Source: Bradyrhizobium sp. WSM471 | Lineage (GTDB): Bacteria; Pseudomonadota; Alphaproteobacteria; Rhizobiales; Xanthobacteraceae | Length of the DNA: 64,000 bases | Assembly (NCBI RefSeq): GCF_000244915.1 | Contig: NZ_CM001442.1 | Coordinates: 5,828,001 to 5,892,000, forward strand | Reading direction: 5' to 3' | In this document: positions 1 to 64,000 of the stretch, piece by piece | How positions within the stretch are numbered: the first letter of the stretch is position 1 | How the letters are laid out: each line of letters begins with the position of its first letter | The notes under the pieces: generated by a model | The model's database searches: none | What the model was told of the DNA's origin: nothing | The model's input: only the letters and a program-made list of their open reading frames with translations | Position numbers and translations under genes: made by a program

Positions 1-192
1 CAATTGCACGTCGAGTTCGGCACTCTGGATCGCCGCCATCAGCGCGGCGTGCAACTGGTTGATGCCGGCGAACGGCCGCTTCGCGGCCAGTTGCCCGGCG
101 ATCCACGGCGAATATTCAACGACGTTGGCGAGCGCGGCAACGAAATCGGCTTCATCGGCGGCATTGAGATCAGACAGCGATATTTGCGACAT
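1..192 (-). CDS. uraD: OHCU decarboxylase UraD (N-terminal 64 residues, cut by window edge)
   Basis: The first 64 codons of a gene running off the left edge. In purine catabolism this enzyme decarboxylates OHCU, the second product of urate oxidation, to S-allantoin. The visible protein starts MSQISLSDLNAADEADF and contains the helix segment SPWIAGQLAAKRPF, both typical of the family's N-terminus. It lies 5 bases downstream of puuE on the same strand, which strongly supports the call, because allantoin is what PuuE then hydrolyses. The missing C-terminus is an artefact of the window, not a truncation of the gene. Confidence 0.85.
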   Translation of the reverse strand, partial: MSQISLSDLNAADEADFVAALANVVEYSPWIAGQLAAKRPFAGINQLHAALMAAIQSAELDVQL

Positions 193-197
193 CGTCC

Positions 198-1133
198 TCA
201 CTCGATCTCGAATGCGTCGGCGGCAAGATGCGCGAGCTTGTCGTGCCAATGCTGTGCGATCTGCAACCGCGTCGGCACCCAGACGCGATCGTGCTTGCCT
301 ATGTAGTCGAGGAAGCGGATCAGCCCCGCCGCGCGGCCGGGGCGGCCGGCGAGACGACAGTGCAAGCCGACCGACATCATCTTCGGCGCGCTCTCGCCTT
401 CGGCATAGAGCACGTCGAAGGCATCCTTCAGATAGGTGAAGAACTGCTCGCCTTCGGCAAATCCTTGCGGATTGATGAAGCGCATGTCGTTGGCGTCGAG
501 CGTATAGGGAATGACGAGCTGCTTGCCGCTCGCGCCCTTGAGCCAATAGGGCAGATCGTCGGCATAGGAATCGCTGAGATAGAGGAAGCCGCCCTCCTCC
601 ATCAACAGACGGTTTGTGTTGATCGAGGAGCGCCCGGTGTACCAGCCGAGCGGCCGCGAGCCGGTCGCCGCGGTGTGGACGCGGATCGCTTCCGCGATCT
701 CCGCGCGCTCCTGCGCCTCGGTCATGTCCTTGTGCTCGATCCATTTCAGGCTGTGGCTGGCGATATCCCAGCCCGCCTCCTTCATGGCAGCTACGATTTC
801 CGGATTGCGCTTCAGCGCTGTGGCGACACCGAACACCGTGGTCGGCCACTTCCGCTCGCTGAACATCCGCCACAGCCGCCAGAAGCCGGCGCGCGAGCCA
901 TATTCGAACATCGATTCGATGTTGGCGTGGCGCTGGCCGGGCCAGGGCTGTGCGCCGAGCACGTCGGACAGAAACGCTTCCGAGGCAGGGTCGCCATGCA
1001 GGATGTTGTTTTCGCTGCCCTCCTCGAAATTGACGACGAACTGCACCGCGACCCGCGCGTTGCCGGGCCATTGCGGGTGCGGCGGGTTGCGGCCGTAGCC
1101 GCGGAGATCGCGCGGGTAGCGGGTACCAGTCAC
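198..1133 (-). CDS. puuE: Allantoinase PuuE (polysaccharide-deacetylase family)
   Basis: 311 residues, the usual PuuE length. It is predicted to hydrolyse allantoin to allantoate in the cytoplasm. The NodB-like deacetylase fold is visible: RVAVQFVVNFEEGSE near residue 28, the ESMFEYGSR segment near 75, GWDIASHSLKWIEH near 140 carrying the metal-site His, and GWYTGRSS near 183. The family is recognisable from GRNPPHPQWPGNA at the N-terminus. Translation begins at a GTG immediately after the TGA of the preceding DUF3830 gene; the GAGGAAG in the end of that gene supplies the ribosome-binding site, so the two are translationally coupled. The operon order is DUF3830, puuE, uraD. Confidence 0.9.
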   Translation of the reverse strand: MTGTRYPRDLRGYGRNPPHPQWPGNARVAVQFVVNFEEGSENNILHGDPASEAFLSDVLGAQPWPGQRHANIESMFEYGSRAGFWRLWRMFSERKWPTTVFGVATALKRNPEIVAAMKEAGWDIASHSLKWIEHKDMTEAQERAEIAEAIRVHTAATGSRPLGWYTGRSSINTNRLLMEEGGFLYLSDSYADDLPYWLKGASGKQLVIPYTLDANDMRFINPQGFAEGEQFFTYLKDAFDVLYAEGESAPKMMSVGLHCRLAGRPGRAAGLIRFLDYIGKHDRVWVPTRLQIAQHWHDKLAHLAADAFEIE

Positions 1134-1547
1134 TCAGACTTCCTCGAAGCGGATCGGCAGCGCGCCCTTCCACAGCACGCTCTTGCCGAGCGTCGCCAGA
1201 TTCTCCAGGCCGGAGGTCAGCGTGATGAAATGGTTGCCGGCGAGCTGGCCCATCTTGCTCGCGAAGTGCACGCCGCCATAGGCCATCAGGATCTCGGTCT
1301 CGCTGATGCCGCCGGGATAGAGGATGATCTGGCCGGGCGCGGGATAGCTGGTGTGGTTCTCGTAGCCGACACCGAAATCGAGGTCGCCGAGCGGCATCCA
1401 CACGCCCTCGCCGCTCCAGCGCACGTGGATGATGTGACTTTCGAACGGCAGCGCCTTGCGGAACGCGGCGACAGTCTTGGGCGCCGCTTGCTCCTCGAAA
1501 CGGGCATCGAAGGTGAAGTCGCCGGCACGGATAACGAGTTTGGTCAT
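1134..1547 (-). CDS. DUF3830 cyclophilin-like protein, first gene of the allantoin operon
   Basis: About 137 residues from the ATG at 1547, which has AGAGAGATGAG just upstream; an in-frame ATG 11 codons earlier is less well placed. The sequence (SEGVWMPLG-like region, then YPAPGQIILYPGGISETEILMAYG) matches the DUF3830 family, a small cyclophilin-like beta-barrel domain often found next to hydantoinase- or allantoinase-type genes. The reaction is not known. Because its stop codon touches the puuE start, a role in ureide breakdown or in handling an intermediate is a reasonable inference but only that. Confidence 0.75.
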   Translation of the reverse strand: MTKLVIRAGDFTFDARFEEQAAPKTVAAFRKALPFESHIIHVRWSGEGVWMPLGDLDFGVGYENHTSYPAPGQIILYPGGISETEILMAYGGVHFASKMGQLAGNHFITLTSGLENLATLGKSVLWKGALPIRFEEV

Positions 1548-1636
1548 CTCATCTCTCTGGATCGGGGGCGATGGCCCCACGGGGAATTTTCAGGCAAAGA
1601 GCATTCCGTCGGGCTTCGCGCAAGGGGCGCGGCCCG

Positions 1637-1915
1637 TTACCTGCGGTCGTAGGACCAGCCGAAAACGCCACTCCGCCGCGTCTCGGGCTCCGGCTCGGCG
1701 GCGGGCTGCGGCGCCTCCCTCAGTTCTGCCTGCGGCGGCGGAGGCGGCACCGGCAGATTCTCGCATTTCATGGAGTAGACCAGCTTGCCGTCCGCGGTCC
1801 GCCCGATCGGCACGCAGGGGTCCGGATGCGCCGCCGATGTTTTTGGGGTCAGCTTGACCTGGGCCACGGCCGGCGAGGCGATCAGCAGAAGGACAAGCAG
1901 ATATTTCGACATCAT
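1637..1915 (-). CDS. Small secreted hypothetical protein, proline/glutamate-rich tail
   Basis: 92 residues. A clear signal peptide (MMSKYLLVLLLIASPAVAQ) is followed by a short conserved-looking core with two cysteines (DPCVPIGRTADGKLVYSMKC) that could form a disulfide, then a run of prolines and PEPE-type residues. An ATG-ATG pair at 1915/1912 leaves the exact start open. Expected in the periplasm. No domain recognised; similar short exported proteins are common in Bradyrhizobium. Confidence 0.6.
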   Translation of the reverse strand: MMSKYLLVLLLIASPAVAQVKLTPKTSAAHPDPCVPIGRTADGKLVYSMKCENLPVPPPPPQAELREAPQPAAEPEPETRRSGVFGWSYDRR

Positions 1916-2143
1916 TGTCGCCTGAAAACCAAATTTGGCCCATTGAACCGGATTGCGCAGGTCAAGTCCATCGGTGCCACGGGCGCGATTGCCGAATATT
2001 TAGCCGAGGCTAGAAAATTGGCTCGCCCCAATGTGATGTCGCGAGCGCTGATATCGGCTAGGCGCGTCGCCATGTCAGCCGCGACGGTGACCACACAAAA
2101 CACACATCTCACAGCCGGGCTGTCGTCACGGGAGAAAGAAACA

Positions 2144-2362
2144 ATGCAAAAGACTTTCATCATTCTCGGCGCGACGCTGATTGCCGCCGCCACCATCCAG
2201 ACTGCCGCGGCGAACGACCGCCGTCATGTCCGCAAGGCGCAACCCCATCCCATCACCCAGTCGGTTCGCGACTCCAACGCCGCGCTCTGGCCATCGCAGC
2301 CGACCGGGCCCGACTGGTCGCGCTATTCCAACGGCGCGATGTCTGCACCAGCGGGACGGTGA
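2144..2362 (+). CDS. Small secreted hypothetical protein (72 aa)
   Basis: 72 residues starting at ATG 2144, with GGAGAAAG twelve bases upstream. The N-terminus MQKTFIILGATLIAAATIQ ends in an alanine-rich cleavage site (TAAAND), so export is expected. The mature part is short, basic then aromatic (SQPTGPDWSRYSNG). It resembles a widespread bradyrhizobial family of small exported proteins; no function known. Confidence 0.6.
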   Translation: MQKTFIILGATLIAAATIQTAAANDRRHVRKAQPHPITQSVRDSNAALWPSQPTGPDWSRYSNGAMSAPAGR

Positions 2363-2403
2363 TGCCGGAAGCCTAGCGCGATCAACCGAAAGTGCCTCCA
2401 TGT

Positions 2404-2492
2404 CGTCATTGCGAGGAGCTCTTGCGACGAAGCAAACCAGACATTTTCCGCGGATGCATTTCTGGAATGCTTTCGCTGCGCTCGCAATGACG
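2404..2492. repeat. Short interspersed palindromic repeat (12-bp arms)
   Basis: The arms CGTCATTGCGAG (2404-2415) and CTCGCAATGACG (2481-2492) are perfect inverted repeats around a 65-base centre. Sequences starting CGTCATTGCGAGGAGC are, from memory, very abundant between genes in Bradyrhizobium. It lies just downstream of a gene end, the usual place for such elements. Confidence 0.75.
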
Positions 2493-2574
2493 GAGTATGA
2501 GGCGGCAGCGCCACTCTTCCAGCTCGCATTTTGATTTGCAGACACAGCTTCGCGTCCTCGCGGCGCGTTTCGGC

Positions 2575-3210
2575 CGAGTTTTGATTCGTCGCTCCACCCT
2601 CAAATCCAAGAGGGCGCAGGGAAGGCCGGGTGCTGACCTCGCACCCGCGGTCCGCTGCGCGAAAAGCACACGCAGGAAAACCGCACAGCAGCATACAGGT
2701 GGTGCCAATCACTCGGCCTTCCCTGCGCGATGGTTGGACGGCTTATGCCGTGCTCTCCCGGGAGCCGAGTTCTCTTTGGCCTCCCTCACCCCAGCGAAAG
2801 TCGCCGACACCGCGCCGGTTGACGCGCATGCCGCATCCGCAAGAGCTTGACCGTAGCAACGACGGCCAGGACCACACGGTTTTGCCGTACGCACGGCCCG
2901 CCATTTCGCCGCAGTTTTTCCAGCCCTGTCGACGGAGCCGGAAACTTACAGACGAGACGAACCTAACAGCGCCGCTCGTCGGAACGAAGCCATGGGCTCA
3001 CGGAGAGCAATCCGCCCTGCCCTTGGCCTCTCGCACCCGAACGCTGCCGCGTCCACCGCAAGCCCGGCTCGCGAACGTGACGACCACAAGATCGCCCCTC
3101 AAGGATGAGCCGGGATGGGCGACATATACGCCATTTCCGAATTTCGGTAAAGTGGAATATTTTTCCCGGAGGGGATTGACGCGCCCGCGACACAGGTCGC
3201 GCAATGAGAC
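2575..3210. repeat. Long non-coding element, probably a dispersed bradyrhizobial repeat
   Basis: About 640 bases with no credible gene. It holds a perfect 15-bp inverted repeat (2614-2628 with 2714-2728, GCGCAGGGAAGGCCG and its complement) that would fold an 85-base loop, further small palindromes such as CTCCCGGGAG, and a stretch of A+T-richer DNA near 3140-3170. I recall closely similar sequence in many places in Bradyrhizobium and relatives, which suggests a repeat or structured RNA rather than unique intergenic DNA. Boundaries are approximate and the recollection is unchecked. Confidence 0.5.
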
Positions 3211-3228
3211 GCCTCGCGCAGAAGCAAC

Positions 3229-3255
3229 AAGGGGCGGTGCAAAACACCGCCCCTT
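3229..3255 (-). terminator. Hairpin terminator after the Tyr/Gly-rich protein gene
   Basis: Perfect 11-bp stem AAGGGGCGGTG / CACCGCCCCTT with a 5-base loop, 34 bases beyond the stop of the minus-strand gene ending at 3289. The following minus-strand sequence (GTTGCTTCT) is only moderately T-rich. Confidence 0.55.
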
Positions 3256-3288
3256 GGCGCGAAACGAGGCTGCGGCGAGGACAGGCGC

Positions 3289-3678
3289 CTAATACGGCTG
3301 ATAATAGCCACGCGGACCATAGTAGGGACCGCCGCCGTAATATCCCTGGCCGCCGTAGTAAGGACCGGGGCCGTAATTATAGCGCTCCTCGTAGTACTCC
3401 TGGCGCCTGCTCTCTGCGATCGCGCCGCCGATCAGACCTGCCGCCACGCCCATGAAGGCAAGGCCTGCAGCGTTCGGACCCCGTCGATAATAGCGGTGAC
3501 GGCGAGCCGCGCTGAAATCGGTCGCAGCCGGAGCGGCCGAGCCCGCAGCAGCGGACTTGGGAGGCGCGGGCGAGTTGGCAGCCGAAGGCGTGATAGAGGC
3601 CGAAATCAGAACAAGACTTGCGAAAGCTGCCAACACAACGTTGCGGCCGGCTGCAGAAATCGTCGGAACCTTATTCAT
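3289..3678 (-). CDS. Secreted Gly/Tyr-rich protein with a glycine-zipper-like segment
   Basis: 129 residues with GGAAGG upstream of the ATG. A signal peptide (to about residue 34, ending SAANS) is followed by a Pro/Ala linker, a basic RRHRYYRRG patch, a hydrophobic glycine-rich segment (AAGLAFMGVAAGLIGGAIAE) and a C-terminal tail made of YYGG-type repeats. The combination suggests an outer-membrane or envelope-associated protein. Function unknown; the low-complexity tail makes homology assignment unreliable. Confidence 0.65.
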   Translation of the reverse strand: MNKVPTISAAGRNVVLAAFASLVLISASITPSAANSPAPPKSAAAGSAAPAATDFSAARRHRYYRRGPNAAGLAFMGVAAGLIGGAIAESRRQEYYEERYNYGPGPYYGGQGYYGGGPYYGPRGYYQPY

Positions 3679-3968
3679 CTTGACCTTCCCATGTTCTGCT
3701 CAAAGCGACATCATCAAACAAGACTTAATGCGCAAACCACTGAAATGGTTTCGTGATCGCGGCAATCTGCCACGCTTTGAACGATTGTAAGCCGAACGTC
3801 CAGGTCCAGCTTGCACCATCCAACATGAGCGGATAATGAACAGACGCGACCGTTTTTCGGTCGCCGTAAGCGTTTTACGTGAACCAACGCATCAACCGAC
3901 GCCGTCGGGATCGATGCCATTCTTGGGTTCACCGTGACTGACGCGCTCTATTCCAAAGAGAAAATCAG

Positions 3969-4226
3969 ATGATTGCGGTTCGCAAACTGCCGGCGCGCTA
4001 TGCGCCGGTCGTGATGCCATTCGTGCTGTCCATCCTCATGACGGCCGTGGTGTCGGTCATTTCCACCCTTCGAAGCCTCGGCGCAACGCCGGCGTTCATC
4101 GCAACCTGGCCGGACGCCTGGGCGCTGTCATGGCTGGTCGCCTTTCCCACGTTGCTGATGGTGCTGCCACTGGTCCGTCGGATCGTGGCTTGCGTTGTCG
4201 CTGCTCCCTGGCAGCCAGGCCGATAG
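3969..4226 (+). CDS. DUF2798 small inner-membrane protein
   Basis: 85 residues with two clear transmembrane helices (about residues 14-34 and 51-72) and the layout of DUF2798 proteins: helix, short polar loop with a WPDAW-like motif, second helix followed by VRRIV. AGAG precedes the ATG. Role unknown. It converges on the CLC channel gene; the 50-base gap contains an 8-bp GGACGGCG/CGCCGTCC hairpin that could end both transcripts. Confidence 0.65.
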   Translation: MIAVRKLPARYAPVVMPFVLSILMTAVVSVISTLRSLGATPAFIATWPDAWALSWLVAFPTLLMVLPLVRRIVACVVAAPWQPGR

Positions 4227-4276
4227 CAGGCGCGGACGGCGGCGCATGACGCACGCCGTCCCGCGTCCGCATGACC

Positions 4277-6064
4277 TTACGACAGCGCGCCGAGTACGCC
4301 GCGCGTCGCCTTGTCGATCTCCTCGACATAGCGGCGCCGGGCGAAGGTCTCGGTGAGGAAGCCGACCACCTTGCGGCTGTCGGTGGAATCGACCACTGCC
4401 AGCATCTCGGCCTCCGCTTCGTCGAACACCGCCATCGCCGACTTCACGTTCATTTCCGGGATCAGCACGATCTCGGTCAGGCGGGCGAGCTCGATCACCT
4501 GGATCTCGTCGGCGATGCTGTCGAGGTCGCCCGAGAACAGGTCGGGCAGCAGGACGAGGCCGACATATTCGTCCGCATTGTTGACGATGACGATCCCGGG
4601 CCGCGAGCCCAGCGCGAATTCGCGGCGGACCGCGGCGATCGTCGTGGTCGACGGCACCTTGCCGACATCGGAGCGCATCAGCCGCTCGACGGTGAGGTTG
4701 CGCAGCCAGCCGACGTCGTTGGCGCTGCGGATGGTCTCGCCGCGCAGATGCAGGCGCCAGGTCGAGAAGGAGTGTCCGAACATGAAGCGGACGCAGATCG
4801 AAGTGACGATGCAGCCGGCGAGCACCACGGCGGTGACGTCGACGTTGCGGGTCATCTCGAGCACGAGGAACGACATGGTCAAGGGACCGCCGACGATGGC
4901 GACGCCGAGCGTCGCCATGCCCGTCAGCATCGCGACCAGCGGATCGATCACGAAGTTCGGGCTGATCAAGAGCAGCACCGCGGAAAAGAACTTTCCGATC
5001 AGGCTGCCCACGAACAGCGAGGCAAAGAACAGCCCGCCGCGGAAGCCGGAGGCAAGCGAGATCAGGCAGGCCGTCACTTTCAGGGCGATGATCAGCGCAA
5101 TCAGACCGATCGTCATGTCGTGAAAGAGATCGAGCACCATGGCGCCGTGGCCGGCCGCCAGCACCTGCGGCGTGACAATCGCAAAGCCGCCGACGATGAG
5201 CCCGCCGATCACCGGGCGCAGCCAGACCGGCAACCATTTGAACAGGCGTTCGAACATCGAGGACGAGCGCATCACGGCGATGCCGACGCCGCTGGTGACG
5301 AGCGCGAGCCCGATCAGCGCCAGATATTGCTCGACGCCGACGGCGCTCACCTTGGGGATTTCGAGCGAGTATGGCGCGCCGCCGAGCCATTGCGCGGTCA
5401 GCGCACCGGCGAGCGAGGCGGCGAGGATCGGCGCGGCGCTGCCGACGGAATAGACGCCGACGATCAGCTCGCAGGCGTAGAAGGCCCCGGTGATCGGTGC
5501 ACCGAAGGCGGCCGCGATCGCCGCAGCGGCGCCGCAGCCGACAATCAGGCGCAGATCGTTGCGGCGCAGATTGAAGAACTTGCCGAGCAGCGAGGCGATG
5601 CCCGAGCCGATCTGGGTATAGCCGGCCTCGAGGCCGACGGAGGCGCCGCAGCCGTTCGAGATCAGCGTCTGGCTGGACACCACCACGCTGTCGCGCATCG
5701 ACAGATTTCCGCCACGCAGCGCGTTCGCCTCGATCGGATCGACCGCGCTGGAGAGCTTCAGCCGTCGCCGCCACCATTCCATGATACCGAGCGCCAATCC
5801 ACCCAGCGCAGGCGCGATCAGCGCGGCCCAGGGACTGACGCTGGTATTGGCGGACAGGCGGACGTCGATGGGAATGCCGTAGATCACCATATGGGCAATC
5901 TGCGCAATCTCGGCCATCAGCGTCACGATGGCGCCGGCGAGCGTGCCGATCACCAGCGCCAGCGGGATCAGATAGAATTCGTTGCTGCGCAGCAGCGCCC
6001 GCAGCCGAACCATGACACGGTTCGTCCCCTTGCGGTCGGCGAGATGTCTGATCCGCAGGAACAC
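4277..6064 (-). CDS. CLC-family chloride channel/antiporter with C-terminal CBS domains
   Basis: 595 residues. Residues 30 to about 430 form the many-helix CLC membrane domain; hallmark segments are GLEAGYTQIG (144-153, with Glu146 where the gating glutamate of GREGP-type CLCs sits) and GFRGGLFFASLF later. Residues about 440-595 contain two CBS motifs (VERLMRSDVGKVP and VKSAMAVFDEAEAEMLAVVD), expected to sense nucleotides or ionic state. Predicted to move Cl- (or another halide) across the inner membrane, either as channel or H+ exchanger. The selectivity motif departs from the classical GSGIP (here NGCGAS), so ion preference is uncertain. It follows the class II aldolase gene by 12 bases and is probably co-transcribed with it. 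Confidence 0.88.
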   Translation of the reverse strand: MFLRIRHLADRKGTNRVMVRLRALLRSNEFYLIPLALVIGTLAGAIVTLMAEIAQIAHMVIYGIPIDVRLSANTSVSPWAALIAPALGGLALGIMEWWRRRLKLSSAVDPIEANALRGGNLSMRDSVVVSSQTLISNGCGASVGLEAGYTQIGSGIASLLGKFFNLRRNDLRLIVGCGAAAAIAAAFGAPITGAFYACELIVGVYSVGSAAPILAASLAGALTAQWLGGAPYSLEIPKVSAVGVEQYLALIGLALVTSGVGIAVMRSSSMFERLFKWLPVWLRPVIGGLIVGGFAIVTPQVLAAGHGAMVLDLFHDMTIGLIALIIALKVTACLISLASGFRGGLFFASLFVGSLIGKFFSAVLLLISPNFVIDPLVAMLTGMATLGVAIVGGPLTMSFLVLEMTRNVDVTAVVLAGCIVTSICVRFMFGHSFSTWRLHLRGETIRSANDVGWLRNLTVERLMRSDVGKVPSTTTIAAVRREFALGSRPGIVIVNNADEYVGLVLLPDLFSGDLDSIADEIQVIELARLTEIVLIPEMNVKSAMAVFDEAEAEMLAVVDSTDSRKVVGFLTETFARRRYVEEIDKATRGVLGALS

Positions 6065-6076
6065 TTTCGGCCCGCC

Positions 6077-6730
6077 CTACTCTTCCGACATGCCGTAGCC
6101 GGACATGCTCTGGCGGACCCGCTCGATCTCGGCGCCCGACAGCAGCGGCGGCTCTCCGATCTGGAGACAGCCGTGATATTGCCGCGCCAGCGTCTCGACC
6201 TCGACGGCGAGCCACATCGCCTTGTCCAGCGACTTGCCGACCGCGATCATGCCGTGATGGTCGAGCAGGCAGGCAAGCCGGCCCTCCAGCGCCCGCACGG
6301 CATGTTCGGACAGCTCTGCCATTCCGAATGTGGCATAGGGCGCGCAGCGGATGCTGTCGCCGCCGGCGGCCGCGATCATGTAGTGCACGGGCGGGATCTC
6401 CAGGCCCATGATCGCCAGGATGGTGCAATAGGTCGGATGGGCGTGGACGACAGCGTTGACGTCTGGCCGGGCCTTCAGAATGTCGAGGTGGAAGCGCCAC
6501 TCGCTGGACGGCTTCTGATCGGGCGAGTGCGAGCCGTTCATCGTCATGAACACGATCTGGTCCGGCGTCATGGCGTCGTAGGGCACGCTGGTCGGCGTGA
6601 TCAGAAGCCCGTCCACATGCCGGACGCTGATATTGCCCGAGGTGCCCTGGTTGATGCCGAGCGTATTCATGCGGCGGCAGGCGCCGATGATGGCCTGTCT
6701 CTTGTCGAGCTCGTCCGCTGTCATCGACAT
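6077..6730 (-). CDS. Class II aldolase/adducin-family protein (FucA-like)
   Basis: 217 residues, typical for fuculose- or ribulose-phosphate aldolases and epimerases. Visible zinc-site and active-site landmarks: GTSGNISVRH near residue 30, VVHAHPTYCT near 98 (the HxH pair), and LLDHHGMIAVG near 160 carrying further metal-ligand His residues. It would cleave or form a phosphorylated sugar aldol in the cytoplasm; the substrate cannot be read from sequence. The co-directional CLC gene 12 bases downstream gives no metabolic clue. A second ATG two codons in is an equally plausible start. Confidence 0.8.
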   Translation of the reverse strand: MSMTADELDKRQAIIGACRRMNTLGINQGTSGNISVRHVDGLLITPTSVPYDAMTPDQIVFMTMNGSHSPDQKPSSEWRFHLDILKARPDVNAVVHAHPTYCTILAIMGLEIPPVHYMIAAAGGDSIRCAPYATFGMAELSEHAVRALEGRLACLLDHHGMIAVGKSLDKAMWLAVEVETLARQYHGCLQIGEPPLLSGAEIERVRQSMSGYGMSEE

Positions 6731-6888
6731 CTCGATTTCCTGACGATGGGCGCCTGTCAGACGGGGAGTACGTCAAGCAATATGGCAGCGCAAGAGAAAG
6801 CGGACCGGATCACGCGCGATCCCGTCAGCCGCTTCATGGCATCATGAAATAAACATGAAAATCAACGCATTAACAGATTGTCGCAGCT

Positions 6889-7515
6889 CTATGACAAGCT
6901 CGCCCGGACCGCCGCGATGCCGTTGATCACGAACTGCACCGAATAGGCCGCGAGCAGCATGCCGAGCACGCGCGAGAGGACGGCGTTGCCGGTGCGCCCA
7001 AGGCTCCGCGCGATCATGTTCGCGAAGACAAAGCAGAGCATGCAGAGCAGGCACACGGCGAGGACGACCGCGATGATGATCGCGAGCCTCGGCCCGTAGC
7101 CGGCATCGCCCGTCAGGAGCAGCGTGGTCGCGATCGCGCCGGGACCGGCCATCATCGGGATCGCCAGCGGGAATACCGCGACGTCGGAGGCATGCTCGGA
7201 GCTCGCCTTGTCGGCCTCGCGGGCCTCGCGATGCGGACGGTCGCCGAAGATCATCTGGTAGGACACGCCGAACAGCAGCAGTCCGCCGGCGATCTGGAAG
7301 GCGGGGATGCCGATCCCGAGCTGGCGCAGCAGCCAGTTTCCGATCAAGGCAATCACCACCAGGATCGACGCCGCAATCAGCGGCGCGCGTAGCGCGATGG
7401 TGCGTTTGGTCTTGTCGGGCATGCCTCCGGTCGCGGCGAGGAAGGCGGGCGCAAGGCCCACGGGATCGACCACCAGCAGCAACGTGACGAACGCGGACAG
7501 GGAGAAATCAATCAT
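6889..7515 (-). CDS. MarC-family integral membrane protein (UPF0056)
   Basis: 208 residues from ATG 7515 (an upstream in-frame ATG at 7605 would add a 30-residue polar tail and overlap the divergent neighbour, so it was not chosen). Six transmembrane helices are evident, with family landmarks VDPVGLAPAFLA near the N-terminus and PLAIPMMAGPGAIATTLLL in the middle. Despite the name, MarC is not a demonstrated multidrug exporter; function remains undefined. Confidence 0.85.
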   Translation of the reverse strand: MIDFSLSAFVTLLLVVDPVGLAPAFLAATGGMPDKTKRTIALRAPLIAASILVVIALIGNWLLRQLGIGIPAFQIAGGLLLFGVSYQMIFGDRPHREAREADKASSEHASDVAVFPLAIPMMAGPGAIATTLLLTGDAGYGPRLAIIIAVVLAVCLLCMLCFVFANMIARSLGRTGNAVLSRVLGMLLAAYSVQFVINGIAAVRASLS

Positions 7516-7604
7516 GTCTCGGTGGGCTCCCTGGACACAGGAACGATGGCTGGCGGACTGACTTAGCCCGGCAGAACCGCTTTGAAGATCACCGGAGATG
7601 CACA

Positions 7605-7811
7605 ATGAGCGACAGTGGAATTGGAATGTTGCTGGGCCACCTTTCGGGCAACCTGCTCTGGCTCTGGTTCATCGGAGCCTTCGTGCTCGGTGGGGTCCTC
7701 GTCTACGGCGTGGCGAAGGCGGGCCGTCTGCGGCGCCGCGAGCGCGCGCAGCTCGACCGCAACACCGAGGAGCGGCAGCGCCAGGAAGACCCGTACAAGC
7801 GTCCGACCTGA
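7605..7811 (+). CDS. Small single-pass membrane protein (68 aa)
   Basis: 68 residues: a short polar N-terminus, one transmembrane helix (NLLWLWFIGAFVLGGVLVYG, about 16-35) and a highly charged cytoplasmic tail rich in Arg, Glu and Gln. ATCACCGGAG lies 8 bases before the ATG. Divergent from marC. The architecture resembles small envelope-stress proteins, but no family is recognised. Confidence 0.6.
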   Translation: MSDSGIGMLLGHLSGNLLWLWFIGAFVLGGVLVYGVAKAGRLRRRERAQLDRNTEERQRQEDPYKRPT

Positions 7812-7923
7812 GCGACGCGGCGAGTGCAGCTTGCCGTTTGGAACTTTCGTTCACCTAAAGGCTTGGATCGCCTGAGGATTGAGGAAGGCGATGCCTTCCC
7901 GTGTCACCTCGACAGGAGGATTT

Positions 7924-8490
7924 ATGGCCAAGAAAGCGAAGAAGCGCACAACCAAGAAATCGTCGACGGGCCGCGCCCGTCAGGCGCCGAAGATGTTGAG
8001 CGACCTATTCCTGGAAACGCTCAAGGATATCTATTTCGCCGAGAACAAGATCATCAAGACCTTGCCCAAGATGGCCAAGGCTGCCAACTCGAAGGAGCTC
8101 GCGGCGGCTTTCAACAAGCATTTGCGCGAGACCCAGGGCCAGGTCAAACGTCTCGACCAGATCTTCAAGATGCTTGGCAAGCCGGCCCGCGGCAAGCCTT
8201 GCGAGGCGATCAACGGCATCACCGACGAAGGCGCCGAGATCATGAAGGAGTTCAAGAACGCTCCTGCGCTGGACGCCGGCCTGCTCGCAGCCGCGCAAGC
8301 GGTCGAGCATTACGAAATCTCCCGCTACGGCACGCTGCGCACCTGGGCCGAGGAGCTCGGCATGCAGGACGCCGCAAGGCTGCTCCAGGCGACGCTGGAC
8401 GAGGAAGAGGCGACCGATCACACGCTGACCGAGCTTGCCACCTCCGTGATCAACCTCGAGGCGGAAGAGGAATACCGCCAAGCGGCCTGA
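7924..8490 (+). CDS. YciE/YciF-type ferritin-like protein (DUF892)
   Basis: 188 residues from ATG 7924, which follows a strong GACAGGAGG site. A lysine-rich N-terminal tail (AKKAKKRTTKKS) precedes a four-helix bundle with the family's iron-ligand pattern: LKDIYFAENKI, VEHYEISRYGTL and LDEEEATDHTL. Members are stress-induced ferritin-like proteins thought to bind iron and protect against oxidants or desiccation. The basic tail could bind DNA, which is inference. Followed by a strong terminator, so probably monocistronic. Confidence 0.88.
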   Translation: MAKKAKKRTTKKSSTGRARQAPKMLSDLFLETLKDIYFAENKIIKTLPKMAKAANSKELAAAFNKHLRETQGQVKRLDQIFKMLGKPARGKPCEAINGITDEGAEIMKEFKNAPALDAGLLAAAQAVEHYEISRYGTLRTWAEELGMQDAARLLQATLDEEEATDHTLTELATSVINLEAEEEYRQAA

Positions 8491-8514
8491 GCCACACGTG
8501 GCGTGACGACGAAA

Positions 8515-8548
8515 CGCCGCGGCCGGAAGGCCGCGGCGCTTGTGTTTT
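8515..8548 (+). terminator. Rho-independent terminator after the DUF892 gene
   Basis: Perfect 10-bp GC stem CGCCGCGGCC / GGCCGCGGCG with a GGAA tetraloop, followed by CTTGTGTTTT, 25 bases after the stop codon. Confidence 0.8.
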
Positions 8549-8644
8549 CGGATCGCACGATCCGCATGGCACCTCCGCGCCGCCGGGCTGGAATTCTGGG
8601 GAACCGGCCCCATATTCAGCGTTCCCCACCGCCGAGCCCGCATC

Positions 8645-9028
8645 ATGCAACCCAAAAATCCCCTCGACTGGATGCTGTCCGAAGCCCTGGACTCGCTGAC
8701 CCGCGCCGAACGGCTGCGCCAGCAGTTCGGCCGGCAGGACGCCTGCTGGGAGCCACCGATCGACGTGCTCGAAACCGAGCATGAGCTCCTAATCCTGGTC
8801 GCGCTTCCCGGCGTCAATCCCGACAATGTCGAGACTGTCATCCATGACGGCGTGCTCGTCATCTCCGGCCAGCGCACCCTTCCGCCGGAGCTTCGCAACG
8901 CCCGCATCCACCGGCTCGAACTGCCGCAGGGGCGTTTTGAGCGCCGCATTGCATTGCCCGTTGGCCGCTACGCCATCAGCCGCTTCGTGATGGACGGCTG
9001 CGTCGCGCTGCGCCTCGCCAAATCCTGA
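8645..9028 (+). CDS. Hsp20-family small heat-shock protein
   Basis: 127 residues from ATG 8645. An alpha-crystallin domain spans about residues 37-125: WEPPIDVLETEHELLILVALPGV, the NVETVIHDGVLVISGQR strands, then a GRFERRIALPVG strand equivalent to the GxFxRxxxLP signature. Acts as an ATP-independent holdase. It sits 8 bases upstream of lon on the same strand, so chaperone and protease are produced together, a common heat-shock arrangement. The C-terminal IxI motif seen in many small heat-shock proteins is not obvious here. Confidence 0.85.
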   Translation: MQPKNPLDWMLSEALDSLTRAERLRQQFGRQDACWEPPIDVLETEHELLILVALPGVNPDNVETVIHDGVLVISGQRTLPPELRNARIHRLELPQGRFERRIALPVGRYAISRFVMDGCVALRLAKS

Positions 9029-9036
9029 GGTCGATC

Positions 9037-11442
9037 ATGGCCACCGAACCAATGAATACCGCACCGACCAATCCCCAGAGCAATTCCGACGTGAAGATTC
9101 CCGAAGACGCGCTGATCATCATTCCCGTGCGTGAGATGGTGCTATTCCCCGGCGCCATCGCGCCGATCGCGATCGCGCGGCCGAAGTCGGTCGCCGCCGC
9201 GCAACAGGCGCTGCGCGAGCAGCGGCCGGTCGGCATCGTCCTGCAACGCAGCCCCGAGACCGAGGAGCCCGGACCGGACGACCTCTATCGGGTCGCGACC
9301 ATCGCCAACATCGTGCGCTACATCACCGCGCCCGACGGCACCCATCACATCGTCTGCCAGGGCGTGCAGCGCGCGCGCATCCTCGACTTCCTGCCGGGGA
9401 CGCCGTTCCCGGCCGCGCGGATCCAGCAGATTCCGGAGCCGACCACGAGCACGCCCGAGATCGAGGCCCGCGGGCTGAACCTGCAGCGCCAGGCCATCGA
9501 GGCGATCGAGCTGCTGCCGCAGGCGCCGCCCGAACTGATCGCGATGTTCCAGGGCACCACCGCGCCCGGCGCGCTGGCGGATCTGGCGACCTCGTTCATG
9601 GACATCAAGCCGCAGGACAAGCAGGAGGTGCTGGAGACCATCGACCTCGCCTTGCGCGTCGAGAAGGTGTCGAAGCATCTGGCCGAGCGGCTGGAGGTGC
9701 TGCGCATCAGCAACGAGATCGGCCAGCAGACCCGCGCCAGCTTCGACGAGCGGCAGCGCGAAGCGATCCTGCGCGAGCAGATGGCGACCATCCAGCGTCA
9801 GCTCGGCGAAGGCGACGGCAAGGCGGCCGAGGTCGCCGAGCTGACCGCTGCCATCGCCAAGGCCAACATGCCGCCCGAGGCCGACGCGCATGCGAAGAAG
9901 GAGCTGCGCCGCTACGAGCGCATGCCGGAGGCCGCCGGCGAGGCCGGCATGGTCCGCACTTACCTGGACTGGCTGATCGAGCTGCCGTGGGCGCTGCCTG
10001 CGGAGAAGCCGATCGACATCAAGGAAGCGCGCCGCATCCTCGACGCCGATCATTTTGGCCTGGAGAAGATCAAGAGCCGGATCATCGAATATCTGGCGGT
10101 GCGCAAGCTGGCGCCGCAGGGCAAGGCGCCGATCCTGTGCTTTGTCGGACCGCCCGGCGTCGGCAAGACCTCGCTCGGCCAGTCCATCGCACGCGCGATG
10201 GATCGTCCCTTCGTGCGCGTCAGCCTCGGCGGCGTGCATGACGAGGCCGAGATCCGCGGGCATCGGCGCACCTATATCGGCGCGCTGCCCGGCAACATCA
10301 TCCAGGGCATCAAGAAGGCGGGCGCCCGGAACTGCGTCATGATGCTGGACGAGATCGACAAGATGGGTCGCGGCGTGCAGGGCGATCCTTCCGCCGCGAT
10401 GCTGGAGGTGCTCGACCCCGAGCAGAACGGGACATTCCGGGACAATTACCTGGGCGTGCCCTTCGACCTGTCGCGCGTGGTGTTCATCGCGACCGCCAAC
10501 ATGCTGGACCAGATCCCGGGTCCGCTGCTGGACCGCATGGAGCTGATCAGTCTCACCGGCTACACCCAGGAAGAGAAGCTGGAGATCGCCAAGCGCTATC
10601 TGGTGCGGCGGCAGCTCGAGGCCAATGGCTTGACGGCTGAGCAGGCCGAGATCGAGCCGGAGGCGCTGAAGCTGGTGGTCAAGGGCTACACCCGCGAAGC
10701 CGGCGTGCGTAACCTGGAGCGGGAGATCGGAAAGCTGTTCCGCCATGCTGCCGTGCAGGTCGCCGAGGGCACGGCTGCCAAGGTCGTCGTGACGCCGAAG
10801 GATATCGGCACCGTGCTCGGCCAGCCGCGCTTCGAAGGTGAGATCGCACAGCGCACCAGCATTCCAGGCGTGGCCACCGGCCTCGCTTGGACGCCGGTCG
10901 GCGGCGACATCCTGTTCATCGAGGCGTCGCGAGTATCAGGCCGCGGCGGCATGATCCTGACCGGCCAGCTCGGTGAGGTCATGCGCGAGAGCGTGCAGGC
11001 TGCGATGACGCTGGTGAAGAGTAAGGCCACGCAGCTCGGCATCGATCCGCAGCTGTTCGAAAAGAGCGACATCCACGTTCACGTGCCCGCAGGCGCGACC
11101 CCGAAGGACGGGCCGAGCGCGGGCGTCGCGATGTTCACGGCGCTGACGTCCCTGCTCACCAATCGCACGGTGCGCAGCGACACCGCCATGACCGGCGAGA
11201 TCTCGCTGCGCGGCCTGGTGCTGCCGGTCGGCGGCATCAAGGAGAAGGTGGTGGCGGCTGCGGCCGCTGGCCTGAAGCGGGTGATGCTGCCGGCGCGCAA
11301 CAAGCGAGACTATGACGACATCCCGCAGAGCGCGCGGGATAACCTCGAATTCATCTGGCTTGAGCGCGTCGACGAAGCCATCGCCGCGGCGCTCGAGCCG
11401 GCCGAGGCCAAGATCGAGGCCAAGGTCGAAGCGGCGGAGTGA
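9037..11442 (+). CDS. lon: ATP-dependent protease Lon
   Basis: 801 residues, close to the usual length. N-terminal substrate-binding domain ([14 protein letters not shown] at about 30), AAA+ module with Walker [10 protein letters not shown] near residue 370 and Walker [11 protein letters not shown] near 436, and a C-terminal peptidase with the catalytic Ser694 in PKDGPSAG and Lys737 in GGIKEK. It degrades misfolded and specific regulatory proteins in the cytoplasm. Co-transcribed with hsp20 (8-base gap), which argues for a heat-inducible Lon. Many alphaproteobacteria also have a second, clpX-linked lon; whether this is the only copy cannot be told here. Confidence 0.95.
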
Positions 11443-11447
11443 ATGCG

Positions 11448-11603
11448 ATGAAAAAACTGCTGGAAAGAGCGAAGCGATCGCGGACAACGCAACGGCTGCG
11501 CCAGTTGCTCGATCGCGCCATCGACGGGGTTCGCGATGCGCTGGCGGCATCAGGACCGCGGCTTCAGCCGATCCCGGTCCGCGTGAAGCGCCGCAAGGGT
11601 TGA
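11448..11603 (+). CDS. Small basic ORF downstream of lon (51 aa)
   Basis: 51 codons starting 5 bases after the lon stop and ending just before a strong terminator. The predicted peptide (MKKLLERAKRSRTTQRLRQL...) is helical and strongly basic, ending VKRRKG. Position inside the hsp20-lon transcript and tight spacing support it; there is no good separate ribosome-binding site beyond the GGCGGAG at the lon end. No homology recognised. Confidence 0.45.
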   Translation: MKKLLERAKRSRTTQRLRQLLDRAIDGVRDALAASGPRLQPIPVRVKRRKG

Positions 11604-11639
11604 GCCCTCCGTCTCAAGTCCTCGCGACAGCCCCGAACA

Positions 11640-11668
11640 AAAGGCCCCCTCCACGCGAGGGGGCCTTT
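11640..11668. terminator. Bidirectional terminator between lon operon and HU gene
   Basis: Perfect 12-bp stem AAAGGCCCCCTC / GAGGGGGCCTTT with a CACGC loop; A- and T-rich flanks on both sides, so it can stop the plus-strand lon transcript and the minus-strand HU transcript. Confidence 0.85.
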
Positions 11669-11674
11669 GCGTTG

Positions 11675-11977
11675 TTAGCCCACGGCGTCCTTGGCGGCCT
11701 TGACCGGGCGGGCGCGGACGATCTTGCGGGCCGGCTTGGCCTTGAACATCATCTCTTCGCCCGTGAACGGGTTGGTGCCCTTGCGTGCCTTGGTCGCGGG
11801 CTTCTTGATGACCACGAACTTGGCGAAGCCCGGCACCAGGAACAGGCCGTTCTTCTTGAGCTCCTTGTGGCCGACGTCGGTCAGCGTCTCCATGACGCTC
11901 TTGACGTCACGCTTGGAAAGCTCGGTGGTGGTCGCGATCTTTTCGATCAGCTGCGATTTCGACATTTGGGTGGCCAT
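11675..11977 (-). CDS. HU-family DNA-binding protein
   Basis: 100 residues from ATG 11977 with AGAGGAGA upstream. Signature features are present: MSKSQLIEKIATTTELSKRD helix, GFAKFVVIKKPATKARKGTNP arm (with an atypical sequence instead of GRNP-type RNPQT) and a lysine-rich alanine tail (KAKPARKIVRARPVKAAK) that extends beyond standard 90-residue HU. Expected nucleoid-associated protein. The basic tail is typical of the alphaproteobacterial subfamily. Confidence 0.88.
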   Translation of the reverse strand: MATQMSKSQLIEKIATTTELSKRDVKSVMETLTDVGHKELKKNGLFLVPGFAKFVVIKKPATKARKGTNPFTGEEMMFKAKPARKIVRARPVKAAKDAVG

Positions 11978-12334
11978 CGTGTCTCCTCTGATTCGTTGAC
12001 GGCTGCATATTAGACCAACCGGTGAAGGCCTATAGCCTTCTGCACAGTTTTGTCGGGGTTTTACGGGCTTTTTTGGCCCTCTGTGGCAAAAAACCCTGCT
12101 TTTTAGCCACTTCCGGAGCGGGAGAAGCCTCAGGCAGCGGATTTTACCTTGTTTCAAAGGCCCGCACGCAGCCTTGCTAAAGCTGATTCGATGCTTTCGA
12201 CAAGCGACGACCGGCCTCTTTGTCGAAAGCCGGCCGCGATTCACCCTGAAAAATAAGGCTAGATCGTCGTGATGCGGCGATGGCGGGTACTTTCTCTCCC
12301 TTATTTCTAAGGAGCGCGACGAGCTTCGCTCGCG
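11978..12334. other. Intergenic region with HU promoter area and an 11-bp inverted repeat
   Basis: No gene seen. The A+T-rich part at about 12040-12110 is a likely HU promoter region. A perfect inverted repeat GCTTTCGACAA (12193-12203) / TTGTCGAAAGC (12220-12230) lies downstream of the thiolase gene; it lacks a T-run, so it may be a weak terminator or a protein-binding site. Confidence 0.4.
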
Positions 12335-13567
12335 CTAGATACGTTCGATGATGACGGCCGGGGCCATGCCACCGGCCGCGCACATGGTGACGAGACCGCG
12401 CTTCAAGTCGCGCCGTTCGAGCTCGTCGAGCACGGTGCCGATCAGGATCGAGCCGGTGGCGCCGATGGGATGGCCGAGCGCGATCGAGCCGCCATTGACG
12501 TTGACCTTGGCGCGGTCGAGCTTGAGGTCGCGGATGTATTTTTCCGCAACCACGGCAAAGGCCTCGTTGATCTCGAACAGGTCGATGTCGTCGATGGTCA
12601 ACCCCGCCTTCGCCAGCACCTTGCGCGTGGCCGGCACCGGCGCGTTCAGCATCAGCGTCGGCGAGTCCCCCATGTTCGCCATTGCGACGACGCGGGCGCG
12701 CGGCTTCAGGCCGTGCGCCCTGGCGTAAGCGGGCGACGCCAGAAGGATCGCGGCGGCGCCGTCGACGACGCCGGACGAATTGCCGGCGTGGTGCATGAAA
12801 TCGATCTCGAGGTCGGGGTACTTCTGCAGGATCAGACCGCGATAGGTCGTGCCCTTGTCGTCGAGCGCATGGTCGGCGACCGCGGGGAATGCAGGCTTCA
12901 AAGCGCTCAGCCCTTCCATCGTGGTCTGCGGCCGCGGATATTCGTCATGGTCGAGCGCGAGGCTGCCGTCCTCGCGATGCACCGGCACGAGGCTCTTCTT
13001 GAAGTGGCCGTTCGCGATCGCATGCGCGGCACGCTTCTGGCTTTCGAGGCCGAGCGCGTCGACGTCCCTGCGCGTGATGCCCTCCAGCGTCGCGATCGCG
13101 TCGGCGCAGACGCCCTGATGCGACTGCGGATGCCGCGCACGCAGGCGCAGATTGCCGTTGTCCATCATCATCGGGCCACCGCCGCGGCGTCCTTCCATCG
13201 ACATCATCTCGCAGCCGCCGGCGACGACGAGATCTTCCGCGCCCGCCATGATCGAGCTTGCGGCCATGTTGACGCTGGTGATGCCGGAGCCGCAGAAGCG
13301 GTCGAGCGTCACGGCACTGGCGCGCACGTCGTAGCCGGCGTCCAGCGCCGACATGCGGCCGAGATCGCCGCCTTGCGTTGCGACCTGCGCGCTGCAGCCC
13401 CAGATGATGTCGTCGACGTCGGCGGTGTCGATGCCGGTGCGCGTCGCGAGCGCACGCAGCACGGTTGCTCCGAGCTGCTGCGGATGAATGCCGGAGAGCG
13501 CCCCCTTGCCGGCCTTGCCGACGCCCCGCGGGGTCCGGCAGGCATCGATGATGAGTGCGTCGGTCAT
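12335..13567 (-). CDS. Thiolase (acetyl-CoA C-acyltransferase)
   Basis: 410 residues. Catalytic residues are visible: the acyl-binding Cys in LDRFCGSGITS near residue 92, the His in NGGSIALGHPIGATG near 360, and the second Cys in TMCAAGGMAPA near 396 (where most biosynthetic thiolases have CIGGG). It makes or cleaves 3-ketoacyl-CoA; the CAAGG variant is common in degradative or long-chain thiolases and in uncharacterised FadA-like paralogues. AAGAGGACACGCC precedes the ATG. No other fatty-acid gene is adjacent, so its pathway cannot be fixed. Confidence 0.88.
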   Translation of the reverse strand: MTDALIIDACRTPRGVGKAGKGALSGIHPQQLGATVLRALATRTGIDTADVDDIIWGCSAQVATQGGDLGRMSALDAGYDVRASAVTLDRFCGSGITSVNMAASSIMAGAEDLVVAGGCEMMSMEGRRGGGPMMMDNGNLRLRARHPQSHQGVCADAIATLEGITRRDVDALGLESQKRAAHAIANGHFKKSLVPVHREDGSLALDHDEYPRPQTTMEGLSALKPAFPAVADHALDDKGTTYRGLILQKYPDLEIDFMHHAGNSSGVVDGAAAILLASPAYARAHGLKPRARVVAMANMGDSPTLMLNAPVPATRKVLAKAGLTIDDIDLFEINEAFAVVAEKYIRDLKLDRAKVNVNGGSIALGHPIGATGSILIGTVLDELERRDLKRGLVTMCAAGGMAPAVIIERI

Positions 13568-13646
13568 TGGCGTGTCCTCTTGTTATGAATGGTTGAGGAC
13601 GGTTTTGAATAAGGCAGAGAGTGGAGTCAATGCGCGGCGCTGCACT

Positions 13647-13790
13647 CCCTCTCCCCGTTCTTACGGGGAGAGGGTTGGGGTGAGGGGCTGCCTCAACAAA
13701 GACGGTGACAGACGGACTCGCGGAGACTCCCCCTCACCCGGATTTTCCGCTGCGCGTAAAATCCGGCCTCTCCCCGCAAGCGGGAGAGGC
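13647..13790. repeat. Interspersed palindromic repeat (CCTCTCCCC family), copy 1
   Basis: Two GC-rich hairpins, CTCTCCCCGTTCTTACGGGG and CTCTCCCCGCAAGCGGGAGAG, bracket a GGGGTGAGGGG / CCCCTCACCC inverted pair. The same design recurs at 28.7, 53.2 and 56.7 kb, always between genes. Confidence 0.75.
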
Positions 13791-13802
13791 GAAGAGACGC
13801 CG

Positions 13803-15266
13803 CTACGCCCCCGCCGCGTTCTTCGCGATCACGTTGCGGTAGAAGCTGGCGCTGAGTTTCGGCGTGCGCGCCTGGGTGTCGAAATTGACGTGGTAGAGCC
13901 CAAAGCGCTTGTTGAGCCCGAACACCCATTCAAAATTGTCCATCAGGCTCCAGAGGAAATAGCCGCGCACCGGCACGCCTTCGGCGGTAGCGCGCTGGAG
14001 CTGGGCGAGGTAGTTGCGCAAATACATGATGCGGTCGGTGTCGTAGATCTTGCCATCGGGCGTCACGGCGTCTTCGCCGGAGGTGCCGTTCTCGCTGATA
14101 TAGATCGCATCTGTCTTCCAGATCTTCGCCGCCAGCTTCGGCACCCAGTAGATCGTCTCGGGGCCGACGCGCAGCCAGTCCGAATTCATGTGCGGGAACG
14201 ATTTCGGGATCGGCAGCGGCATGAAGCCCGCACCCTGGTCGGAGGCCACCACGTAGTTCTGTGGCGCGTAGATGTTGAGGCCGAGGAAATCGACCGGCGA
14301 AGAGATGATCTTCAGCTCCGCATCGGTGTATTTCGGCGCAGCGCGCCCGGCGAACTTCAGGAAGGCATCGGTATACTGGCCCGTCATGATGACGTTGAGA
14401 TAGCCCGCGTTCATCTCGCGCAGCGCGATCTCGGCGGCACGGACGTTCTCCGGCGTGTCGATCGCGGGCGCGCAGGCATCGATGTTCTCGGCCGGTCCCA
14501 CCCTGGTGCCGCGGCGGCCATGGGCGCGCACCGCCTGCACTGCGAGCCCGTGCGCGAGCGCGCTGTTGTGCCTGATCTGGTTGACCTCGGCCTGCGGCAG
14601 CGTCACGCCCGGCGCGTCGATGCCGATGCCGTAGCCGAAATGGACGAAGCGACCGCTCTCGTTCAGTGTGAAGACGTTCTTGACGCGATCGGTCAGGTGC
14701 TCGGCGACATAGGCCGCGTAATCGCCGAAGATCCTGCAGGTCTCCGTCGATCGCCAGCCGCCAAACCGGTCCTGGAGCGATTGCGGCAGGTCCCAATGAT
14801 AGAGCGTCAGCCACGGCTCGATACCGTTCTTGAGGAGTTCGTCGACCAGGCGGTTGTAGAAGTCGAGCCCCTTCGGGTTGGGCTTGCCGTCGCCGTCCGG
14901 AAACAGCCGCGGCCAGGCCACCGAGAAGCGATAGGCCTTGCAACCGAGCTCCCTGATGAGCGCGATGTCCTCCTTGTAGCGGTAATAGTGCTCGTTGGCG
15001 CGGTCGCCGGTGGTGCCGTCCTCGATCTTGCCGGGGATGCGAACGAACTTGTCCCAGATCGAGGCCCCTCGCCCGTCCTCGTTGACCGCGCCCTCGACCT
15101 GATAGGACGAAGTCGCCGTGCCCCAGACGAAGCCCGCCGGAAAGCCGTCCACGTTCCGCGGCGGCGATGCGGGCTTGGCGTCCGTGACCTCGAGAGGATT
15201 GGCGATTCCGGCTGCGGACAATCCCGCCAGCGTGGCGAACTGGCGACGCGAGACCTTGTCCGACAT
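13803..15266 (-). CDS. Tat-exported GH1 family beta-glucosidase
   Basis: 487 residues from ATG 15266. The N-terminus has a twin-arginine signal (SRRQFATLAGLSAAGIANP), unusual for this mostly cytoplasmic family. The GH1 barrel follows: FVWGTATSSYQVEGA near 47, the acid/base Glu203 in TLNES (normally TFNEP or TLNEP), and the nucleophile Glu in YISENGTSGED near 390, then GYFLWSLMDNFEW. It should hydrolyse beta-glucosides or related aryl glycosides in the periplasm. The replacement of Pro by Ser after the acid/base Glu is worth noting but sits outside the catalytic carboxylate. Confidence 0.9.
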   Translation of the reverse strand: MSDKVSRRQFATLAGLSAAGIANPLEVTDAKPASPPRNVDGFPAGFVWGTATSSYQVEGAVNEDGRGASIWDKFVRIPGKIEDGTTGDRANEHYYRYKEDIALIRELGCKAYRFSVAWPRLFPDGDGKPNPKGLDFYNRLVDELLKNGIEPWLTLYHWDLPQSLQDRFGGWRSTETCRIFGDYAAYVAEHLTDRVKNVFTLNESGRFVHFGYGIGIDAPGVTLPQAEVNQIRHNSALAHGLAVQAVRAHGRRGTRVGPAENIDACAPAIDTPENVRAAEIALREMNAGYLNVIMTGQYTDAFLKFAGRAAPKYTDAELKIISSPVDFLGLNIYAPQNYVVASDQGAGFMPLPIPKSFPHMNSDWLRVGPETIYWVPKLAAKIWKTDAIYISENGTSGEDAVTPDGKIYDTDRIMYLRNYLAQLQRATAEGVPVRGYFLWSLMDNFEWVFGLNKRFGLYHVNFDTQARTPKLSASFYRNVIAKNAAGA

Positions 15267-15757
15267 TGATCCTGCTCCGGGGTGATGCTCTTGCGGCGGC
15301 ACCATGGCGAATCGCGGGTCGTTTGAGAAGCGGGCGAGCCGAGGGCCGAGGATGCAGGATTGCAGAATGCGACAAAGTTGTCCGAAAGGGGCCACGGCGA
15401 TCGTCGGCAGAGCTACCCCAAAGCCGAAATACCAGCCCCGCCGTGATTTGAATTCCAGCCCAATCCGGCGAGGAAGTTGTCAGTTCCCTCGATACGAAGG
15501 CCCGTAGGCTCACAGAATGCCATAAACCGCTCGGAAATTACGACCAAAGTTCGCAAATATGGCGTATGGTGCGCCATCGCCGCTCCGCTCTGGGCGATTG
15601 TCTGTCTGCACCGGTCAAGCAAGGGAACGACTGACTTATGACGCGATTTGACCGCATGGGACTGTGGTGACCTCTTCCGCTTGACCAAGCGCCTGTCCTG
15701 CCAGGGATACAACGACTGACCCCACGTCAGAGCCACTGTGAATTTCGAGGTAGATAT
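15267..15757. other. Intergenic region, no convincing gene
   Basis: About 490 bases upstream of the glycosidase (minus) and of a small plus-strand gene, so promoters for both should be here. A minus-strand reading frame at 15413-15862 exists but overlaps the neighbouring small gene on the other strand and has no ribosome-binding site; I see nothing else definite. Confidence 0.35.
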
Positions 15758-15964
15758 ATGTCGTATGCCTACAAGCTGAATGAAGACGTTCGCCACCAGC
15801 CGCAAGGCCCGCAAGGACGTGCCGCAACTGAGCCACCGATGATTTACACCATCGTCCAGCATATGCCCATCGAGGCCGATGGACGTCTCCGATACCGCAT
15901 CAAGTGCAAGTCGGAGAAAATCGAGCGAGTCGTCACGGAAGATCAGCTTTCGTATTCGCAGTGA
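15758..15964 (+). CDS. Small conserved-type hypothetical protein (68 aa)
   Basis: 68 residues, polar, soluble, starting MSYAYKLNEDVRHQPQGPQG and ending with a charged beta-like segment (GRLRYRIKCKSEKIERVV). A GAGGTAG site precedes the ATG. The pattern resembles small bradyrhizobial proteins of unknown role. No domain recognised. Confidence 0.55.
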   Translation: MSYAYKLNEDVRHQPQGPQGRAATEPPMIYTIVQHMPIEADGRLRYRIKCKSEKIERVVTEDQLSYSQ

Positions 15965-15991
15965 TCTGCTTGATGACGGTGGCGTCCGCGA

Positions 15992-16399
15992 TCAGCGCGA
16001 GCGCTTCGGCAACTTTGGCAGCTTGTCGGGATTGAACGGCGGCATCTGCCGGCTTCGTTCAGGTGCGGGCGTCTGCTGTTCCGTCAAAATCAGCGTACCC
16101 TGGAGGACCATTCCCGGCACCTGCACTGCCGTCGCCGTGTAGGTCGCGACCTTGCCCGGGCAGTTTCCCTCGATATCCAGCGTGAGCTCATCATCGACGC
16201 CGAACACCGTTGCGCGTCCGTCGGTGTGGCGCTTCGTCGACACGGTGGCGGTGAAGCGATCTCCGTCGATCTTGCAAGAGCCGTGATAGGTCATCAGACT
16301 GTCGCAGGCCCAGATCTGTCCGTCTGCGACGTGGACGATCCCGGTCCCCTGATCGAGCGGTGTCTTGTACCAGGCGGCGTAGGTGCCGTCCTTCAGCAT
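15992..16399 (-). CDS. GrlR-like small beta-barrel protein (tentative)
   Basis: 135 residues. The layout MLKDGTYAAWYKTPLDQGTG, VADGQIWACDSLMTYHGSC, DRFTATVSTKRHTDG, VFGVDDELTLDIEG resembles the GrlR family, a lipocalin-like fold first seen as a regulator of type III secretion but found as an orphan in many rhizobia. No type III secretion gene is nearby, so the regulatory name should not be carried over. The C-terminal 25 residues are proline- and lysine-rich. Confidence 0.5.
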   Translation of the reverse strand: MLKDGTYAAWYKTPLDQGTGIVHVADGQIWACDSLMTYHGSCKIDGDRFTATVSTKRHTDGRATVFGVDDELTLDIEGNCPGKVATYTATAVQVPGMVLQGTLILTEQQTPAPERSRQMPPFNPDKLPKLPKRSR

Positions 16400-16458
16400 G
16401 GGAGCAGTCTCCCGGTATTCCCTCGCGCATCATCCACACGATCAGCGCTAACAAAGCG

Positions 16459-16626
16459 TTAATCGCGCGGCCCGTGCCAATCCGGGCTATCCCTGCGCAG
16501 CTCGGCTTCCAAGTCCTCGATGATGCTGTGAAGCAGACACGCGGCAAGTGGATCGGTCACTTCGCGCTCCAAACGCCGGTAACGCGCGATCTGAAATTCC
16601 TGCTCTCTCAACTGGTGCTCTGTCAT
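16459..16626 (-). CDS. Small hypothetical protein (55 aa)
   Basis: 55 residues from ATG 16626: MTEHQLREQEFQIARYRRLE then LHSIIEDLEAELRRDSPDW. Likely two amphipathic helices. An upstream ATG would add a cysteine- and arginine-rich stretch and was not preferred. Similar short helical proteins are common in the genus; role unknown. Confidence 0.45.
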   Translation of the reverse strand: MTEHQLREQEFQIARYRRLEREVTDPLAACLLHSIIEDLEAELRRDSPDWHGPRD

Positions 16627-16794
16627 CGGACGGGCCCTCCGACAAACCGACGCAGAGACAGCCAAGTCGTTTCGTTACAATTTTAGGATCATTCGCTATG
16701 GTTTCCGATCGGTAAAAACAACGCGACGCCGGGCTTCGCCGGCGCGCGGGATCATCGGACGTGTCAAAGGTCGATACGCCGACATGCGCCGCTG

Positions 16795-17028
16795 TTACGG
16801 CACATTACCGCTTCTCCGACTCTCGCCGATGCTGTGCGGCTTGTTGAGGAAGAACTCCCGGTTACCGAGAGCCGCTTCCGCGTATTGATCAATCGCAACC
16901 TGGATGGCCTCGATGTGCATGCGGCACCAGCCCTCGAGGCAGGACAGGCGCCGCGCATGATGGAGCGCCTTCAGAAATTCCGGGGGCTCCTGCATGTCGG
17001 AGAAGTAGGTCGGCCTCTCCCCCTTCAT
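16795..17028 (-). CDS. Small hypothetical protein, coupled to its upstream partner (77 aa)
   Basis: 77 residues; helical segment FLKALHHARRLSCLEGWCRM followed by HIEAIQVAIDQYAEAALGNR. Its ATG overlaps the stop of the gene at 17025-17324 (ATGA), which argues that both are translated. No known domain. Confidence 0.5.
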   Translation of the reverse strand: MKGERPTYFSDMQEPPEFLKALHHARRLSCLEGWCRMHIEAIQVAIDQYAEAALGNREFFLNKPHSIGESRRSGNVP

Positions 17029-17324
17029 GCCCGTGCCATCTCTCGCGGCGGAACAAGGCGGTGCTTCTCACCACCAACGCGCGATGGCATCGGCCGACGG
17101 CGGGGAACGAAGAGGCTGGCGACGACGATCGGGTCGGTGTCTCCGAGCGCGGCCCGCTCCTGAACGAGGCCGCTCATCACGGTGCGCATCTTCATGACTT
17201 CGCCTGCGACGAAGCTGCAGTCCTCGTCCCTGTTGATCTGCTCATGCATGATCGCCTCGGTCTCACGCATGCTGACGCGTAATGCCCTGATGATCCTGCG
17301 GATTTCGTTGATGCGGTTGTCCAT
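17025..17324 (-). CDS. Small hypothetical helical protein (99 aa)
   Basis: 99 residues from ATG 17324 (an upstream start adds an unlikely Cys/Ser-rich extension). N-terminal MDNRINEIRRIIRALRVSMR and the following EAIMHEQINRDEDCSFVAGE look like a helical hairpin; the C-terminus is basic. Overlaps the next gene by 4 bases, so the two form a small operon. Function unknown. Confidence 0.5.
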   Translation of the reverse strand: MDNRINEIRRIIRALRVSMRETEAIMHEQINRDEDCSFVAGEVMKMRTVMSGLVQERAALGDTDPIVVASLFVPRRRPMPSRVGGEKHRLVPPREMARA

Positions 17325-17466
17325 GGCTCGCTCCCTTGGCTGGACGAGCAACATAAGAACAAAACATGAACAATGAGTCAATCGGCTTGAGGTAGAACAG
17401 AGCCGGCGTGACACGCCGTTCCGGGCGGCGCCACCCCGCGCCAGCCCCCGGGCTTACCGAGCCAGA

Positions 17467-19956
17467 TCAGAACGTCACCCGCATCCCCGCATAGAAGGCG
17501 CGCGGCCTTGCCGGACTGAGCGAGCGCGGGTCGGTGAACTCGGCACCGCCATTGGTGAAGTTGGGCACGGCTTTGGTGTCGAAGAACTGTCCGTAGGTCG
17601 CGTAGCGCTTGTCGAAGATATTGTCGATCTTGCCGTAGAGCTGGACGTTCTTGGTCACCTGGTAGGACGTGTGCAGGTTGAACACGGTATAGGACGGCAG
17701 CTTCGCATATTGGTTGGACTCGTCGCCGACCAGATATTGGCTGGAGACGAACAGCGCGTTGCCGCCGACTTTCCAGACGTCGGTGACGGCATAGTCGATG
17801 CCGACCTTGACGCGATGGCGCGGGATCGCCGGGAGCTTGTTGCCGGGCAGCACCTGAATGGTCTCGGTGACCGTATCCCTGAACGGGCTTTCGGAACCGA
17901 GCGCGAAAGCGTCGAGATAGCGTGCGTCGACGAACGCGTAGCTCGCCTGAAACTGAAGCGTGGGCGACTTGATGTTGACCTCGGCTTCGAGCCCCTGACG
18001 CCTGGTACGGCCGACATTAGAAAAATAGCCGAAGCCGGTGCGGCCGACTGCGGGAACGGCGACGATGTCGTCGTAATTGGTGGCGCGGAAGCCGCCGATC
18101 TTCCAGCCGAGCGTGCCGATGTTCAGCTCCCTGCTGCCGCGCAGGCCCGCTTCCACGGTCTTGGACACGACCTGCTTCAATGGCGGATCGGAGACGAGAA
18201 ACGCGGCAATGAGACAGGGACGGGCAGGATCGGCGCAGCCGAGCTCGAGTGGCGTCGGAACGCGGTTGGCCTCGGAATAGCCGGCATAGGCCGTCAGCTC
18301 CGGCGTGATCTTGTAGGTGCCGCCGATCACCGGATTGAAGCGGGTGAAGGTGTGATCGCCGTTGAGATCGGTCCCGAGCTGATCCTCCAGCGTGATGCGC
18401 GCCACGTTGAAACGGCCGCCGCCGGTGACAGCGAAGGCGTCCGTGATATTGAACGTGTCCATTGCGTAGAGGCCGTTATACTGGTTGACGGTCCGCAGCG
18501 AGACAGGGCCGGCAACGGTATCCGGTACGCCGGTCGGCCCCAGGAAGAGGCCGCTGCCGCTGACGACGTAGTTTTCTCCGATCGTGCCGATTTCGGCGGT
18601 GGCGTTGTAGCGCGTGACACTGGCGTCATAGGTCGTGCCCATCACGAAGCGGTTGTCGTGGCCGAACAATTGATCGGTGTTGGTGGCCTGCCCCGACACG
18701 CCGAAGGTGGTCGAGCGTATCGAGCTGCGGTCGATCTCGCCGAGGATGGTCCCGGACGCGAAAGGATTGGCAAGCGGCAGGCCGTTCACGCCGTTGGCCG
18801 GTGTGGCGCCGTCGCCGAAGCAAAGAAGGCCGCTGAGCCCCGGATCGGTGCATTCCTGCGCGTCGGTCGGATTGCCGTCGACGAGCTTCTGCTCGTACCG
18901 GCGCACATGGGCGGTGCCTTCGAGCGTCCAGGTCGGCGTCGCATCGACCTTGCCCGTCAGGTTGAGATAGCCGACGCGGTTGGAAGTGGTCTGCGGGGTC
19001 GTGTAGGTCGCGCCCCAATATTTGTCGAGCAGCTCGGCGGGAACGGCGGCGCTGGCGCCGAAATCATTCTTGGCGACGCCCATGTTGGCGTGGAATTCGC
19101 TGTCGCCGGCCTTGTAGCCGACATCGCCGTAGAAGCGGCGCACGTCCGACTGGGAGAAATTGCGGAAGCCGCTGTCGTGCAAGCCTTCGAGCGCGGCATA
19201 GACGCCGAAGTTCTTGTCGACCGTCTTGCCCCATTGCGCCGAGCCCTGGATGCGGCCGAACGAGCCGCCCATGAGATCAAGCTCCGCGCCCTGATAGGTG
19301 AAACCGTCCTTCATTTGCAAATTGATCGCGCCGCCCAGCGCGTTGAGGCCGAAGGCGGGGTTGTTGGTCACGAGCGTCACCGACCGGATCGCCGCGGTCG
19401 GGATCAGATCCCAGTTGACGGCGTCGGAGAAGGCTTCGTTGATGCGGACGCCATTCTGATACACCGCGAGGCCTTGGGGCGTGCCCGTCACGGGCGAGGC
19501 AACGAAGCCGCGGAATTCGACATCCGGCTGAAACGGATTGCCGGTGACCTCGCTGATGTTGACGCCGGCGATGTTGTCGCGAAGCGCGTCGGTGATGTTC
19601 AGCGAGCCGGTGCGCTTGATCTGGCTGGCGTCGACGGCGTTGATCGCCGACGAGACCTTGTCGACGTCAAGGCCTCTGCCGGTACCCGGCGCGGTCGGGT
19701 AGACGTAGAGGCGCGTCCTGGGGCTCGCGGATGACGGCGCTCCGATGTGCGCGACCGGACGCGATGACGCAGTGCGCCGCGCCGTTGACGGCGGCGGCGC
19801 CGTCACCTCGACCGGCGGCAGGTTCTGGACGTTGGTTTCCTCGTCCGGCGCGGCCCACGCGGGGATCGCAAAGACGGAGAGCAGCCCGGTCGAAACCGAG
19901 GCCATCAACAAACGACGCTTGAACCCAAGAGCCTTGAACCGAACGCGATCGCCCAT
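17467..19956 (-). CDS. lutH: TonB-dependent outer-membrane receptor, candidate lanthanide(-chelate) receptor (LutH-like by context)
   Basis: 829 residues from ATG 19956 (the longer reading adds 39 residues before a poor start). Signal peptide to about residue 37 (SVFAIPAWAAPDEE), a TonB-box-like region (LPPVEVTAPPP), a plug domain (TGSLNITDALRDNIAGVNIS), and a 22-strand barrel ending in an aromatic Phe (AGMRVTF), as in functional receptors. It sits beside a sensor kinase/regulator pair and a lut-type ABC operon in a PQQ/lanthanide island. In Methylorubrum the equivalent receptor, LutH, brings in lanthanides, so that function is inferred from context; PQQ or another chelate is possible. A triple heptamer lies just upstream. 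Confidence 0.8.
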   Translation of the reverse strand: MGDRVRFKALGFKRRLLMASVSTGLLSVFAIPAWAAPDEETNVQNLPPVEVTAPPPSTARRTASSRPVAHIGAPSSASPRTRLYVYPTAPGTGRGLDVDKVSSAINAVDASQIKRTGSLNITDALRDNIAGVNISEVTGNPFQPDVEFRGFVASPVTGTPQGLAVYQNGVRINEAFSDAVNWDLIPTAAIRSVTLVTNNPAFGLNALGGAINLQMKDGFTYQGAELDLMGGSFGRIQGSAQWGKTVDKNFGVYAALEGLHDSGFRNFSQSDVRRFYGDVGYKAGDSEFHANMGVAKNDFGASAAVPAELLDKYWGATYTTPQTTSNRVGYLNLTGKVDATPTWTLEGTAHVRRYEQKLVDGNPTDAQECTDPGLSGLLCFGDGATPANGVNGLPLANPFASGTILGEIDRSSIRSTTFGVSGQATNTDQLFGHDNRFVMGTTYDASVTRYNATAEIGTIGENYVVSGSGLFLGPTGVPDTVAGPVSLRTVNQYNGLYAMDTFNITDAFAVTGGGRFNVARITLEDQLGTDLNGDHTFTRFNPVIGGTYKITPELTAYAGYSEANRVPTPLELGCADPARPCLIAAFLVSDPPLKQVVSKTVEAGLRGSRELNIGTLGWKIGGFRATNYDDIVAVPAVGRTGFGYFSNVGRTRRQGLEAEVNIKSPTLQFQASYAFVDARYLDAFALGSESPFRDTVTETIQVLPGNKLPAIPRHRVKVGIDYAVTDVWKVGGNALFVSSQYLVGDESNQYAKLPSYTVFNLHTSYQVTKNVQLYGKIDNIFDKRYATYGQFFDTKAVPNFTNGGAEFTDPRSLSPARPRAFYAGMRVTF

Positions 19957-20075
19957 CCCAGCCTTCCCATCCGTCACCACCGGCTGTTTTGATTTTCGCC
20001 GGTTGGTCGAAACGAGTGTAATCGGCAGCGATGACTGCGCCAGCCACAAAAGGTCGGGCCGTATCCGCACCAATC

Positions 20076-20104
20076 TTCCCGACCAAATCGGGAATTTTTC
20101 CCGA
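20076..20104 (-). promoter_or_regulatory. Candidate operator: three alternating TTCCCGA/TCGGGAA heptamers
   Basis: TTCCCGA at 20076-20082, its complement TCGGGAA at 20088-20094 and TTCCCGA again at 20098-20104, so the two direct copies are 22 bases apart (about two helical turns). It is about 120 bases upstream of the TonB receptor ATG and just after the kinase stop. It may bind the NarL-type regulator encoded nearby, or simply form a hairpin ending the kinase transcript. Confidence 0.4.
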
Positions 20105-20109
20105 CGCGA

Positions 20110-21468
20110 TCAGGCCGCCGCCGTCGGAACCAGCGCCTCGACGGTCAGACCGCCTTCACCGGAGACGACGTTGAGCGTGCCGCCCAGCGCGAGAATCCGC
20201 TCGCGCATGCCGACGAGCCCGAAGCCGAGCTTCTGGCCCGGCTCCATGCCACGGCCATTGTCGCTGACCCGCACCCTGGCACAGCTGCGGCCGTCGCTTG
20301 CCGCCTGCGTCACCGGCTCGATGACGACATTGACCGAGGTCGCCCCGGCGTGGCGGAACACGTTGGTGAGCGCCTCTTGCACGATGCGGTAGATGGTGAG
20401 GTCAGCGGTCTCCCCGGTGACGCCAAGCGCCGGCGAGATCACGGTCTCGATAGTGACATCGGGATGCGACTCCCGCCACAGCCGCGACAGCGATTCCAGT
20501 GCCTGGCGCAGGCCGAGCTCGGCCAGGCCGACGGGACGGAGGCGCTCCAGCACGCGGCGATTGAACTGCTGAAGCGCATTGATCTGCTCCAGCATGGCAC
20601 TGCCGTGTTTTCGCACGGCCTCCGCACTCGGGGCGCGTCCGTCCGCCTGCTTCGCCAGCGCGCTGGCATGCGCGCGCAGCGAGAACAGATATGGCCCGAA
20701 CTCGTCATGGAGCTCGCGCGCGATCTCCTTGCGCTCGACGTCCTGGAGCGACACCGTTCGCTCCGCAAGGCGCCGCTTGTCCTCGATGGCGTCACTGAGC
20801 GTTGCCGCAAGATGGTTGAGCTTGGTGCAGATCGCGGCGAGTTCCGGCGCGCCGCCCGGCGCGACGCGCGCCTGATAGCGACCGTCTTCGAGCTCGGCCA
20901 TCACATCCGCCAGGGACTGGAGCGGCGCCAGTGCCCGGCCGACCACATTCATCATCACCAGGAACAGCGCCAGCGCGATCGCCGAGCCGACCTCGAGCTG
21001 GGTCACGATGGCGTCCCAGATCTCGGCGATCTCGTCATCGGGATGGGAGGTGATCAGCAGCGAACCCGGCTTGCCATGGATCGAGACGGGTACGCTCACC
21101 GCGGTCTGCTCGGGATGAACCAGGCTGACGAACCAGGCCGGCGGCGCGCGGGTGTCGTCATCGGCGTCGGTCCGGGGCTGCGTCAGCGGACTGCCGGCTT
21201 CGTCCCGAAGCGCGATGCTGACATGGCGCAGGCGGCTGAGGTCGCGCGCGATCTGGTTCAGCCTCGCATCCGGATCGGGCGCCTCGTTGAGATCAGCAAC
21301 GATCATTTCGATGAATTCGCGCGCGAGCCGGATCACGCTCTGGTCCTCGGCCCGCACGCGCGGTCCGGCTTCCGCGACCTGGCGGCCGATATTGACGGCG
21401 AGTCCCAGCGCCAGCAGCAGCGCCAGCAGCAGGTTGATGCGCCCGCGCAAGGATAGATTTTGCCACAT
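20110..21468 (-). CDS. Membrane sensor histidine kinase (NarX/HPK7 type)
   Basis: 452 residues. Two transmembrane helices (about 11-28 and 160-180) enclose a periplasmic sensor of about 130 residues; then a HAMP-like region, a HisKA_3 dimerisation helix with the phosphoacceptor His near 253 (ERKEIARELHDEFGPYLF) and an ATPase domain with NGRGM and GFGLVGMRERI. Divergent from the response-regulator gene 144 bases away, its presumed partner. The setting resembles methanol-responsive kinase/regulator pairs such as MoxYX/FlhSR of Paracoccus; the signal sensed is inferred to be linked to C1 metabolism or lanthanide status. Confidence 0.88.
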   Translation of the reverse strand: MWQNLSLRGRINLLLALLLALGLAVNIGRQVAEAGPRVRAEDQSVIRLAREFIEMIVADLNEAPDPDARLNQIARDLSRLRHVSIALRDEAGSPLTQPRTDADDDTRAPPAWFVSLVHPEQTAVSVPVSIHGKPGSLLITSHPDDEIAEIWDAIVTQLEVGSAIALALFLVMMNVVGRALAPLQSLADVMAELEDGRYQARVAPGGAPELAAICTKLNHLAATLSDAIEDKRRLAERTVSLQDVERKEIARELHDEFGPYLFSLRAHASALAKQADGRAPSAEAVRKHGSAMLEQINALQQFNRRVLERLRPVGLAELGLRQALESLSRLWRESHPDVTIETVISPALGVTGETADLTIYRIVQEALTNVFRHAGATSVNVVIEPVTQAASDGRSCARVRVSDNGRGMEPGQKLGFGLVGMRERILALGGTLNVVSGEGGLTVEALVPTAAA

Positions 21469-21612
21469 TGGTCTCGCCCGTGCCTCGCGAAGGATTGGCC
21501 TGCGCCTGTCCGATAACGTTGACAGAGGCGAAGCGCCCGATATCTAATCGAAAGCGTACAGCAATCCCGGCCGGGCGCGAAACAGGCCAAGACGCTGTCG
21601 CGAGGAACGCCC

Positions 21613-22233
21613 ATGCGCATTTTGATCGTCGACGATCATCCCATCGTCGCCTCCGGCTGCCGTGCCGTGCTGGCCGACGAGGGCGAGATCGAGATTTTGG
21701 AGGCCGCCGACGCCGAAGACGGCGAGTGCGTCTTCATCGTCGAGCGCCCCGACCTCTCGATCATCGACATCAACCTGCCGACCGTGTCCGGCTTCGAGCT
21801 CGCGCGCCGCATCCTCGAGCGCGCGCCCGAGGCTCGAATCATCATGTTCAGCATGAACGACGACCCTGCTTTCGCCGCGCGTGCGATCGAGTGCGGCGCC
21901 AAGGGCTACGTCTCCAAGACCGGCGACCCCGATGATCTCGTCGAGGCAATCCGCACCGTCGGCAGCGGCGGCACCTATCTGCCGAGCGCAATCGCGCGCA
22001 GCATCGCCTTTGCCGGACCCGCTCTGGCGCAAAGCCCGCTGTCGAAGCTGAACGCGCGCGAGATGGAGATTTTGCGGCTGCTCAGCGCCGGAAAGAGCCT
22101 ATCCGAGATCGCCTGGCTGGTGCAGTCGTCTTACAAGACTGTCGCCAACACCTCGTCCATCATGCGCCAGAAGCTCGGGGTGAAAACCTCTGTCGAGCTG
22201 GTGCGGCTGGCGATCGACAGTGGCGTGGCCTGA
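21613..22233 (+). CDS. LuxR/NarL-family response regulator
   Basis: 206 residues. Receiver domain with acidic pocket (VDDHP), phosphoacceptor Asp52 in SIIDINLP and conserved Lys in GAKGYVSKTGD; C-terminal LuxR helix-turn-helix (LNAREMEILRLLSAGKSLSEIA ... YKTVANTSSIMRQKLGV). GAGGAAC precedes the ATG. Expected to be phosphorylated by the divergent kinase and to control genes of the PQQ/lanthanide island, including possibly the adjacent fghA, 69 bases downstream on the same strand. Confidence 0.88.
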   Translation: MRILIVDDHPIVASGCRAVLADEGEIEILEAADAEDGECVFIVERPDLSIIDINLPTVSGFELARRILERAPEARIIMFSMNDDPAFAARAIECGAKGYVSKTGDPDDLVEAIRTVGSGGTYLPSAIARSIAFAGPALAQSPLSKLNAREMEILRLLSAGKSLSEIAWLVQSSYKTVANTSSIMRQKLGVKTSVELVRLAIDSGVA

Positions 22234-22302
22234 CGGCGCCACGAATTCGGTCACACAAGCGTTGCAATCCTGATGTGGTGTGATGCCACGGAGCATAACG
22301 GC

Positions 22303-23148
22303 ATGACGATCCAGACTGTCTCGACCAACACATCCTATGGCGGCGTGCAGGGCGTGTATCGCCATGCCAGCCAGGCGACCGGAACCGACATGACGTTCTC
22401 GGTCTATGTTCCTCCGCATGCGCAGAGCGCCAAACTGCCCGTGGTCTGGTATCTCTCCGGCCTCACCTGCACGCACGCCAACGTCACCGAGAAGGGCGAA
22501 TTCCGCAAAGCCTGCGCCGAGCTCGGCCTGATCTTCGTCGCGCCCGACACCTCACCGCGCGGCCCCGACGTGCCGGGCGATGCCAACAATGCCTATGATT
22601 TCGGTCTTGGGGCCGGCTTCTATGTCGACGCGACGGAAGCGCCGTTTTCACGCAATTATCGCATGTGGAGCTACGTCACCGACGAACTGCCGAAACTCGT
22701 GGCAGAGAATTTTCCAGTCGATGCAAAGCGCCAATCGGTGATGGGCCATTCGATGGGCGGCCATGGCGCGCTGACGGTGGCGCTGCGCAACCCGCACCGT
22801 TTTCGCGCGGCCAGCGCCTTTGCGCCGATCGTGGCGCCGTCGCTCGTGCCCTGGGGCATCAAGGCGCTGACCGGCTATCTCGGACCGAACAAGGACGTTT
22901 GGCGCAGCCACGACACGGTGGCGCTGATCGAGGACGGCGCGAAGTTTTCAGGCTTCCTCGTCGACGTCGGCGAGGCCGATAATTTCCTGAAGGAGCAGCT
23001 TCGTCCTGAATTGCTGCAGGCGGCCTGTGCCAAGGCCAACATCCCGCTGACGCTGCGACGACAGGCGGGCTACGACCACAGCTATTATTTCATCTCGACC
23101 TTCATGGGCGATCACCTGCACTGGCATGCGGAGAGATTGAAGGGGTAA
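22303..23148 (+). CDS. fghA: S-formylglutathione hydrolase
   Basis: 281 residues from ATG 22303 (GGAG 10 bases upstream). Hydrolyses S-formylglutathione to formate and glutathione, the last step of glutathione-dependent formaldehyde oxidation. Esterase-D landmarks: VWYLSGLTCTHANVTEKGEF near 50, nucleophile Ser in GHSMGGHGALT near 148, and catalytic His in GYDHSYYFISTF near the end. It complements gfa and the formaldehyde dehydrogenase about 25 kb away in this window, giving the full route from formaldehyde to formate. Confidence 0.93.
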   Translation: MTIQTVSTNTSYGGVQGVYRHASQATGTDMTFSVYVPPHAQSAKLPVVWYLSGLTCTHANVTEKGEFRKACAELGLIFVAPDTSPRGPDVPGDANNAYDFGLGAGFYVDATEAPFSRNYRMWSYVTDELPKLVAENFPVDAKRQSVMGHSMGGHGALTVALRNPHRFRAASAFAPIVAPSLVPWGIKALTGYLGPNKDVWRSHDTVALIEDGAKFSGFLVDVGEADNFLKEQLRPELLQAACAKANIPLTLRRQAGYDHSYYFISTFMGDHLHWHAERLKG

Positions 23149-23155
23149 ATCCCCC

Positions 23156-23656
23156 TCACGGCTTGCCGTAGTTCGGTGCCAGCAACCGGTTGCGGATCAG
23201 ATAGTTCATCGTGCGCGTCCAGGATTCATCCGTATTGCCGCGCATGTCGGCACTGGCGGCCGTGATCATGTTGCCGGTCTTCACGTCGCGCAGGTAGATG
23301 TTGAGGTTGATGATCAGGTTCGAGACCTTCTGCACCATGCCGGTGATTTCCAGATCGGCACCCAGCTGCCCGGCAAGCTTGAGGTCGCAGCCGCCGCAAG
23401 CCTGCAGATTGCTGTGACGGGCCGCATCCCGGATCGGCGCGATATCGAGCAGCTGGAACCTGCCTGACTCAACCAGTGCCTTGCGCAACTGCTCGCTGAT
23501 GAGTTCGAGCCGCGCCTCCTCGGGCTTGGATCCATAGAACTCGCCGGGCAGGCTGGTGTCGATCAGTTCAAAGTCGAATACCGCGAGTTTCGGCGGATCG
23601 GCGAGCGCGGCCGAGCCCGTCAACAACAAAGCTGCGAAACATATCAGCGCTCGCAT
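23156..23656 (-). CDS. DUF3280 exported protein
   Basis: 166 residues from ATG 23656. Signal peptide MRALICFAALLLTGSAALA, then LAVFDFELIDTSLPGEF and a CGGCDLKLAGQLGAD segment with a CxxC pair, matching DUF3280. Members occur beside PQQ-dependent alcohol oxidation genes; the fold resembles lipoprotein-type proteins that bind nucleotides or peptidoglycan, but no activity is known. It is the only gene of its strand in this stretch and converges on fghA with 7 bases between stops. The CxxC could bind metal or form a disulfide. Confidence 0.75.
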   Translation of the reverse strand: MRALICFAALLLTGSAALADPPKLAVFDFELIDTSLPGEFYGSKPEEARLELISEQLRKALVESGRFQLLDIAPIRDAARHSNLQACGGCDLKLAGQLGADLEITGMVQKVSNLIINLNIYLRDVKTGNMITAASADMRGNTDESWTRTMNYLIRNRLLAPNYGKP

Positions 23657-23783
23657 GATCGTGATTCCCGGCGTGGCAGCGTGAGGACGAAATGCGGGGT
23701 TGCATGCCCTGACAAATCGGTCATGCTTTAGCAGAGACAATTCTCCATCGGCGGTCAAGCCGGGGAGAACATCTGGAGGAAAC

Positions 23784-24965
23784 ATGATCCGATGGTTGGT
23801 CGGCCTGATCGGCCTGGGTGTTGCTGCGACGAGCGCGCTCGCGGCCGACCCCGTCGTGATCGGCGTCGGCTATCTCGGAATCGCCGGCACCAGATCGACG
23901 CTGTCGCTGGTCGAGCAGCCCGCGGAGAATGACGGCGTCGCCGGCGCGCGCCTCGCCATCGAGGACAACAATACCACCGGCAAATTCCTGGGCCAGCGAT
24001 TTGCGCTGCAGGAGCGGCGTATCAAGGAGGGCGAGGATGCCGTGCAGGCCGCGACCGACCTCGCCGCACGCAACGGCTTCATCATCGCCGACCTGCCGGC
24101 CGACGCGCTGCTGAAGGTCGCCGACGCCCTGCGCGAGCGCGGCACGTTGCTGTTCAACGCCGGCGCGATCGACGAGCGGCTGCGCGAGGCCGATTGCCGT
24201 GCCAACGTCATTCACACCGCGCCGACGCGCGCAATGCTGGCCGATGCGCTCGGCCAATATCTGGTGTGGAAGCAGTGGAAGCGCTGGCTGCTCGTGGTCG
24301 GCTCGCATGACGAGGACAAACTGTTCGCCGATGCGCTCCGGCGCACCGCGACGCGGTTCGGCGCCAAGATCGTGCAGGAGCGCAGCTTCGAAGACAAAGG
24401 CGGCGCGCGCCGCACGGACTCGGGCGTGACGCTGATCCAGCGCCAGATGCCGGTATTCACGCAACAGGCACCGGCCTACGACGTGCTGGTCGCCGCCGAC
24501 GAGAGCGAGGTGTTCGGCGCCTACCTGCCCTATCGCACCTGGGATCCGCGGCCTGTCGCGGGCTCTGCCGGCCTGGTGCCGCGGAGCTGGGACGCCGCGC
24601 AGGACCAGTGGGGCGCGATCCAGATGCAGAACCGCTTCGTCAAGCTGAACGCGCGGCGGATGACCGCGCTCGACATGCAGGCGTGGACGGCCGTGCGCAT
24701 GATCGGAGAGGCCACCTCGCGCACCAATTCCGGCGACATCAAGAAGGTCACCGATTTCATCAAGGGCCCGGATTTCTCGGTCGCCGCCTTCAAGGGCACG
24801 AAGCTGACCTTGCGCGACTGGAACCTGCAGCTGCGCCAGCCGATCCTGCTGGTCGACGGCCGAATGGTGGTGTCGGTGTCTCCGCAGGAAGGTTTCCTGC
24901 ATCAGGTCTCCGAGCTCGACACGCTCGGCTATGACCGCCCGGAGAGCAAATGCAAGCTAAAGTGA
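23784..24965 (+). CDS. lutA: ABC substrate-binding protein of the PQQ-alcohol-dehydrogenase system (LutA-like)
   Basis: 393 residues from ATG 23784 with CTGGAGGA upstream. Signal peptide to about residue 22 (TSALAADP), then a periplasmic binding protein type 1 fold (VIGVGYLGIAGTRSTLSLVEQ, GARLAIEDNNTTGKFLGQRF). This family is defined by its place in PQQ-linked ABC operons (TIGR03863 type). In Methylorubrum LutA belongs to the ABC importer needed for lanthanide uptake. First gene of a tight five-gene operon continuing to 28215. The ligand (free Ln3+, a chelate, or another signal) is not evident from sequence. Confidence 0.82.
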   Translation: MIRWLVGLIGLGVAATSALAADPVVIGVGYLGIAGTRSTLSLVEQPAENDGVAGARLAIEDNNTTGKFLGQRFALQERRIKEGEDAVQAATDLAARNGFIIADLPADALLKVADALRERGTLLFNAGAIDERLREADCRANVIHTAPTRAMLADALGQYLVWKQWKRWLLVVGSHDEDKLFADALRRTATRFGAKIVQERSFEDKGGARRTDSGVTLIQRQMPVFTQQAPAYDVLVAADESEVFGAYLPYRTWDPRPVAGSAGLVPRSWDAAQDQWGAIQMQNRFVKLNARRMTALDMQAWTAVRMIGEATSRTNSGDIKKVTDFIKGPDFSVAAFKGTKLTLRDWNLQLRQPILLVDGRMVVSVSPQEGFLHQVSELDTLGYDRPESKCKLK

Positions 24966-24975
24966 GGACATTAAA

Positions 24976-25956
24976 GTGAGGACTTGGACGTTGCGCGCGT
25001 GGCGCATTGGGTTGCTGTCCGGATTGGCACTGGCGGCAGCGCCGGCGCATGCGTTCGTCGCCTATGTCTCGAACGAGAAGAGCAACACGGTGTCGGTGAT
25101 CGATACCGAGAGCTGGACGGTGACCAGGACCATCAAGGTCGGCCAACGCCCGCGCGGCATCGATTTCACGCGCGACGGCAAGTTCGTGATGGTCGCGGTC
25201 GGCGACGACGACACCATCCAGATGATCGACGCCAAGACGCAAACCGTGGTGGACAGCCTGCCCTCCGGGCCGGACCCGGAATTGTTCGCCCAGGATGCCG
25301 CCGGCAAGGTCCTCTATGTCGCCAACGAGAACGACAACACGGTGACCGTGATCGACCTCGAGAAGCGCGCCCGCCTTGGCGACATCCAGGTCGGCGTCGA
25401 GCCCGAGGGCATGACCATCAGCCCGGACGGCAAGACGCTGATCAACACGTCCGAGACCACCAACATGGCGCATTTCATCGACACGTCGTCGCGCCAGATC
25501 GTCGCCAACGTGCTGGTCGACGCGCGGCCGCGCTTTGCCGAATTCAAGCACGACGCTTCCGAATTGTGGGTGTCCTCGGAGATCGGCGGCACCGTGTCGA
25601 TCATCGACCCCCGCAAGCACGAGGTGACAGGCAAGATCAATTTCGAGATTCCGGGGTTGAGGAAAGAGGCGATCCAGCCCGTTGGTATCGGCATGACCAA
25701 GGACGACAAGACCGCCTTCATCGCGCTCGGTCCCGCCAACCGCATCGCCGTGGTCGATACCGGCTCGCGCAAGGTGACGAAGTATCTGCTGGTGGGACAG
25801 CGGGTCTGGCACATGGCATTCACGCCGGACGAAAAATTTCTGCTCACCACCAACGGCGTCTCGAACGACGTCTCGGTCATCGACGTCGCCGCGCAAAAAG
25901 TGATCAAGACCATTCAGGTGGGCGAACTGCCCTGGGGTATCACGATCGCGCCATGA
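24976..25956 (+). CDS. PQQ-catabolism-associated YVTN beta-propeller protein
   Basis: 326 residues with a GTG start 11 bases after the previous stop. Signal peptide ending PAHAF, then seven repeats of the YVSNEKSNTVSVIDTES type (for example YVANENDNTVTVIDLEK), giving a periplasmic seven-bladed propeller. It has many Asp-rich loops (VGDDDTIQMIDAKT) able to bind cations. The family (TIGR03866 type) always accompanies PQQ-linked alcohol oxidation; in lut clusters a propeller of this kind is thought to handle lanthanides in the periplasm, which is inference here. Its TGA overlaps the next ATG. Confidence 0.85.
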   Translation: MRTWTLRAWRIGLLSGLALAAAPAHAFVAYVSNEKSNTVSVIDTESWTVTRTIKVGQRPRGIDFTRDGKFVMVAVGDDDTIQMIDAKTQTVVDSLPSGPDPELFAQDAAGKVLYVANENDNTVTVIDLEKRARLGDIQVGVEPEGMTISPDGKTLINTSETTNMAHFIDTSSRQIVANVLVDARPRFAEFKHDASELWVSSEIGGTVSIIDPRKHEVTGKINFEIPGLRKEAIQPVGIGMTKDDKTAFIALGPANRIAVVDTGSRKVTKYLLVGQRVWHMAFTPDEKFLLTTNGVSNDVSVIDVAAQKVIKTIQVGELPWGITIAP

Positions 25957-26759
25957 CCAGCCCTGCTCCCATCGCCGAACAACGCGAAACACCAAGGCCC
26001 GATCCGGCGGCTGTGCCCGCGCTGTCGATCGACGGCGTCAGCCACGCTTATGGCCCGCGCCGCGCGCTGGTGGACGTGTCCTTCAACGTCCAGCCCGCGA
26101 GCTTCACGGCCCTGCTCGGCCTCAACGGCGCAGGCAAGAGCACGCTGTTCTCGCTGATCACGCGGCTGTTCGGGATCCAGTCCGGCCGCGTCAGCATTTT
26201 CGGCCATGACATCAGCAAAAGCCCCGGCGAAGCGCTGCGGTTGCTCGGCGTCGTGTTCCAGCCGCGCACGCTCGATCTCGATCTGTCGCTGACGCAGAAC
26301 CTGCTCTATCACGCCGCACTCCACGGCATCAGCCGCCGCGAGGCGCGAGCGCGGGCCGCCGAGCTGCTCGATCGCATCGGGCTTACCGAGCGCGCCGGCA
26401 GCAAAGTGCGCGATCTCTCGGGCGGGCAGATGCGACGGCTGGAGATCGCACGCGCCCTGCTGCACCGGCCGCGCCTGCTGTTGCTGGACGAGCCGACCGT
26501 CGGCCTCGACGTCAAGGCGCGCGCCGACATCATCGGCCATGTGCGCCAGCTCGTGAGCGAGCAAGGCATCGGCGTGCTCTGGGCCACGCATCTGTTCGAC
26601 GAGATCATGACCGGTGACGATCTCGTGGTGCTGCACCAGGGCAAGGTGCTGGCGCAGGGACCGATGAGCCGCGTCGTCGCGGAAGCCGGCGCGCAGGACG
26701 TCAACACCGCCTTCATGCGCCTGACCGGCGCGCAGACCCTGCCGGGCGGCGGCGCATGA
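25953..26759 (+). CDS. lutE: ABC transporter ATP-binding protein (LutE-like)
   Basis: 268 residues, starting at the ATG that overlaps the propeller stop (ATGA). Walker A LLGLNGAGKST near 50, Q-loop VVFQPRTLDLDL, signature DLSGGQMRRLEIARAL near 150 and Walker B LLLLDEPTVGLD near 174, with the switch His in ATHLFDE. Drives the partner permease. Family name in PQQ-linked operons is TIGR03864 type. An N-terminal extension of about 25 residues (QRETPRPDPAA) precedes the fold. Confidence 0.87.
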   Translation: MTSPAPIAEQRETPRPDPAAVPALSIDGVSHAYGPRRALVDVSFNVQPASFTALLGLNGAGKSTLFSLITRLFGIQSGRVSIFGHDISKSPGEALRLLGVVFQPRTLDLDLSLTQNLLYHAALHGISRREARARAAELLDRIGLTERAGSKVRDLSGGQMRRLEIARALLHRPRLLLLDEPTVGLDVKARADIIGHVRQLVSEQGIGVLWATHLFDEIMTGDDLVVLHQGKVLAQGPMSRVVAEAGAQDVNTAFMRLTGAQTLPGGGA

Positions 26760-27604
26760 GCAGCATCACCACGCGCGAGGCGCCACGCGGCTTCTCCGCC
26801 GCCGAATACATGACCTGCCTCACGGGCATCGTCTGGCGCGAGGGACTGCGCTTCCTGCACCAGCGCGAGCGTTTCGTCTCGGCGCTGGTGCGGCCGCTGG
26901 TGTGGCTGTTCATCTTCGCCGCCGGCTTCCGCCAGGTGCTCGGCATCTCCATCATCCCGCCCTACGAGACCTACATCCTCTACGAGGTCTTCATCGCGCC
27001 CGGGCTGATGGCCATGATCCAGCTCTTCAACGGCATGCAGTCCTCGCTCTCGATGGTCTACGACCGCGAGATGGGGAACATGCGCACGCTGCTGGTAAGC
27101 CCATTACCGCGCGGCTACCTGTTGTTCTGCAAGCTGCTCGCGGGCACCGCGGTGTCGCTGCTCCAGGTCTATGCGTTCCTGCTGATCGCCTGGTTCTGGG
27201 ACATCACCCCTCCTCTATCAGGCTATCTCACCGTGCTGCCGGCACTGATCCTGTCCGGACTGATGCTGGGCTCGCTGGGCATGCTGATCTCCTCCGGCAT
27301 CAAGCAGCTGGAGAACTTTGCCGGCGTGATGAATTTTGTCATTTTCCCGATGTTCTTCGCTTCATCGGCACTCTACCCGCTCTGGCGGGTGCAGGAGGGC
27401 AGCCCCTATCTCTACTATGTCTGCGAGGCCAATCCGTTCACCCATGCGGTCGAGCTGATACGCTTCGCGCTGTATGGGCAGATCAACTGGATCTCGCTGG
27501 CGGTGGTCGCGACCTGCACAATCGTCTTCATGATCGGCGCGATCTATGCCTATGATCCCTCGCGCGGGCTGGCGCGACGTGGCCCTGCGGGAGGCGAAGG
27601 ATGA
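26756..27604 (+). CDS. lutF: ABC-2 type permease of the same transporter (LutF-like)
   Basis: 282 residues, ATG overlapping the ATPase stop. Six transmembrane helices; ABC-2 landmarks include MQSSLSMVYDREMGNMRTLL and LSGLMLGSLGMLISSG. ABC-2 permeases usually export, whereas lut systems are reported to import, so direction is open. Co-translated with lutE and with the exported gene that follows (again ATGA). Confidence 0.86.
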   Translation: MSSITTREAPRGFSAAEYMTCLTGIVWREGLRFLHQRERFVSALVRPLVWLFIFAAGFRQVLGISIIPPYETYILYEVFIAPGLMAMIQLFNGMQSSLSMVYDREMGNMRTLLVSPLPRGYLLFCKLLAGTAVSLLQVYAFLLIAWFWDITPPLSGYLTVLPALILSGLMLGSLGMLISSGIKQLENFAGVMNFVIFPMFFASSALYPLWRVQEGSPYLYYVCEANPFTHAVELIRFALYGQINWISLAVVATCTIVFMIGAIYAYDPSRGLARRGPAGGEG

Positions 27605-28215
27605 CGTTTCGGGTTCTGGCCATGGCCGCTCTGATGCTTGCAGCCGCGAGCACGGCGGCACGCGCGGCCGATCCGCGTTATCCGGATTGGCCCTGCACGC
27701 AGGCAAAAGTGCCGGAAATTTCGCTCGCCGCCGTCTGGGCTGGTCCTTCGCTCGACGACGTGCAGAACAAGTGGAAGGACGACGCCAAAGTCAGCGCGCT
27801 GGTCGCCAAACTGTCTGCACGCAAGACGCCGCTGGACGAGGCCGAGAAGCTGGTGAAGGAGTTTTTGGCGGGCTCCGCGGCCGACAAGACCGCGAATGCG
27901 AAACTGCTGTTCGCAGGCCTGTTCGACACGCTCAACGCTCAGCGCTCGCAGGTCATGAGCGGGCTGGAGCGCGTCAGCCGCAAGCAGCGCGAAGCCGCCG
28001 ACAAGATCCGCGAGGAGAGTGTCCAGATCCAGGCGCTCCAGGGCGCCACGCCGCGCGACGAGGCTAAGGTCGAGGCGCTCAGCAACGAGCTGATCTGGAA
28101 GACCCGCATTTTCGAGGACCGCCACAAGGTGGTGCGGTTCGTTTGCGAGGTTCCCACGACCATCGACCAGCGGCTGTTTGCGCTCGGACGCGTGATCCAG
28201 CAGGAAATGGAATAG
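27601..28215 (+). CDS. Exported helical protein of the lut-type operon
   Basis: 204 residues, ATG overlapping the permease stop. Signal peptide to about residue 21 (ARAADPRYPDWPC), a conserved-looking PRYPDWPCTQAKVPE motif with one Cys, then long amphipathic helices with coiled-coil character (VSRKQREAADKIREESVQI) and a second Cys in VRFVCEVPTT. Probably periplasmic. Found in PQQ/lanthanide operons, but the biochemical role is unknown; an accessory of the ABC system is the simplest idea. Confidence 0.7.
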   Translation: MTFRVLAMAALMLAAASTAARAADPRYPDWPCTQAKVPEISLAAVWAGPSLDDVQNKWKDDAKVSALVAKLSARKTPLDEAEKLVKEFLAGSAADKTANAKLLFAGLFDTLNAQRSQVMSGLERVSRKQREAADKIREESVQIQALQGATPRDEAKVEALSNELIWKTRIFEDRHKVVRFVCEVPTTIDQRLFALGRVIQQEME

Positions 28216-28352
28216 AGTCAGCCTCATTGACCGCTTGCAGCCGGTTCCCGCGCCTCCATTGCGGTCACTAACCTGTCGCCGCGCTGTATGCCGGAACCAA
28301 ATCGGTCTAGGATGTCTTGTCGATGGGTAATCCAAGGCATCGGGAGGCCTCG

Positions 28353-28652
28353 ATGGGAACCACGAAATTCATCCTCGCAGGCGCTGCGGCCATCAGCATG
28401 CTCGCAAGCAGCGCAATCGCTGACGATCTGACCGGAATGGTCACCCGGATCGATCGGCTCAACAGTACGATCTCGATCCAGCAGACGCAGAAGGGCACAG
28501 TCGGTGGCAGCGCAGGCGGCGCCGGCGCGCTCCAGCAGTACAAGGCCAAGGATGCCGCGATGCTCGACGCCGTCCACGCTGGCGACCGGGTGAGCTACTC
28601 TGCGACCGACAATAACGGCACGGGCACGCTGACGAAGTTGCAGAAGCAGTAG
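28353..28652 (+). CDS. Small exported CusF-like protein (possible metal binding)
   Basis: 99 residues from ATG 28353 with CGGGAGG upstream. Signal peptide ending SSAIADD, then a short OB-fold-like pattern: LTGMVTRIDRLNSTISIQ, a Gly/Ser loop, and VHAGDRVSYSATDNNGTGTLTKL. This recalls CusF-type copper-binding or DUF1344 proteins, but the copper ligands of CusF (Met, Met, His, Trp) are not visible. A general periplasmic role is all that can be claimed. Confidence 0.5.
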   Translation: MGTTKFILAGAAAISMLASSAIADDLTGMVTRIDRLNSTISIQQTQKGTVGGSAGGAGALQQYKAKDAAMLDAVHAGDRVSYSATDNNGTGTLTKLQKQ

Positions 28653-28661
28653 TGTTGCCTT

Positions 28662-28804
28662 CACCTCTCCCCGCTTGCGCCCGCTTGCGGGGAGAGGTCG
28701 GAATTCGCGCGCAGCGCGGATTCCGGGTGATGGGGTACAGGTCCCTCGATGGGTTCAATCTGAGGAGAAAGGCCCCTCACCCCGTAAGAACGGGGCGAGG
28801 GAGC
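28662..28804. repeat. Interspersed palindromic repeat (CCTCTCCCC family), copy 2
   Basis: CCTCTCCCCGCTTGCGCCCGC with an adjacent GCGGGGAGAGG, and at the far end CCCCTCACCCCGTAAGAACG followed by GGGCGAGGG. Same construction as the copies at 13.7, 53.2 and 56.7 kb; fills the gap between convergent genes. Confidence 0.7.
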
Positions 28805-28831
28805 GCACCCGCGCTAGGTGATGCAGCTTGC

Positions 28832-29386
28832 CTACTGCTCCGGCCGCGGCTCGGGCTGCGCCTCCTCAGTAGGAAGCTTTGCGCGCTCCCAGCCATCGGT
28901 GCCATCGGGATACCAGGCGACGTTGTAGCCATACGCGAGCGCGCGCTTGGCGGCGTTCCAGGACATCCAGCAATCGGCCAGGCAATAGATCACGAGCAGC
29001 GCGGTCTTGTCGCCGTGTGATGCACGCGCGAGGCCGCGCTGGAAATAGTCGTCCATGGCGGGCGGCAGCGTGCCGTAGCCGGTATCCGGCAGCCAGATGC
29101 TGCCCGGGATGTTTTTGCGCGGCGCCTCGCGCCAGACGGTACCCGCGGGAAGGTTCTTCGGCTTCGGCGCGCGCGGCAGCACGTCGATGAAGGCGCCGCT
29201 CTTGGCGTGCCAGATCGCCTCGGCTTCTGACGTCGACAGCACGCGCGCGCCGCCGAGCGTCGCCGGCACGGGCGCGCGGTAGTTGTCGGTGCGATAGCCC
29301 TCGGGCTCGAACGGCTCCTGCTGCTGCGCAACGACCGGCGCCACCAGCATGGCGGCGACCAGCGCAACGGCAAGAGGCCGCTTCAT
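28832..29386 (-). CDS. PQQ-dependent catabolism-associated CXXCW-motif protein (rhodanese-like)
   Basis: 184 residues from ATG 29386. Signal peptide MKRPLAVALVAAMLVAPVVA, then a rhodanese-like fold with the family signature IYCLADCWMSWNAAKRALAY near 135 (Cys-x3-Cys-Trp in this protein) and YNVAWYPDGTDGWE. The family (TIGR03865 type) occurs only with PQQ alcohol oxidation systems and probably handles a sulfur or thiol in the periplasm. It follows the XoxJ-like gene by 10 bases, forming a two-gene operon. Confidence 0.87.
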   Translation of the reverse strand: MKRPLAVALVAAMLVAPVVAQQQEPFEPEGYRTDNYRAPVPATLGGARVLSTSEAEAIWHAKSGAFIDVLPRAPKPKNLPAGTVWREAPRKNIPGSIWLPDTGYGTLPPAMDDYFQRGLARASHGDKTALLVIYCLADCWMSWNAAKRALAYGYNVAWYPDGTDGWERAKLPTEEAQPEPRPEQ

Positions 29387-29396
29387 GGCGTCTTCC

Positions 29397-30278
29397 TCAT
29401 GGCGTCTTCTTGGCCGTCTCCGCGCCGAGCGGCCGATCGCTCTCGTCCAGCAGCGGCACGCCAAAGTCGAGCAGGATCTTGTTGATCTCGCCCTGGTTCT
29501 CCTGGATCAGCTTGTTGAGCTGCCGCTTCCAGTTCTGGTCGGCGCCACGCACGCCCATGCCGATGCGATAGACCAGTTTGGGCCCGGTGGTTTCCTTCAC
29601 CAGCGGCGTGACATGAAGCGATCCCGCCTTCTTCGCGTAGAACCCTGCCATCGGTCCCCACAGCACGCCGGCATCGATCTTGCCGGCCGTAAGGTCATCG
29701 ATCATGGCCTGCGCCGAATTGTCGTAGCGCGTGTCGATCATTAGCGGATAGGGCTTTGCATCACCCATCAGTCCCGCGATGGCCATGTTGGTCGCAGGTG
29801 GCGTGCCGGCGACGATGCCGACATGCTTGCCCTTCAGCCTAGCATCCTCGAGCGTGTCGACTTCCTCCAGCCCGCTGCCCGCTTTCGCGACCAGCGCATA
29901 GCTCGTGCGGTAATAGGGATTGGTGCCTTGCACGAGGTCATCGCCTTGGGGGAAGCCCATGATGACGTCGCAGCGATGCGAGCCGAGCGTCATGCGCACG
30001 AAGCCGGTGGCTTGCGGAAAAAAGACATAGTCGAGCTTCTTCTGGAGCTTGTCCGCAAACAGCTCGGCAAGCTTGTTCTCGAACCCCTCGCCCTTCTCAT
30101 TCGAGAACGGCAGATTGCGCGGGTCGGAACAGACGCGCAGCACCTTGGGATCGACCAGCTCGAAGGAGAGGTCACCCGTCTCGTTGGTCTGCGCGATGGC
30201 GACGTCGCCGAACGCACAAGACGCAACCAGGATACTTAGTGAAAGCAACCAGCGACGATGTCGTCCGGCCTCCGTCAT
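29397..30278 (-). CDS. xoxJ: Quinoprotein-associated substrate-binding protein (XoxJ/MoxJ-like), copy 1
   Basis: 293 residues from ATG 30278, which has TAGGAGGAAG upstream; longer readings are not credible. Signal peptide ending DVAIAQ, then a type II periplasmic-binding fold (LRVCSDPRNLPFSNEKGEGF, GSHRCDVIMGFPQGDDLV). Family TIGR03871 type. XoxJ is thought to help activate or mature XoxF, perhaps by binding the partly open dehydrogenase. A second copy lies at 41062. Divergent from the zinc hydrolase gene. Confidence 0.87.
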   Translation of the reverse strand: MTEAGRHRRWLLSLSILVASCAFGDVAIAQTNETGDLSFELVDPKVLRVCSDPRNLPFSNEKGEGFENKLAELFADKLQKKLDYVFFPQATGFVRMTLGSHRCDVIMGFPQGDDLVQGTNPYYRTSYALVAKAGSGLEEVDTLEDARLKGKHVGIVAGTPPATNMAIAGLMGDAKPYPLMIDTRYDNSAQAMIDDLTAGKIDAGVLWGPMAGFYAKKAGSLHVTPLVKETTGPKLVYRIGMGVRGADQNWKRQLNKLIQENQGEINKILLDFGVPLLDESDRPLGAETAKKTP

Positions 30279-30408
30279 CGCGCTTCCTCCTAGGCTTGTT
30301 TGAATGCTAGCCATGCAACGCATGACGCGCCATGTTTTGCCAGGCTGTGTGCTGGCTTTTCTTTGTTGCAGTGCAATGCGCGCAAACCCTTTGAACTGAG
30401 GCGGAAAA

Positions 30409-31335
30409 GTGTCTCGCATCGCTCTCGTGATCGCAGCCTTGTCCCTGCTGGTGACAGCGACGCTAGCATGCGCCGCAGCGGCCGAATTGCCTGTGAGCGA
30501 AGTCGCGCCGGGAATCTTCGTACACTCCGGGACCATCGCCCTGATGACCCGCGAGAACGAGGGCGACATCGCCAATGTCGGATTCATCGTGGGCGAGGAT
30601 GCTGTGGCGGTGATTGATACCGGCGGTAGCGTTCGCGAGGGCGAGGCGCTGCTGGCGGCGGTGCGGGCCCGCACCAGCAAGCCGATCCGCTACGTCATCA
30701 ATACCCACGGCCATCCCGACCATGTTTTCGGCAATGCGGCCTTCGCCATCGGGGACACCATCTTCGTCGGTCACAGCAGGCTGCCGCGGGCGCTCGCTGC
30801 GCGCGGGCCGTACTATCTCGACAATTTTAGGCGCATCATGGGCGACGAATTGATATCTCCCGTGAAGATCGTGCCGCCCACAATGCTCGTCACGGACACA
30901 ATGACGCTCGATCTCGGCGCGCGCCGCCTGACCTTGCGGGCCTGGCCGGCCGGGCACAGCGACAATGACCTGACCGTGTTCGACGAGACGACGAAGACGC
31001 TGTTCACTGGCGACCTCGTATTCCTCCGCCATATTCCGGTGATGGACGGCAGCATTCGCGGCTGGCTCGGCACTCTCGCGGAACTCGAGAGTATTCCGGC
31101 GCAGCGCGTCGTTCCCGGTCACGGGCCCGTGAGCGAATGGCCTGCGGCGCTGACCGATGAACGGCGCTATCTGACGGCACTGCTGGCGGACGTCCGGGCA
31201 TCGAACAAGAAGGGCGAGCCGATCCGAACCGCCGCTGACAAGGCCGCCGCCTCGGAACGGCCGCATTGGGAGCTGTTCGACGACTACAACGCCCGCAACG
31301 CAACCGCAGCATTTTCGGAAATTGAATGGGAGTAG
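30409..31335 (+). CDS. Quinoprotein relay system zinc metallohydrolase
   Basis: 308 residues with a GTG start. Signal peptide to about 24, then a metallo-beta-lactamase fold: zinc motif [13 protein letters not shown] near 99-111, [19 protein letters not shown] with its His, TGDLVFL, and [11 protein letters not shown]. It belongs to the SoxH-related proteins paired with SoxYZ-like carriers in PQQ systems (TIGR04558/04559 type). The substrate, presumably a thioester or persulfide on the carrier, is unknown. The next gene's earliest possible ATG overlaps this stop. Confidence 0.87.
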
Positions 31336-31385
31336 CGGACGCGCTACGATGCGCGAAACGTTGCTTCGTCCGCGGGACCAAGACC

Positions 31386-32204
31386 ATGACGGGATGCACG
31401 CGCCGACTGCCTCTGATCGCCCTGCTCCTCGGCATTGCATTCGCCGTGCCGGCGCAGGCGGAAGAAGCTTACGATCCCTGGCCAGGCCTGGTGCAGGACA
31501 TCTTCAGCAACCGTCCGATGAATGACGGCGGCAATGTCATTGGCATCGAGATGCCGTATCGCGCCGAGGACGCGGCCATCGTGCCAGTGACCCTGCGCAG
31601 CAAGCTCTCGCCTGGCGACGCCCGCCGCATCCGTTCGATCACGCTGGTGATCGATCGTAACCCCGCGCCGATGGCAGCGAAGTTCGAGCTCGGGCCGGAT
31701 GCCAACGTCACCGAAATCTCGACGCGCGTGCGCGTCAACAACTACACCGACGTCCATGCGGTGGCCGAGCTCAGCGATGGCCAGCTCTATGTCTCGAAAG
31801 TCTATGTAAAGGCTTCCGGCGGCTGCTCGGCACCGGCGGGCAAGAATGCCGAGGAAGCCCAGAACCGGCTCGGTCAGATGCGCTACCGCCAATTCGCGCG
31901 CGAGGAGGCCCCGGCGAGCCGCATGCGGGAGGCGCAGATCATGATCGGCCACCCCAACAATTCCGGCCTGCAGATGGATCAGGTCACGCAGCTTTACATT
32001 CCCGCCTTCTTCGTCAACCAGCTCAAGCTGACGCAGGACGACAGCCCCGTGCTCTCGATGGAAGGCGGCATCTCGATCTCGGAAGATCCCAATCTGCGCT
32101 TCACCTATGTGTCCAACGGCGCCAGGCGTTTTCGCGCGGAAGCCAAGGATACGGACGGACACGTGTTCCGCAACGAGTGGGATGTGGAGAAGCCGGGGAC
32201 GTGA
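31386..32204 (+). CDS. Quinoprotein dehydrogenase-associated SoxYZ-like carrier protein
   Basis: 272 residues from ATG 31386 (another ATG at 31326 overlaps the previous gene but only extends the region before the signal peptide). Signal peptide ending VPAQAEEA. The N-terminal half is SoxY-like, with the carrier cysteine in KASGGCSAPAG near residue 143, and the C-terminal half SoxZ-like (REAQIMIGHPNNSGLQMDQVT). Fused SoxYZ proteins of this type (TIGR04557) occur with PQQ dehydrogenases. Probably carries a sulfur group processed by the preceding hydrolase. Confidence 0.85.
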   Translation: MTGCTRRLPLIALLLGIAFAVPAQAEEAYDPWPGLVQDIFSNRPMNDGGNVIGIEMPYRAEDAAIVPVTLRSKLSPGDARRIRSITLVIDRNPAPMAAKFELGPDANVTEISTRVRVNNYTDVHAVAELSDGQLYVSKVYVKASGGCSAPAGKNAEEAQNRLGQMRYRQFAREEAPASRMREAQIMIGHPNNSGLQMDQVTQLYIPAFFVNQLKLTQDDSPVLSMEGGISISEDPNLRFTYVSNGARRFRAEAKDTDGHVFRNEWDVEKPGT

Positions 32205-32223
32205 GGGCGTCCATTATCCTCCC

Positions 32224-33231
32224 TCAATATCCCTCGCCCCAACGATACTGCCATGCGATACCGACAGCTGTCAGTTCGCTTCCCGTGCGGCTGGTGATGC
32301 CGGTGCTGGCTGAGAGCTTGACTGAGTTTTGTCGATCGATCGGAAACGCAACCGTCACGCCCGCGCGCGAGATAGCCTGCTCGTTGTCGTTTTTGATGCC
32401 GTTGAGGGTCGTGCTGCCGCCGGCGAAATACAGTCCGTCCAGCGCCATCCATATGCCGGACTGGAACGTGTAGATGACATGTCCCTGCACCGCATAGATC
32501 GGAGCCTGCGAGAACGTCTTGCCGCCGAAGAAGTCGGTGTTGTCGCTGAAGAAGGTCACGCTGGGGGCGAGCTCGACGGTCCATGGTCCCCATGCCTTTG
32601 AAACTCCCAGCTCGGGCCGGAACGACCAACGGTTGCCGCCGAGGTTAAGCAGCTTGGTGCTGTCATATTGCCCGAGGGGCGCGGAGACCTGAAGGCTTAC
32701 GCCCACGATCAGATCCTGGTGGTAGCTGGCGAAGTCCTTCGCCGAGAGCGCGGGAGCCCCAAACAGGTTGACCGAGACACGAAATCGCGGATCGCCCAGA
32801 CCGGACATCTCTCGTTCGCGCGGCTCGCCGTTGACGAGCCCATGCGCGGCAAACGACGATGTCGGCACGATCGCATCGAACTTGGCCGACTGGCCAGCGA
32901 CGTCGAAGGACCGAACATAGGCCACTACGCCGGTATCGGAGCGAAATGTGGCATCGGCGATCGCGGTGCTGGGATCGAACGCGAGCTTGCCTTGGGCGTA
33001 AACGTAGCCCGAGATCAGGAAATTCAACCCGACAGGCGTATTCGAATACGATCGCGGCTCGGCCTCCTGCGCGCTCGCATTCGAGACCGCCGACAATGCG
33101 GCGATCATTCCCAATGCCGGGCCGAGCGGGAACCGTCTTGCGCGACGCGATCGAGGCGCATCGGCGTTTGCATCATCGATGATGGGCGCATCACCAATCG
33201 CCCGGTGCACTCCAACGCCGTGCCGGTCCAT
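32224..33231 (-). CDS. Outer-membrane transporter-type protein (phenol MetA degradation family)
   Basis: 335 residues from ATG 33231 with TAGGATATC upstream. N-terminal basic region then a likely signal peptide (LGPALGMIAALSAVSNASAQ), followed by a beta-barrel with a C-terminal aromatic (WQYRWGEGY). Segments SGYVYAQGKLAFDP and VSLQVSAPLGQYDSTKLLNLG match the Phenol_MetA_deg transporter-like family. The start is uncertain because of the unusually long basic leader. It converges with the SoxYZ-like gene (19 bases). Transport of a substrate or of PQQ is possible but not shown. Confidence 0.75.
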   Translation of the reverse strand: MDRHGVGVHRAIGDAPIIDDANADAPRSRRARRFPLGPALGMIAALSAVSNASAQEAEPRSYSNTPVGLNFLISGYVYAQGKLAFDPSTAIADATFRSDTGVVAYVRSFDVAGQSAKFDAIVPTSSFAAHGLVNGEPREREMSGLGDPRFRVSVNLFGAPALSAKDFASYHQDLIVGVSLQVSAPLGQYDSTKLLNLGGNRWSFRPELGVSKAWGPWTVELAPSVTFFSDNTDFFGGKTFSQAPIYAVQGHVIYTFQSGIWMALDGLYFAGGSTTLNGIKNDNEQAISRAGVTVAFPIDRQNSVKLSASTGITSRTGSELTAVGIAWQYRWGEGY

Positions 33232-33320
33232 CGAGATATCCTACCAAGCAAGCCCGTCGGATCATACCATCGAAGCTCCGCTGGCGACCTTGACGAGGGA
33301 AGCGAAGCAGCGCGGCACAG

Positions 33321-33680
33321 TCAAAAACACCTCACCTCGGCTTCCGCCTGCGCGCGCCTGAGGTCATTCACCGCGGAATTCGCCTGCTCCGACGTGCGGA
33401 ACTGGACGCCGAGATTGCCGCGGACCTGGGACATGCTGAGCGCGGTTTCGGCGGTGACGTAGCGCTCATAGGACACGATCGAGGCCACAACGTCGATCGA
33501 GCAGGAACATTGCTCGATCGCCTGACGGCTCTCGCCATTGGCCTTCATGCAGCCATAGACATACTCGGCACGCGCCGACGTGGGATAATCATTGGCCTCT
33601 TCAGCCTGCGCGGCGAGCGCGGGCGCAGCCCACACCGCCAATGCGGCGACAATCGGTCGTAGCTGTCCGGCCAGATTCAT
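33321..33680 (-). CDS. Small exported four-cysteine protein
   Basis: 119 residues with GGGAGGACGC before the ATG. Signal peptide ending AAQAEEA, then a helical domain with four Cys: YGCMKANGESRQAIEQCSCS and the C-terminal EVRCF. The cysteines could form two disulfides, as in small helical periplasmic proteins. It is found only by context, in the PQQ island; function unknown. Divergent from the SsuA-like gene. Confidence 0.6.
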   Translation of the reverse strand: MNLAGQLRPIVAALAVWAAPALAAQAEEANDYPTSARAEYVYGCMKANGESRQAIEQCSCSIDVVASIVSYERYVTAETALSMSQVRGNLGVQFRTSEQANSAVNDLRRAQAEAEVRCF

Positions 33681-33767
33681 GAGCGTCCTCCCGCTGGTTG
33701 CGACGGAAGCTATGCTATGCGTATTGTCCTGAAAAGCACTCTATCAGAGGAAACGGCTCACAAGGTG

Positions 33768-34748
33768 ATGAGAGCATTTGGTCGATCATTGGCGCTCGCG
33801 GTGACGCTGGCGCTGACACTCGCCGGGTCCGGCCGCGCCGCGGATACCATCCGCCTTGCGGTGCAGAAGACCGGAACATTCTCCTGGGAGCTGGCCGCGA
33901 TGCGCGCCGGCGGCCTCGACAAGGAGGCCGACCTGTCGCTCGACGTCACCGAGCTTGCGAGCCCCGAGGCCGGCAAGATCGCGCTACGCGCCGGCAATGC
34001 CGACATCATCCTGTCCGACTGGCTGTGGGTGTCGCGCGAGCGCACGCTCGGCGCCAAGCTCACCTTCTATCCCTATTCCAGCGCGCTCGGCGCGGTGATG
34101 GTGCCGGCCTCCTCGCCGATCAAGTCGCTCGCCGATTTGAAGGGCCGCAAGCTCGCCGTCGGCGGCGGTCCCATCGACAAGAGCTGGCTGCTGCTCCAGG
34201 CGCGCATGAAGCAGGACGGCATCGACCTGAAATCGGAGGCGACCATCGTCTATGGTGCTCCGCCCCTGATCGCCGCCAAGGCGCTCGACGGCGAGATGGA
34301 TGCGAGCCTCAACTTCTGGAATTTCTGCGCGCAGCTGGAGGCCAAAGGTTTTAGACGCCTCGCCGGCATCGAGGACATCCTGCCGAAGCTCGGCGCCAAG
34401 GGCGCGGTCTCCGCAGTCGGCTATGTCTTCGACGAAAGCTGGGCAGCAAGTCACCGCGAGGCGGTGGCGCGCTTCATCGCGATGACGCGCAAGGCCAAGC
34501 AGCTGCTGGTGACCTCGGATGCCGCCTGGGACAAGATCGCACCGCTCACCGGCACGAGCGATGCCACCCTGCTCAAGACCTATCGCGAGCGATATCGCGA
34601 CGGCATTCCGCGCCGGGGCATCGATGACGAAGAAAAGGACGCGCGCGTGCTCTACCGCGTGCTGGCCGAGACCGGCGGCCGCGACCTCGTGGGCCCGGCT
34701 GCCGAGCTCGATCCCGGCACGTTCTATCACGCAGTTCCCGGAGACTGA
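33768..34748 (+). CDS. ABC substrate-binding protein (SsuA/TauA-like)
   Basis: 326 residues from ATG 33768 (GTG at 33765 is an alternative; AGAGGAAAC lies upstream). Signal peptide to about 25, then a type II binding fold: LAVQKTGTFSWELAAMRAGG, ADIILSDWLWVSRERTLGAK, SLADLKGRKLAVGGG. It is most like aliphatic sulfonate/nitrate-type receptors, but such proteins in PQQ islands are also candidates for importing a methylotrophy cofactor. First gene of a three-gene ABC operon. Confidence 0.8.
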   Translation: MRAFGRSLALAVTLALTLAGSGRAADTIRLAVQKTGTFSWELAAMRAGGLDKEADLSLDVTELASPEAGKIALRAGNADIILSDWLWVSRERTLGAKLTFYPYSSALGAVMVPASSPIKSLADLKGRKLAVGGGPIDKSWLLLQARMKQDGIDLKSEATIVYGAPPLIAAKALDGEMDASLNFWNFCAQLEAKGFRRLAGIEDILPKLGAKGAVSAVGYVFDESWAASHREAVARFIAMTRKAKQLLVTSDAAWDKIAPLTGTSDATLLKTYRERYRDGIPRRGIDDEEKDARVLYRVLAETGGRDLVGPAAELDPGTFYHAVPGD

Positions 34749-34749
34749 G

Positions 34750-35487
34750 GTGCTGCGCCTTCTGTCGTTTGCCCTGTTGCTCGCGATCTGGTGGACAGCC
34801 GCGCTTTTCGTCGGCGCCGCAAAGCTCCCCTCCCCGCCCGCCGTGCTCGACGTCGTCATCGCGGAAGCATCGAGCGGCGCGCTGTTCCTGCATCTTGGCG
34901 CCACGCTCGCCCGCGTAAGCCTCGCCTTCGTGCTGGCGATGTCACTCGGCAGCGCCATCGGCTATCTGATGGGACGGGTGAAGCTCGCCGACCGGCTCGG
35001 CGATCCCTGGCTGATCCTGCTGCTGAACCTGCCCGCGCTGGTCGTGATCGTGCTCGCCTATATCTGGGCCGGGCTCACTGAAGCCGCAGCGATCGCGGCG
35101 ATCGCCATCAACAAGCTGCCGACCGCCATCGTCACCCTGCGCGAGGGGGCGCGCGCGCTCGACCGCTCGCTCGACGAGATGGCGAGCGTGTTCGCGATGC
35201 CGCGCTGGCGCGCCTTCCGCCACGTCGTGCTGCCGCAACTGGCGCCCTATATCGCAGCCTCAGCCCGCTCCGGATTGTCGCTGGTGTGGAAGATCGTGCT
35301 GGTCGCCGAACTCCTGGGCCGGCCGAACGGCGTCGGCTTCGAGATCGGCGTCGCTTTCCAGCTGTTCGACACGCCGCGGCTGCTGGCCTATTCACTTACT
35401 TTCGCCGCCGTCGTGCTCGTGATCGAGACCGCGCTGGTGCAACCGTTCGAAGCCCGCGCAACACGGTGGCGACCCCGTGCGGCTTGA
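34750..35487 (+). CDS. ABC permease (SsuC-like)
   Basis: 245 residues, GTG start one base after the preceding stop (TGAGGTG). Six transmembrane helices and the BPD_transp_1 signature VFAMPRWRAFRHVVLPQLAP near residue 155. Ends with a basic tail that overlaps the ATPase gene by 11 bases. Inner-membrane component of the importer. Confidence 0.82.
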   Translation: MLRLLSFALLLAIWWTAALFVGAAKLPSPPAVLDVVIAEASSGALFLHLGATLARVSLAFVLAMSLGSAIGYLMGRVKLADRLGDPWLILLLNLPALVVIVLAYIWAGLTEAAAIAAIAINKLPTAIVTLREGARALDRSLDEMASVFAMPRWRAFRHVVLPQLAPYIAASARSGLSLVWKIVLVAELLGRPNGVGFEIGVAFQLFDTPRLLAYSLTFAAVVLVIETALVQPFEARATRWRPRAA

Positions 35488-36187
35488 GGTCGATATCACA
35501 GGCAAGAGGTTCAAGAGTGCCGCGGGCGGGACGCAGCAGGTGCTCGCGCCGGTTAGCTTCGCGCTGCAATCCGGCGAGGTCGGCGTGCTGATCGGTCCGT
35601 CCGGCTGCGGCAAGAGCACGATGCTGCGCATCATCCTTGGGCTCGACCGCGATTTCGCGGGGCGCGTCTCGCGCCCGCCGGAAGCGCGGATCGGCATGGT
35701 TTTCCAGGAGCCACGGCTGCTGCCATGGCGCTCGGTCGAGCAGAATGTGCGGCTTGCGGCACCCGATGTCACTGACGCCAAGCTCGCCGAGCTGTTCAGG
35801 ATCCTGGAGCTGGAGGCGCATCGCAGCCATTTTCCCGGCGAATTGTCACTGGGGTTGGCCCGGCGCGTTGCGCTGGCCCGCGCCTTTGCGGTGGAGCCCG
35901 ATCTGCTCGTGCTCGACGAGCCCCTCGCCTCGCTCGACGACGCGCTCGCCGGCCGTTTGCGCGACGAGATCGCGACGCTGGTAGCGCGCCGTCCGGTGAT
36001 GACGCTGCTCGTCACCCACAGCCTGGATGACGCGATCCGGCTCGGCGACCGCCTGTTCTTGCTGTCGCCGCGACCGGCGCGAATCGTTCGGGAGGTGCCG
36101 ATTGCCATCCCGCGCGCGGAGCGCAGCGAGGCCGAACTCGGCAGGATCAGGGCCGAGCTCGCGGCGTTGCAGCTTGAAACGAAATGA
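35477..36187 (+). CDS. ABC ATP-binding protein (SsuB-like)
   Basis: 236 residues, GTG start inside the permease gene. Walker A IGPSGCGKSTMLRI near 38, Q-loop MVFQEPRLLPWRS, signature ELSLGLARRVALARAFA (LSLGL where LSGGM/LSGGQ is usual) and Walker B LLVLDEPLASLDD, H-loop VTHSLDDA. Energises the importer. The signature Gly-Gly is replaced by Leu-Gly, a departure from the consensus that is also seen in some SsuB relatives. Confidence 0.82.
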   Translation: MRLEVDITGKRFKSAAGGTQQVLAPVSFALQSGEVGVLIGPSGCGKSTMLRIILGLDRDFAGRVSRPPEARIGMVFQEPRLLPWRSVEQNVRLAAPDVTDAKLAELFRILELEAHRSHFPGELSLGLARRVALARAFAVEPDLLVLDEPLASLDDALAGRLRDEIATLVARRPVMTLLVTHSLDDAIRLGDRLFLLSPRPARIVREVPIAIPRAERSEAELGRIRAELAALQLETK

Positions 36188-36234
36188 GAACTCATGGTCA
36201 ACTGGACCAACGACATCTTCGCGGGAGGTTTCTC

Positions 36235-36588
36235 ATGCGGCGCACGCTGATTGCGATCGGCATCCTGTTGGTTGCGATGCCGGGCGCGGCGCTCGCGCAG
36301 ACCAAAGGCAAGGGTATCCGGCTCTGGAATCTGACGACGGAGACGATCTCCGGCTTCCAGCTCTCACCGGCCGGGAAGACCGAGTGGGGGCCGAACCAGT
36401 GCTTGAACGACAAGGACAAGGAGGTCGACCACGACGAGCGGCTGCGCATCACCGGCGTCGAGCCTGGCCGCTACGACGCCAAGGTCAGCTATCCCAATGC
36501 ACGGCAGTGCATCGTGCGCGACATCGAGATCAAGGCGGATGCGGTGTTCTCGATCGCCGACAAGGATCTGAAGGACTGCAGCAACTAG
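36235..36588 (+). CDS. Small exported protein following the SsuABC-like operon
   Basis: 117 residues from ATG 36235 with GCGGGAGG upstream. Signal peptide to about 21 (PGAALAQT), then a compact beta-rich domain: GKGIRLWNLTTETISGFQLS, DERLRITGVEPGRYDAKVSY, CIVRDIEIKADAVFSI. Two or three cysteines are present. It occurs with methanol-oxidation loci in related bacteria as I recall; function unknown. It may belong to the preceding operon, 47 bases away. Confidence 0.6.
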   Translation: MRRTLIAIGILLVAMPGAALAQTKGKGIRLWNLTTETISGFQLSPAGKTEWGPNQCLNDKDKEVDHDERLRITGVEPGRYDAKVSYPNARQCIVRDIEIKADAVFSIADKDLKDCSN

Positions 36589-36614
36589 CGCGGGCTGCGT
36601 TACGAGCGTTTTCC

Positions 36615-36720
36615 CCTCATGGTGAGGAGCGCGGAACGCGCGTCTCGAACCATGCAGGCCCGTCTGTCGCCTGCGGCCGTCCTTCGAGACGCTTGCTTCG
36701 CAAGCTCCTCAGGATGAGGA
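36615..36720. repeat. Interspersed palindromic repeat (CCTCATGGTGAGGAGC family)
   Basis: CCTCATGGTGAGGAGCGCGG at one end and CTCCTCAGGATGAGGA at the other, with CGTCTCGAACCATG and CCTTCGAGACGC arms between. This sequence is a familiar and abundant bradyrhizobial repeat (recalled). Located between a gene end and a small convergent gene. Confidence 0.75.
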
Positions 36721-36765
36721 CCTAAGCCAGTTGCGACCGGCAACGCAGCTCAGGGCTTCACGGCT

Positions 36766-36975
36766 TCACGCCTTGTCGTTCGGATGCGGATATTCGCAGC
36801 GCCACCGCACCGCCTGCCACTTCGGATGGTCGCCGACCCATTGCGCGATATAGGGCGGCGCAGCCATCGCGCATTGCTTCGGCGACCCCGCATAGTTGAA
36901 CACCAGATGCTGCTCCTCGCAGGTCGCAGGCGAGAGCAACGCACACACAGTCACTACCAGGTCGATCGGGTTCAT
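36766..36975 (-). CDS. Small exported four-cysteine hypothetical protein (69 aa)
   Basis: 69 residues from ATG 36975 (GCGAGGA upstream). N-terminus MNPIDLVVTVCALLSPATCE, then LVFNYAGSPKQCAMAAPPYI and VRWRCEYPHPNDKA. Four cysteines in a short soluble protein; a widespread bradyrhizobial family as I recall it, function unknown. Confidence 0.6.
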   Translation of the reverse strand: MNPIDLVVTVCALLSPATCEEQHLVFNYAGSPKQCAMAAPPYIAQWVGDHPKWQAVRWRCEYPHPNDKA

Positions 36976-37106
36976 GCCGGGATCCTCGCAGAGGCGATGA
37001 AGATTAGCACAAAAAATTACGCTCCGAGGAGCCGGAAGTTTCAATCCGGTGGAACAAACGGGGGCTTTTTCCTCTCCCTGCACGCGCGGAGAGGCGAAGA
37101 GCGCGC

Positions 37107-37976
37107 CTAGAAATTGACGCCGAATATGACCCTTGCCTGGTGGCGCTCGAAATTGACGAGGTCAAGATTGCCGCCCGATCCGGCCGGACGGCCCCAAGCC
37201 TGCATGCTCCAGCTCATGGTCAGGCGCGAGCGCTCGGAAAGCTGGAAATAAGCGGTCGGGCCGACAAAGAGGGCCTGTCCTGCGAACTCGCCGAGGCCGA
37301 TGCCTTCGTACTCTCGGAAGTAGCGCACCTCGCCGCCGAGCAGCACATCGGGCCGCACGCGCACCAGGCCGGCGAAGGCCGCGCCGATGGTCGAACTCTT
37401 TTCGGACAGTCCCGCTATCTCGAAGCGCGCCCATTCGGGCTGATAGATCAGGTTGAGCGCCCCGATGGCGAAGTTCGGGATCAGCTCGCGATCGAAGGCG
37501 AGCGTGAAATCGGTACCGTACATCCGGCCTTTTGCGCCAGAGGTCTCGTCGATGCGGTCGCCATGGAGTTCGGCGGCGACAGTCAACCCGAATGGCGCGC
37601 GCTCGCGATCGAGCAGGCGATAACGCAGATCGAGCGAAGCGCCCTGAAAATTGAACTGGCGGCGATCGCCGATATCGGGGACGCCGGTGATGTCGTGCAG
37701 CGTGGCCGTGCCGCCGACCTCGATGCGGAAGTTCGGCAGCGGCACGATCTCGATCTCGACCTCCTGCGAGAGGGCGCGATAGGTCCCGCCGCCTTTGCCG
37801 AATCGTCCTGTCGTCTGGGTCTGGAATTCGCGCTCGCCGGGATTGCCGACATCGGTGCCGATCATGAAGCCGAAGATGTGCTCGGTATCAAAGCCCTCTT
37901 CGGCGCTGACGCATGCCGGCGCGAGCGCGACGGTGCAGGCGGCTATGGTCCAGAATGTAAGGGCTCTCGCGCGCAT
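37107..37976 (-). CDS. Predicted outer-membrane beta-barrel protein downstream of pqqA
   Basis: 289 residues from ATG 37976; a slightly longer start at 38012 is possible. Signal peptide ending CVSAEEG, then alternating strands (GGGTYRALSQEVEIEIVPLP, LSERSRLTMSWSMQAWG) and a C-terminal Phe after RVIFGVNF, the outer-membrane insertion signature. No family recognised with confidence. It is the third gene after lanM and pqqA on the same strand, so it may be co-expressed and might serve as a porin for PQQ, lanthanide chelates or alcohols. Confidence 0.65.
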   Translation of the reverse strand: MRARALTFWTIAACTVALAPACVSAEEGFDTEHIFGFMIGTDVGNPGEREFQTQTTGRFGKGGGTYRALSQEVEIEIVPLPNFRIEVGGTATLHDITGVPDIGDRRQFNFQGASLDLRYRLLDRERAPFGLTVAAELHGDRIDETSGAKGRMYGTDFTLAFDRELIPNFAIGALNLIYQPEWARFEIAGLSEKSSTIGAAFAGLVRVRPDVLLGGEVRYFREYEGIGLGEFAGQALFVGPTAYFQLSERSRLTMSWSMQAWGRPAGSGGNLDLVNFERHQARVIFGVNF

Positions 37977-38048
37977 CCCCGACACTACCACGGCTTCGAC
38001 GGTGGTTGCCATCGAAGCCGCGGCAGGTCGTCAGTCTTACTTGTGGTC

Positions 38049-38129
38049 TTACTTGCGCAAAGCGCAGGCGTACATGTTGATTTCCATGCCGACCGGCACT
38101 TCCACGATCTTCGGAGCTTTCCAGGCCAT
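38049..38129 (-). CDS. pqqA: PqqA, precursor peptide of pyrroloquinoline quinone
   Basis: 26 residues in 81 bases, easily missed by automatic gene calling. It starts MAWKAPKIVEVPVG and has the essential Glu16 and Tyr20 in MEINMYACALRK; these two side chains are crosslinked by PqqE (with PqqD) to build PQQ. A GGGAG site lies 8 bases upstream. It is not followed by pqqBCDE; instead it lies between lanM and an outer-membrane barrel gene, all on the minus strand, so its expression is tied to the lanthanide island. An exact repeat (CAAGTAAGAC, 2-base gap) spans its stop codon. Confidence 0.93.
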   Translation of the reverse strand: MAWKAPKIVEVPVGMEINMYACALRK

Positions 38130-38300
38130 TCGGGGACTCCCAAGGGATTGAGCGCGACATCGCGCCGGCCAAAACCTAGGGCTGCGTCAGGGACAACGCA
38201 AGTCGGGAATCGCGCCGTTGACACAGCGAACTGTCGCATCGCGCTTGCAAATTTCTCTCTCGGGCAACTCGCCTTCGCTCCCAGTCAAGGGGCGCGGTTC

Positions 38301-38693
38301 TCACCGCAACAAGCGCAGCAGCGCGCGGCCGGCGCGCGAGTTCAGCTCCTTCGCATCCAGCGTTCCATCCTTATCGGGATTCGCCGCGTTGAAGCGCTGT
38401 TCCACCACCGAGAGATATTCGTCGAGCGTGAGAGTCCCGTCGCGATCGGGATCGGCGGCGGCGAGTTCTTTCGCCGTTAACCGTCCGCGCAACTCGCGGG
38501 CGTCGAGCGTGCCGTCGTGATCGGGATCGAGCTTGGTGAACAACGCAGCCGCCCCCTTCTTCACCTCGGCAAGATCGAGTGTGCCGTCATTGTCGGTATC
38601 GAACGTCTTGACCGCGTTGCCGGAGGCCGACCAGGCCGGACCAGACAGCAGTGCAATCGTGAACGCAAGTGCAACAGAGCGACGCGATATCAT
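38301..38693 (-). CDS. lanM: Lanmodulin-type lanthanide-binding protein with four EF hands
   Basis: 130 residues from ATG 38693, with AAGGAGG upstream. Signal peptide to about residue 22 (GPAWSASG). Four EF-hand loops: DTDNDGTLDLAE (32-43), DPDHDGTLDARE (56-67), DPDRDGTLTLDE (81-92) and NPDKDGTLDAKE (105-116). The 24/25/24 spacing, short linkers, proline at loop position 2 in three of four, Asn opening the fourth loop and the tail AGRALLRLLR all match lanmodulin of Methylorubrum. It should bind Ln3+ in the periplasm with very high affinity. Differences: Thr instead of Pro at position 2 of loop 1, and Thr instead of Asp at position 9 of loop 3 (Thr89). Divergent from a lanthanide-type dehydrogenase and followed by pqqA. 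Confidence 0.93.
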   Translation of the reverse strand: MISRRSVALAFTIALLSGPAWSASGNAVKTFDTDNDGTLDLAEVKKGAAALFTKLDPDHDGTLDARELRGRLTAKELAAADPDRDGTLTLDEYLSVVEQRFNAANPDKDGTLDAKELNSRAGRALLRLLR

Positions 38694-39033
38694 GAAGACC
38701 TCCTTGACCAAGACGCCGATTCGAACCGGATCGAAGCGACATAAGTCCACAAGCGAGCCTCGGTTCAAGCCCCGAATTGCAGCCTGCGCACCGCACAACT
38801 TGCTGAACCTGTCGGCCCGACCGCTGCCGTCGCGCACGCGCTCTGATCCGTGCCGCGGAATTTCTTCAGCGCCTGCGCACAAGTGAGCCTTGCTTGTCAG
38901 GTCTCCGTCAGGTGACGACATCCGGCGCCCACCATATCGGCGTCGCGATTGCGACTTTCGTATTGACGCGTTTTGCATTCGGGCGGAGTGTTGCTGTCGC
39001 AGCGTCAATAGGCGCGCATATTGGGAGGGACGG
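38694..39033. promoter_or_regulatory. Divergent promoter region between lanM and a PQQ dehydrogenase
   Basis: 340 bases without a gene, serving both directions. It includes a direct repeat GTCAGGT at 38896-38902 and 38907-38913, 11 bases apart (one helical turn), a possible regulator site. GGGAGGGA at 39024 is the dehydrogenase ribosome-binding site. No clear -35/-10 pair could be fixed by eye. Confidence 0.45.
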
Positions 39034-40698
39034 ATGAAACGCTTTGCGATGGCCGCGAGCCTCGTCATGCTTGCATCGACTTGTGCAAATGCACAAACTA
39101 GCGAGCAGCTGGTCAAGGGTGCGACCGATACATCGAACATTCTCAACTACGGGATGGGCTACAATCTCCAGCGTTTCTCGACGCTGAACCAGATCAACAA
39201 GGACAGCGTCAAGAACCTTGTCCCGGTTTGGAACTACTCTTTCAACGACGATCGCAGCGAGGAATCGCAACCACTGGTCTACCAGGGCGTGATCTACGTG
39301 ACATCGCACAACGCGACCATGGCGGTCGACGCCAAGACCGGCAAGCAGATCTGGAAATCCAAGGTCGAATATCCTGCCGAAACGCCGCGCATCGTCTGCT
39401 GCGGCATCATCAATCGCGGCGCAGCACTCTATGAGGGCAAGGTGTTCCGCACCACGCTCGACGCCAACGTGATCGCGCTCGACGCCAAGGACGGCAAGGA
39501 GCTGTGGCGGCAGAAGGCGGCCGACATCAAGGAAGGCTATTCGATGACGGTGGCGCCGCTCGTCGCCGACGGCGTCCTGATCACCGGCATCTCCGGCGCC
39601 GAGTTCGGCACCCGTGGCTTCATCGACGGCTGGGATCCGGCAACGGGCAAGCACCTGTGGCGGACCCATTCGATCCCCTCGCCCGACGAGCCCGGCGGCG
39701 ACACCTGGAAGGGCGATACCTGGAAGCTCGGCGGCGGCTCGACCTGGATTACGGGCTCCTATGATCCCGAGCTGAACACGGTCTATTGGGGTATCGGCAA
39801 TCCCGGCCCGTTCAATTCCGCAGTGCGCCCGGGCGACAACCTCTACACCTGCTCCGTGCTGGCGATGGATCCCAAGACCGGCAAGATCAAGTGGCACTAC
39901 CAGTTCTCGCCCAACAATCCGTTCGACTATGACAGCGTGGCCGAGATGGTCCTCGCCGACATGAACGTCGAGGGCAAGCCGACCAAGGTGTTGATGGACG
40001 CCAACCGCAACGGCTTCTTCTACGTGCTGGACCGCACCAACGGAAAGCTGCTCGCGGCCAATCCTTACGTGAAGGTCAACTGGGCGACCGGAATCGACAT
40101 GAAGACCGGACGTCCCATCGAGACCGACGTCGCGAAGGATGCGCGTGAGGGCAAGAAGGTGACCGTCTATCCGTCGATCCTCGGCGGCAAGAACTGGGAG
40201 CCGATGTCGTTCAATCCGCAGACCGGCCTCGCCTACGCCAACACGCTCGCCTTCGGCGGCAGGTACAAGACCGAACCCGCCACCTTCAAGCAGGGTGAAT
40301 GGTATCTCGGCATGGACCTCACCGATCTCTGGGAATGGGGTGACGGCCCGCGCGGTCATTTGAAGGCGATCGATCCCATGACCGGCAAGGCGAAGTGGGA
40401 AGCGCCCAGCGACATCCCGCGTTTCTCCGGCGTGCTGTCGACCGCGGGCGGCGTGGTGTTCTCGGGCGCGTTGACCGGCGAGTTCGAGGCCTTCGATGCC
40501 GACACCGGCAAGAAGCTCTGGCAGTTCCAGACCGGCTCGGGCATCGAGGGACAACCGGTGACCTGGCAGCAGGACGGCGTGCAGTACGTCGCGGTGACGA
40601 GCGGCTATGGCGGCGTCTACTCGCTGTTCTCGGGCGACGAACGGCTGGCAAAAGTGCCGCCCGGCGGCTCGCTTTGGGTTTTTGCGGTCAAGCAATAA
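39034..40698 (+). CDS. PQQ- and lanthanide-type alcohol dehydrogenase (ExaF/PedH- or XoxF-like)
   Basis: 554 residues from ATG 39034. Signal peptide ending CANAQT, then an eight-bladed quinoprotein propeller. Active-site residues: vicinal Cys122-Cys123 in RIVCCGIINRG, Glu190 in GISGAEFGTRG, Asn256 in GIGNPG, and the catalytic Asp298 with Asp300 in FDYDSVAE. The Asp two residues after the base is the diagnostic lanthanide ligand (calcium enzymes have Ala, Ser or Thr). It is shorter than XoxF (601) and its substrate loops differ, so ethanol or longer alcohols are likely besides methanol. Followed closely by cytochrome c and XoxJ genes and divergent from lanM. Confidence 0.92.
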   Translation: MKRFAMAASLVMLASTCANAQTSEQLVKGATDTSNILNYGMGYNLQRFSTLNQINKDSVKNLVPVWNYSFNDDRSEESQPLVYQGVIYVTSHNATMAVDAKTGKQIWKSKVEYPAETPRIVCCGIINRGAALYEGKVFRTTLDANVIALDAKDGKELWRQKAADIKEGYSMTVAPLVADGVLITGISGAEFGTRGFIDGWDPATGKHLWRTHSIPSPDEPGGDTWKGDTWKLGGGSTWITGSYDPELNTVYWGIGNPGPFNSAVRPGDNLYTCSVLAMDPKTGKIKWHYQFSPNNPFDYDSVAEMVLADMNVEGKPTKVLMDANRNGFFYVLDRTNGKLLAANPYVKVNWATGIDMKTGRPIETDVAKDAREGKKVTVYPSILGGKNWEPMSFNPQTGLAYANTLAFGGRYKTEPATFKQGEWYLGMDLTDLWEWGDGPRGHLKAIDPMTGKAKWEAPSDIPRFSGVLSTAGGVVFSGALTGEFEAFDADTGKKLWQFQTGSGIEGQPVTWQQDGVQYVAVTSGYGGVYSLFSGDERLAKVPPGGSLWVFAVKQ

Positions 40699-40708
40699 CC
40701 ACGGCGCG

Positions 40709-41065
40709 ATGCTGAGAAAGCTATCTCACAAGACGGTGGCGATCCTCGCCACCGTCGCGGTTCTGACGGTCGCGCTTGCGGCGACCGTACGTGCCGCGGA
40801 TGATTCAACCGGCAATCCCGTGCAGGCACAGGTCGACCACGGCAAGTCGACCTATGCCGAGAAATGCTCGCACTGCCACGGCCCCAACATGATGAACCCC
40901 GGCACCATCACGCCGGACCTGCGCGCCTTCCCCGACGACAAGACGCGCTTCGTCACCACCGTGAAGAACGGCAAGAACAACAGGATGCCGCCCTGGGCCG
41001 ACATTCTCAGCGACGAGGAGATCGGGAATCTCTGGGCCTTCATCTCGAGCCGGAGAAAGCCATGA
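40709..41065 (+). CDS. Periplasmic c-type cytochrome, electron acceptor of the upstream dehydrogenase
   Basis: 118 residues from ATG 40709, 10 bases after the dehydrogenase stop. Signal peptide ending TVRAADD, one haem-binding motif CSHCHGPNMMNPG, and a distal Met candidate in NNRMPPWADILSD. Class I cytochrome c of about 10 kDa when mature. It overlaps the next ATG (ATGA). Expected to pass electrons from reduced PQQ to the respiratory chain. Confidence 0.85.
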   Translation: MLRKLSHKTVAILATVAVLTVALAATVRAADDSTGNPVQAQVDHGKSTYAEKCSHCHGPNMMNPGTITPDLRAFPDDKTRFVTTVKNGKNNRMPPWADILSDEEIGNLWAFISSRRKP

Positions 41066-41991
41066 GGCGTTGGCTGGCCGCTTGGAGCATTGCCGCGATC
41101 CTCGCGGCGGCGGCCGTCACTGCACGCGCGGCCGACGAACCGCTCAAGATTTGTCTCGACGAGGACCGGCCACCGCTGTCGGTGCACCACAAGGGCATGC
41201 CGGGCTCGGGTTTCGACGTGTTGCTGGCGCAGGCGATCGCCGATCGGCTCGGACGACCGCTGACGATCCAGTGGTTCGAGAGCAAGCTGGATGAGGATTC
41301 GAGCCCACAGCTCGAGGCCAATGCGCTGCTGTCCGACGGGCGCTGCTCGCTCGTCGGCGGCTACGCGCTGACGACGGACTCCCTCGTCAAGCCCGGCATG
41401 AAAACGGCGCGCCTGCCGGATTTTGCCGGCGCCACGCGCGACGACCGGCGCCGCCGCGTCGCGCTCGGCGTGCTCGCGCCGAGCCAGCCCTATGTCTACT
41501 CGCCGATGACAGTCGTGCTCGGGCCGAAGGCGCAGGGTCGCAAGATCGGCGACATCGGCGACCTCGCCGGCCTGCGCCTCGTCATCGAGAGCGGCTCGCT
41601 TGGCGATGCGATCCTCATGACCTTCGACAAGGGGCGCCTGATCGATGACATCACGCATCTCGTCCCCGGCCGCGATGATCTCCCCGGTGCACTTGCCCGT
41701 GGTGACTATGACGCGACGCTGATCGATCTCGGCCGCCTAGACGCCCATCGCGCCGCGCACCCCGATACGGCGATCACCGCGTCCGGCTACTACTATCCGA
41801 TCGGGGCCAATCGCGGCTACGTCGGGCTGGCCAGCGATCCCGCGCTGATCGACGCCGTCAACAAGGCGCTGAGCGGGCTTGCTGCCGAGGACAAGATCGC
41901 GGAATTCGGCACGCAGGCGGGGCTGACCTATCTGCCGCCACGTGAGCCTGCGATCCTCGGTGACGTCTGGATGAAGATCATTCAGCGCTAG
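41062..41991 (+). CDS. XoxJ/MoxJ-like periplasmic binding protein, copy 2
   Basis: 309 residues; ATG overlaps the cytochrome stop, so dehydrogenase, cytochrome and this gene form one operon in the xoxF-xoxG-xoxJ pattern. Signal peptide ending ARAADEP, then LKICLDEDRPPLSVHHKGMP and GSGFDVLLAQAIADRLGRP of the type II binding fold, and LIESGSLG-like motifs. More divergent than the copy at 29397 and perhaps specific for the neighbouring enzyme. Confidence 0.8.
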   Translation: MRRWLAAWSIAAILAAAAVTARAADEPLKICLDEDRPPLSVHHKGMPGSGFDVLLAQAIADRLGRPLTIQWFESKLDEDSSPQLEANALLSDGRCSLVGGYALTTDSLVKPGMKTARLPDFAGATRDDRRRRVALGVLAPSQPYVYSPMTVVLGPKAQGRKIGDIGDLAGLRLVIESGSLGDAILMTFDKGRLIDDITHLVPGRDDLPGALARGDYDATLIDLGRLDAHRAAHPDTAITASGYYYPIGANRGYVGLASDPALIDAVNKALSGLAAEDKIAEFGTQAGLTYLPPREPAILGDVWMKIIQR

Positions 41992-42108
41992 TCGAATGGA
42001 TACCTGGCGCGCCTAGCGCAGCCCTGGAATGCGCCAATCTGTCTCGCCAGCCACCCATGGCAGAGGCGACCCGATGCAGTACCGTCGGCGACAACCCGGG
42101 AGAGAATC

Positions 42109-43098
42109 ATGTCCGCAAAACTCGATCGACGCCGCTTCATCGCCGCCGGCACCACCACACTCGCGATGCCTTTCGTCTCGCGCGGCGCCTCGGCGCAAGC
42201 TGCGTGGCCATCGCGGCAGATCCGCATGATTTGCAGCTATCCCGCCGGCGGACAGACCGACCTGCTCGCGCGCGCCTATGGCGAATTCATTGCCAAGCAA
42301 GTCGGAAAGACCGTCGTCGTCGAGAACAAGCCCGGTGCCGCGGGCGCGATCGGGACGGCGGAGGTCGCCCGCGCGGAGCCCGACGGCCACACCATCCTGT
42401 GCTCGATCTCGACCACCTACATCATGAACCGGGTGGTGATGAAGACTCCGGGCTACGACATGGACAAGGATTTGACGCTGGTCAGCGTCATTCCGGGCGC
42501 CGGCCTGTTGCTGGTCGCGAACCCGAAGACCGGCGTCAAGACGCTGGAGGATTTCGTCGCCTTTGCGCGCAAGAGCGGCAAGGTCAATTTCGGCACCTAT
42601 AGCGCGGGCTCGGCCCCGCATATGACGGTCCACGAGCTCAACAAGCAGTATGGCCTTGCTATCGAGCCGATCCACTATCGCGGCGAAGCCCCGATGTGGA
42701 CGGGCATGCTGGAAGGTACGCTCGATGTGGCCATGGGCAGCTACACGGCAGCGCAATCGGTTTTGCAGAGCGACCGTGGCACCGTGTTCGCGGTGCATTC
42801 GAAGAAGGTCGACGCCATCCCCCATATCAAGACGCTCCCCGAGCAGGGCGCGACGTCGAAATTCTTCACCGTCAGCGGCTTCTCAGGTTGGGCCGTGCCG
42901 AAAGCGACACCGCAGCCGGTCGTCGACTGCCTGGCGGAGCTTTGCGTCGCTGCCAACAGCGATCCGAAGGTGAAGGAGGTGCTCAACACGTTCGTGCTCG
43001 AATCCGCGATCGGCTTCAAGGAAACCAACGCCCTGTATCAGCGCGAGCTGCCGATCTGGATCGAGAGCGCGCGGTCGCTCGGCCTCGAACCCTCCTGA
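42109..43098 (+). CDS. Tripartite tricarboxylate transporter substrate-binding protein (Bug family)
   Basis: 329 residues with GGAGAGAATC upstream. Twin-arginine-like start DRRRFIAAGTTTLAMPFV, then a Bug-type fold: ICSYPAGGQTDLLARAYGEF, VENKPGAAGAIGTAEVARAEPDG, and NFGTYSAGSAPHMTVHELN. Bug receptors are numerous in Bradyrhizobium and bind carboxylates or other small anions. The tctA/tctB membrane genes are absent here, so it acts as an orphan receptor or works with distant partners. Its link to the alcohol-oxidation genes is positional only. Confidence 0.85.
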   Translation: MSAKLDRRRFIAAGTTTLAMPFVSRGASAQAAWPSRQIRMICSYPAGGQTDLLARAYGEFIAKQVGKTVVVENKPGAAGAIGTAEVARAEPDGHTILCSISTTYIMNRVVMKTPGYDMDKDLTLVSVIPGAGLLLVANPKTGVKTLEDFVAFARKSGKVNFGTYSAGSAPHMTVHELNKQYGLAIEPIHYRGEAPMWTGMLEGTLDVAMGSYTAAQSVLQSDRGTVFAVHSKKVDAIPHIKTLPEQGATSKFFTVSGFSGWAVPKATPQPVVDCLAELCVAANSDPKVKEVLNTFVLESAIGFKETNALYQRELPIWIESARSLGLEPS

Positions 43099-43227
43099 AC
43101 CGCGAGGCAGACGGCCTTCGCGGCGCGGCATCCGAGCAAAGCCTGGTGCCGGAGACGCATTTTCCCGCTATGATTGTGCGACGCCGGAGGGAAGGTCTCA
43201 CCGGCGCGGAAAAGAAAGGCCGATCCC

Positions 43228-43653
43228 ATGACACCGGATGGCGTTGCCGTAGCCGTCATGATCATCCTGCTCTTTCCGATGGGCTATTTCACGCTGGCGT
43301 CTCCGGCCTTCCTGCTGGTGAAGCTGGATATCCAACCCGTCGCCCAGCTTTTGCGCGGAATGTTCAATGCGCATTTTCTGGTGATGCGCGCTGCGGGAAT
43401 AATCGGAGCGGTAGCTTTCCTGCTCGACGGTCGTCTGGTCGCGGCAATGGGCGTTGGCCTCCTCGCAGCCTTGGCGATCTATGGACGCCGCTGGTTCATG
43501 CAACGCATGGACGAACAGCTCAGCGCCAGGGACGCCGGCGATGCCGAGGCCCCGCGCCGGCTACGCCGACTGCATTGGAGTGGAATGCTGGCCAACGCGG
43601 TGTTGCTCGTCGCTCTCCTGACCAGCATTCCCTACATCGCCATATCGGCATGA
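43228..43653 (+). CDS. Small integral membrane protein (about four helices)
   Basis: 141 residues from ATG 43228. Four hydrophobic segments (AVAVMIILLFPMGYFTLASP; AHFLVMRAAGIIGAVAFLL; AAMGVGLLAALAIYG; GMLANAVLLVALLTSIPYIA) with a charged loop between the third and fourth. No family recognised. A weak GAAAGG site precedes it. Confidence 0.55.
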   Translation: MTPDGVAVAVMIILLFPMGYFTLASPAFLLVKLDIQPVAQLLRGMFNAHFLVMRAAGIIGAVAFLLDGRLVAAMGVGLLAALAIYGRRWFMQRMDEQLSARDAGDAEAPRRLRRLHWSGMLANAVLLVALLTSIPYIAISA

Positions 43654-43712
43654 GAACCATCGCGGGCGCGTGACGGTCAATCGTCGTCGTCGACGCCGAA
43701 CCTGGCGTTTGC

Positions 43713-44681
43713 CTAATGCTCGTCCGCGGCAACGGCGCCCTGTTGCGCCTTGTGGATCGAGGACGGCACCACGCCGAAATATTTCCGGAACACCCGGCTG
43801 AAATGCGATGAGCTGGAGAAACCCCAGGAGAACGCGACGTCGGTGATGGTCTTGCCGGCGTGGGCCTCGAGCTCCTGGCGGCAATTCTGAAGACGCGCCT
43901 GCCAGATGTAGTCGCTCACCGTGGTGCCGCGCTCCGAGAACAGCATGTGCAGATAACGCTTCGAGCAGCCGAGCTCGCCGGAAATCTGGTCGATGCACAG
44001 ATCCGGATCGCGCAAATGCTCGCGGATGAAGAACTGCGCGCGCACATAGGTCGCTTCGGGCCCGACGCGATCGAGCATCGTGTCGGCCTCGCGCAGCGGC
44101 AGCAGCAAGAGGTCGATCAGCGAATCGGCGACGCCGACCGCACTGTTTGCCGACAGCTTGGCCGCCTCGTCGAACGTCGCATGCACGAAATCATGGGCGA
44201 TCCGCCCCGTCCCCGTCCGTGAGGTCAATTTGCAGGCGGGCATCCGCTGCGACGGGAATCCGCGGTCGCGCAGCAGCGCCTTCGGCACGATCACCACGTC
44301 GTGGCGCGTGAAAGCGGGGCTGATGATCGAATGCGGACAGGAGACGTCATAGGCGATGATGTCGCCCGGATTCAGCTCGATGTGGCGACCTTCCTGCTCG
44401 AAATAGGACACACCGTAAGTCTGGAAGTGGATCTTGATATACGGGTGTTCATTGGCCTTGGCGCGCGCCAGCGTGTGCGCGATGCGATGCTGGCTGACCT
44501 CGATCTGGCAAAGCTTCAGGCGCGAGACGCTGGTGTAGTCGATGCGGCCTTCGAGCGAAGACGCTTCCAGCGGATCGACGTCGAAATGTCCACACAGGCT
44601 GGTCAGCCCGTCGATCCAGCTTTGGATCTGACGTTTCGGCGTCATGCCCGTCGTCGAGAGCGTGTGAATTGTGTCGGACAT
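43713..44681 (-). CDS. AraC-family transcriptional regulator, divergent from xoxF
   Basis: 322 residues from ATG 44681 (GTG 44693 also possible). N-terminal AraC-binding-like domain (about 1-200; HTLARAKANEHPYIKIHFQT, GDIIAYDVSCPHSIISPAF) and a C-terminal double helix-turn-helix (ICIDQISGELGCSKRYLHMLF-like region, FSWGFSSSSHFSRVFRKYFG near the end). Divergent from xoxF with about 500 bases between, so it is a good candidate regulator of the xoxF operon. The effector could be an alcohol, aldehyde or aromatic methoxy compound; that is inference. Confidence 0.87.
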   Translation of the reverse strand: MSDTIHTLSTTGMTPKRQIQSWIDGLTSLCGHFDVDPLEASSLEGRIDYTSVSRLKLCQIEVSQHRIAHTLARAKANEHPYIKIHFQTYGVSYFEQEGRHIELNPGDIIAYDVSCPHSIISPAFTRHDVVIVPKALLRDRGFPSQRMPACKLTSRTGTGRIAHDFVHATFDEAAKLSANSAVGVADSLIDLLLLPLREADTMLDRVGPEATYVRAQFFIREHLRDPDLCIDQISGELGCSKRYLHMLFSERGTTVSDYIWQARLQNCRQELEAHAGKTITDVAFSWGFSSSSHFSRVFRKYFGVVPSSIHKAQQGAVAADEH

Positions 44682-45194
44682 TAATCCAGCCACTGGTTTG
44701 ATCCGGAGATTTGACGCGAATCGCGAGCCGCGCTGCCGGAGCCCTGAACCGTGATTGCGTGACGTTTACCTCGATTTTGAGCGATCTTCTAGAACGAGCG
44801 CCATCGTTCCATTGCCACCCTTGTAAGTTAATCCTCCGCCTTAGTTGCAGCGCCGTCAAGGGGAACCTGAGCGTTGATGGCGCTCCCAAAGCGCTGCGGA
44901 AGCAGCTGAATTCGCTACTGCAAAATCAAAAACTTCCTACCCGTGCGCTGTCAAGCAAACCAGCTTCTCTCTTGGGCAAGTTTCCCGATAGCGAAGTCGT
45001 TAGGGATTGTATCAGGAACAACAAGAACGGGCCGCTCCGCACGTGGACCCGTGGCTCTCATCAGGAGGAGGAAACACCACAGCATCGTTTCTGGTCCCAA
45101 TCGTGACCGCCCTGCACGAGCAGACGCCGGACGAAAAGCCCGGCGATTAAGCAATGCTTCGGAAACAATAAACGAGACCAATGGAGGAATGACT
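44682..45194. promoter_or_regulatory. Long divergent regulatory region upstream of xoxF
   Basis: About 510 bases with no convincing gene. An orphan strong Shine-Dalgarno-like run AGGAGGAGGAAA (45063-45074) has no start codon behind it, and a 16-codon GTG frame (45103-45150) follows; a leader peptide or processed leader RNA is possible. One TTCCCGA heptamer occurs at 44982, like those before the TonB receptor gene, but a single copy could be chance. Confidence 0.4.
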
Positions 45195-47000
45195 ATGCGC
45201 AAGGTACTACTCGCGGCCTATCTTGGCTCCGCGGCGGCTCTCGCCGTCGGCAGCGCGTCGGCCAACGATGAAGTGCTCAAGATGTCGCAGAACCCGAAAG
45301 ACTGGGTGATGCCGACGGGCGACTACGCCAACACCCGCTATTCCAAGCTGAACCAGATCAACGCACAAAACGTAGGCAAGCTCCAGGTCGCCTGGACCTT
45401 CTCGACCGGCGTGCTGCGCGGCCACGAAGGCGGCCCGCTGATCATCGGCAACATGATGTACGTCCACACGCCGTTCCCGAACAAGGTCTACGCTATTGAC
45501 CTTTCCAACGAGAACAAGATCGTCTGGAAGTACGAGCCGAAGCAGGATCCGAACGTCATCCCCGTGATGTGCTGCGACACGGTCAACCGCGGCTTGGCCT
45601 ATGGCGACGGCAAGATCTTCCTGCATCAGGCCGACACCACGCTCGTTGCGCTCGATGCCAAGAGCGGTCAGGTGGCATGGACCGCGAAGAACGGCGACGC
45701 CAGCAAGGGCGAGACCGGTACTTCGGCCCCCATGGTCGTCAAGGACAAGGTGCTGATCGGCATCTCCGGCGGCGAGTTCGGTGTTCAAGCCCATATGACC
45801 GCCTACGACATCAAGACGGGCAAGCTGGCTTGGCGCGGCTACTCCGAAGGGCCGGATGACCAAATCCTGGTCGACGCAGAGAAGACCACCGCGCTCGGCA
45901 AGCCTATCGGCAAGGACTCCAGCCTCAAGACCTGGCAAGGCGATCAGTGGAAGATCGGCGGCGGCGCCACCTGGGGCTGGATCTCGTACGATCCCGAGCT
46001 GAACCTCGTCTACTACGGGTCGGGCAATCCCTCGACCTGGAATCCGAAGCAGCGTCCCGGCGACAACAAATGGTCGATGACGATCTGGGCTCGCAACCCT
46101 GACACCGGCAAGGCCAAGTGGGTCTATCAGATGACGCCCCACGACGAGTGGGACTATGACGGCGTCAACGAGATGATCCTCTCGGACCAGTCGATCAACG
46201 GCCAGCCGCGCAAGCTGCTGACGCATTTCGATCGTAACGGCCTCGGCTATACGCTCGATCGCGCCACCGGCGAGCTTCTGGTCGCCGAAAAGTACGATCC
46301 GAAGGTGAACTGGACCTCCGGCGTCGACATGGACAAGAACTCGCCGACCTACGGCCGCCCGAAGGTGCTCGACTCAGCTTCGACCGACAAGGCGGGCGAG
46401 GACCACAACGTGAAGGGCATCTGCCCGGCCGCGCTCGGCACCAAGGACGAGCAGCCGGCAGCCTACTCGCCGGACACGCAGCTGTTCTACGTTCCGACCA
46501 ACCACGTCTGCATGGACTACGAGCCGTTCAAGGTGAGCTACACCGCGGGCCAGCCCTATGTGGGTGCGACGCTCTCGATGTATCCGCCGCAGGGTGAAAC
46601 CCACATGGGTAACTTCATCGCCTGGGACGGCAAGACCGGCAAGATCGTCTGGTCGAACAAGGAGCAGTTCTCGGTCTGGTCGGGCGCGCTCGCAACCGCG
46701 GGCAACGTGGTGTTCTACGGAACGCTCGAAGGCTACCTGAAGGCAGTCGACGCCAAGACCGGCAAGGAGCTCTACAAGTTCAAGACTCCCTCCGGCATCA
46801 TCGGCAACGTCACCACCTATGAGAACGGCGGCAAGCAGTATGTCGCAGTGCTCTCCGGCGTGGGCGGCTGGGCCGGCATCGGTCTGGCGGCAGGCCTGAC
46901 CGATCCGACCGCCGGCCTCGGCGCAGTCGGTGGCTACGCGGCGCTCAGCAACTACACGGCACTCGGCGGTACGCTGACCGTGTTCTCGCTGCCCAACTAG
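45195..47000 (+). CDS. xoxF: Lanthanide-dependent methanol dehydrogenase XoxF
   Basis: 601 residues, the standard XoxF length; ATG 45195 is chosen over ATG 45189 because GGAGGA sits at the right distance. Signal peptide ending GSASAND. Vicinal Cys126-Cys127 (VMCCDTV), Glu194 (SGGEFG), Asn278 (GSGNPS), catalytic Asp320 and lanthanide-ligand Asp322 in [10 protein letters not shown]. The C-terminal [12 protein letters not shown] region is typical of XoxF5-type enzymes. It oxidises methanol (and formaldehyde) in the periplasm with PQQ and Ln3+ and passes electrons to XoxG. Followed by xoxG, frmA and gfa. A block of this composition is known to me from Bradyrhizobium japonicum in connection with C1 units from vanillate (recalled). 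Confidence 0.95.
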
Positions 47001-47016
47001 GCCTCTCAGCATCACT

Positions 47017-47045
47017 CCGGCGCGTGGATCAACTCCACGCGCCGG
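47017..47045 (+). terminator. Intercistronic hairpin between xoxF and xoxG
   Basis: Perfect 12-bp stem CCGGCGCGTGGA / TCCACGCGCCGG with loop TCAAC, 16 bases after the xoxF stop, without a T-run. More likely an mRNA-stabilising or partial attenuation hairpin than a full terminator, because xoxG follows closely. Confidence 0.7.
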
Positions 47046-47079
47046 CTCGTCTCACCGAATGCCTTCCGAGGAAAATCTC

Positions 47080-47598
47080 TTGCGTAAAATCTGCTCTGCC
47101 ATTGCTGCGATGTTCTTGGTCGCGTCCGGGGGAATTGCCGTAGCGGACGGCTCAGGTGATCCGACCGCCGTCAAGCAGAACGAAACCGGCGAATGGTCCG
47201 ACAAGGAAGGCAACCCGACCTACAAGATCACTGACGGATCCGTCGACTGGTACACCTATTCCGGATACCGCCGCTATCACTCGGACTGCCATGTGTGTCA
47301 TGGCCCGGATGGCATGGGCTCGACCTACGCCCCGGCGCTGAAGGATTCGCTGAAGACGATGAGCTATGCCGATTTTCTCGGCGTCGTCGCCTCCGGCCGC
47401 AAGAACATCTCGACTGCCGCAGAGAACGTGATGCCGGCCTTCGGCGATAACCCGAACGTCGCCTGCTACATGGACGATCTCTACGTCTATCTGCGCGCCC
47501 GCTCCAACGAGGCCTGGGGCCGCACAAGACCTAGCAAGCACGAGGACAAGAACGACGCCTATACCAAGAACGAAGATTCGTGCATGGGCAAGAAGTGA
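47080..47598 (+). CDS. xoxG: Cytochrome c of the XoxF system (XoxG)
   Basis: 172 residues from a TTG at 47080 preceded by CGAGGAAAAT; an ATG at 47059 gives seven extra residues but no ribosome-binding site. Signal peptide ending GGIAVADG. Single haem motif [11 protein letters not shown] near residue 71, axial Met candidate in [11 protein letters not shown], and a charged C-terminal extension ([19 protein letters not shown]) with an added Cys. It is the natural electron acceptor of XoxF. Called cycB in rhizobial literature. Confidence 0.9.
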
Positions 47599-47659
47599 AC
47601 GTGCGGAGCCCGACCAGGACCTGGTTCCTGGCGCCCTGCTGGAATTTGAGGAGTTTAAG

Positions 47660-48769
47660 ATGAAAACACGTGCCGCAGTCGCTTTCGAAGCCAAGAAGCC
47701 GCTCGAGATCGTCGAAGTCGATCTGGAAGGACCAAAGGTCGGCGAAGTCCTGGTCGAGATCAAGGCGACGGGCATCTGCCATACCGACGCCTACACGCTC
47801 GACGGCTTCGACAGCGAAGGAATTTTCCCGTCGATCCTGGGCCATGAGGGCGCGGGCATCATCCGCGAGATCGGCCCTGGCGTGACCTCGGTGAAGCCGG
47901 GCGACCATGTCATCCCGCTCTACACGCCGGAATGCCGGCAATGCAAAAGCTGCCTTAGCCGGAAGACCAATCTCTGCACCGCGATCCGCGCGACCCAGGG
48001 CAAAGGCGTAATGCCCGACGGTACCAGCCGTTTCTCCTACAAGGGCAAGCCGATCTACCACTACATGGGCTGCTCGACCTTCTCGAACTTCACCGTGCTG
48101 CCGGAGATCGCGGTCGCCAAGATCCGCGAGGACGCGCCGTTCGACAAGAGCTGCTACATCGGCTGCGGCGTCACCACCGGCGTCGGCGCCGTCGTCAACA
48201 CCGCCAAGGTCGAGCCGGGCTCGAACGTGGTCGTGTTCGGCCTCGGCGGCATCGGCCTGAACGTGATCCAGGGCGCCAAGATGGCTGGCGCGGACAAGAT
48301 CATCGGCGTCGACATCAACGACTCCAAGGAGGAATGGGGACGCCGGTTCGGCATGACCGATTTCGTCAATCCCAAGAAGATCACCGGCGACATCGTCCCG
48401 CATCTCGTGACCCTGACGGACGGAGGCGCCGACTACACCTTCGACTGCACCGGCAACACCACAGTGATGCGCCAGGCGCTGGAAGCCTGCCATCGCGGCT
48501 GGGGCACCTCGATCATCATCGGCGTTGCCGAATCGGGCAAGGAGATCGCGACCCGCCCGTTCCAGCTCGTCACCGGGCGAAACTGGCGCGGCACCGCCTT
48601 CGGCGGCGCGCGGGGCCGCACCGACGTGCCGAAGATTGTCGACTGGTACATGAACGGAAAGATCCAGATCGACCCGATGATTACCCACACGCTCAAGCTC
48701 GAAGACATCAACAAAGGCTTCGACCTGATGCATGAGGGCAAATCGATCCGTTCAGTCGTCGTGTTCTAG
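47660..48769 (+). CDS. frmA: S-(hydroxymethyl)glutathione dehydrogenase (class III alcohol dehydrogenase)
   Basis: 369 residues, ATG after TTGAGGAG. Oxidises S-hydroxymethylglutathione to S-formylglutathione with NAD+. Catalytic zinc ligands in [12 protein letters not shown] and LGHEGAGI, structural zinc cysteines in [17 protein letters not shown], and Rossmann motif [14 protein letters not shown] near 195. The name flhA or adhI is also used in rhizobia and Paracoccus. It clears formaldehyde from XoxF or from demethylation, with gfa just downstream and fghA elsewhere in the window. Confidence 0.95.
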
Positions 48770-48802
48770 CTCGAAAAGCGTCACCCCAAGGAGGATCGAC
48801 CC

Positions 48803-49366
48803 ATGACTGTTGCACTCCATCCCTCGATCGATAACGGCATCAAACAGGGCAGCGGCAGCTTCGCCGGCGGCACGCTCGCATGCAAATGCAGCGACCATCA
48901 GGTCAAGGTCGCCGTCAAGGGCGACGTCGCGCATAACCACGCCTGTGGCTGCACCAAGTGCTGGAAGCCGCAGGGCGCGAATTTCTCCGTCGTCGCCGTG
49001 GTACCCCGCCAGAACGTCACCGTGCTCGAGAACGGCGACAAGCTCCAGATCGTCGATCCATCGGCGGTGATCCAGCGCCACGCCTGCAAGGCCTGCGGCA
49101 CGCACATGTACGGCCGCATCGAGAACAAGGGTCACCCGTTCTACGGCCTCGACTTCATCCACCCCGAACTGTTCCAGGAGCAGGGTTCGCAGGCGCCGCA
49201 ATTCGCCGCCTTCGTCTCGTCGGTGATCGAATCGGGCGTGAAGCCGGAGCAGATGGGCGGAATACGGGCTCGGTTCAAGGAGCTTGGGCTTGAACCCTAT
49301 GACTGCCTGTCGCCGGCGCTGATGGACGCGATCGCGACCCACGTGGCGAAGGCCAAAGCTGCCTGA
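48803..49366 (+). CDS. gfa: S-(hydroxymethyl)glutathione synthase (Gfa)
   Basis: 187 residues with CCAAGGAGGA upstream. Promotes condensation of formaldehyde and glutathione. The zinc-binding GFA fold shows cysteines in [21 protein letters not shown] and [12 protein letters not shown]. Lies 33 bases after frmA in the same transcript. The last codons, AKAKAA, run into a 16-17 base imperfect tandem repeat. Confidence 0.93.
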
Positions 49367-50026
49367 GCAGAGGCCGCCTGAGTAAAGGGCCGCCTAGGCA
49401 AAAAGGCCGCCTGACGTTTGCCGCGCCCCGCCCGCTCGCTGGTTCCACCACACCCAGCGAGCGGACGGAGCCGGCCCGGGACAATCGCGGCGATGCCGCC
49501 GCTTCTCGGCTGCGCTTGTGTGGGGGCCGTCAGCTCCCTCAGTCCTGGTCTCTGAATGACTGCGCAGGGCTGTCGGCTTCCTGCTTGAAGTTCGCGGCGC
49601 CTGCGTTTCTCCCTCCCTCGACTGAGGCATCCTGCTTCGTCCGCACAGGTCTTCTGGCGGACGAAGCTTTTTTAGTGCGCCCATCTCGAGAGGCGCGCGG
49701 CGTGATGCGGCGCCCTGCTTTTGACAAACCTTCGTTGCAATCTTCTCCCATCGAGAACAGCTGACTCAAGAACACTTGGCTGTGAACGCCAGACCGAAGC
49801 GATCCTTGCTAAGATCGCAACGTGACGATGCCGCGCGAATTCAATAATCAAGAACACAACGGGAGGTATCGAACACATCCGGACATGAACATTGGCATTC
49901 CTGAGTTCTGCCGGGATCTGCCCGCGCGGGATAACCGCTGGAATGCGACGCCGCGCAGCGGACATTGCACCGACCGGCATTTGGAAAATCTGAAATCAAC
50001 AAGCTTATGAAGAGCGAGGGACGATC
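49367..50026. other. 660-base gap: tandem GGCCGCCT repeat and possible small RNA
   Basis: No convincing protein gene. Immediately after gfa there are three copies of GGCCGCCTga/ag at 49372, 49388 and 49405 (16-17 base period), then a CCGCTCGCTGG / CCAGCGAGCGG hairpin (49432-49464), then unassigned sequence ending at the strong terminator at 49634-49673. This order could be a long 3' untranslated region or a separate small RNA. The final 350 bases should hold the promoter of the molybdenum hydroxylase pair. Confidence 0.4.
49634..49673 (+). terminator. Strong Rho-independent terminator without an adjacent gene
   Basis: Perfect 11-bp stem GCTTCGTCCGC / GCGGACGAAGC followed by six T residues. 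It is 267 bases beyond the gfa stop, so it ends either a long xoxF-operon transcript or an unrecognised RNA. Confidence 0.85.
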
Positions 50027-50479
50027 ATGATCAAAGTGAAGATCAACGGCCAGGAACAGAGCTGGGACGGCGACCCGGATCTCCCGCTACTCTGGTTCCT
50101 GCGCGACGAGGCCGGGCTGACCGGCACCAAGTTCGGCTGCGGCCAGGCTCTGTGCGGCGCCTGCACCGTCATCGTCGACAAGGAAGCCGTGCGCGCCTGC
50201 ATCACGTCGATCAACGACGTCGCCGGCCGCGAGGTTACGACGATCGAGGGACTGCATCCGAACGGTGATCACCCGGTGCAGAAGGCCTGGCGCCAAGTCA
50301 ACGTTCCCCAATGCGGCTTCTGCCAGGCGGGCCAGATCATGCAGGCGGCTGCGCTGCTGATGGACAACCCAAAGCCGTCGCACGACCAGATCCGCGAGGC
50401 GATGTCCGGCAACATCTGCCGCTGCGGCTGCTACCAGCGCATCGAGAATGCGGTCCATCTCGCATCGACGGGAGTGTGA
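50027..50479 (+). CDS. 2Fe-2S subunit of a xanthine-oxidase-family molybdenum hydroxylase (IorA-like)
   Basis: 150 residues. Plant-type ferredoxin motif [13 protein letters not shown] near 37-49 and second cluster CGFCQAGQI and [11 protein letters not shown], together the two [2Fe-2S] sites of small subunits such as isoquinoline oxidoreductase alpha. The stop overlaps or abuts the large subunit gene (ATG 50481). It has no signal of its own and would be exported with the Tat-tagged partner. Confidence 0.9.
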
Positions 50480-50480
50480 C

Positions 50481-52793
50481 ATGAATTTCATCGACAACCC
50501 GAAGAAGCTTCGTGGCTTCGAGAAGAACATCAGAGTCGAGAAGGTTTCGCGCCGCAGCATCCTGAAGGGGCTCGGCATCACAGGCGGATTCGTGCTCGCG
50601 GCGCCCGTGATGTCGCGCCAGGCGTTCGCCTACGAGACCGGCGCCGGCAAGATGCCGCACGGCGTCGTGGTCGATCCGCGCGTGTTCGTCGCGGTCGCGC
50701 CCGACGGCACCGTCACCATCCTCGCCCACCGCGCCGAGATGGGCACGGGCGTGCGCACCAGCCTGCCGCTGATCGTGGCCGAGGAGATGGAAGCCGACTG
50801 GTCCAGGGTCAAGGTGGAGCAGGCCCACGGCGACGAGGTCAAGTTCGGCAACCAGGACACCGATGGCTCGCGCAGCACGCGGCACTATTTGATGCCGATG
50901 CGACAGATCGGTGCCTCCGCCCGCACCATGCTGGAGCAAGCCGCCGCGAAACGCTGGGGCGTGCCGGCCACCGAGGTCAAGGCCGTCAATCACGAGGTCG
51001 TCCACAGCGCGACGAGCCGCAAGCTCGGCTTCGGCGAGCTCGCAGCCGACGCCGCCAAGGAATCGGTGCCGAGCATCGAAGGGCTCAAGCTGAAGGATCC
51101 CCAGGACTTCCGCTATCTCGGCAAGGGCCAGATCGGCATCGTCGATCTCCATGACATCACCACCGGCAAGGCGCGTTACGGCGCCGACGTGCGGCTGCCT
51201 GGCATGAAGTATGCCGTGATCGCGCGCCCGCCAGTGACCGGCGGCAAGCTGGTCAAGTTTGATCCGGACGCCGCGTTGAAGGTCCCCGGCGTCGAGAAGG
51301 TGATGCAGGTGCGCGGCTGGCCGTGGCCGTCGAAATTCCAGCCGCTCGGCGGCGTTGCCGTGATCGCCCGCAACACCGGCGCGGCGATCAAGGGCCGCGA
51401 CGCGCTGAAGCTGACCTGGGACGACGGCGCCAACGGCAAATATGACTCCGTCGCCTACCGCAAGGAGCTTGAGGAGGCCTCGCGCAAGCCGGGCCTTGTG
51501 GTGCGCCAGGAAGGCGATGCCGAGGCTGCTCTGAAGGGCGCCGACAAGGTCGTCGTCGGCGAATATTATCTGCCGCACCTTGCCCATGTCAGCATGGAGC
51601 CGCCGGTGGCGGTCGCTGACGTCAAGGGTGACAAGGCGGAGATCTGGGCGCCGGTGCAGAGCCCGGGTGGTACGCGCGAGGACGTCGCAAAGACGCTCGG
51701 CATTCCCGAGGGCAATGTCACGGTCAACGTCACGCTGCTCGGCGGCGGTTTCGGGCGCAAGTCGAAATGCGACTTTGCGCTCGAGGCCGCGCTGCTGTCG
51801 AAGGAGCTCGGCGTGCCCGTCAAGGTGCAGTGGACGCGCGAGGACGACGTTCGCCACGATTTCCTGCACACGGTCTCCGTGGAGCGGATCGAGGCGGGCC
51901 TCGACAAGAACGGAAAGGTGATCGCCTGGCGCCATCGCAGCGTGGCCCCGAGCATCGGCTCAACGTTTGCGGCGGGTGCAAAGCACCAGGCGCCTTTCGA
52001 GCTCGGCATGGGCCTCGTGGACATGCCGTTCGAGATCGCCAACATCTCCTGCGAGAACCCCGAGGCTGCGGCGTTCACCCGCATCGGCTGGTTCCGCTCG
52101 GTCTCGAACATCCCGCGCGCCTTCGCGGTCCAGTCGATGGTGGGCGAGATCGCCCATGCGACCGGCCGCGACCAGAAGGAGACGCTGCTGGCGCTGATCG
52201 GCAGCCCGCGCATCGTCAAGCCTGCTGTGAAGGACATGTGGAACTACGGCGAGCCCCTGGACAGCTATCCGATCGACACCGCGCGCCTGCGCAAGGTGGT
52301 CGAACTGGTCGCCGAGAAGGGCGAATGGGGCCGTCAGGTGCCGAAGGGCCATGGCCTCGGCATCGCCGTGCACCGCAGCTTCGTCAGCTATATCGCGACC
52401 ATCGTCGAGGTGGCCGTCGACGACAAGGGCAAGCTGACGGTGCCGCGTGTGGACACCGCCATCGACTGCGGCACCTATGTCAACCCCGAGCGCATCGCCT
52501 CGCAGATCGAGGGCGCGGCGATCATGGGGCTCAGTCTCGCCAAATACGGCGAGATCACCTTCAAGGACGGCAAGGTGCAGCAGAAGAACTTCGACGACTT
52601 CCAGGTTCTCAGGATCGACGAATCCCCTGCGGTGACCAACGTCTACATCGTGCTGCCCGGACCCGACACGCCACCGAGCGGCGTGGGCGAGCCCGGCGTC
52701 CCGCCATTCGCGCCGGCGCTGATGAACGCCATCTTCGCCGCGACCGGAAAACGCATCCGCAGCCTTCCGCTCGGCAAGCAATTGGAAGCGTAA
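50481..52793 (+). CDS. Molybdenum-cofactor subunit, xanthine-oxidase family (IorB-like), Tat-exported
   Basis: 770 residues from ATG 50481. Twin-arginine signal RRSILKGLGITGGFVLAAPV in the first 50 residues, then the molybdopterin domain with LLGGGFGRKSKCDFALEAA near 420 and GVGEPGVPPFAPALMNAIFA near 735 (active-site Glu region). Such enzymes oxidise aldehydes or N-heterocycles in the periplasm and pass electrons to cytochromes. Next to formaldehyde-handling genes, an aldehyde role is plausible, but the substrate cannot be told from sequence. No third, FAD-binding subunit is present, as expected for the IorAB type. Confidence 0.88.
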   Translation: MNFIDNPKKLRGFEKNIRVEKVSRRSILKGLGITGGFVLAAPVMSRQAFAYETGAGKMPHGVVVDPRVFVAVAPDGTVTILAHRAEMGTGVRTSLPLIVAEEMEADWSRVKVEQAHGDEVKFGNQDTDGSRSTRHYLMPMRQIGASARTMLEQAAAKRWGVPATEVKAVNHEVVHSATSRKLGFGELAADAAKESVPSIEGLKLKDPQDFRYLGKGQIGIVDLHDITTGKARYGADVRLPGMKYAVIARPPVTGGKLVKFDPDAALKVPGVEKVMQVRGWPWPSKFQPLGGVAVIARNTGAAIKGRDALKLTWDDGANGKYDSVAYRKELEEASRKPGLVVRQEGDAEAALKGADKVVVGEYYLPHLAHVSMEPPVAVADVKGDKAEIWAPVQSPGGTREDVAKTLGIPEGNVTVNVTLLGGGFGRKSKCDFALEAALLSKELGVPVKVQWTREDDVRHDFLHTVSVERIEAGLDKNGKVIAWRHRSVAPSIGSTFAAGAKHQAPFELGMGLVDMPFEIANISCENPEAAAFTRIGWFRSVSNIPRAFAVQSMVGEIAHATGRDQKETLLALIGSPRIVKPAVKDMWNYGEPLDSYPIDTARLRKVVELVAEKGEWGRQVPKGHGLGIAVHRSFVSYIATIVEVAVDDKGKLTVPRVDTAIDCGTYVNPERIASQIEGAAIMGLSLAKYGEITFKDGKVQQKNFDDFQVLRIDESPAVTNVYIVLPGPDTPPSGVGEPGVPPFAPALMNAIFAATGKRIRSLPLGKQLEA

Positions 52794-52850
52794 AGGCGGG
52801 AACACAAGGCGGCCTCGCGCCGTTTGCATCGATCTGACAGGAGCAGATCG

Positions 52851-53111
52851 ATGACCCATATCTCAAAGGCGCTCGCAGTCCCGTTGCTGTCGAGCGCCTT
52901 TCTTTTGACGGCCACTGGCGCATACGCCCAGAGCAACACCACGCCGCCGACCACGGCGACGCGCCCCAGCACGCCGGACCAGAACTCTCTGCCCAACGCC
53001 AATGCCACGCCGCCCTCGACCACCCAGACCACCGGACAGCACAATCCAGATCCCAAGGTTCGCGAGATGAACCAGAAGGAAAAGGATAAGGTCGAGCGCG
53101 AGGGGAAGTAA
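52851..53111 (+). CDS. Small exported low-complexity protein
   Basis: 86 residues from ATG 52851 (GACAGGAGCAG upstream). Signal peptide ending TGAYAQSN, then Pro/Thr/Asn-rich sequence (TTPPTTATRPSTPDQNSLPN) and a charged end (KVREMNQKEKDKVEREGK). Probably intrinsically disordered in the periplasm. No homology recognised. Confidence 0.6.
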   Translation: MTHISKALAVPLLSSAFLLTATGAYAQSNTTPPTTATRPSTPDQNSLPNANATPPSTTQTTGQHNPDPKVREMNQKEKDKVEREGK

Positions 53112-53181
53112 CGATCTGGCGCATCGGCGTTTTGACGCCGTGATTATCGGCTCTAGTTCTTCGCCGAAGCGCATCGATGTG

Positions 53182-53334
53182 CCCTCTCGCCTTGCGGGAG
53201 AGGGCAGCGACGCCGGTTGCCACGATCACGCTTGGGTGAGGGGTATGCCTGCGCGAGTCTCGCACATTGTGATGTGCGGATAGAACCCCTCATCCGGCGC
53301 TTCGCGCCACCTTCTCCCGCAAGGGGGGAAGGGA
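53182..53334. repeat. Interspersed palindromic repeat (CCTCTCCCC family), copy 3
   Basis: CCCTCTCGCCTTGCGGGAGAGG at the left and CTTCTCCCGCAAGGGGGGAAG at the right, with GGGTGAGGGG and CCCCTCATCC inside. Same family as the copies at 13.7, 28.7 and 56.7 kb. Together with the next terminator it fills the 308-base gap between genes. Confidence 0.75.
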
Positions 53335-53347
53335 AGCCGCCGACGCA

Positions 53348-53379
53348 AAATGCGGCGGACGTTGCCGTCCGCCGCATTT
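53348..53379 (-). terminator. Hairpin terminator of the third PQQ dehydrogenase operon
   Basis: Perfect 14-bp stem AAATGCGGCGGACG / CGTCCGCCGCATTT with a 4-base loop, 41 bases beyond the minus-strand stop at 53420. On that strand the stem ends in TTT. Confidence 0.8.
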
Positions 53380-53419
53380 GCCCCCTGACACTCCGCTTCT
53401 TTCGATCCGCCAGCGGAGC

Positions 53420-55159
53420 TTATTTCTTCAGCGCAAACACCCAGATCACGCCGCCCTGCGGCACGTTGGCTTCGATGCCGATATCGTTGGTCACGAGTGC
53501 ATCCTGGATGCGCTGCGCATCCACGCCCCATCCCGACTGGATCGCGATGTATTGCGTGCCGTCGATCTCATAGGACACCGGCATGCCCATGATGCCGGAG
53601 TTGGTCTTCTGCTCCCACAACAGCTCGCCGGACTTCGCGTTGAAGGCGCGGAAGTTGCGGTCGTTGGTGCCGCCCACGAAGACGAGATCGCCTGCGGTCG
53701 CCGTCACTGATCCGAACAGCTGCGACTTGGGGAAGTTGTGTTGCCACATCTTCTTGCCCGTCACGGGATCCCAGGCCTGGAGCTCGCCGAAATGATCGGC
53801 ACCCGGCTTCGTCTTCAGGCCGATGTCCTCCGGCTTGGTACCGAGCCAGAGCTCGCCGGGCTTGAGCGGGACCTTCTCGCCGGTGAACCCGCCGCAAAAA
53901 TTCTCGTTGGCGGGCACGTAGACGAGGCCGGTTTTCTGGCTGTAGGCCGCCGACGGCCAATCCTTGCCGCCCCACAGCGACGGACAGAACTCCACGCGCT
54001 TGCCGACCATCGGCTTGTGCGCGGGATCGACGATCGGCCTGCCACTCTCGGCGTCGATGCCCTTCCAGACGTCGGTGGAGACGAACGGCCAGCCGGCGAC
54101 GTAGTTGATCTTGGTCGGCGTGCGCTCGAGTATCCAGAAGATCGCATCGCGTCCCGGATGGACCAGGCTCTTGATGTTGCGACCGTCGCGTTGCAGGTCG
54201 ATCAACATCGGGGCTTCGACCTCGTCCCAATCCCAGGAATCGTTCTGGTGATACTGGTGATAGGTCTTGATCTTGCCGGTGTTCGGATCGAGCGCGAGCA
54301 CCGACGAGGTATAGAGATTGTCGCCCGGATGCATCTCGCCGGGCCACGGCGCGGCGTTGCCGACGCCCCAATAGATCGTCTTGGTGTCCTTGTCGTAATT
54401 GCCGGTCATCCAGGCCGAGCCGCCGCCGTTCTTCCAGTCCTCGCCCTGCCAGGTGTCGTGGCCGGGTTCGCCTTCGCCCGGAATCGTATAAGTCCGCCAC
54501 AGCTCCTTGCCGTCCTTGGCATCATAGGCGGCGACATAGCCGCGCACGCCGAACTCACCGCCGGAGCCGCCAACGATGACCTTGCCGTCGACGATCAACG
54601 GCATCAGGGTCATGTACTGGCCCTTCTTGTAGTCCTGCACCTTGGTGTCCCACACCACCTTGCCGGTCTTGGCGTCGAGCGCGACGACATGGTCGTCGGT
54701 GGTGGCGAGATAGAGCTTGTCCTCCCAGAGGCCGACGCCGCGGCTGGTCGGATGCAACTGGAACAGGTCGTCGGGAAGCTGCCGCTTGTAGCGCCAATAT
54801 TCGTCGCCGGTCTTGGCGTTCAGCGCGATCACCTGCCCCATCGGGGTCGCCACGAACATCACGCCGTTGTTGACGATCGGCGGCGCCTCGTGACCTTCGA
54901 CCACGCCGGTCGCGAAGGTCCAGACCGGCGTCAAGTTCTTCACATTCGAGGTGTTGATCTGGTCGAGCGGGCTGTAGCCCTGCCCGTCATAGGTCCGCCG
55001 GTAGAGCATCCAGTTGGCGGGCTCCGGGTTTTCCAACCGCTGCGCGGTGACCGGCGCGTAGTTCTCGACCGGGCCTGACATGGCGGCGGTCGAGGCAAGA
55101 CATGTGAAGGCGACGAAGCCGGACAGTAACCACTGCTTCCTGGTCATGGAAGTTTTCAT
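53420..55159 (-). CDS. PQQ-dependent dehydrogenase, lanthanide-type signature but without the vicinal cysteines
   Basis: 579 residues from ATG 55159 with AGGGGAAC upstream. Signal peptide near residues 1-27, then an eight-bladed quinoprotein fold (WTFATGVVEGHEAPPIVNNG, ELQAWDPVTGKKMWQHNF). Active-site Glu202 (GGSGGEFG), Asn268 (GVGNAA), Asp310 and Asp312 in SWDWDEVEAP: the Asp-x-Asp of lanthanide enzymes. Where other methanol/ethanol dehydrogenases have adjacent cysteines this one reads LFQLHPTSRG (132-141), so the PQQ-capping disulfide is missing. It follows a Rieske protein gene on the same strand (113 bases). Substrate unknown; related genes are annotated as exaA-like. Confidence 0.88.
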   Translation of the reverse strand: MKTSMTRKQWLLSGFVAFTCLASTAAMSGPVENYAPVTAQRLENPEPANWMLYRRTYDGQGYSPLDQINTSNVKNLTPVWTFATGVVEGHEAPPIVNNGVMFVATPMGQVIALNAKTGDEYWRYKRQLPDDLFQLHPTSRGVGLWEDKLYLATTDDHVVALDAKTGKVVWDTKVQDYKKGQYMTLMPLIVDGKVIVGGSGGEFGVRGYVAAYDAKDGKELWRTYTIPGEGEPGHDTWQGEDWKNGGGSAWMTGNYDKDTKTIYWGVGNAAPWPGEMHPGDNLYTSSVLALDPNTGKIKTYHQYHQNDSWDWDEVEAPMLIDLQRDGRNIKSLVHPGRDAIFWILERTPTKINYVAGWPFVSTDVWKGIDAESGRPIVDPAHKPMVGKRVEFCPSLWGGKDWPSAAYSQKTGLVYVPANENFCGGFTGEKVPLKPGELWLGTKPEDIGLKTKPGADHFGELQAWDPVTGKKMWQHNFPKSQLFGSVTATAGDLVFVGGTNDRNFRAFNAKSGELLWEQKTNSGIMGMPVSYEIDGTQYIAIQSGWGVDAQRIQDALVTNDIGIEANVPQGGVIWVFALKK

Positions 55160-55272
55160 GGCGTTCCCCTTTTTTCCGTTTGAATTCTTGTTTTGAATTC
55201 TTGTCGTTCGTCCCGTCGTCCGCCCATCGGCGGATGCGGCCTCTCGTGACGCGGGCAGAACCCGCACGCCCA

Positions 55273-55926
55273 TCATCCCGGCTGCGCGCCACCTACCTTT
55301 CCGACGAAGTTTCCGGCGACGCTGAGCGAGCCGTCAGCCAGCGCCAGCGGCAGCGCAGCGAGCCGCCGCGGCGCCGGCCCGAACACCACCTGCGCGCCCG
55401 CGCGAGGATCGTATTCGGAGTTGTGGCACATGCATTTGAGCACTTCCTTGTCGCCGACATCGCTCTTCACCCACGCTGTGACAGGACAGCCGGCATGCGA
55501 GCAGATTGCCGAATAGGCGAGGATGCCGTCGACAGCGCGCGCTTTTGTCTGCTCGTCGAGCTCGGCGGGGTCGAGCCGGATGATCAGAATCTCGTTGAGG
55601 CGCGAGGCGCTGCGCACGACCGACGTCTTCGGATCTTTCGGCCAGGCATGCACCGGCGGTCCGCCGGCCGACAGAGCGGCCGCGGTGACGGGCTGTCCCT
55701 CCTGATCGCCTTCTGAGAACACGAGCAGATCGCCCTTCTGAGGCCGCTCGTCGGAGCCGGGTGCATCCTCGCCCGCGTGGACTTGCGGGGAGCAGGCGAG
55801 GCACGCCGTGGTGGCCAGCGCACTCATCAACAGCGCCCGCCGGGTTTGCTCCGTGCAGGCGTCAGCTTCGGATTCCGCTGTGTTGTCGGAGGATGATGAG
55901 GATGTGTTGAACGATGCACGCGACAT
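55273..55926 (-). CDS. Rieske [2Fe-2S] protein with export signal
   Basis: 217 residues. N-terminus is Ser-rich with TRRALLMSALATTACLAC, a Tat- or lipoprotein-like export signal ending near residue 46. Rieske box 1 ICSHAGCPVTAW near 143 and box 2 CMCHNSEYDPRAG near 165 give the two Cys and two His ligands plus the disulfide cysteines. It resembles the small subunits of arsenite oxidase-type enzymes or free Rieske carriers. Located directly before the PQQ dehydrogenase, it probably replaces or supplements cytochrome c as electron acceptor. Confidence 0.85.
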   Translation of the reverse strand: MSRASFNTSSSSSDNTAESEADACTEQTRRALLMSALATTACLACSPQVHAGEDAPGSDERPQKGDLLVFSEGDQEGQPVTAAALSAGGPPVHAWPKDPKTSVVRSASRLNEILIIRLDPAELDEQTKARAVDGILAYSAICSHAGCPVTAWVKSDVGDKEVLKCMCHNSEYDPRAGAQVVFGPAPRRLAALPLALADGSLSVAGNFVGKVGGAQPG

Positions 55927-56191
55927 GTTTGCAAGCAGGCGCTGGAACTCTGCCGAAAAAAAGGCAGCGATTTTTCCCGCAGTGCATCAATATGCCTTTG
56001 CTCGCATTGATTGAATGCGAACATGCGCATTTACGCGCTTATTCTGAATTGCAACGTCACGCTACGCGACCGGCATGATGATTTTGCAGATCAGGTCAAT
56101 GCTGTCGGTATTGGTGCAATGCGCCGACGCTCGGCGCGATCATAGCGAGATCAGTGCGGCTTGCGCATTTCTCAGGCAGGCATTTTGTATT

Positions 56192-56656
56192 CTAGGAGCG
56201 GAGCACGTGACGCGGCGAAGCGATGCGACCGGCCAAGGTCGCCGACGCCATCTCGAAGCTGTCGGCGATGCGGCGCGCCCTGTCGATGAACAGCGCGGCT
56301 GCTTGCGGCGGGCAGACCTCGCGCGCGGTTTGTTCGAACAGATCGAGCCAGCGGTCGAAATGATGGCCGGCCAGGCTCAGTGGCATGTGCGCCCGCATCG
56401 GCGAGCCATGGTAGCGGCCGCTCATCAGCACGACCGACGACCAGAAATCCCGGAGCTTGGTGAGATGTTCGTCCCAATTCTGCACGATCGCGAACACCGG
56501 CCCCAGCAGCGCATCCTCACGGACGCGGCCATAGAAACGAGTCACGAGTTCCCCGATCATCTCTTCGGTGATCCCCGTGCGCTCGATTGCATCCTGAGTC
56601 AGCAAATTCCGCCGCGCGGTCGCAGCCTCGCGCTCGGCCTTCAGTCGATCCGACAT
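56192..56656 (-). CDS. Group III truncated haemoglobin
   Basis: 154 residues. Typical features: LVTRFYGRVREDALLGPVF, QNWDEHLTKLRDFWSSVVL, MSGRYHGSPMRAHMPL and the proximal His in LAGHHFDRWLDLF near 98. Group III globins bind O2, NO or peroxide-like ligands; in rhizobia they are linked to stress or NO handling. Upstream of the Rieske-dehydrogenase genes on the same strand, but 265 bases away, so independent transcription is likely. Confidence 0.88.
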   Translation of the reverse strand: MSDRLKAEREAATARRNLLTQDAIERTGITEEMIGELVTRFYGRVREDALLGPVFAIVQNWDEHLTKLRDFWSSVVLMSGRYHGSPMRAHMPLSLAGHHFDRWLDLFEQTAREVCPPQAAALFIDRARRIADSFEMASATLAGRIASPRHVLRS

Positions 56657-56681
56657 CTTTGTTTCGTCCGTTTTGTCTTCA

Positions 56682-56828
56682 CCCTCTCCCCTTGTGGGAG
56701 AGGGTGGCTCGCCGCGAAGCGGCGAGACGGGTGAGGGGTTCTCTCCGCGTATTCCTCACGCATTTGGGCTCGCGGAACCAACCCCTCATCCGGCGCTTCG
56801 CGCCACCTTCTCCCACAAGGGGAGAAGG
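56682..56828. repeat. Interspersed palindromic repeat (CCTCTCCCC family), copy 4
   Basis: CCCTCTCCCCTTGTGGGAGAG on the left and CCTTCTCCCACAAGGGGAGAAG on the right, with CGCCGCGAAGCGGCG in between. Same build as the other copies. Confidence 0.75.
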
Positions 56829-56896
56829 AAGGACGCATCCGCGCCCATCTTGGTGCAAGTCGGTGCACCCGTCTTTGTCGCAACGCAAATAACGGG

Positions 56897-57748
56897 TCAG
56901 GCGCCGTAAGTGTAAAAGCCCTGCCCGGTCTTGCGGCCGAGATGGCCGGCATCGACCATTTCCTTGAGCAGGGGGGCCGGACGGTATTTGGGGTCGTTGA
57001 AGCCTTTGTAAAAGACCTCCATCACCGACAACATGGTGTCGAGCCCGACAAGATCGGCGAGCGCCAGCGGCCCGATCGGATGATTGCAGCCGAGCTTCAT
57101 GCCGGCATCGATCTCTTCCGCCGTCGCAATCCCCTCCTGCAGCGCGAAGATCGCCTCGTTGATCATCGGGCAAAGAATGCGGTTGACGGCAAAGCCGGGG
57201 CTATTCTTGGCCGTGATCGCCACCTTGCCGACGCGCTTGGCGAAATCGAGCGCCTTGGCGTGGGTGTCGTCGGAGGTCTGCAAGCCGCGGATGAGCTCCA
57301 GCAGCGCCATGACCGGAACCGGATTGAAGAAGTGCATGCCGATGAAGCGGTCGGGGCGGTCGGTCGCCGCGGCGAGCTTCGTGATCGAGATCGAAGAGGT
57401 GTTCGTGGCGAGCAGCGTGCGCGGCGACAGCGTCGCACAGAGATCCTTCAGGATCTTGACCTTGAGTTCCTCGTTCTCGGTGGCGGCCTCGATGACGAGA
57501 TCGCAATCGACGAGCTTGGCGCGGTCGGTGGTGCCGGTGATGCGCTTGAGCGTGGCGTCGCGATCGCCCGCCGACATCTTCTCCTTCTTGACCAGGCGCT
57601 CGAGGCTGCCGCCGACCGTCGAAATCCCGCGGTTCACCGCCGCATCGGAAATATCGACCATCACGACCGAAAGCCCGGCCGCGGCACAAATCTGCGCGAT
57701 GCCGTTCCCCATGGTCCCTGCCCCGATGATGCCAACGGTCTGGATCAT
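56897..57748 (-). CDS. 3-hydroxybutyryl-CoA dehydrogenase
   Basis: 283 residues, the standard length. Rossmann motif [20 protein letters not shown] at 7-26, then [13 protein letters not shown], catalytic His in [17 protein letters not shown] near 140, and a C-terminal domain ending [13 protein letters not shown]. It interconverts 3-hydroxybutyryl-CoA and acetoacetyl-CoA with NAD(P), in PHB, butyrate or aromatic-acid metabolism. The thiolase at 12.3 kb is too far away to be an operon partner. Confidence 0.93.
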
Positions 57749-57869
57749 TGCCTCAATCCTTTATCCTTACGGACGTGCCATACTGGCCCCGCCCCATTGT
57801 TCCTGCATCAGGGTCTAGCACTGCCCCAGGGCGGGTGCGACCTGATCCTCTCCCTTCCTTAAAGCATCC

Positions 57870-57891
57870 AAGGCGGGAATAAAGCCGCCTT
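57870..57891 (-). terminator. Weak hairpin after the FAD-linked dehydrogenase
   Basis: 7-bp stem AAGGCGG / CCGCCTT with an 8-base A+T-rich loop, 116 bases beyond the stop at 58008 and without a T-run. Possible weak terminator. Confidence 0.35.
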
Positions 57892-58007
57892 TCGGCCGCT
57901 AAACGGCATGATTTGACGCCCCCGGCCTGTTTGGCCCGCCTATCCACGGCATCCCGTCTCCGGGAGCGCCGAGCGTTCGGGAGCACCGGGCTCGAGGTGG
58001 GCGCGCC

Positions 58008-59486
58008 TCAACCGAGACGAAGCACCTTGCCCGGATTCATGATGTTCTTCGGATCGAGCGCCCGCTTGATCGTGCGCATGATGTCGAGCTCGGCCCGGGA
58101 ACGGTAGTGCTGGAGCTCGTCGAGCTTTTCGATACCGATGCCGTGTTCCGCCGAGATCGAGCCGCCCATGGAGGTGATGAGGTCGTTGACGGCCCGTGTG
58201 ATCGCCGCAGAATACTGGGACAGCGTATCGAGGTCCATGCCCTTCGGGCCCATGAAAGAAAAGTGGACGTTGCCGTCTCCGATGTGGCCGAGCGGATAGG
58301 GGCGGATCGTCGGCAGGATGGCGAGCACGGCCTCGAGACCGCTGTCGATAAACTCGGGAATCCTGGAGACCGCGACCGACACGTCGTAGCTCAAGCCCGG
58401 ACCTTCGGTGCGCGATGCCTCGGCCACGCTCTCGCGAATCCGCCACATGTTGCGCGACTGCGCTTCGGTTTGCGCGATCACAGCATCCAGCACCCGGCCC
58501 GCCTCGAGTTGGTCAGCCAGGAACTGCTCCATCCTGTCCGACATGCCCGTGCCGCCGTCCTGCCGCGGCCGGGCCGATGACCATTCGAGAAGGAGGTACC
58601 ATTCGGTCTCAGCCTTGAGAGGATCCTGGGTGCCGGGAATGTGGCGCAGCACCATGTCGGTGCACGCACGGCTGACGAGCTCACAGGAGCCGACATTGTC
58701 ATCGGAAGCGGCATGCGCCTCCGACAGAAGGTCGATGGCTGCCTTGGGATCGCGGATTGCAAGCCATGCCGTGCATACGTCTTTCGGCGCCGGCCAGAGT
58801 TTCAGCACCGCCTTGGTGATGATGCCGAGCGTCCCTTCGGCGCCCATGAACAGATGCTTGAGGTCATAGCCGGTGTTGTCCTTCTTGAGTGCGCGCAGGC
58901 CGTCCCAGACATCGCCGTTAGCCAGCACGACCTCCAGACCCAACACCAGATTTCGCGCATTGCCATAACGCAGCACCTGCACGCCGCCGGCATTGGTGGA
59001 CAGATTGCCTCCGATCATGCACGAGCCCTGAGCACCGAGGCTGAGCGGAAAAAGGCGATCGTGGCGCGCGGCCGTGTCCTGAAGCGTCTCAAGGATGCAG
59101 CCTGCCTCCACGGTCATGGCGTAGCCGACGGGATCGACATTCAACACCTGGTTCATGCGCCCGAGCGACAGCACTATGCCGCGGTGCATGGGCCACGGCG
59201 TAGCGCCGCCCATCAGGCCGGTGTTGCCACCTTGCGGAACGATGGCAATGCCGTTGTCGTAGCAGAGCTTGACGACAGCGGAGACTTCCGCGGTGCTGGC
59301 CGGACGCACGACCGCCGCGGCCTGCCCCGCCAGCGTGCCGCGCCAGTCGGTCACGAAAGGCAGCTTGTCCTGCTCGTCCAGGATCAGGCCTTTGCCGCCG
59401 ACGATGGCCCGCAAGCGGTCGAGAACGGCCGACGTCACGGGTGCGGTCGGAATCGAGGGAGCGGTGGGAAGAGCTGCACCCGGCAT
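58008..59486 (-). CDS. FAD-binding 2-hydroxyacid dehydrogenase (D-lactate/D-2-hydroxyglutarate type)
   Basis: 492 residues from ATG 59486 with AAAGAGAGGAAC upstream; a longer reading to 59672 lacks a site. FAD-binding PCMH domain (VRPASTAEVSAVVKLCYDNG, VPQGGNTGLMGGATPW, SLGAQGSCMIGGNLSTNAGG) and a C-terminal metal-binding domain with GHIGDGNVHFSFMGP and SISAEHGIGIEKL. It oxidises a D-2-hydroxyacid and passes electrons to a flavoprotein or the respiratory chain. Which acid is not determined. Confidence 0.9.
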   Translation of the reverse strand: MPGAALPTAPSIPTAPVTSAVLDRLRAIVGGKGLILDEQDKLPFVTDWRGTLAGQAAAVVRPASTAEVSAVVKLCYDNGIAIVPQGGNTGLMGGATPWPMHRGIVLSLGRMNQVLNVDPVGYAMTVEAGCILETLQDTAARHDRLFPLSLGAQGSCMIGGNLSTNAGGVQVLRYGNARNLVLGLEVVLANGDVWDGLRALKKDNTGYDLKHLFMGAEGTLGIITKAVLKLWPAPKDVCTAWLAIRDPKAAIDLLSEAHAASDDNVGSCELVSRACTDMVLRHIPGTQDPLKAETEWYLLLEWSSARPRQDGGTGMSDRMEQFLADQLEAGRVLDAVIAQTEAQSRNMWRIRESVAEASRTEGPGLSYDVSVAVSRIPEFIDSGLEAVLAILPTIRPYPLGHIGDGNVHFSFMGPKGMDLDTLSQYSAAITRAVNDLITSMGGSISAEHGIGIEKLDELQHYRSRAELDIMRTIKRALDPKNIMNPGKVLRLG

Positions 59487-59709
59487 GTGTTCCTCTCTTT
59501 TCGGCCGTTCAGCGCCTTGGGGCGCGCCAGCCTTCGTTCTTGTTTTCATTCTGGGCGGTGGTGCGACGATCCTAGCATAGGGGTCGCGCTTGCGGGAACG
59601 TCCCGGCAGTAAGCCTCGTGTGGATTTGCCTGGAATGCTGAATGCAGGCGCACTTCCGCCGAGGTCCCGCATACCCTACTGTGCCCGGATCAAATTCGGA
59701 TTGGAGCTC

Positions 59710-60762
59710 ATGAGCCGTTTCTGGAGTCCCGTCGTCCACACGCTTTCGCCCTACGTCCCCGGCGAGCAGCCCAAGCAGGACGGCATCGTCAAGCTCAATA
59801 CCAATGAGAACCCCTACCCGCCCTCGCCGCGCGTGCTGGCGGCGATCGCATCGGCCGCGGAGCGGCTGCGCCTTTATCCCGATCCGCGCGCAACGCGCCT
59901 GCGCGAGGCGATCGCGGCCCATTGCGATGTGGCGCCCGAGCAAGTGTTCGTCGGCAACGGCTCCGACGAGGTTCTGGCCCACACCTTCCAGGCGCTTCTG
60001 AAGCACGAACCACCGCTTCTATTCCCCGACGTCACCTACAGCTTCTACCCCGTCTATTGCGGCCTCTATGGAATAACGCATGACGAGGTGCCGCTCGATG
60101 CTGCGATGAGGATCGATATCTCCGACTACAGGCGACCATCGAGCGCCATCCTGCTCTGCAATCCGAACGCTCCTACCGGCATCGCGCTTCAGCGCGACGC
60201 AATCGCGTCGCTGCTGGCCGAACAGCCGGACCGGCTGGTGGTGGTGGACGAGGCCTATGTCGATTTCGGCGCCGAAAGCGCCGTGCCGCTGGTTGCGCGC
60301 CATGACAATCTGCTGGTCATCCAGACCTTCTCGAAGTCGCGCTCGCTCGCTGGCCTGCGGGTTGGTTTTGCCATCGGCCAACGACCGCTGATCGAAGCGC
60401 TGGAACGGGTGAAGGACAGCTTCAACTCCTATCCCGTCGATTGCCTCGCGATCGCCGGCGCCGTCGCCGCGATCGAGGACGACGGCTGGTTCAGAGAAAG
60501 CCGTGCCCGCATCATCGCAAGCCGGGAAAACTTGGCCCGCGATCTTGGACCACTCGGCTTCGAGGTGTTGCCCTCGCTCGCCAACTTCGTCTTCGCGCGC
60601 CATCGAAGCCGGAGCGGAGCAGATCTCGCGACCGCGCTACGCGCGCGCGGCGTTCTGGTCCGGCATTTCGGAAAGCCGCGCATCGAGGACTTTCTGCGCA
60701 TCACGGTCGGAACGGAGGCCGAGTGCGCCCGGCTTGTTGAAGTGCTGCGCGGCTTGATCTGA
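59710..60762 (+). CDS. hisC: Histidinol-phosphate aminotransferase
   Basis: 350 residues from ATG 59710 (TTGGAG upstream). Fold type I PLP enzyme: [18 protein letters not shown] near 28, [31 protein letters not shown]-binding [11 protein letters not shown] near 178 and the Schiff-base Lys in [14 protein letters not shown] near 210. Length and motifs match HisC, acting in histidine synthesis; HisC-like paralogues for other amino acids occur, so the assignment is to family first. No other his gene is next to it. Confidence 0.85.
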
Positions 60763-60985
60763 GCCCCGACGGTCCCGGCATCGGGCAGCGTCAAACGGTG
60801 AGGCCGAACGCCACCTCTGGCCATACCGCGCGAGGCTTTGATTTCCGGTCAAATTCGGGCTACCAAACCGCTCCGCCGCCTGCATTGCACGACGATCCCC
60901 TCAGGGAAATAAACGTGAATCACCTCCGCAGTCCAGAAATCGACGCACCCGAAACATTGTGGCGGGCGCCGAAGCTCAGGCGCGG

Positions 60986-61684
60986 ATGAACGACTTCGCG
61001 CGATCCGTCGGCGCCACGTTCACGCTGATCGGCGAGGCCGACGCAGAGCTTCTGGGCATCGTCGGACTGTCGGTCCGCGTCAGCCTGACGGCCAGCATCG
61101 TCGCGCTTCTGATCGGGGCGCCGTTCGGAGCCCTGCTTGCGATCACCCGGTTCCGCGGGCGGCAGGTCATCATCGTCCTGACCAATGCCTTGCTTGGTCT
61201 TCCGCCGGTCGTGGTCGGGCTCGCGCTTTATCTTCTGCTGTCGCGCTCCGGCCCGTTCGGGGCGGCCGGCCTGTTGTTCACGCCGACGGCCATGGTGATC
61301 GCGCAGGCGCTGCTCGCAACACCGATCGTGGTGGCACTGGTGCACCGGCCGGCAAGCCTGCTGTGGGCGGAGTATGGCGACCTGGCGCGGATCGACGGGC
61401 TGTCAACGCTACGCAGCATCGGCTTGCTGTTCGCGCTGGGCCGGACCTCGCTGCTGACGGCCTTTCTCGCAGCCTTCGGGCGCGCGATCGCCGAGGTCGG
61501 CGCCATCCTCATCGTCGGCGGCAACATCCGCGGCTTCACCCGCACGATGACCACGGCGATCGCACTGGAAACCAGCAAGGGCGACCTGCCGCTGGCGCTC
61601 GGGCTCGGGCTGATTCTGCTCGCACTCAGCGTCGCAGTGTCGACCGTCGCCTTCCTGCTAGTGGGACGCGTTGGGGAAAAATAG
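60986..61684 (+). CDS. tupB: Tungstate/molybdate-type ABC permease (TupB-like)
   Basis: 232 residues from ATG 60986; a GTG at 60959 is an alternative. Five or six helices with family segments GLSVRVSLTASIVALLIGAP, LGLPPVVVGLALYLLL and AFGRAIAEVGAILIVGGNIR, the EAA-like loop. It ends 27 bases inside the convergent tupA gene. The expected ATPase gene (tupC) is not beside it. Confidence 0.83.
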   Translation: MNDFARSVGATFTLIGEADAELLGIVGLSVRVSLTASIVALLIGAPFGALLAITRFRGRQVIIVLTNALLGLPPVVVGLALYLLLSRSGPFGAAGLLFTPTAMVIAQALLATPIVVALVHRPASLLWAEYGDLARIDGLSTLRSIGLLFALGRTSLLTAFLAAFGRAIAEVGAILIVGGNIRGFTRTMTTAIALETSKGDLPLALGLGLILLALSVAVSTVAFLLVGRVGEK

Positions 61685-62467
61685 CTGCTCGCCGCCGACC
61701 TTGTAGCCGGCGATGGCCTCCTGCCCCTTTGAAGAGATCAGCCAGTCGATGAAGGCCTGCCCGTCCCGCGCCTTCACGTTCGCATGCTTGGCTGGATTCA
61801 CCAGCATGACGCCGTACTGGTTGAACAGCCGCTTGTCGCCTTCGGTCAGGACGGCGAGCTCGCCGCGGTTCTTGAATGACAACCAGGTGCCGCGGTCCGA
61901 CAGCAGATAGGCGTTCGACGACGAGGCCATGTTTAATGCCGGGCCCATGCCCTGGCCGATCTCGCGATACCAGCCGTCCTTGGCGGCACCGAGGTCGATG
62001 CCGGCCTCCTTCCACAGCCGCAGCTCGGCCGCGTGCGTGCCGGATTTGTCGCCGCGCGAGATGAAGGGCGCCTTCACGGCCGCGATCTTGCGCAGCGCCT
62101 GGGCCACATCCTTGCCGCCGGCGATCTTGGCGGGATCGCTCTTCGGCCCGACAATGACGAAGTCGTTGTACATGACGTCGAAGCGCTTCACGCCCTCGCC
62201 TTCGGACATGAACTTGTCCTCGGCAAGCCTGTCATGGACGAACACGACATCTGCATCACCGCGCCGCCCGATGTCGAGCGCCTGGCCCGTGCCGACGGCC
62301 ACGACTTTCACGTCGATGCCTGCGGCCTTTGAGAACAGCGGCAGCAAGTAACCGAACAACCCCGACTGTTCCGTTGACGTCGTCGAGGCCACGGTGATGG
62401 TGCGATCCTGCGCGAATGCGATCGTGGACCAGAGCAGAACCGCTCCGAGAGTCAGTATCCTTTTCAT
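61658..62467 (-). CDS. tupA: Tungstate-binding periplasmic protein TupA
   Basis: 269 residues. Signal peptide ending TIAFAQDR. Oxyanion-binding motif ASTTSTEQSGL near 27-37 (the TTTS-type site of TupA), then GTGQALDIGRRGDADVVFVH and FISRGDKSGTHAAELRLW. Expected to bind tungstate with high affinity. It is transcribed toward tupB and the two coding regions overlap by 27 bases, unlike the usual tupABC order. Tungsten or molybdenum supply could serve the molybdenum hydroxylase in this window. Confidence 0.9.
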   Translation of the reverse strand: MKRILTLGAVLLWSTIAFAQDRTITVASTTSTEQSGLFGYLLPLFSKAAGIDVKVVAVGTGQALDIGRRGDADVVFVHDRLAEDKFMSEGEGVKRFDVMYNDFVIVGPKSDPAKIAGGKDVAQALRKIAAVKAPFISRGDKSGTHAAELRLWKEAGIDLGAAKDGWYREIGQGMGPALNMASSSNAYLLSDRGTWLSFKNRGELAVLTEGDKRLFNQYGVMLVNPAKHANVKARDGQAFIDWLISSKGQEAIAGYKVGGEQLFFPNASH

Positions 62468-62640
62468 GCCTCGTCCTTACACCAGATGGCGGATGTTCCA
62501 AACTCTACCGTCGATAGAGCTGTAGAGGGAACCTCGACAAGCGCCACAACGCGCTTGGTCATGATCCTCGCGACGCTCCTAAGTGAGGAACGTCCGCTCC
62601 GCGCGCAAGTTGTCCTCAAATCAACCCAGGAGGAAACCAG

Positions 62641-62913
62641 ATGAAGAAGTTCATTTTGGCATCCGCGTGCATCGTGGCGCTGGCGACCGGCGGCGCCTTT
62701 GCGCAGACACAACCCGCCCCAGGCGCATCCGGCCACGGCGACGTTGGCCCCTCTTCGCGGGGCCCCGCGACCAAGGGCATGACGACCGGCGCCTCCTCGA
62801 ACATGCAGAACGAGGCCGCTGACAGCAAGGGCAAGCAGACTCCGTCGGCCGGCGGCAGCAACACCAATAACATGGGCAGCCAGGCCGGCGGCGGCGCTGG
62901 CTCCGGAAAGTAG
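62641..62913 (+). CDS. Small exported Gly/Ser/Asn-rich protein
   Basis: 90 residues with CCCAGGAGG upstream. Signal peptide ending GAFAQTQP, then GASGHGDVGPSSRGPATKGM and a glycine-rich end (GGSNTNNMGSQAGGGAGSGK). Likely disordered, of a common bradyrhizobial type. Followed by a strong hairpin. Confidence 0.65.
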   Translation: MKKFILASACIVALATGGAFAQTQPAPGASGHGDVGPSSRGPATKGMTTGASSNMQNEAADSKGKQTPSAGGSNTNNMGSQAGGGAGSGK

Positions 62914-62932
62914 GCTGGCATCGATCGGAAAT

Positions 62933-62964
62933 TCTGGAGAGGGGGCGATCGTCCCCTCTCCAGA
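62933..62964 (+). terminator. Hairpin after the Gly-rich protein gene
   Basis: 12-bp stem TCTGGAGAGGGG / CCCCTCTCCAGA with an 8-base loop, 19 bases after the stop; AGTCTT follows, a weak T-tract. Confidence 0.6.
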
Positions 62965-63188
62965 AGTCTTCGTGCCGTCAGAGCTTGTCGACGTCATACG
63001 CGAAGGTCTTGGTGTCGAACGAAGCATATTGGCGGTGCTGCACTTTGATTGCGGTCACGTCGGCACTACAGTCACGCCGACTAAATTGCAGCCGTGCGCT
63101 CTGAAAGCGTGAATGTTCTGCAATTGGTCCCACCTACATTGACATCAGTGTGACAGCCGGGGATTTTTACATTGCTGGCGAATCAGCG

Positions 63189-64000
63189 ATGGCCTCAAGC
63201 CGAGTACCTCTTGGACAACTCCCAGTGCTTTCGAGACTGATATCGTTGCTGCGCCGCATCCCCGCGGTGAAATGGGCGTTCACGCGGCTTCGGCCCGCGC
63301 CGCACGGCGGCGGCATCGACGTCGCGCCTGATACCGCAGACGCCTCACCCGCCCTCGTTGCCGACATTGCAGAAGCCGCGGAGGTTCTCGACACCAGCAT
63401 CAGCGCGGATACGTTGAACTGCGACGCAGCAGTCGCGGCTTCAGCCGAAGACGACAGTGCCAGCCCTGTCATCGCGGAGAGCCCGTCGGAAGCGCCAGCC
63501 GATATCAGCGGCAGCGACGATTCATCCCGGGAGACGTTGACGGAAGTCGAGCCGGTCGTCGTGGAGGAAGCTTCGGTCACGACCATCGACGTCGAGCGCG
63601 AGTCGGCCGACCTCCCCGAAATCATCGTCAACAGCGGTCCATCTTCCGAACTCGTGGACGACGTTGAGCCCGTTATCGCGGAGAAGGCGTCTCCGGTCGA
63701 TGTCGAGGTCGCTCCGGTTGACGCCATCGCTCTCGTCGTCAGCGTGGATACTCGCTCGATTCTTGAGGACACGTGTATCGCGTTCGCCGACCGCGACATC
63801 TCGCCAGAGCATGTCCCCGAGGATAGCATCGACAGCAATCCCTGCCCCGGTGCCGCGGAAGTCGTCGTCGCCGACACGCCCAGCGTCGTCACGGATGTTG
63901 CGCCGGAGCCGGCCCTCGAGGCTCCCGCTCCGGAGATCACCAGCGCGCCGAAGACCCGTGCAAAGATCGTAGAACCCGCCGACCGTGCCGCGCTGATCCG
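63189..64000 (+). CDS. Acidic, low-complexity protein (N-terminal 270 residues, cut by window edge)
   Basis: The reading frame is open from ATG 63189 to the window end; a GTG at 63150 is an alternative. After a basic N-terminus (PVLSRLISLLRRIPAVKWAF) it becomes strongly acidic and Val/Asp/Glu/Pro-rich, with irregular VEPVVVEEA-type repeats and almost no aromatic residues. The last visible residues (RAKIVEPADRAALIR) look like a return to a folded domain, so the protein probably continues with one. The same stretch is open on the other strand as a Ser/Thr-rich frame, which I regard as a shadow. Function unknown. Confidence 0.5.
   Translation, partial: MASSRVPLGQLPVLSRLISLLRRIPAVKWAFTRLRPAPHGGGIDVAPDTADASPALVADIAEAAEVLDTSISADTLNCDAAVAASAEDDSASPVIAESPSEAPADISGSDDSSRETLTEVEPVVVEEASVTTIDVERESADLPEIIVNSGPSSELVDDVEPVIAEKASPVDVEVAPVDAIALVVSVDTRSILEDTCIAFADRDISPEHVPEDSIDSNPCPGAAEVVVADTPSVVTDVAPEPALEAPAPEITSAPKTRAKIVEPADRAALI

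Follow-up and report, generated by a model that had tools for sequence, protein, structure and literature searches.

A lanmodulin gene within a largely conserved PQQ/methanol island of Bradyrhizobium sp. WSM471, with loop substitutions common among its relatives

Overview

The lanM gene of Bradyrhizobium sp. WSM471 encodes a lanmodulin (LanM) and lies within a largely conserved PQQ/methanol island, and the two substitutions in its EF loops are common among its relatives. Very probably, the product is a genuine LanM that would bind rare earths and buffer or pass metal between a LutH-like receptor and PQQ dehydrogenases. Lanmodulins find use in the recovery and separation of rare earths, and position 9 of the EF loop is among the sites believed to govern their selectivity.

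Our analysis covered a stretch of 64,000 nucleotides, hereafter the window, whose features are collected in Table 1. The initial annotation, made from the sequence alone, had correctly assigned 130 residues to positions 38301-38693; the coding strand is the minus strand.

Table 1. Features of the window, with positions numbered from its first letter
Feature	Position	Strand	Remarks
TonB-dependent receptor, LutH-like candidate	17467..20073	-	18 kb from lanM
Sensor histidine kinase-like protein	20110..21468	-	Models matched below cut-offs
Response regulator-like protein	21613..22233	+	Models matched below cut-offs
MoxJ-2, quinoprotein-associated (-); quinoprotein relay metallohydrolase 2 and SoxYZ-like carrier (+)	29397..32204	-/+	
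301-aa protein, outer-membrane-barrel-like by inspection	37107..38012	-	No NCBIfam or Pfam match
pqqA, 26 aa	38049..38129	-	171 nt downstream of lanM, same strand
lanM, lanmodulin	38301..38693	-	130 aa; start at 38693, stop codon ends at 38301
EF loop 4, NPDKDGTLDAKE, residues 105-116	38346..38381	-	Asn at position 1, Pro at position 2
EF loop 3, DPDRDGTLTLDE, residues 81-92	38418..38453	-	Pro at position 2; Thr89 at position 9, codon 38427-38429
EF loop 2, DPDHDGTLDARE, residues 56-67	38493..38528	-	Pro at position 2
EF loop 1, DTDNDGTLDLAE, residues 32-43	38565..38600	-	Thr at position 2
Putative signal peptide, about residues 1-22	38628..38693	-	By sequence inspection; low-confidence N-terminus in the AlphaFold model
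PQQ alcohol dehydrogenase, 554 aa, D298-Y-D300	39034..40698	+	Divergent from lanM, 340 nt upstream
c-type cytochrome	40709..41065	+	Model match
ORF with family 3 solute-binding domain, XoxJ-like by position	40864..41991	+	True start further in
AraC-type regulator	43713..44693	-	Best model FeaR, 179.5 bits, below the cut-off of 199
xoxF, D-Y-D motif	45189..47000	+	Best solved match XoxF 6oc5, 1085 bits
Methanol-metabolism c-type cytochrome	47059..47598	+	TIGR03874
S-(hydroxymethyl)glutathione dehydrogenase and S-(hydroxymethyl)glutathione synthase (formaldehyde pathway)	47660..49366	+	
Third PQQ alcohol dehydrogenase of the window	53420..55276	-	DWD at the metal site; no adjacent-cysteine pair

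Assignment to the lanmodulin family

The identification of the protein as a lanmodulin, proposed in the initial annotation, is strongly supported by each sequence and fold test that we ran. The NCBIfam LanM equivalog NF053806 gave a score of 176.7 bits, above its cut-off of 135, and its E-value of 2.1e-52 indicates that the four-loop similarity does not arise by chance. The four best PDB sequences were those of Mex-LanM (8fns, 6mi5), Hans-LanM (8dq2), and a lanthanum-bound protein of Ancylobacter (9pi2), with other EF-hand chains trailing at E 4e-5 or weaker; chance similarity was rejected on these matches together with the model score.

The AlphaFold model, built on 40 aligned sequences, has a mean pLDDT of 82, with block means above 90 for residues 41-130, 84 for residues 31-40, and about 50 before residue 31. 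When compared by Foldseek, this predicted model matched Mex-LanM 8fns with a TM-score of 0.95 of the target, an rmsd of 0.8 A, and 57% identity in 103 aligned columns, and Hans-LanM 8dq2 with a TM-score of 0.88. The four matches at E 0.001 or better were all LanM, and calmodulin-type matches reached a TM-score of 0.38 or less among the 50 listed.

The loop plan was also described accurately at the outset: four EF loops start at residues 32, 56, 81, and 105 (spacing 24/25/24), with an Asn-led loop 4 and Pro at position 2 of loops 2-4. The gaps between them amount to 12, 13, and 12 residues, and a separation of 12-13 residues between adjacent EF loops is a published LanM criterion (PMC10232371). 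Four EF loops, fewer than 200 residues, gaps of this size, and at least one loop with Pro at position 2 are all features of LanM membership found in this protein, whereas calmodulin-like sensors combine about 25 residues between EF hands with a calmodulin fold. A signal-like N-terminus was recognized by inspection of the sequence alone. Searching the single-contig 7.78-Mb genome with the LanM protein returned one match, itself.

Comparison with the characterized proteins places Mex-LanM, from Methylorubrum extorquens AM1 (8fns/6mi5), and Hans-LanM among the closest solved sequences. Mex-LanM shares the four loops, the Pro at position 2 of loops 2-4, and the Asn-led loop 4, but where it has Pro at loop-1 position 2 and Asp at loop-3 position 9, the WSM471 protein has Thr in both places. 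Hans-LanM, from Hansschlegelia quercus (8dq2/8fnr), likewise has the LanM fold and four loops; it differs in loops 1-3, where position 1 is Asn and position 9 is a Glu that coordinates the metal itself.

Loop substitutions across relatives

Both substitutions, the Thr at position 2 of loop 1 and Thr89 at position 9 of loop 3, were correctly read in the initial annotation. Its view of them as marks of a special variant did not stand, since they are, judged by sequence, the norm in Bradyrhizobium rather than peculiarities of the strain and have precedents in Methylobacterium aquaticum 22A and in Methylocystis-related LanMs.

Our survey of 117 Bradyrhizobium genomes yielded 87 above-cut-off copies, excluding the window's own, of which one with a broken frame was dropped. 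Among the remaining 86, position 9 of loop 3 is Thr in 81, Ser in 4, Met in 1, and Asp in none, versus Asp in 86 of 86 at position 9 of loops 1, 2, and 4. A second set, more biased than this survey, consisted of the query and 120 listed of 4460 proteins, chosen by closeness to the query, and 119 of these 121 could be read in register: loop-3 position 9 was Thr in 108 and Ser in 11, and loop-1 position 2 was Thr in 95 and Pro in 15. Over 80 named loci, the best 80 of at least 183 relatives from the genome collection, the loop-3 Thr is encoded by ACG (71), ACC (5), ACT (2), and ACA (1), the last locus having Ser.

For a Methylocystis LanM query, 117 of 120 listed proteins (out of 2400) were readable; those with a species name were all Methylocystis, and most carry no species name. 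Loop-3 position 9 in this set was Ser in 47, Thr in 41, Asp in 26, Ala in 2, and Gly in 1, giving Thr or Ser in 88 of 117, and loop-1 position 2 was Thr in 108 of 117. These proteins resemble the WSM471 LanM in both respects, but their loop-2 position 2 is mostly Lys (70) or Thr (35), with Pro in 3. A further precedent, for the loop-1 Thr, is the LanM of M. aquaticum 22A, which was studied at the bench and changes shape with La3+ (PMC9260416); unlike the WSM471 protein, it has Lys at loop-2 position 2, and its gene neighbors purine biosynthesis and hemolysin genes. The idea that Thr89 is peculiar to WSM471 was rejected on the 86-copy survey and the Methylocystis-related set.

The more general statement that Asp is the loop-3 position-9 residue of known lanmodulins was partly right: it describes Mex-LanM, but Hans-LanM carries Glu, and most Methylocystis-related proteins have other residues. 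Asp occupies this position in the rows closest to Mex-LanM and Glu in the Hans group. A midpoint-rooted tree of 139 rows and 104 columns, in which many forks are open, counts nine changes for Thr and one for Glu, and in it the Glu-type (Hans) rows form their own branch with a support of 100/100.

Position 9 and metal binding

The structures of the characterized proteins suggest what Thr89 might do. In Nd-bound Mex-LanM, each site holds two solvent ligands and a hydrogen bond to the Asp at position 9, a residue that meets metal-bound water and not the metal, and so belongs to the second sphere (PMC10232371). In loops 1-3 of Hans-LanM, the Glu at position 9 ligates the metal directly and shifts from bidentate with La to monodentate with Dy; the same source describes loops 2 and 3 as a pair and loop 4 as a poor site (PMC10232371).

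By analogy with Mex-LanM, Thr89 would remove a second-sphere carboxylate and no first-shell ligand. Loop 3 of the WSM471 protein retains the first-shell residues D1, D3, D5, the carbonyl at 7, and E12, and this site is expected to bind lanthanides still, with altered strength. Because position 9 touches only metal-bound water in Mex-LanM, a tuning of rare-earth preference by Thr89 is plausible in the Bradyrhizobium proteins. The literature searched yielded no binding measurements on a LanM from Bradyrhizobium.

The PQQ/methanol island

The lanM gene sits in a PQQ/methanol island of about 40 kb, together with xoxF and the LutH-like TonB receptor. Its location between a PQQ alcohol dehydrogenase and pqqA was confirmed, and the proposed genomic link to PQQ/lanthanide-type dehydrogenases is strongly supported by the dehydrogenase model matches, the XoxF best solved match, and the conservation of the loci. 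The 554-aa dehydrogenase has the second Asp of the D-x-D metal motif, the criterion for lanthanide dependence, and its nearest solved relatives are the quinoprotein ethanol dehydrogenases 6zcv/6zcw, which we take to be Pseudomonas PedH. The product of the xoxF gene is closest to the lanthanide-dependent methanol dehydrogenase XoxF, above MxaF or ethanol dehydrogenases: after 6oc5, the PDB matches were XoxF 6dam with 916 bits and others with 688 or less. S-formylglutathione hydrolase and PQQ-linked ABC-system proteins are also encoded in the window. The third PQQ dehydrogenase adjoins a Rieske-like protein that falls below model cut-offs.

This arrangement recurs among the relatives. Counting neighbors at 80% identity or more, a threshold well separated from the approximately 37% at which the 554-aa dehydrogenase and XoxF cross-match, we found pqqA on the same strand after lanM and within 1.1 kb in 80 of 80 named loci, the divergent upstream dehydrogenase in 76, xoxF within 10 kb in 71, and the 301-aa barrel-like protein in 68; at one locus (L017), the contig ends near lanM. 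The gap between lanM and pqqA varies from 173 to 1061 nt over the 80 loci, so that their transcription as one unit is only a possibility. With the 4-kb flanks of the genus survey, pqqA follows lanM in 71 of 86 copies and the dehydrogenase is near in 66; neither lies within about 4 kb in 15, mostly the more divergent copies. In WSM471, the lanM-adjacent pqqA, an additional PQQ precursor gene, is without pqqB, and the sole above-cut-off pqqB of the genome adjoins the other pqqA.

The region resembles a Bradyrhizobium xoxF region described in PMC12628762, where xoxF, a second PQQ-dehydrogenase homolog, and glutathione-pathway genes occur together. That source reports two Bradyrhizobium strains that grow on methanol only with light lanthanides and two xoxF homologs in one region of USDA 110, and mentions lut homologs and a weaker lutH homolog; its main text does not mention LanM or lanmodulin. 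In AM1, lanM belongs to the lut cluster (PMC9260416, PMC7391723), in contrast to its place beside pqqA and a PQQ dehydrogenase in WSM471.

Candidate regulatory sequences: An inverted pair, TTGACG and CGTCAA, lies upstream of the dehydrogenase at window positions 38961-39010, with its halves 34 nt apart. Of 76 intergenic regions between lanM and the dehydrogenase, the window's among them, 70 have the pair at a spacing of 33-34 nt (34 nt in 69), and the 9-base form of the motif is exact in only 7 of the 76. The pair was not seen at that spacing in the 400 nt upstream of 14 other island genes; upstream of the AraC gene, both halves are present much wider apart. Across the whole window, the 9-mer with at most one mismatch occurs 19 times versus 10.4 expected. 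The promoter scan returned zero promoter-like sites and two terminator-like sites versus 1.0 expected. The pair beside the dehydrogenase may simply be promoter sequence.

A candidate lanthanide receptor

The evidence favors reading the TonB-dependent receptor as a candidate outer-membrane lanthanide receptor, LutH-like rather than concerned with PqqU-like PQQ uptake. This rests on its identity of 40-46% to receptors adjacent to lanM at 9 of 46 LanM or LanM-like loci outside the genus, for which flanks of about 1.5 kb were available in 20 and of up to 6 kb in the rest. Against the PqqU model it scored 80.8 bits, versus a cut-off of 1200; its best PDB matches, however, were YncD and a PQQ transporter, and PQQ uptake is the less favored possibility. 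None of the nine other TonB receptors of the genome matched it at 1e-10.

Of the 117 Bradyrhizobium genomes, 111 contain a receptor match at 1e-60; the identity is at least 64% in 97 of these and 47-51% in the other 14. The receptor is thus commoner than LanM (84 of 117), which indicates that the two are not obligately linked and, with 33 genomes lacking an above-cut-off LanM, that LanM is dispensable. A second LanM lies near the receptor in genomes G340, G815, G831, and G835 (L148/L196/L197 of G340, L280, L281, L282), and position 9 of loop 3 is Ser in these receptor-near copies. The G340 copy is placed between the receptor and the sensor kinase, a junction of 36 nt in the window. In G807 and G839, LanM itself is near the receptor, with Thr at that position.

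Distribution of lanmodulin

Above the cut-off, LanM was present in 84 of the 117 Bradyrhizobium genomes surveyed and absent from 33, and was detected in 29 of 397 genomes sampled from the order and 3 of 385 sampled from the class, all 3 in the same order. EF-hand matches below the cut-off were common at E 0.001 (284 of 397 genomes of the order and 159 of 385 of the class). A betaproteobacterial LanM appears in a published tree (PMC12482762), which shows that some members of the family occur outside the order. The best 80 of at least 183 relatives are labeled Bradyrhizobium (78), Bradyrhizobiaceae MAG (one), and "Frankia" (one). The last, L046, titled Frankia sp. RB7, has a Bradyrhizobium-type lanM with 89% identity, and its label is probably wrong. 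At locus L283 (G843), a break in the lanM reading frame separates loops 3 and 4.

The occurrence of LanM in Bradyrhizobium is already published. PMC10875860 describes, from one Bradyrhizobium genome, a LanM in which three EF hands carry proline and which is not co-localized with XoxF, unlike most loci here, where xoxF is near lanM, and the plasmid set of PMC12482762 counts 15 Bradyrhizobium LanMs. Neither the loop-3 Thr in Bradyrhizobium LanM nor the lanM-pqqA pairing was named in the open-access titles and abstract openings searched, a coverage that makes this weak evidence of absence.

Proposed role and alternative explanations

In the proposed role, LanM would be exported, as its N-terminal sequence suggests, and would bind light rare-earth ions in EF loops 1-3, with binding in loop 4 probably weak, as reported for Mex- and Hans-LanM. 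The metal-bound protein would fold as LanM does, and would buffer metal or hand it on from the LutH-like receptor to XoxF and the 554-aa enzyme, while the loop-3 site would act as in other LanMs, except that its position 9 is neutral and its affinity somewhat altered. Since M. aquaticum 22A grew on methanol without defect after deletion of lanM (PMC9260416), delivery remains a hypothesis even where it has been studied.

An ordinary calcium-binding EF-hand protein without lanthanide preference would explain why the listed relatives, where named, are called "calcium-binding protein," "EF-hand," or "hypothetical," and Thr at position 9 occurs in calmodulin loops too. We consider this reading very improbable and rejected it on the loop gaps of 12-13 residues, the above-cut-off LanM equivalog score, and a predicted fold within 0.8 A of LanM; the Pro at position 2 in three loops and the XoxF and LutH-like neighbors also speak against it.

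A genuine, rare-earth-binding LanM being the preferred reading, one special case of it, not exclusive of it, is that the loop-3 Thr constitutes a different selectivity filter kept by selection across the genus, for example by binding more weakly, by shifting the light/heavy preference, or by tolerating Ca2+. The total lack of Asp at this position in the 86 copies beside its invariance in the other three loops points in this direction, as do the retention of Thr through four codons over the 80 loci and the radius-dependent carboxylate shift of Hans-LanM, which occurs at position 9 (PMC10232371). However, the effect may be small if position 9 is second-sphere, as in Mex-LanM; the co-occurrence of Thr, Ser, and Asp in Methylocystis-related LanMs speaks for tolerance; and the predominance of ACG means that shared ancestry accounts for much of the pattern. 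Such a filter is possible, although we regard it as doubtful. Still more speculative, and somewhat less likely, is the proposal that the Bradyrhizobium LanMs form a natural class whose loop 3 lacks the second-sphere carboxylate and whose different affinity or light/heavy preference is matched to the co-travelling PQQ dehydrogenase and extra pqqA.

Implications

In Bradyrhizobium, lanM travels with an extra pqqA and a lanthanide-type dehydrogenase, usually joined by xoxF. A natural Thr at position 9 of one loop, near-universal in this genus of nitrogen-fixing soil bacteria, provides a ready set of homologs for testing the site.
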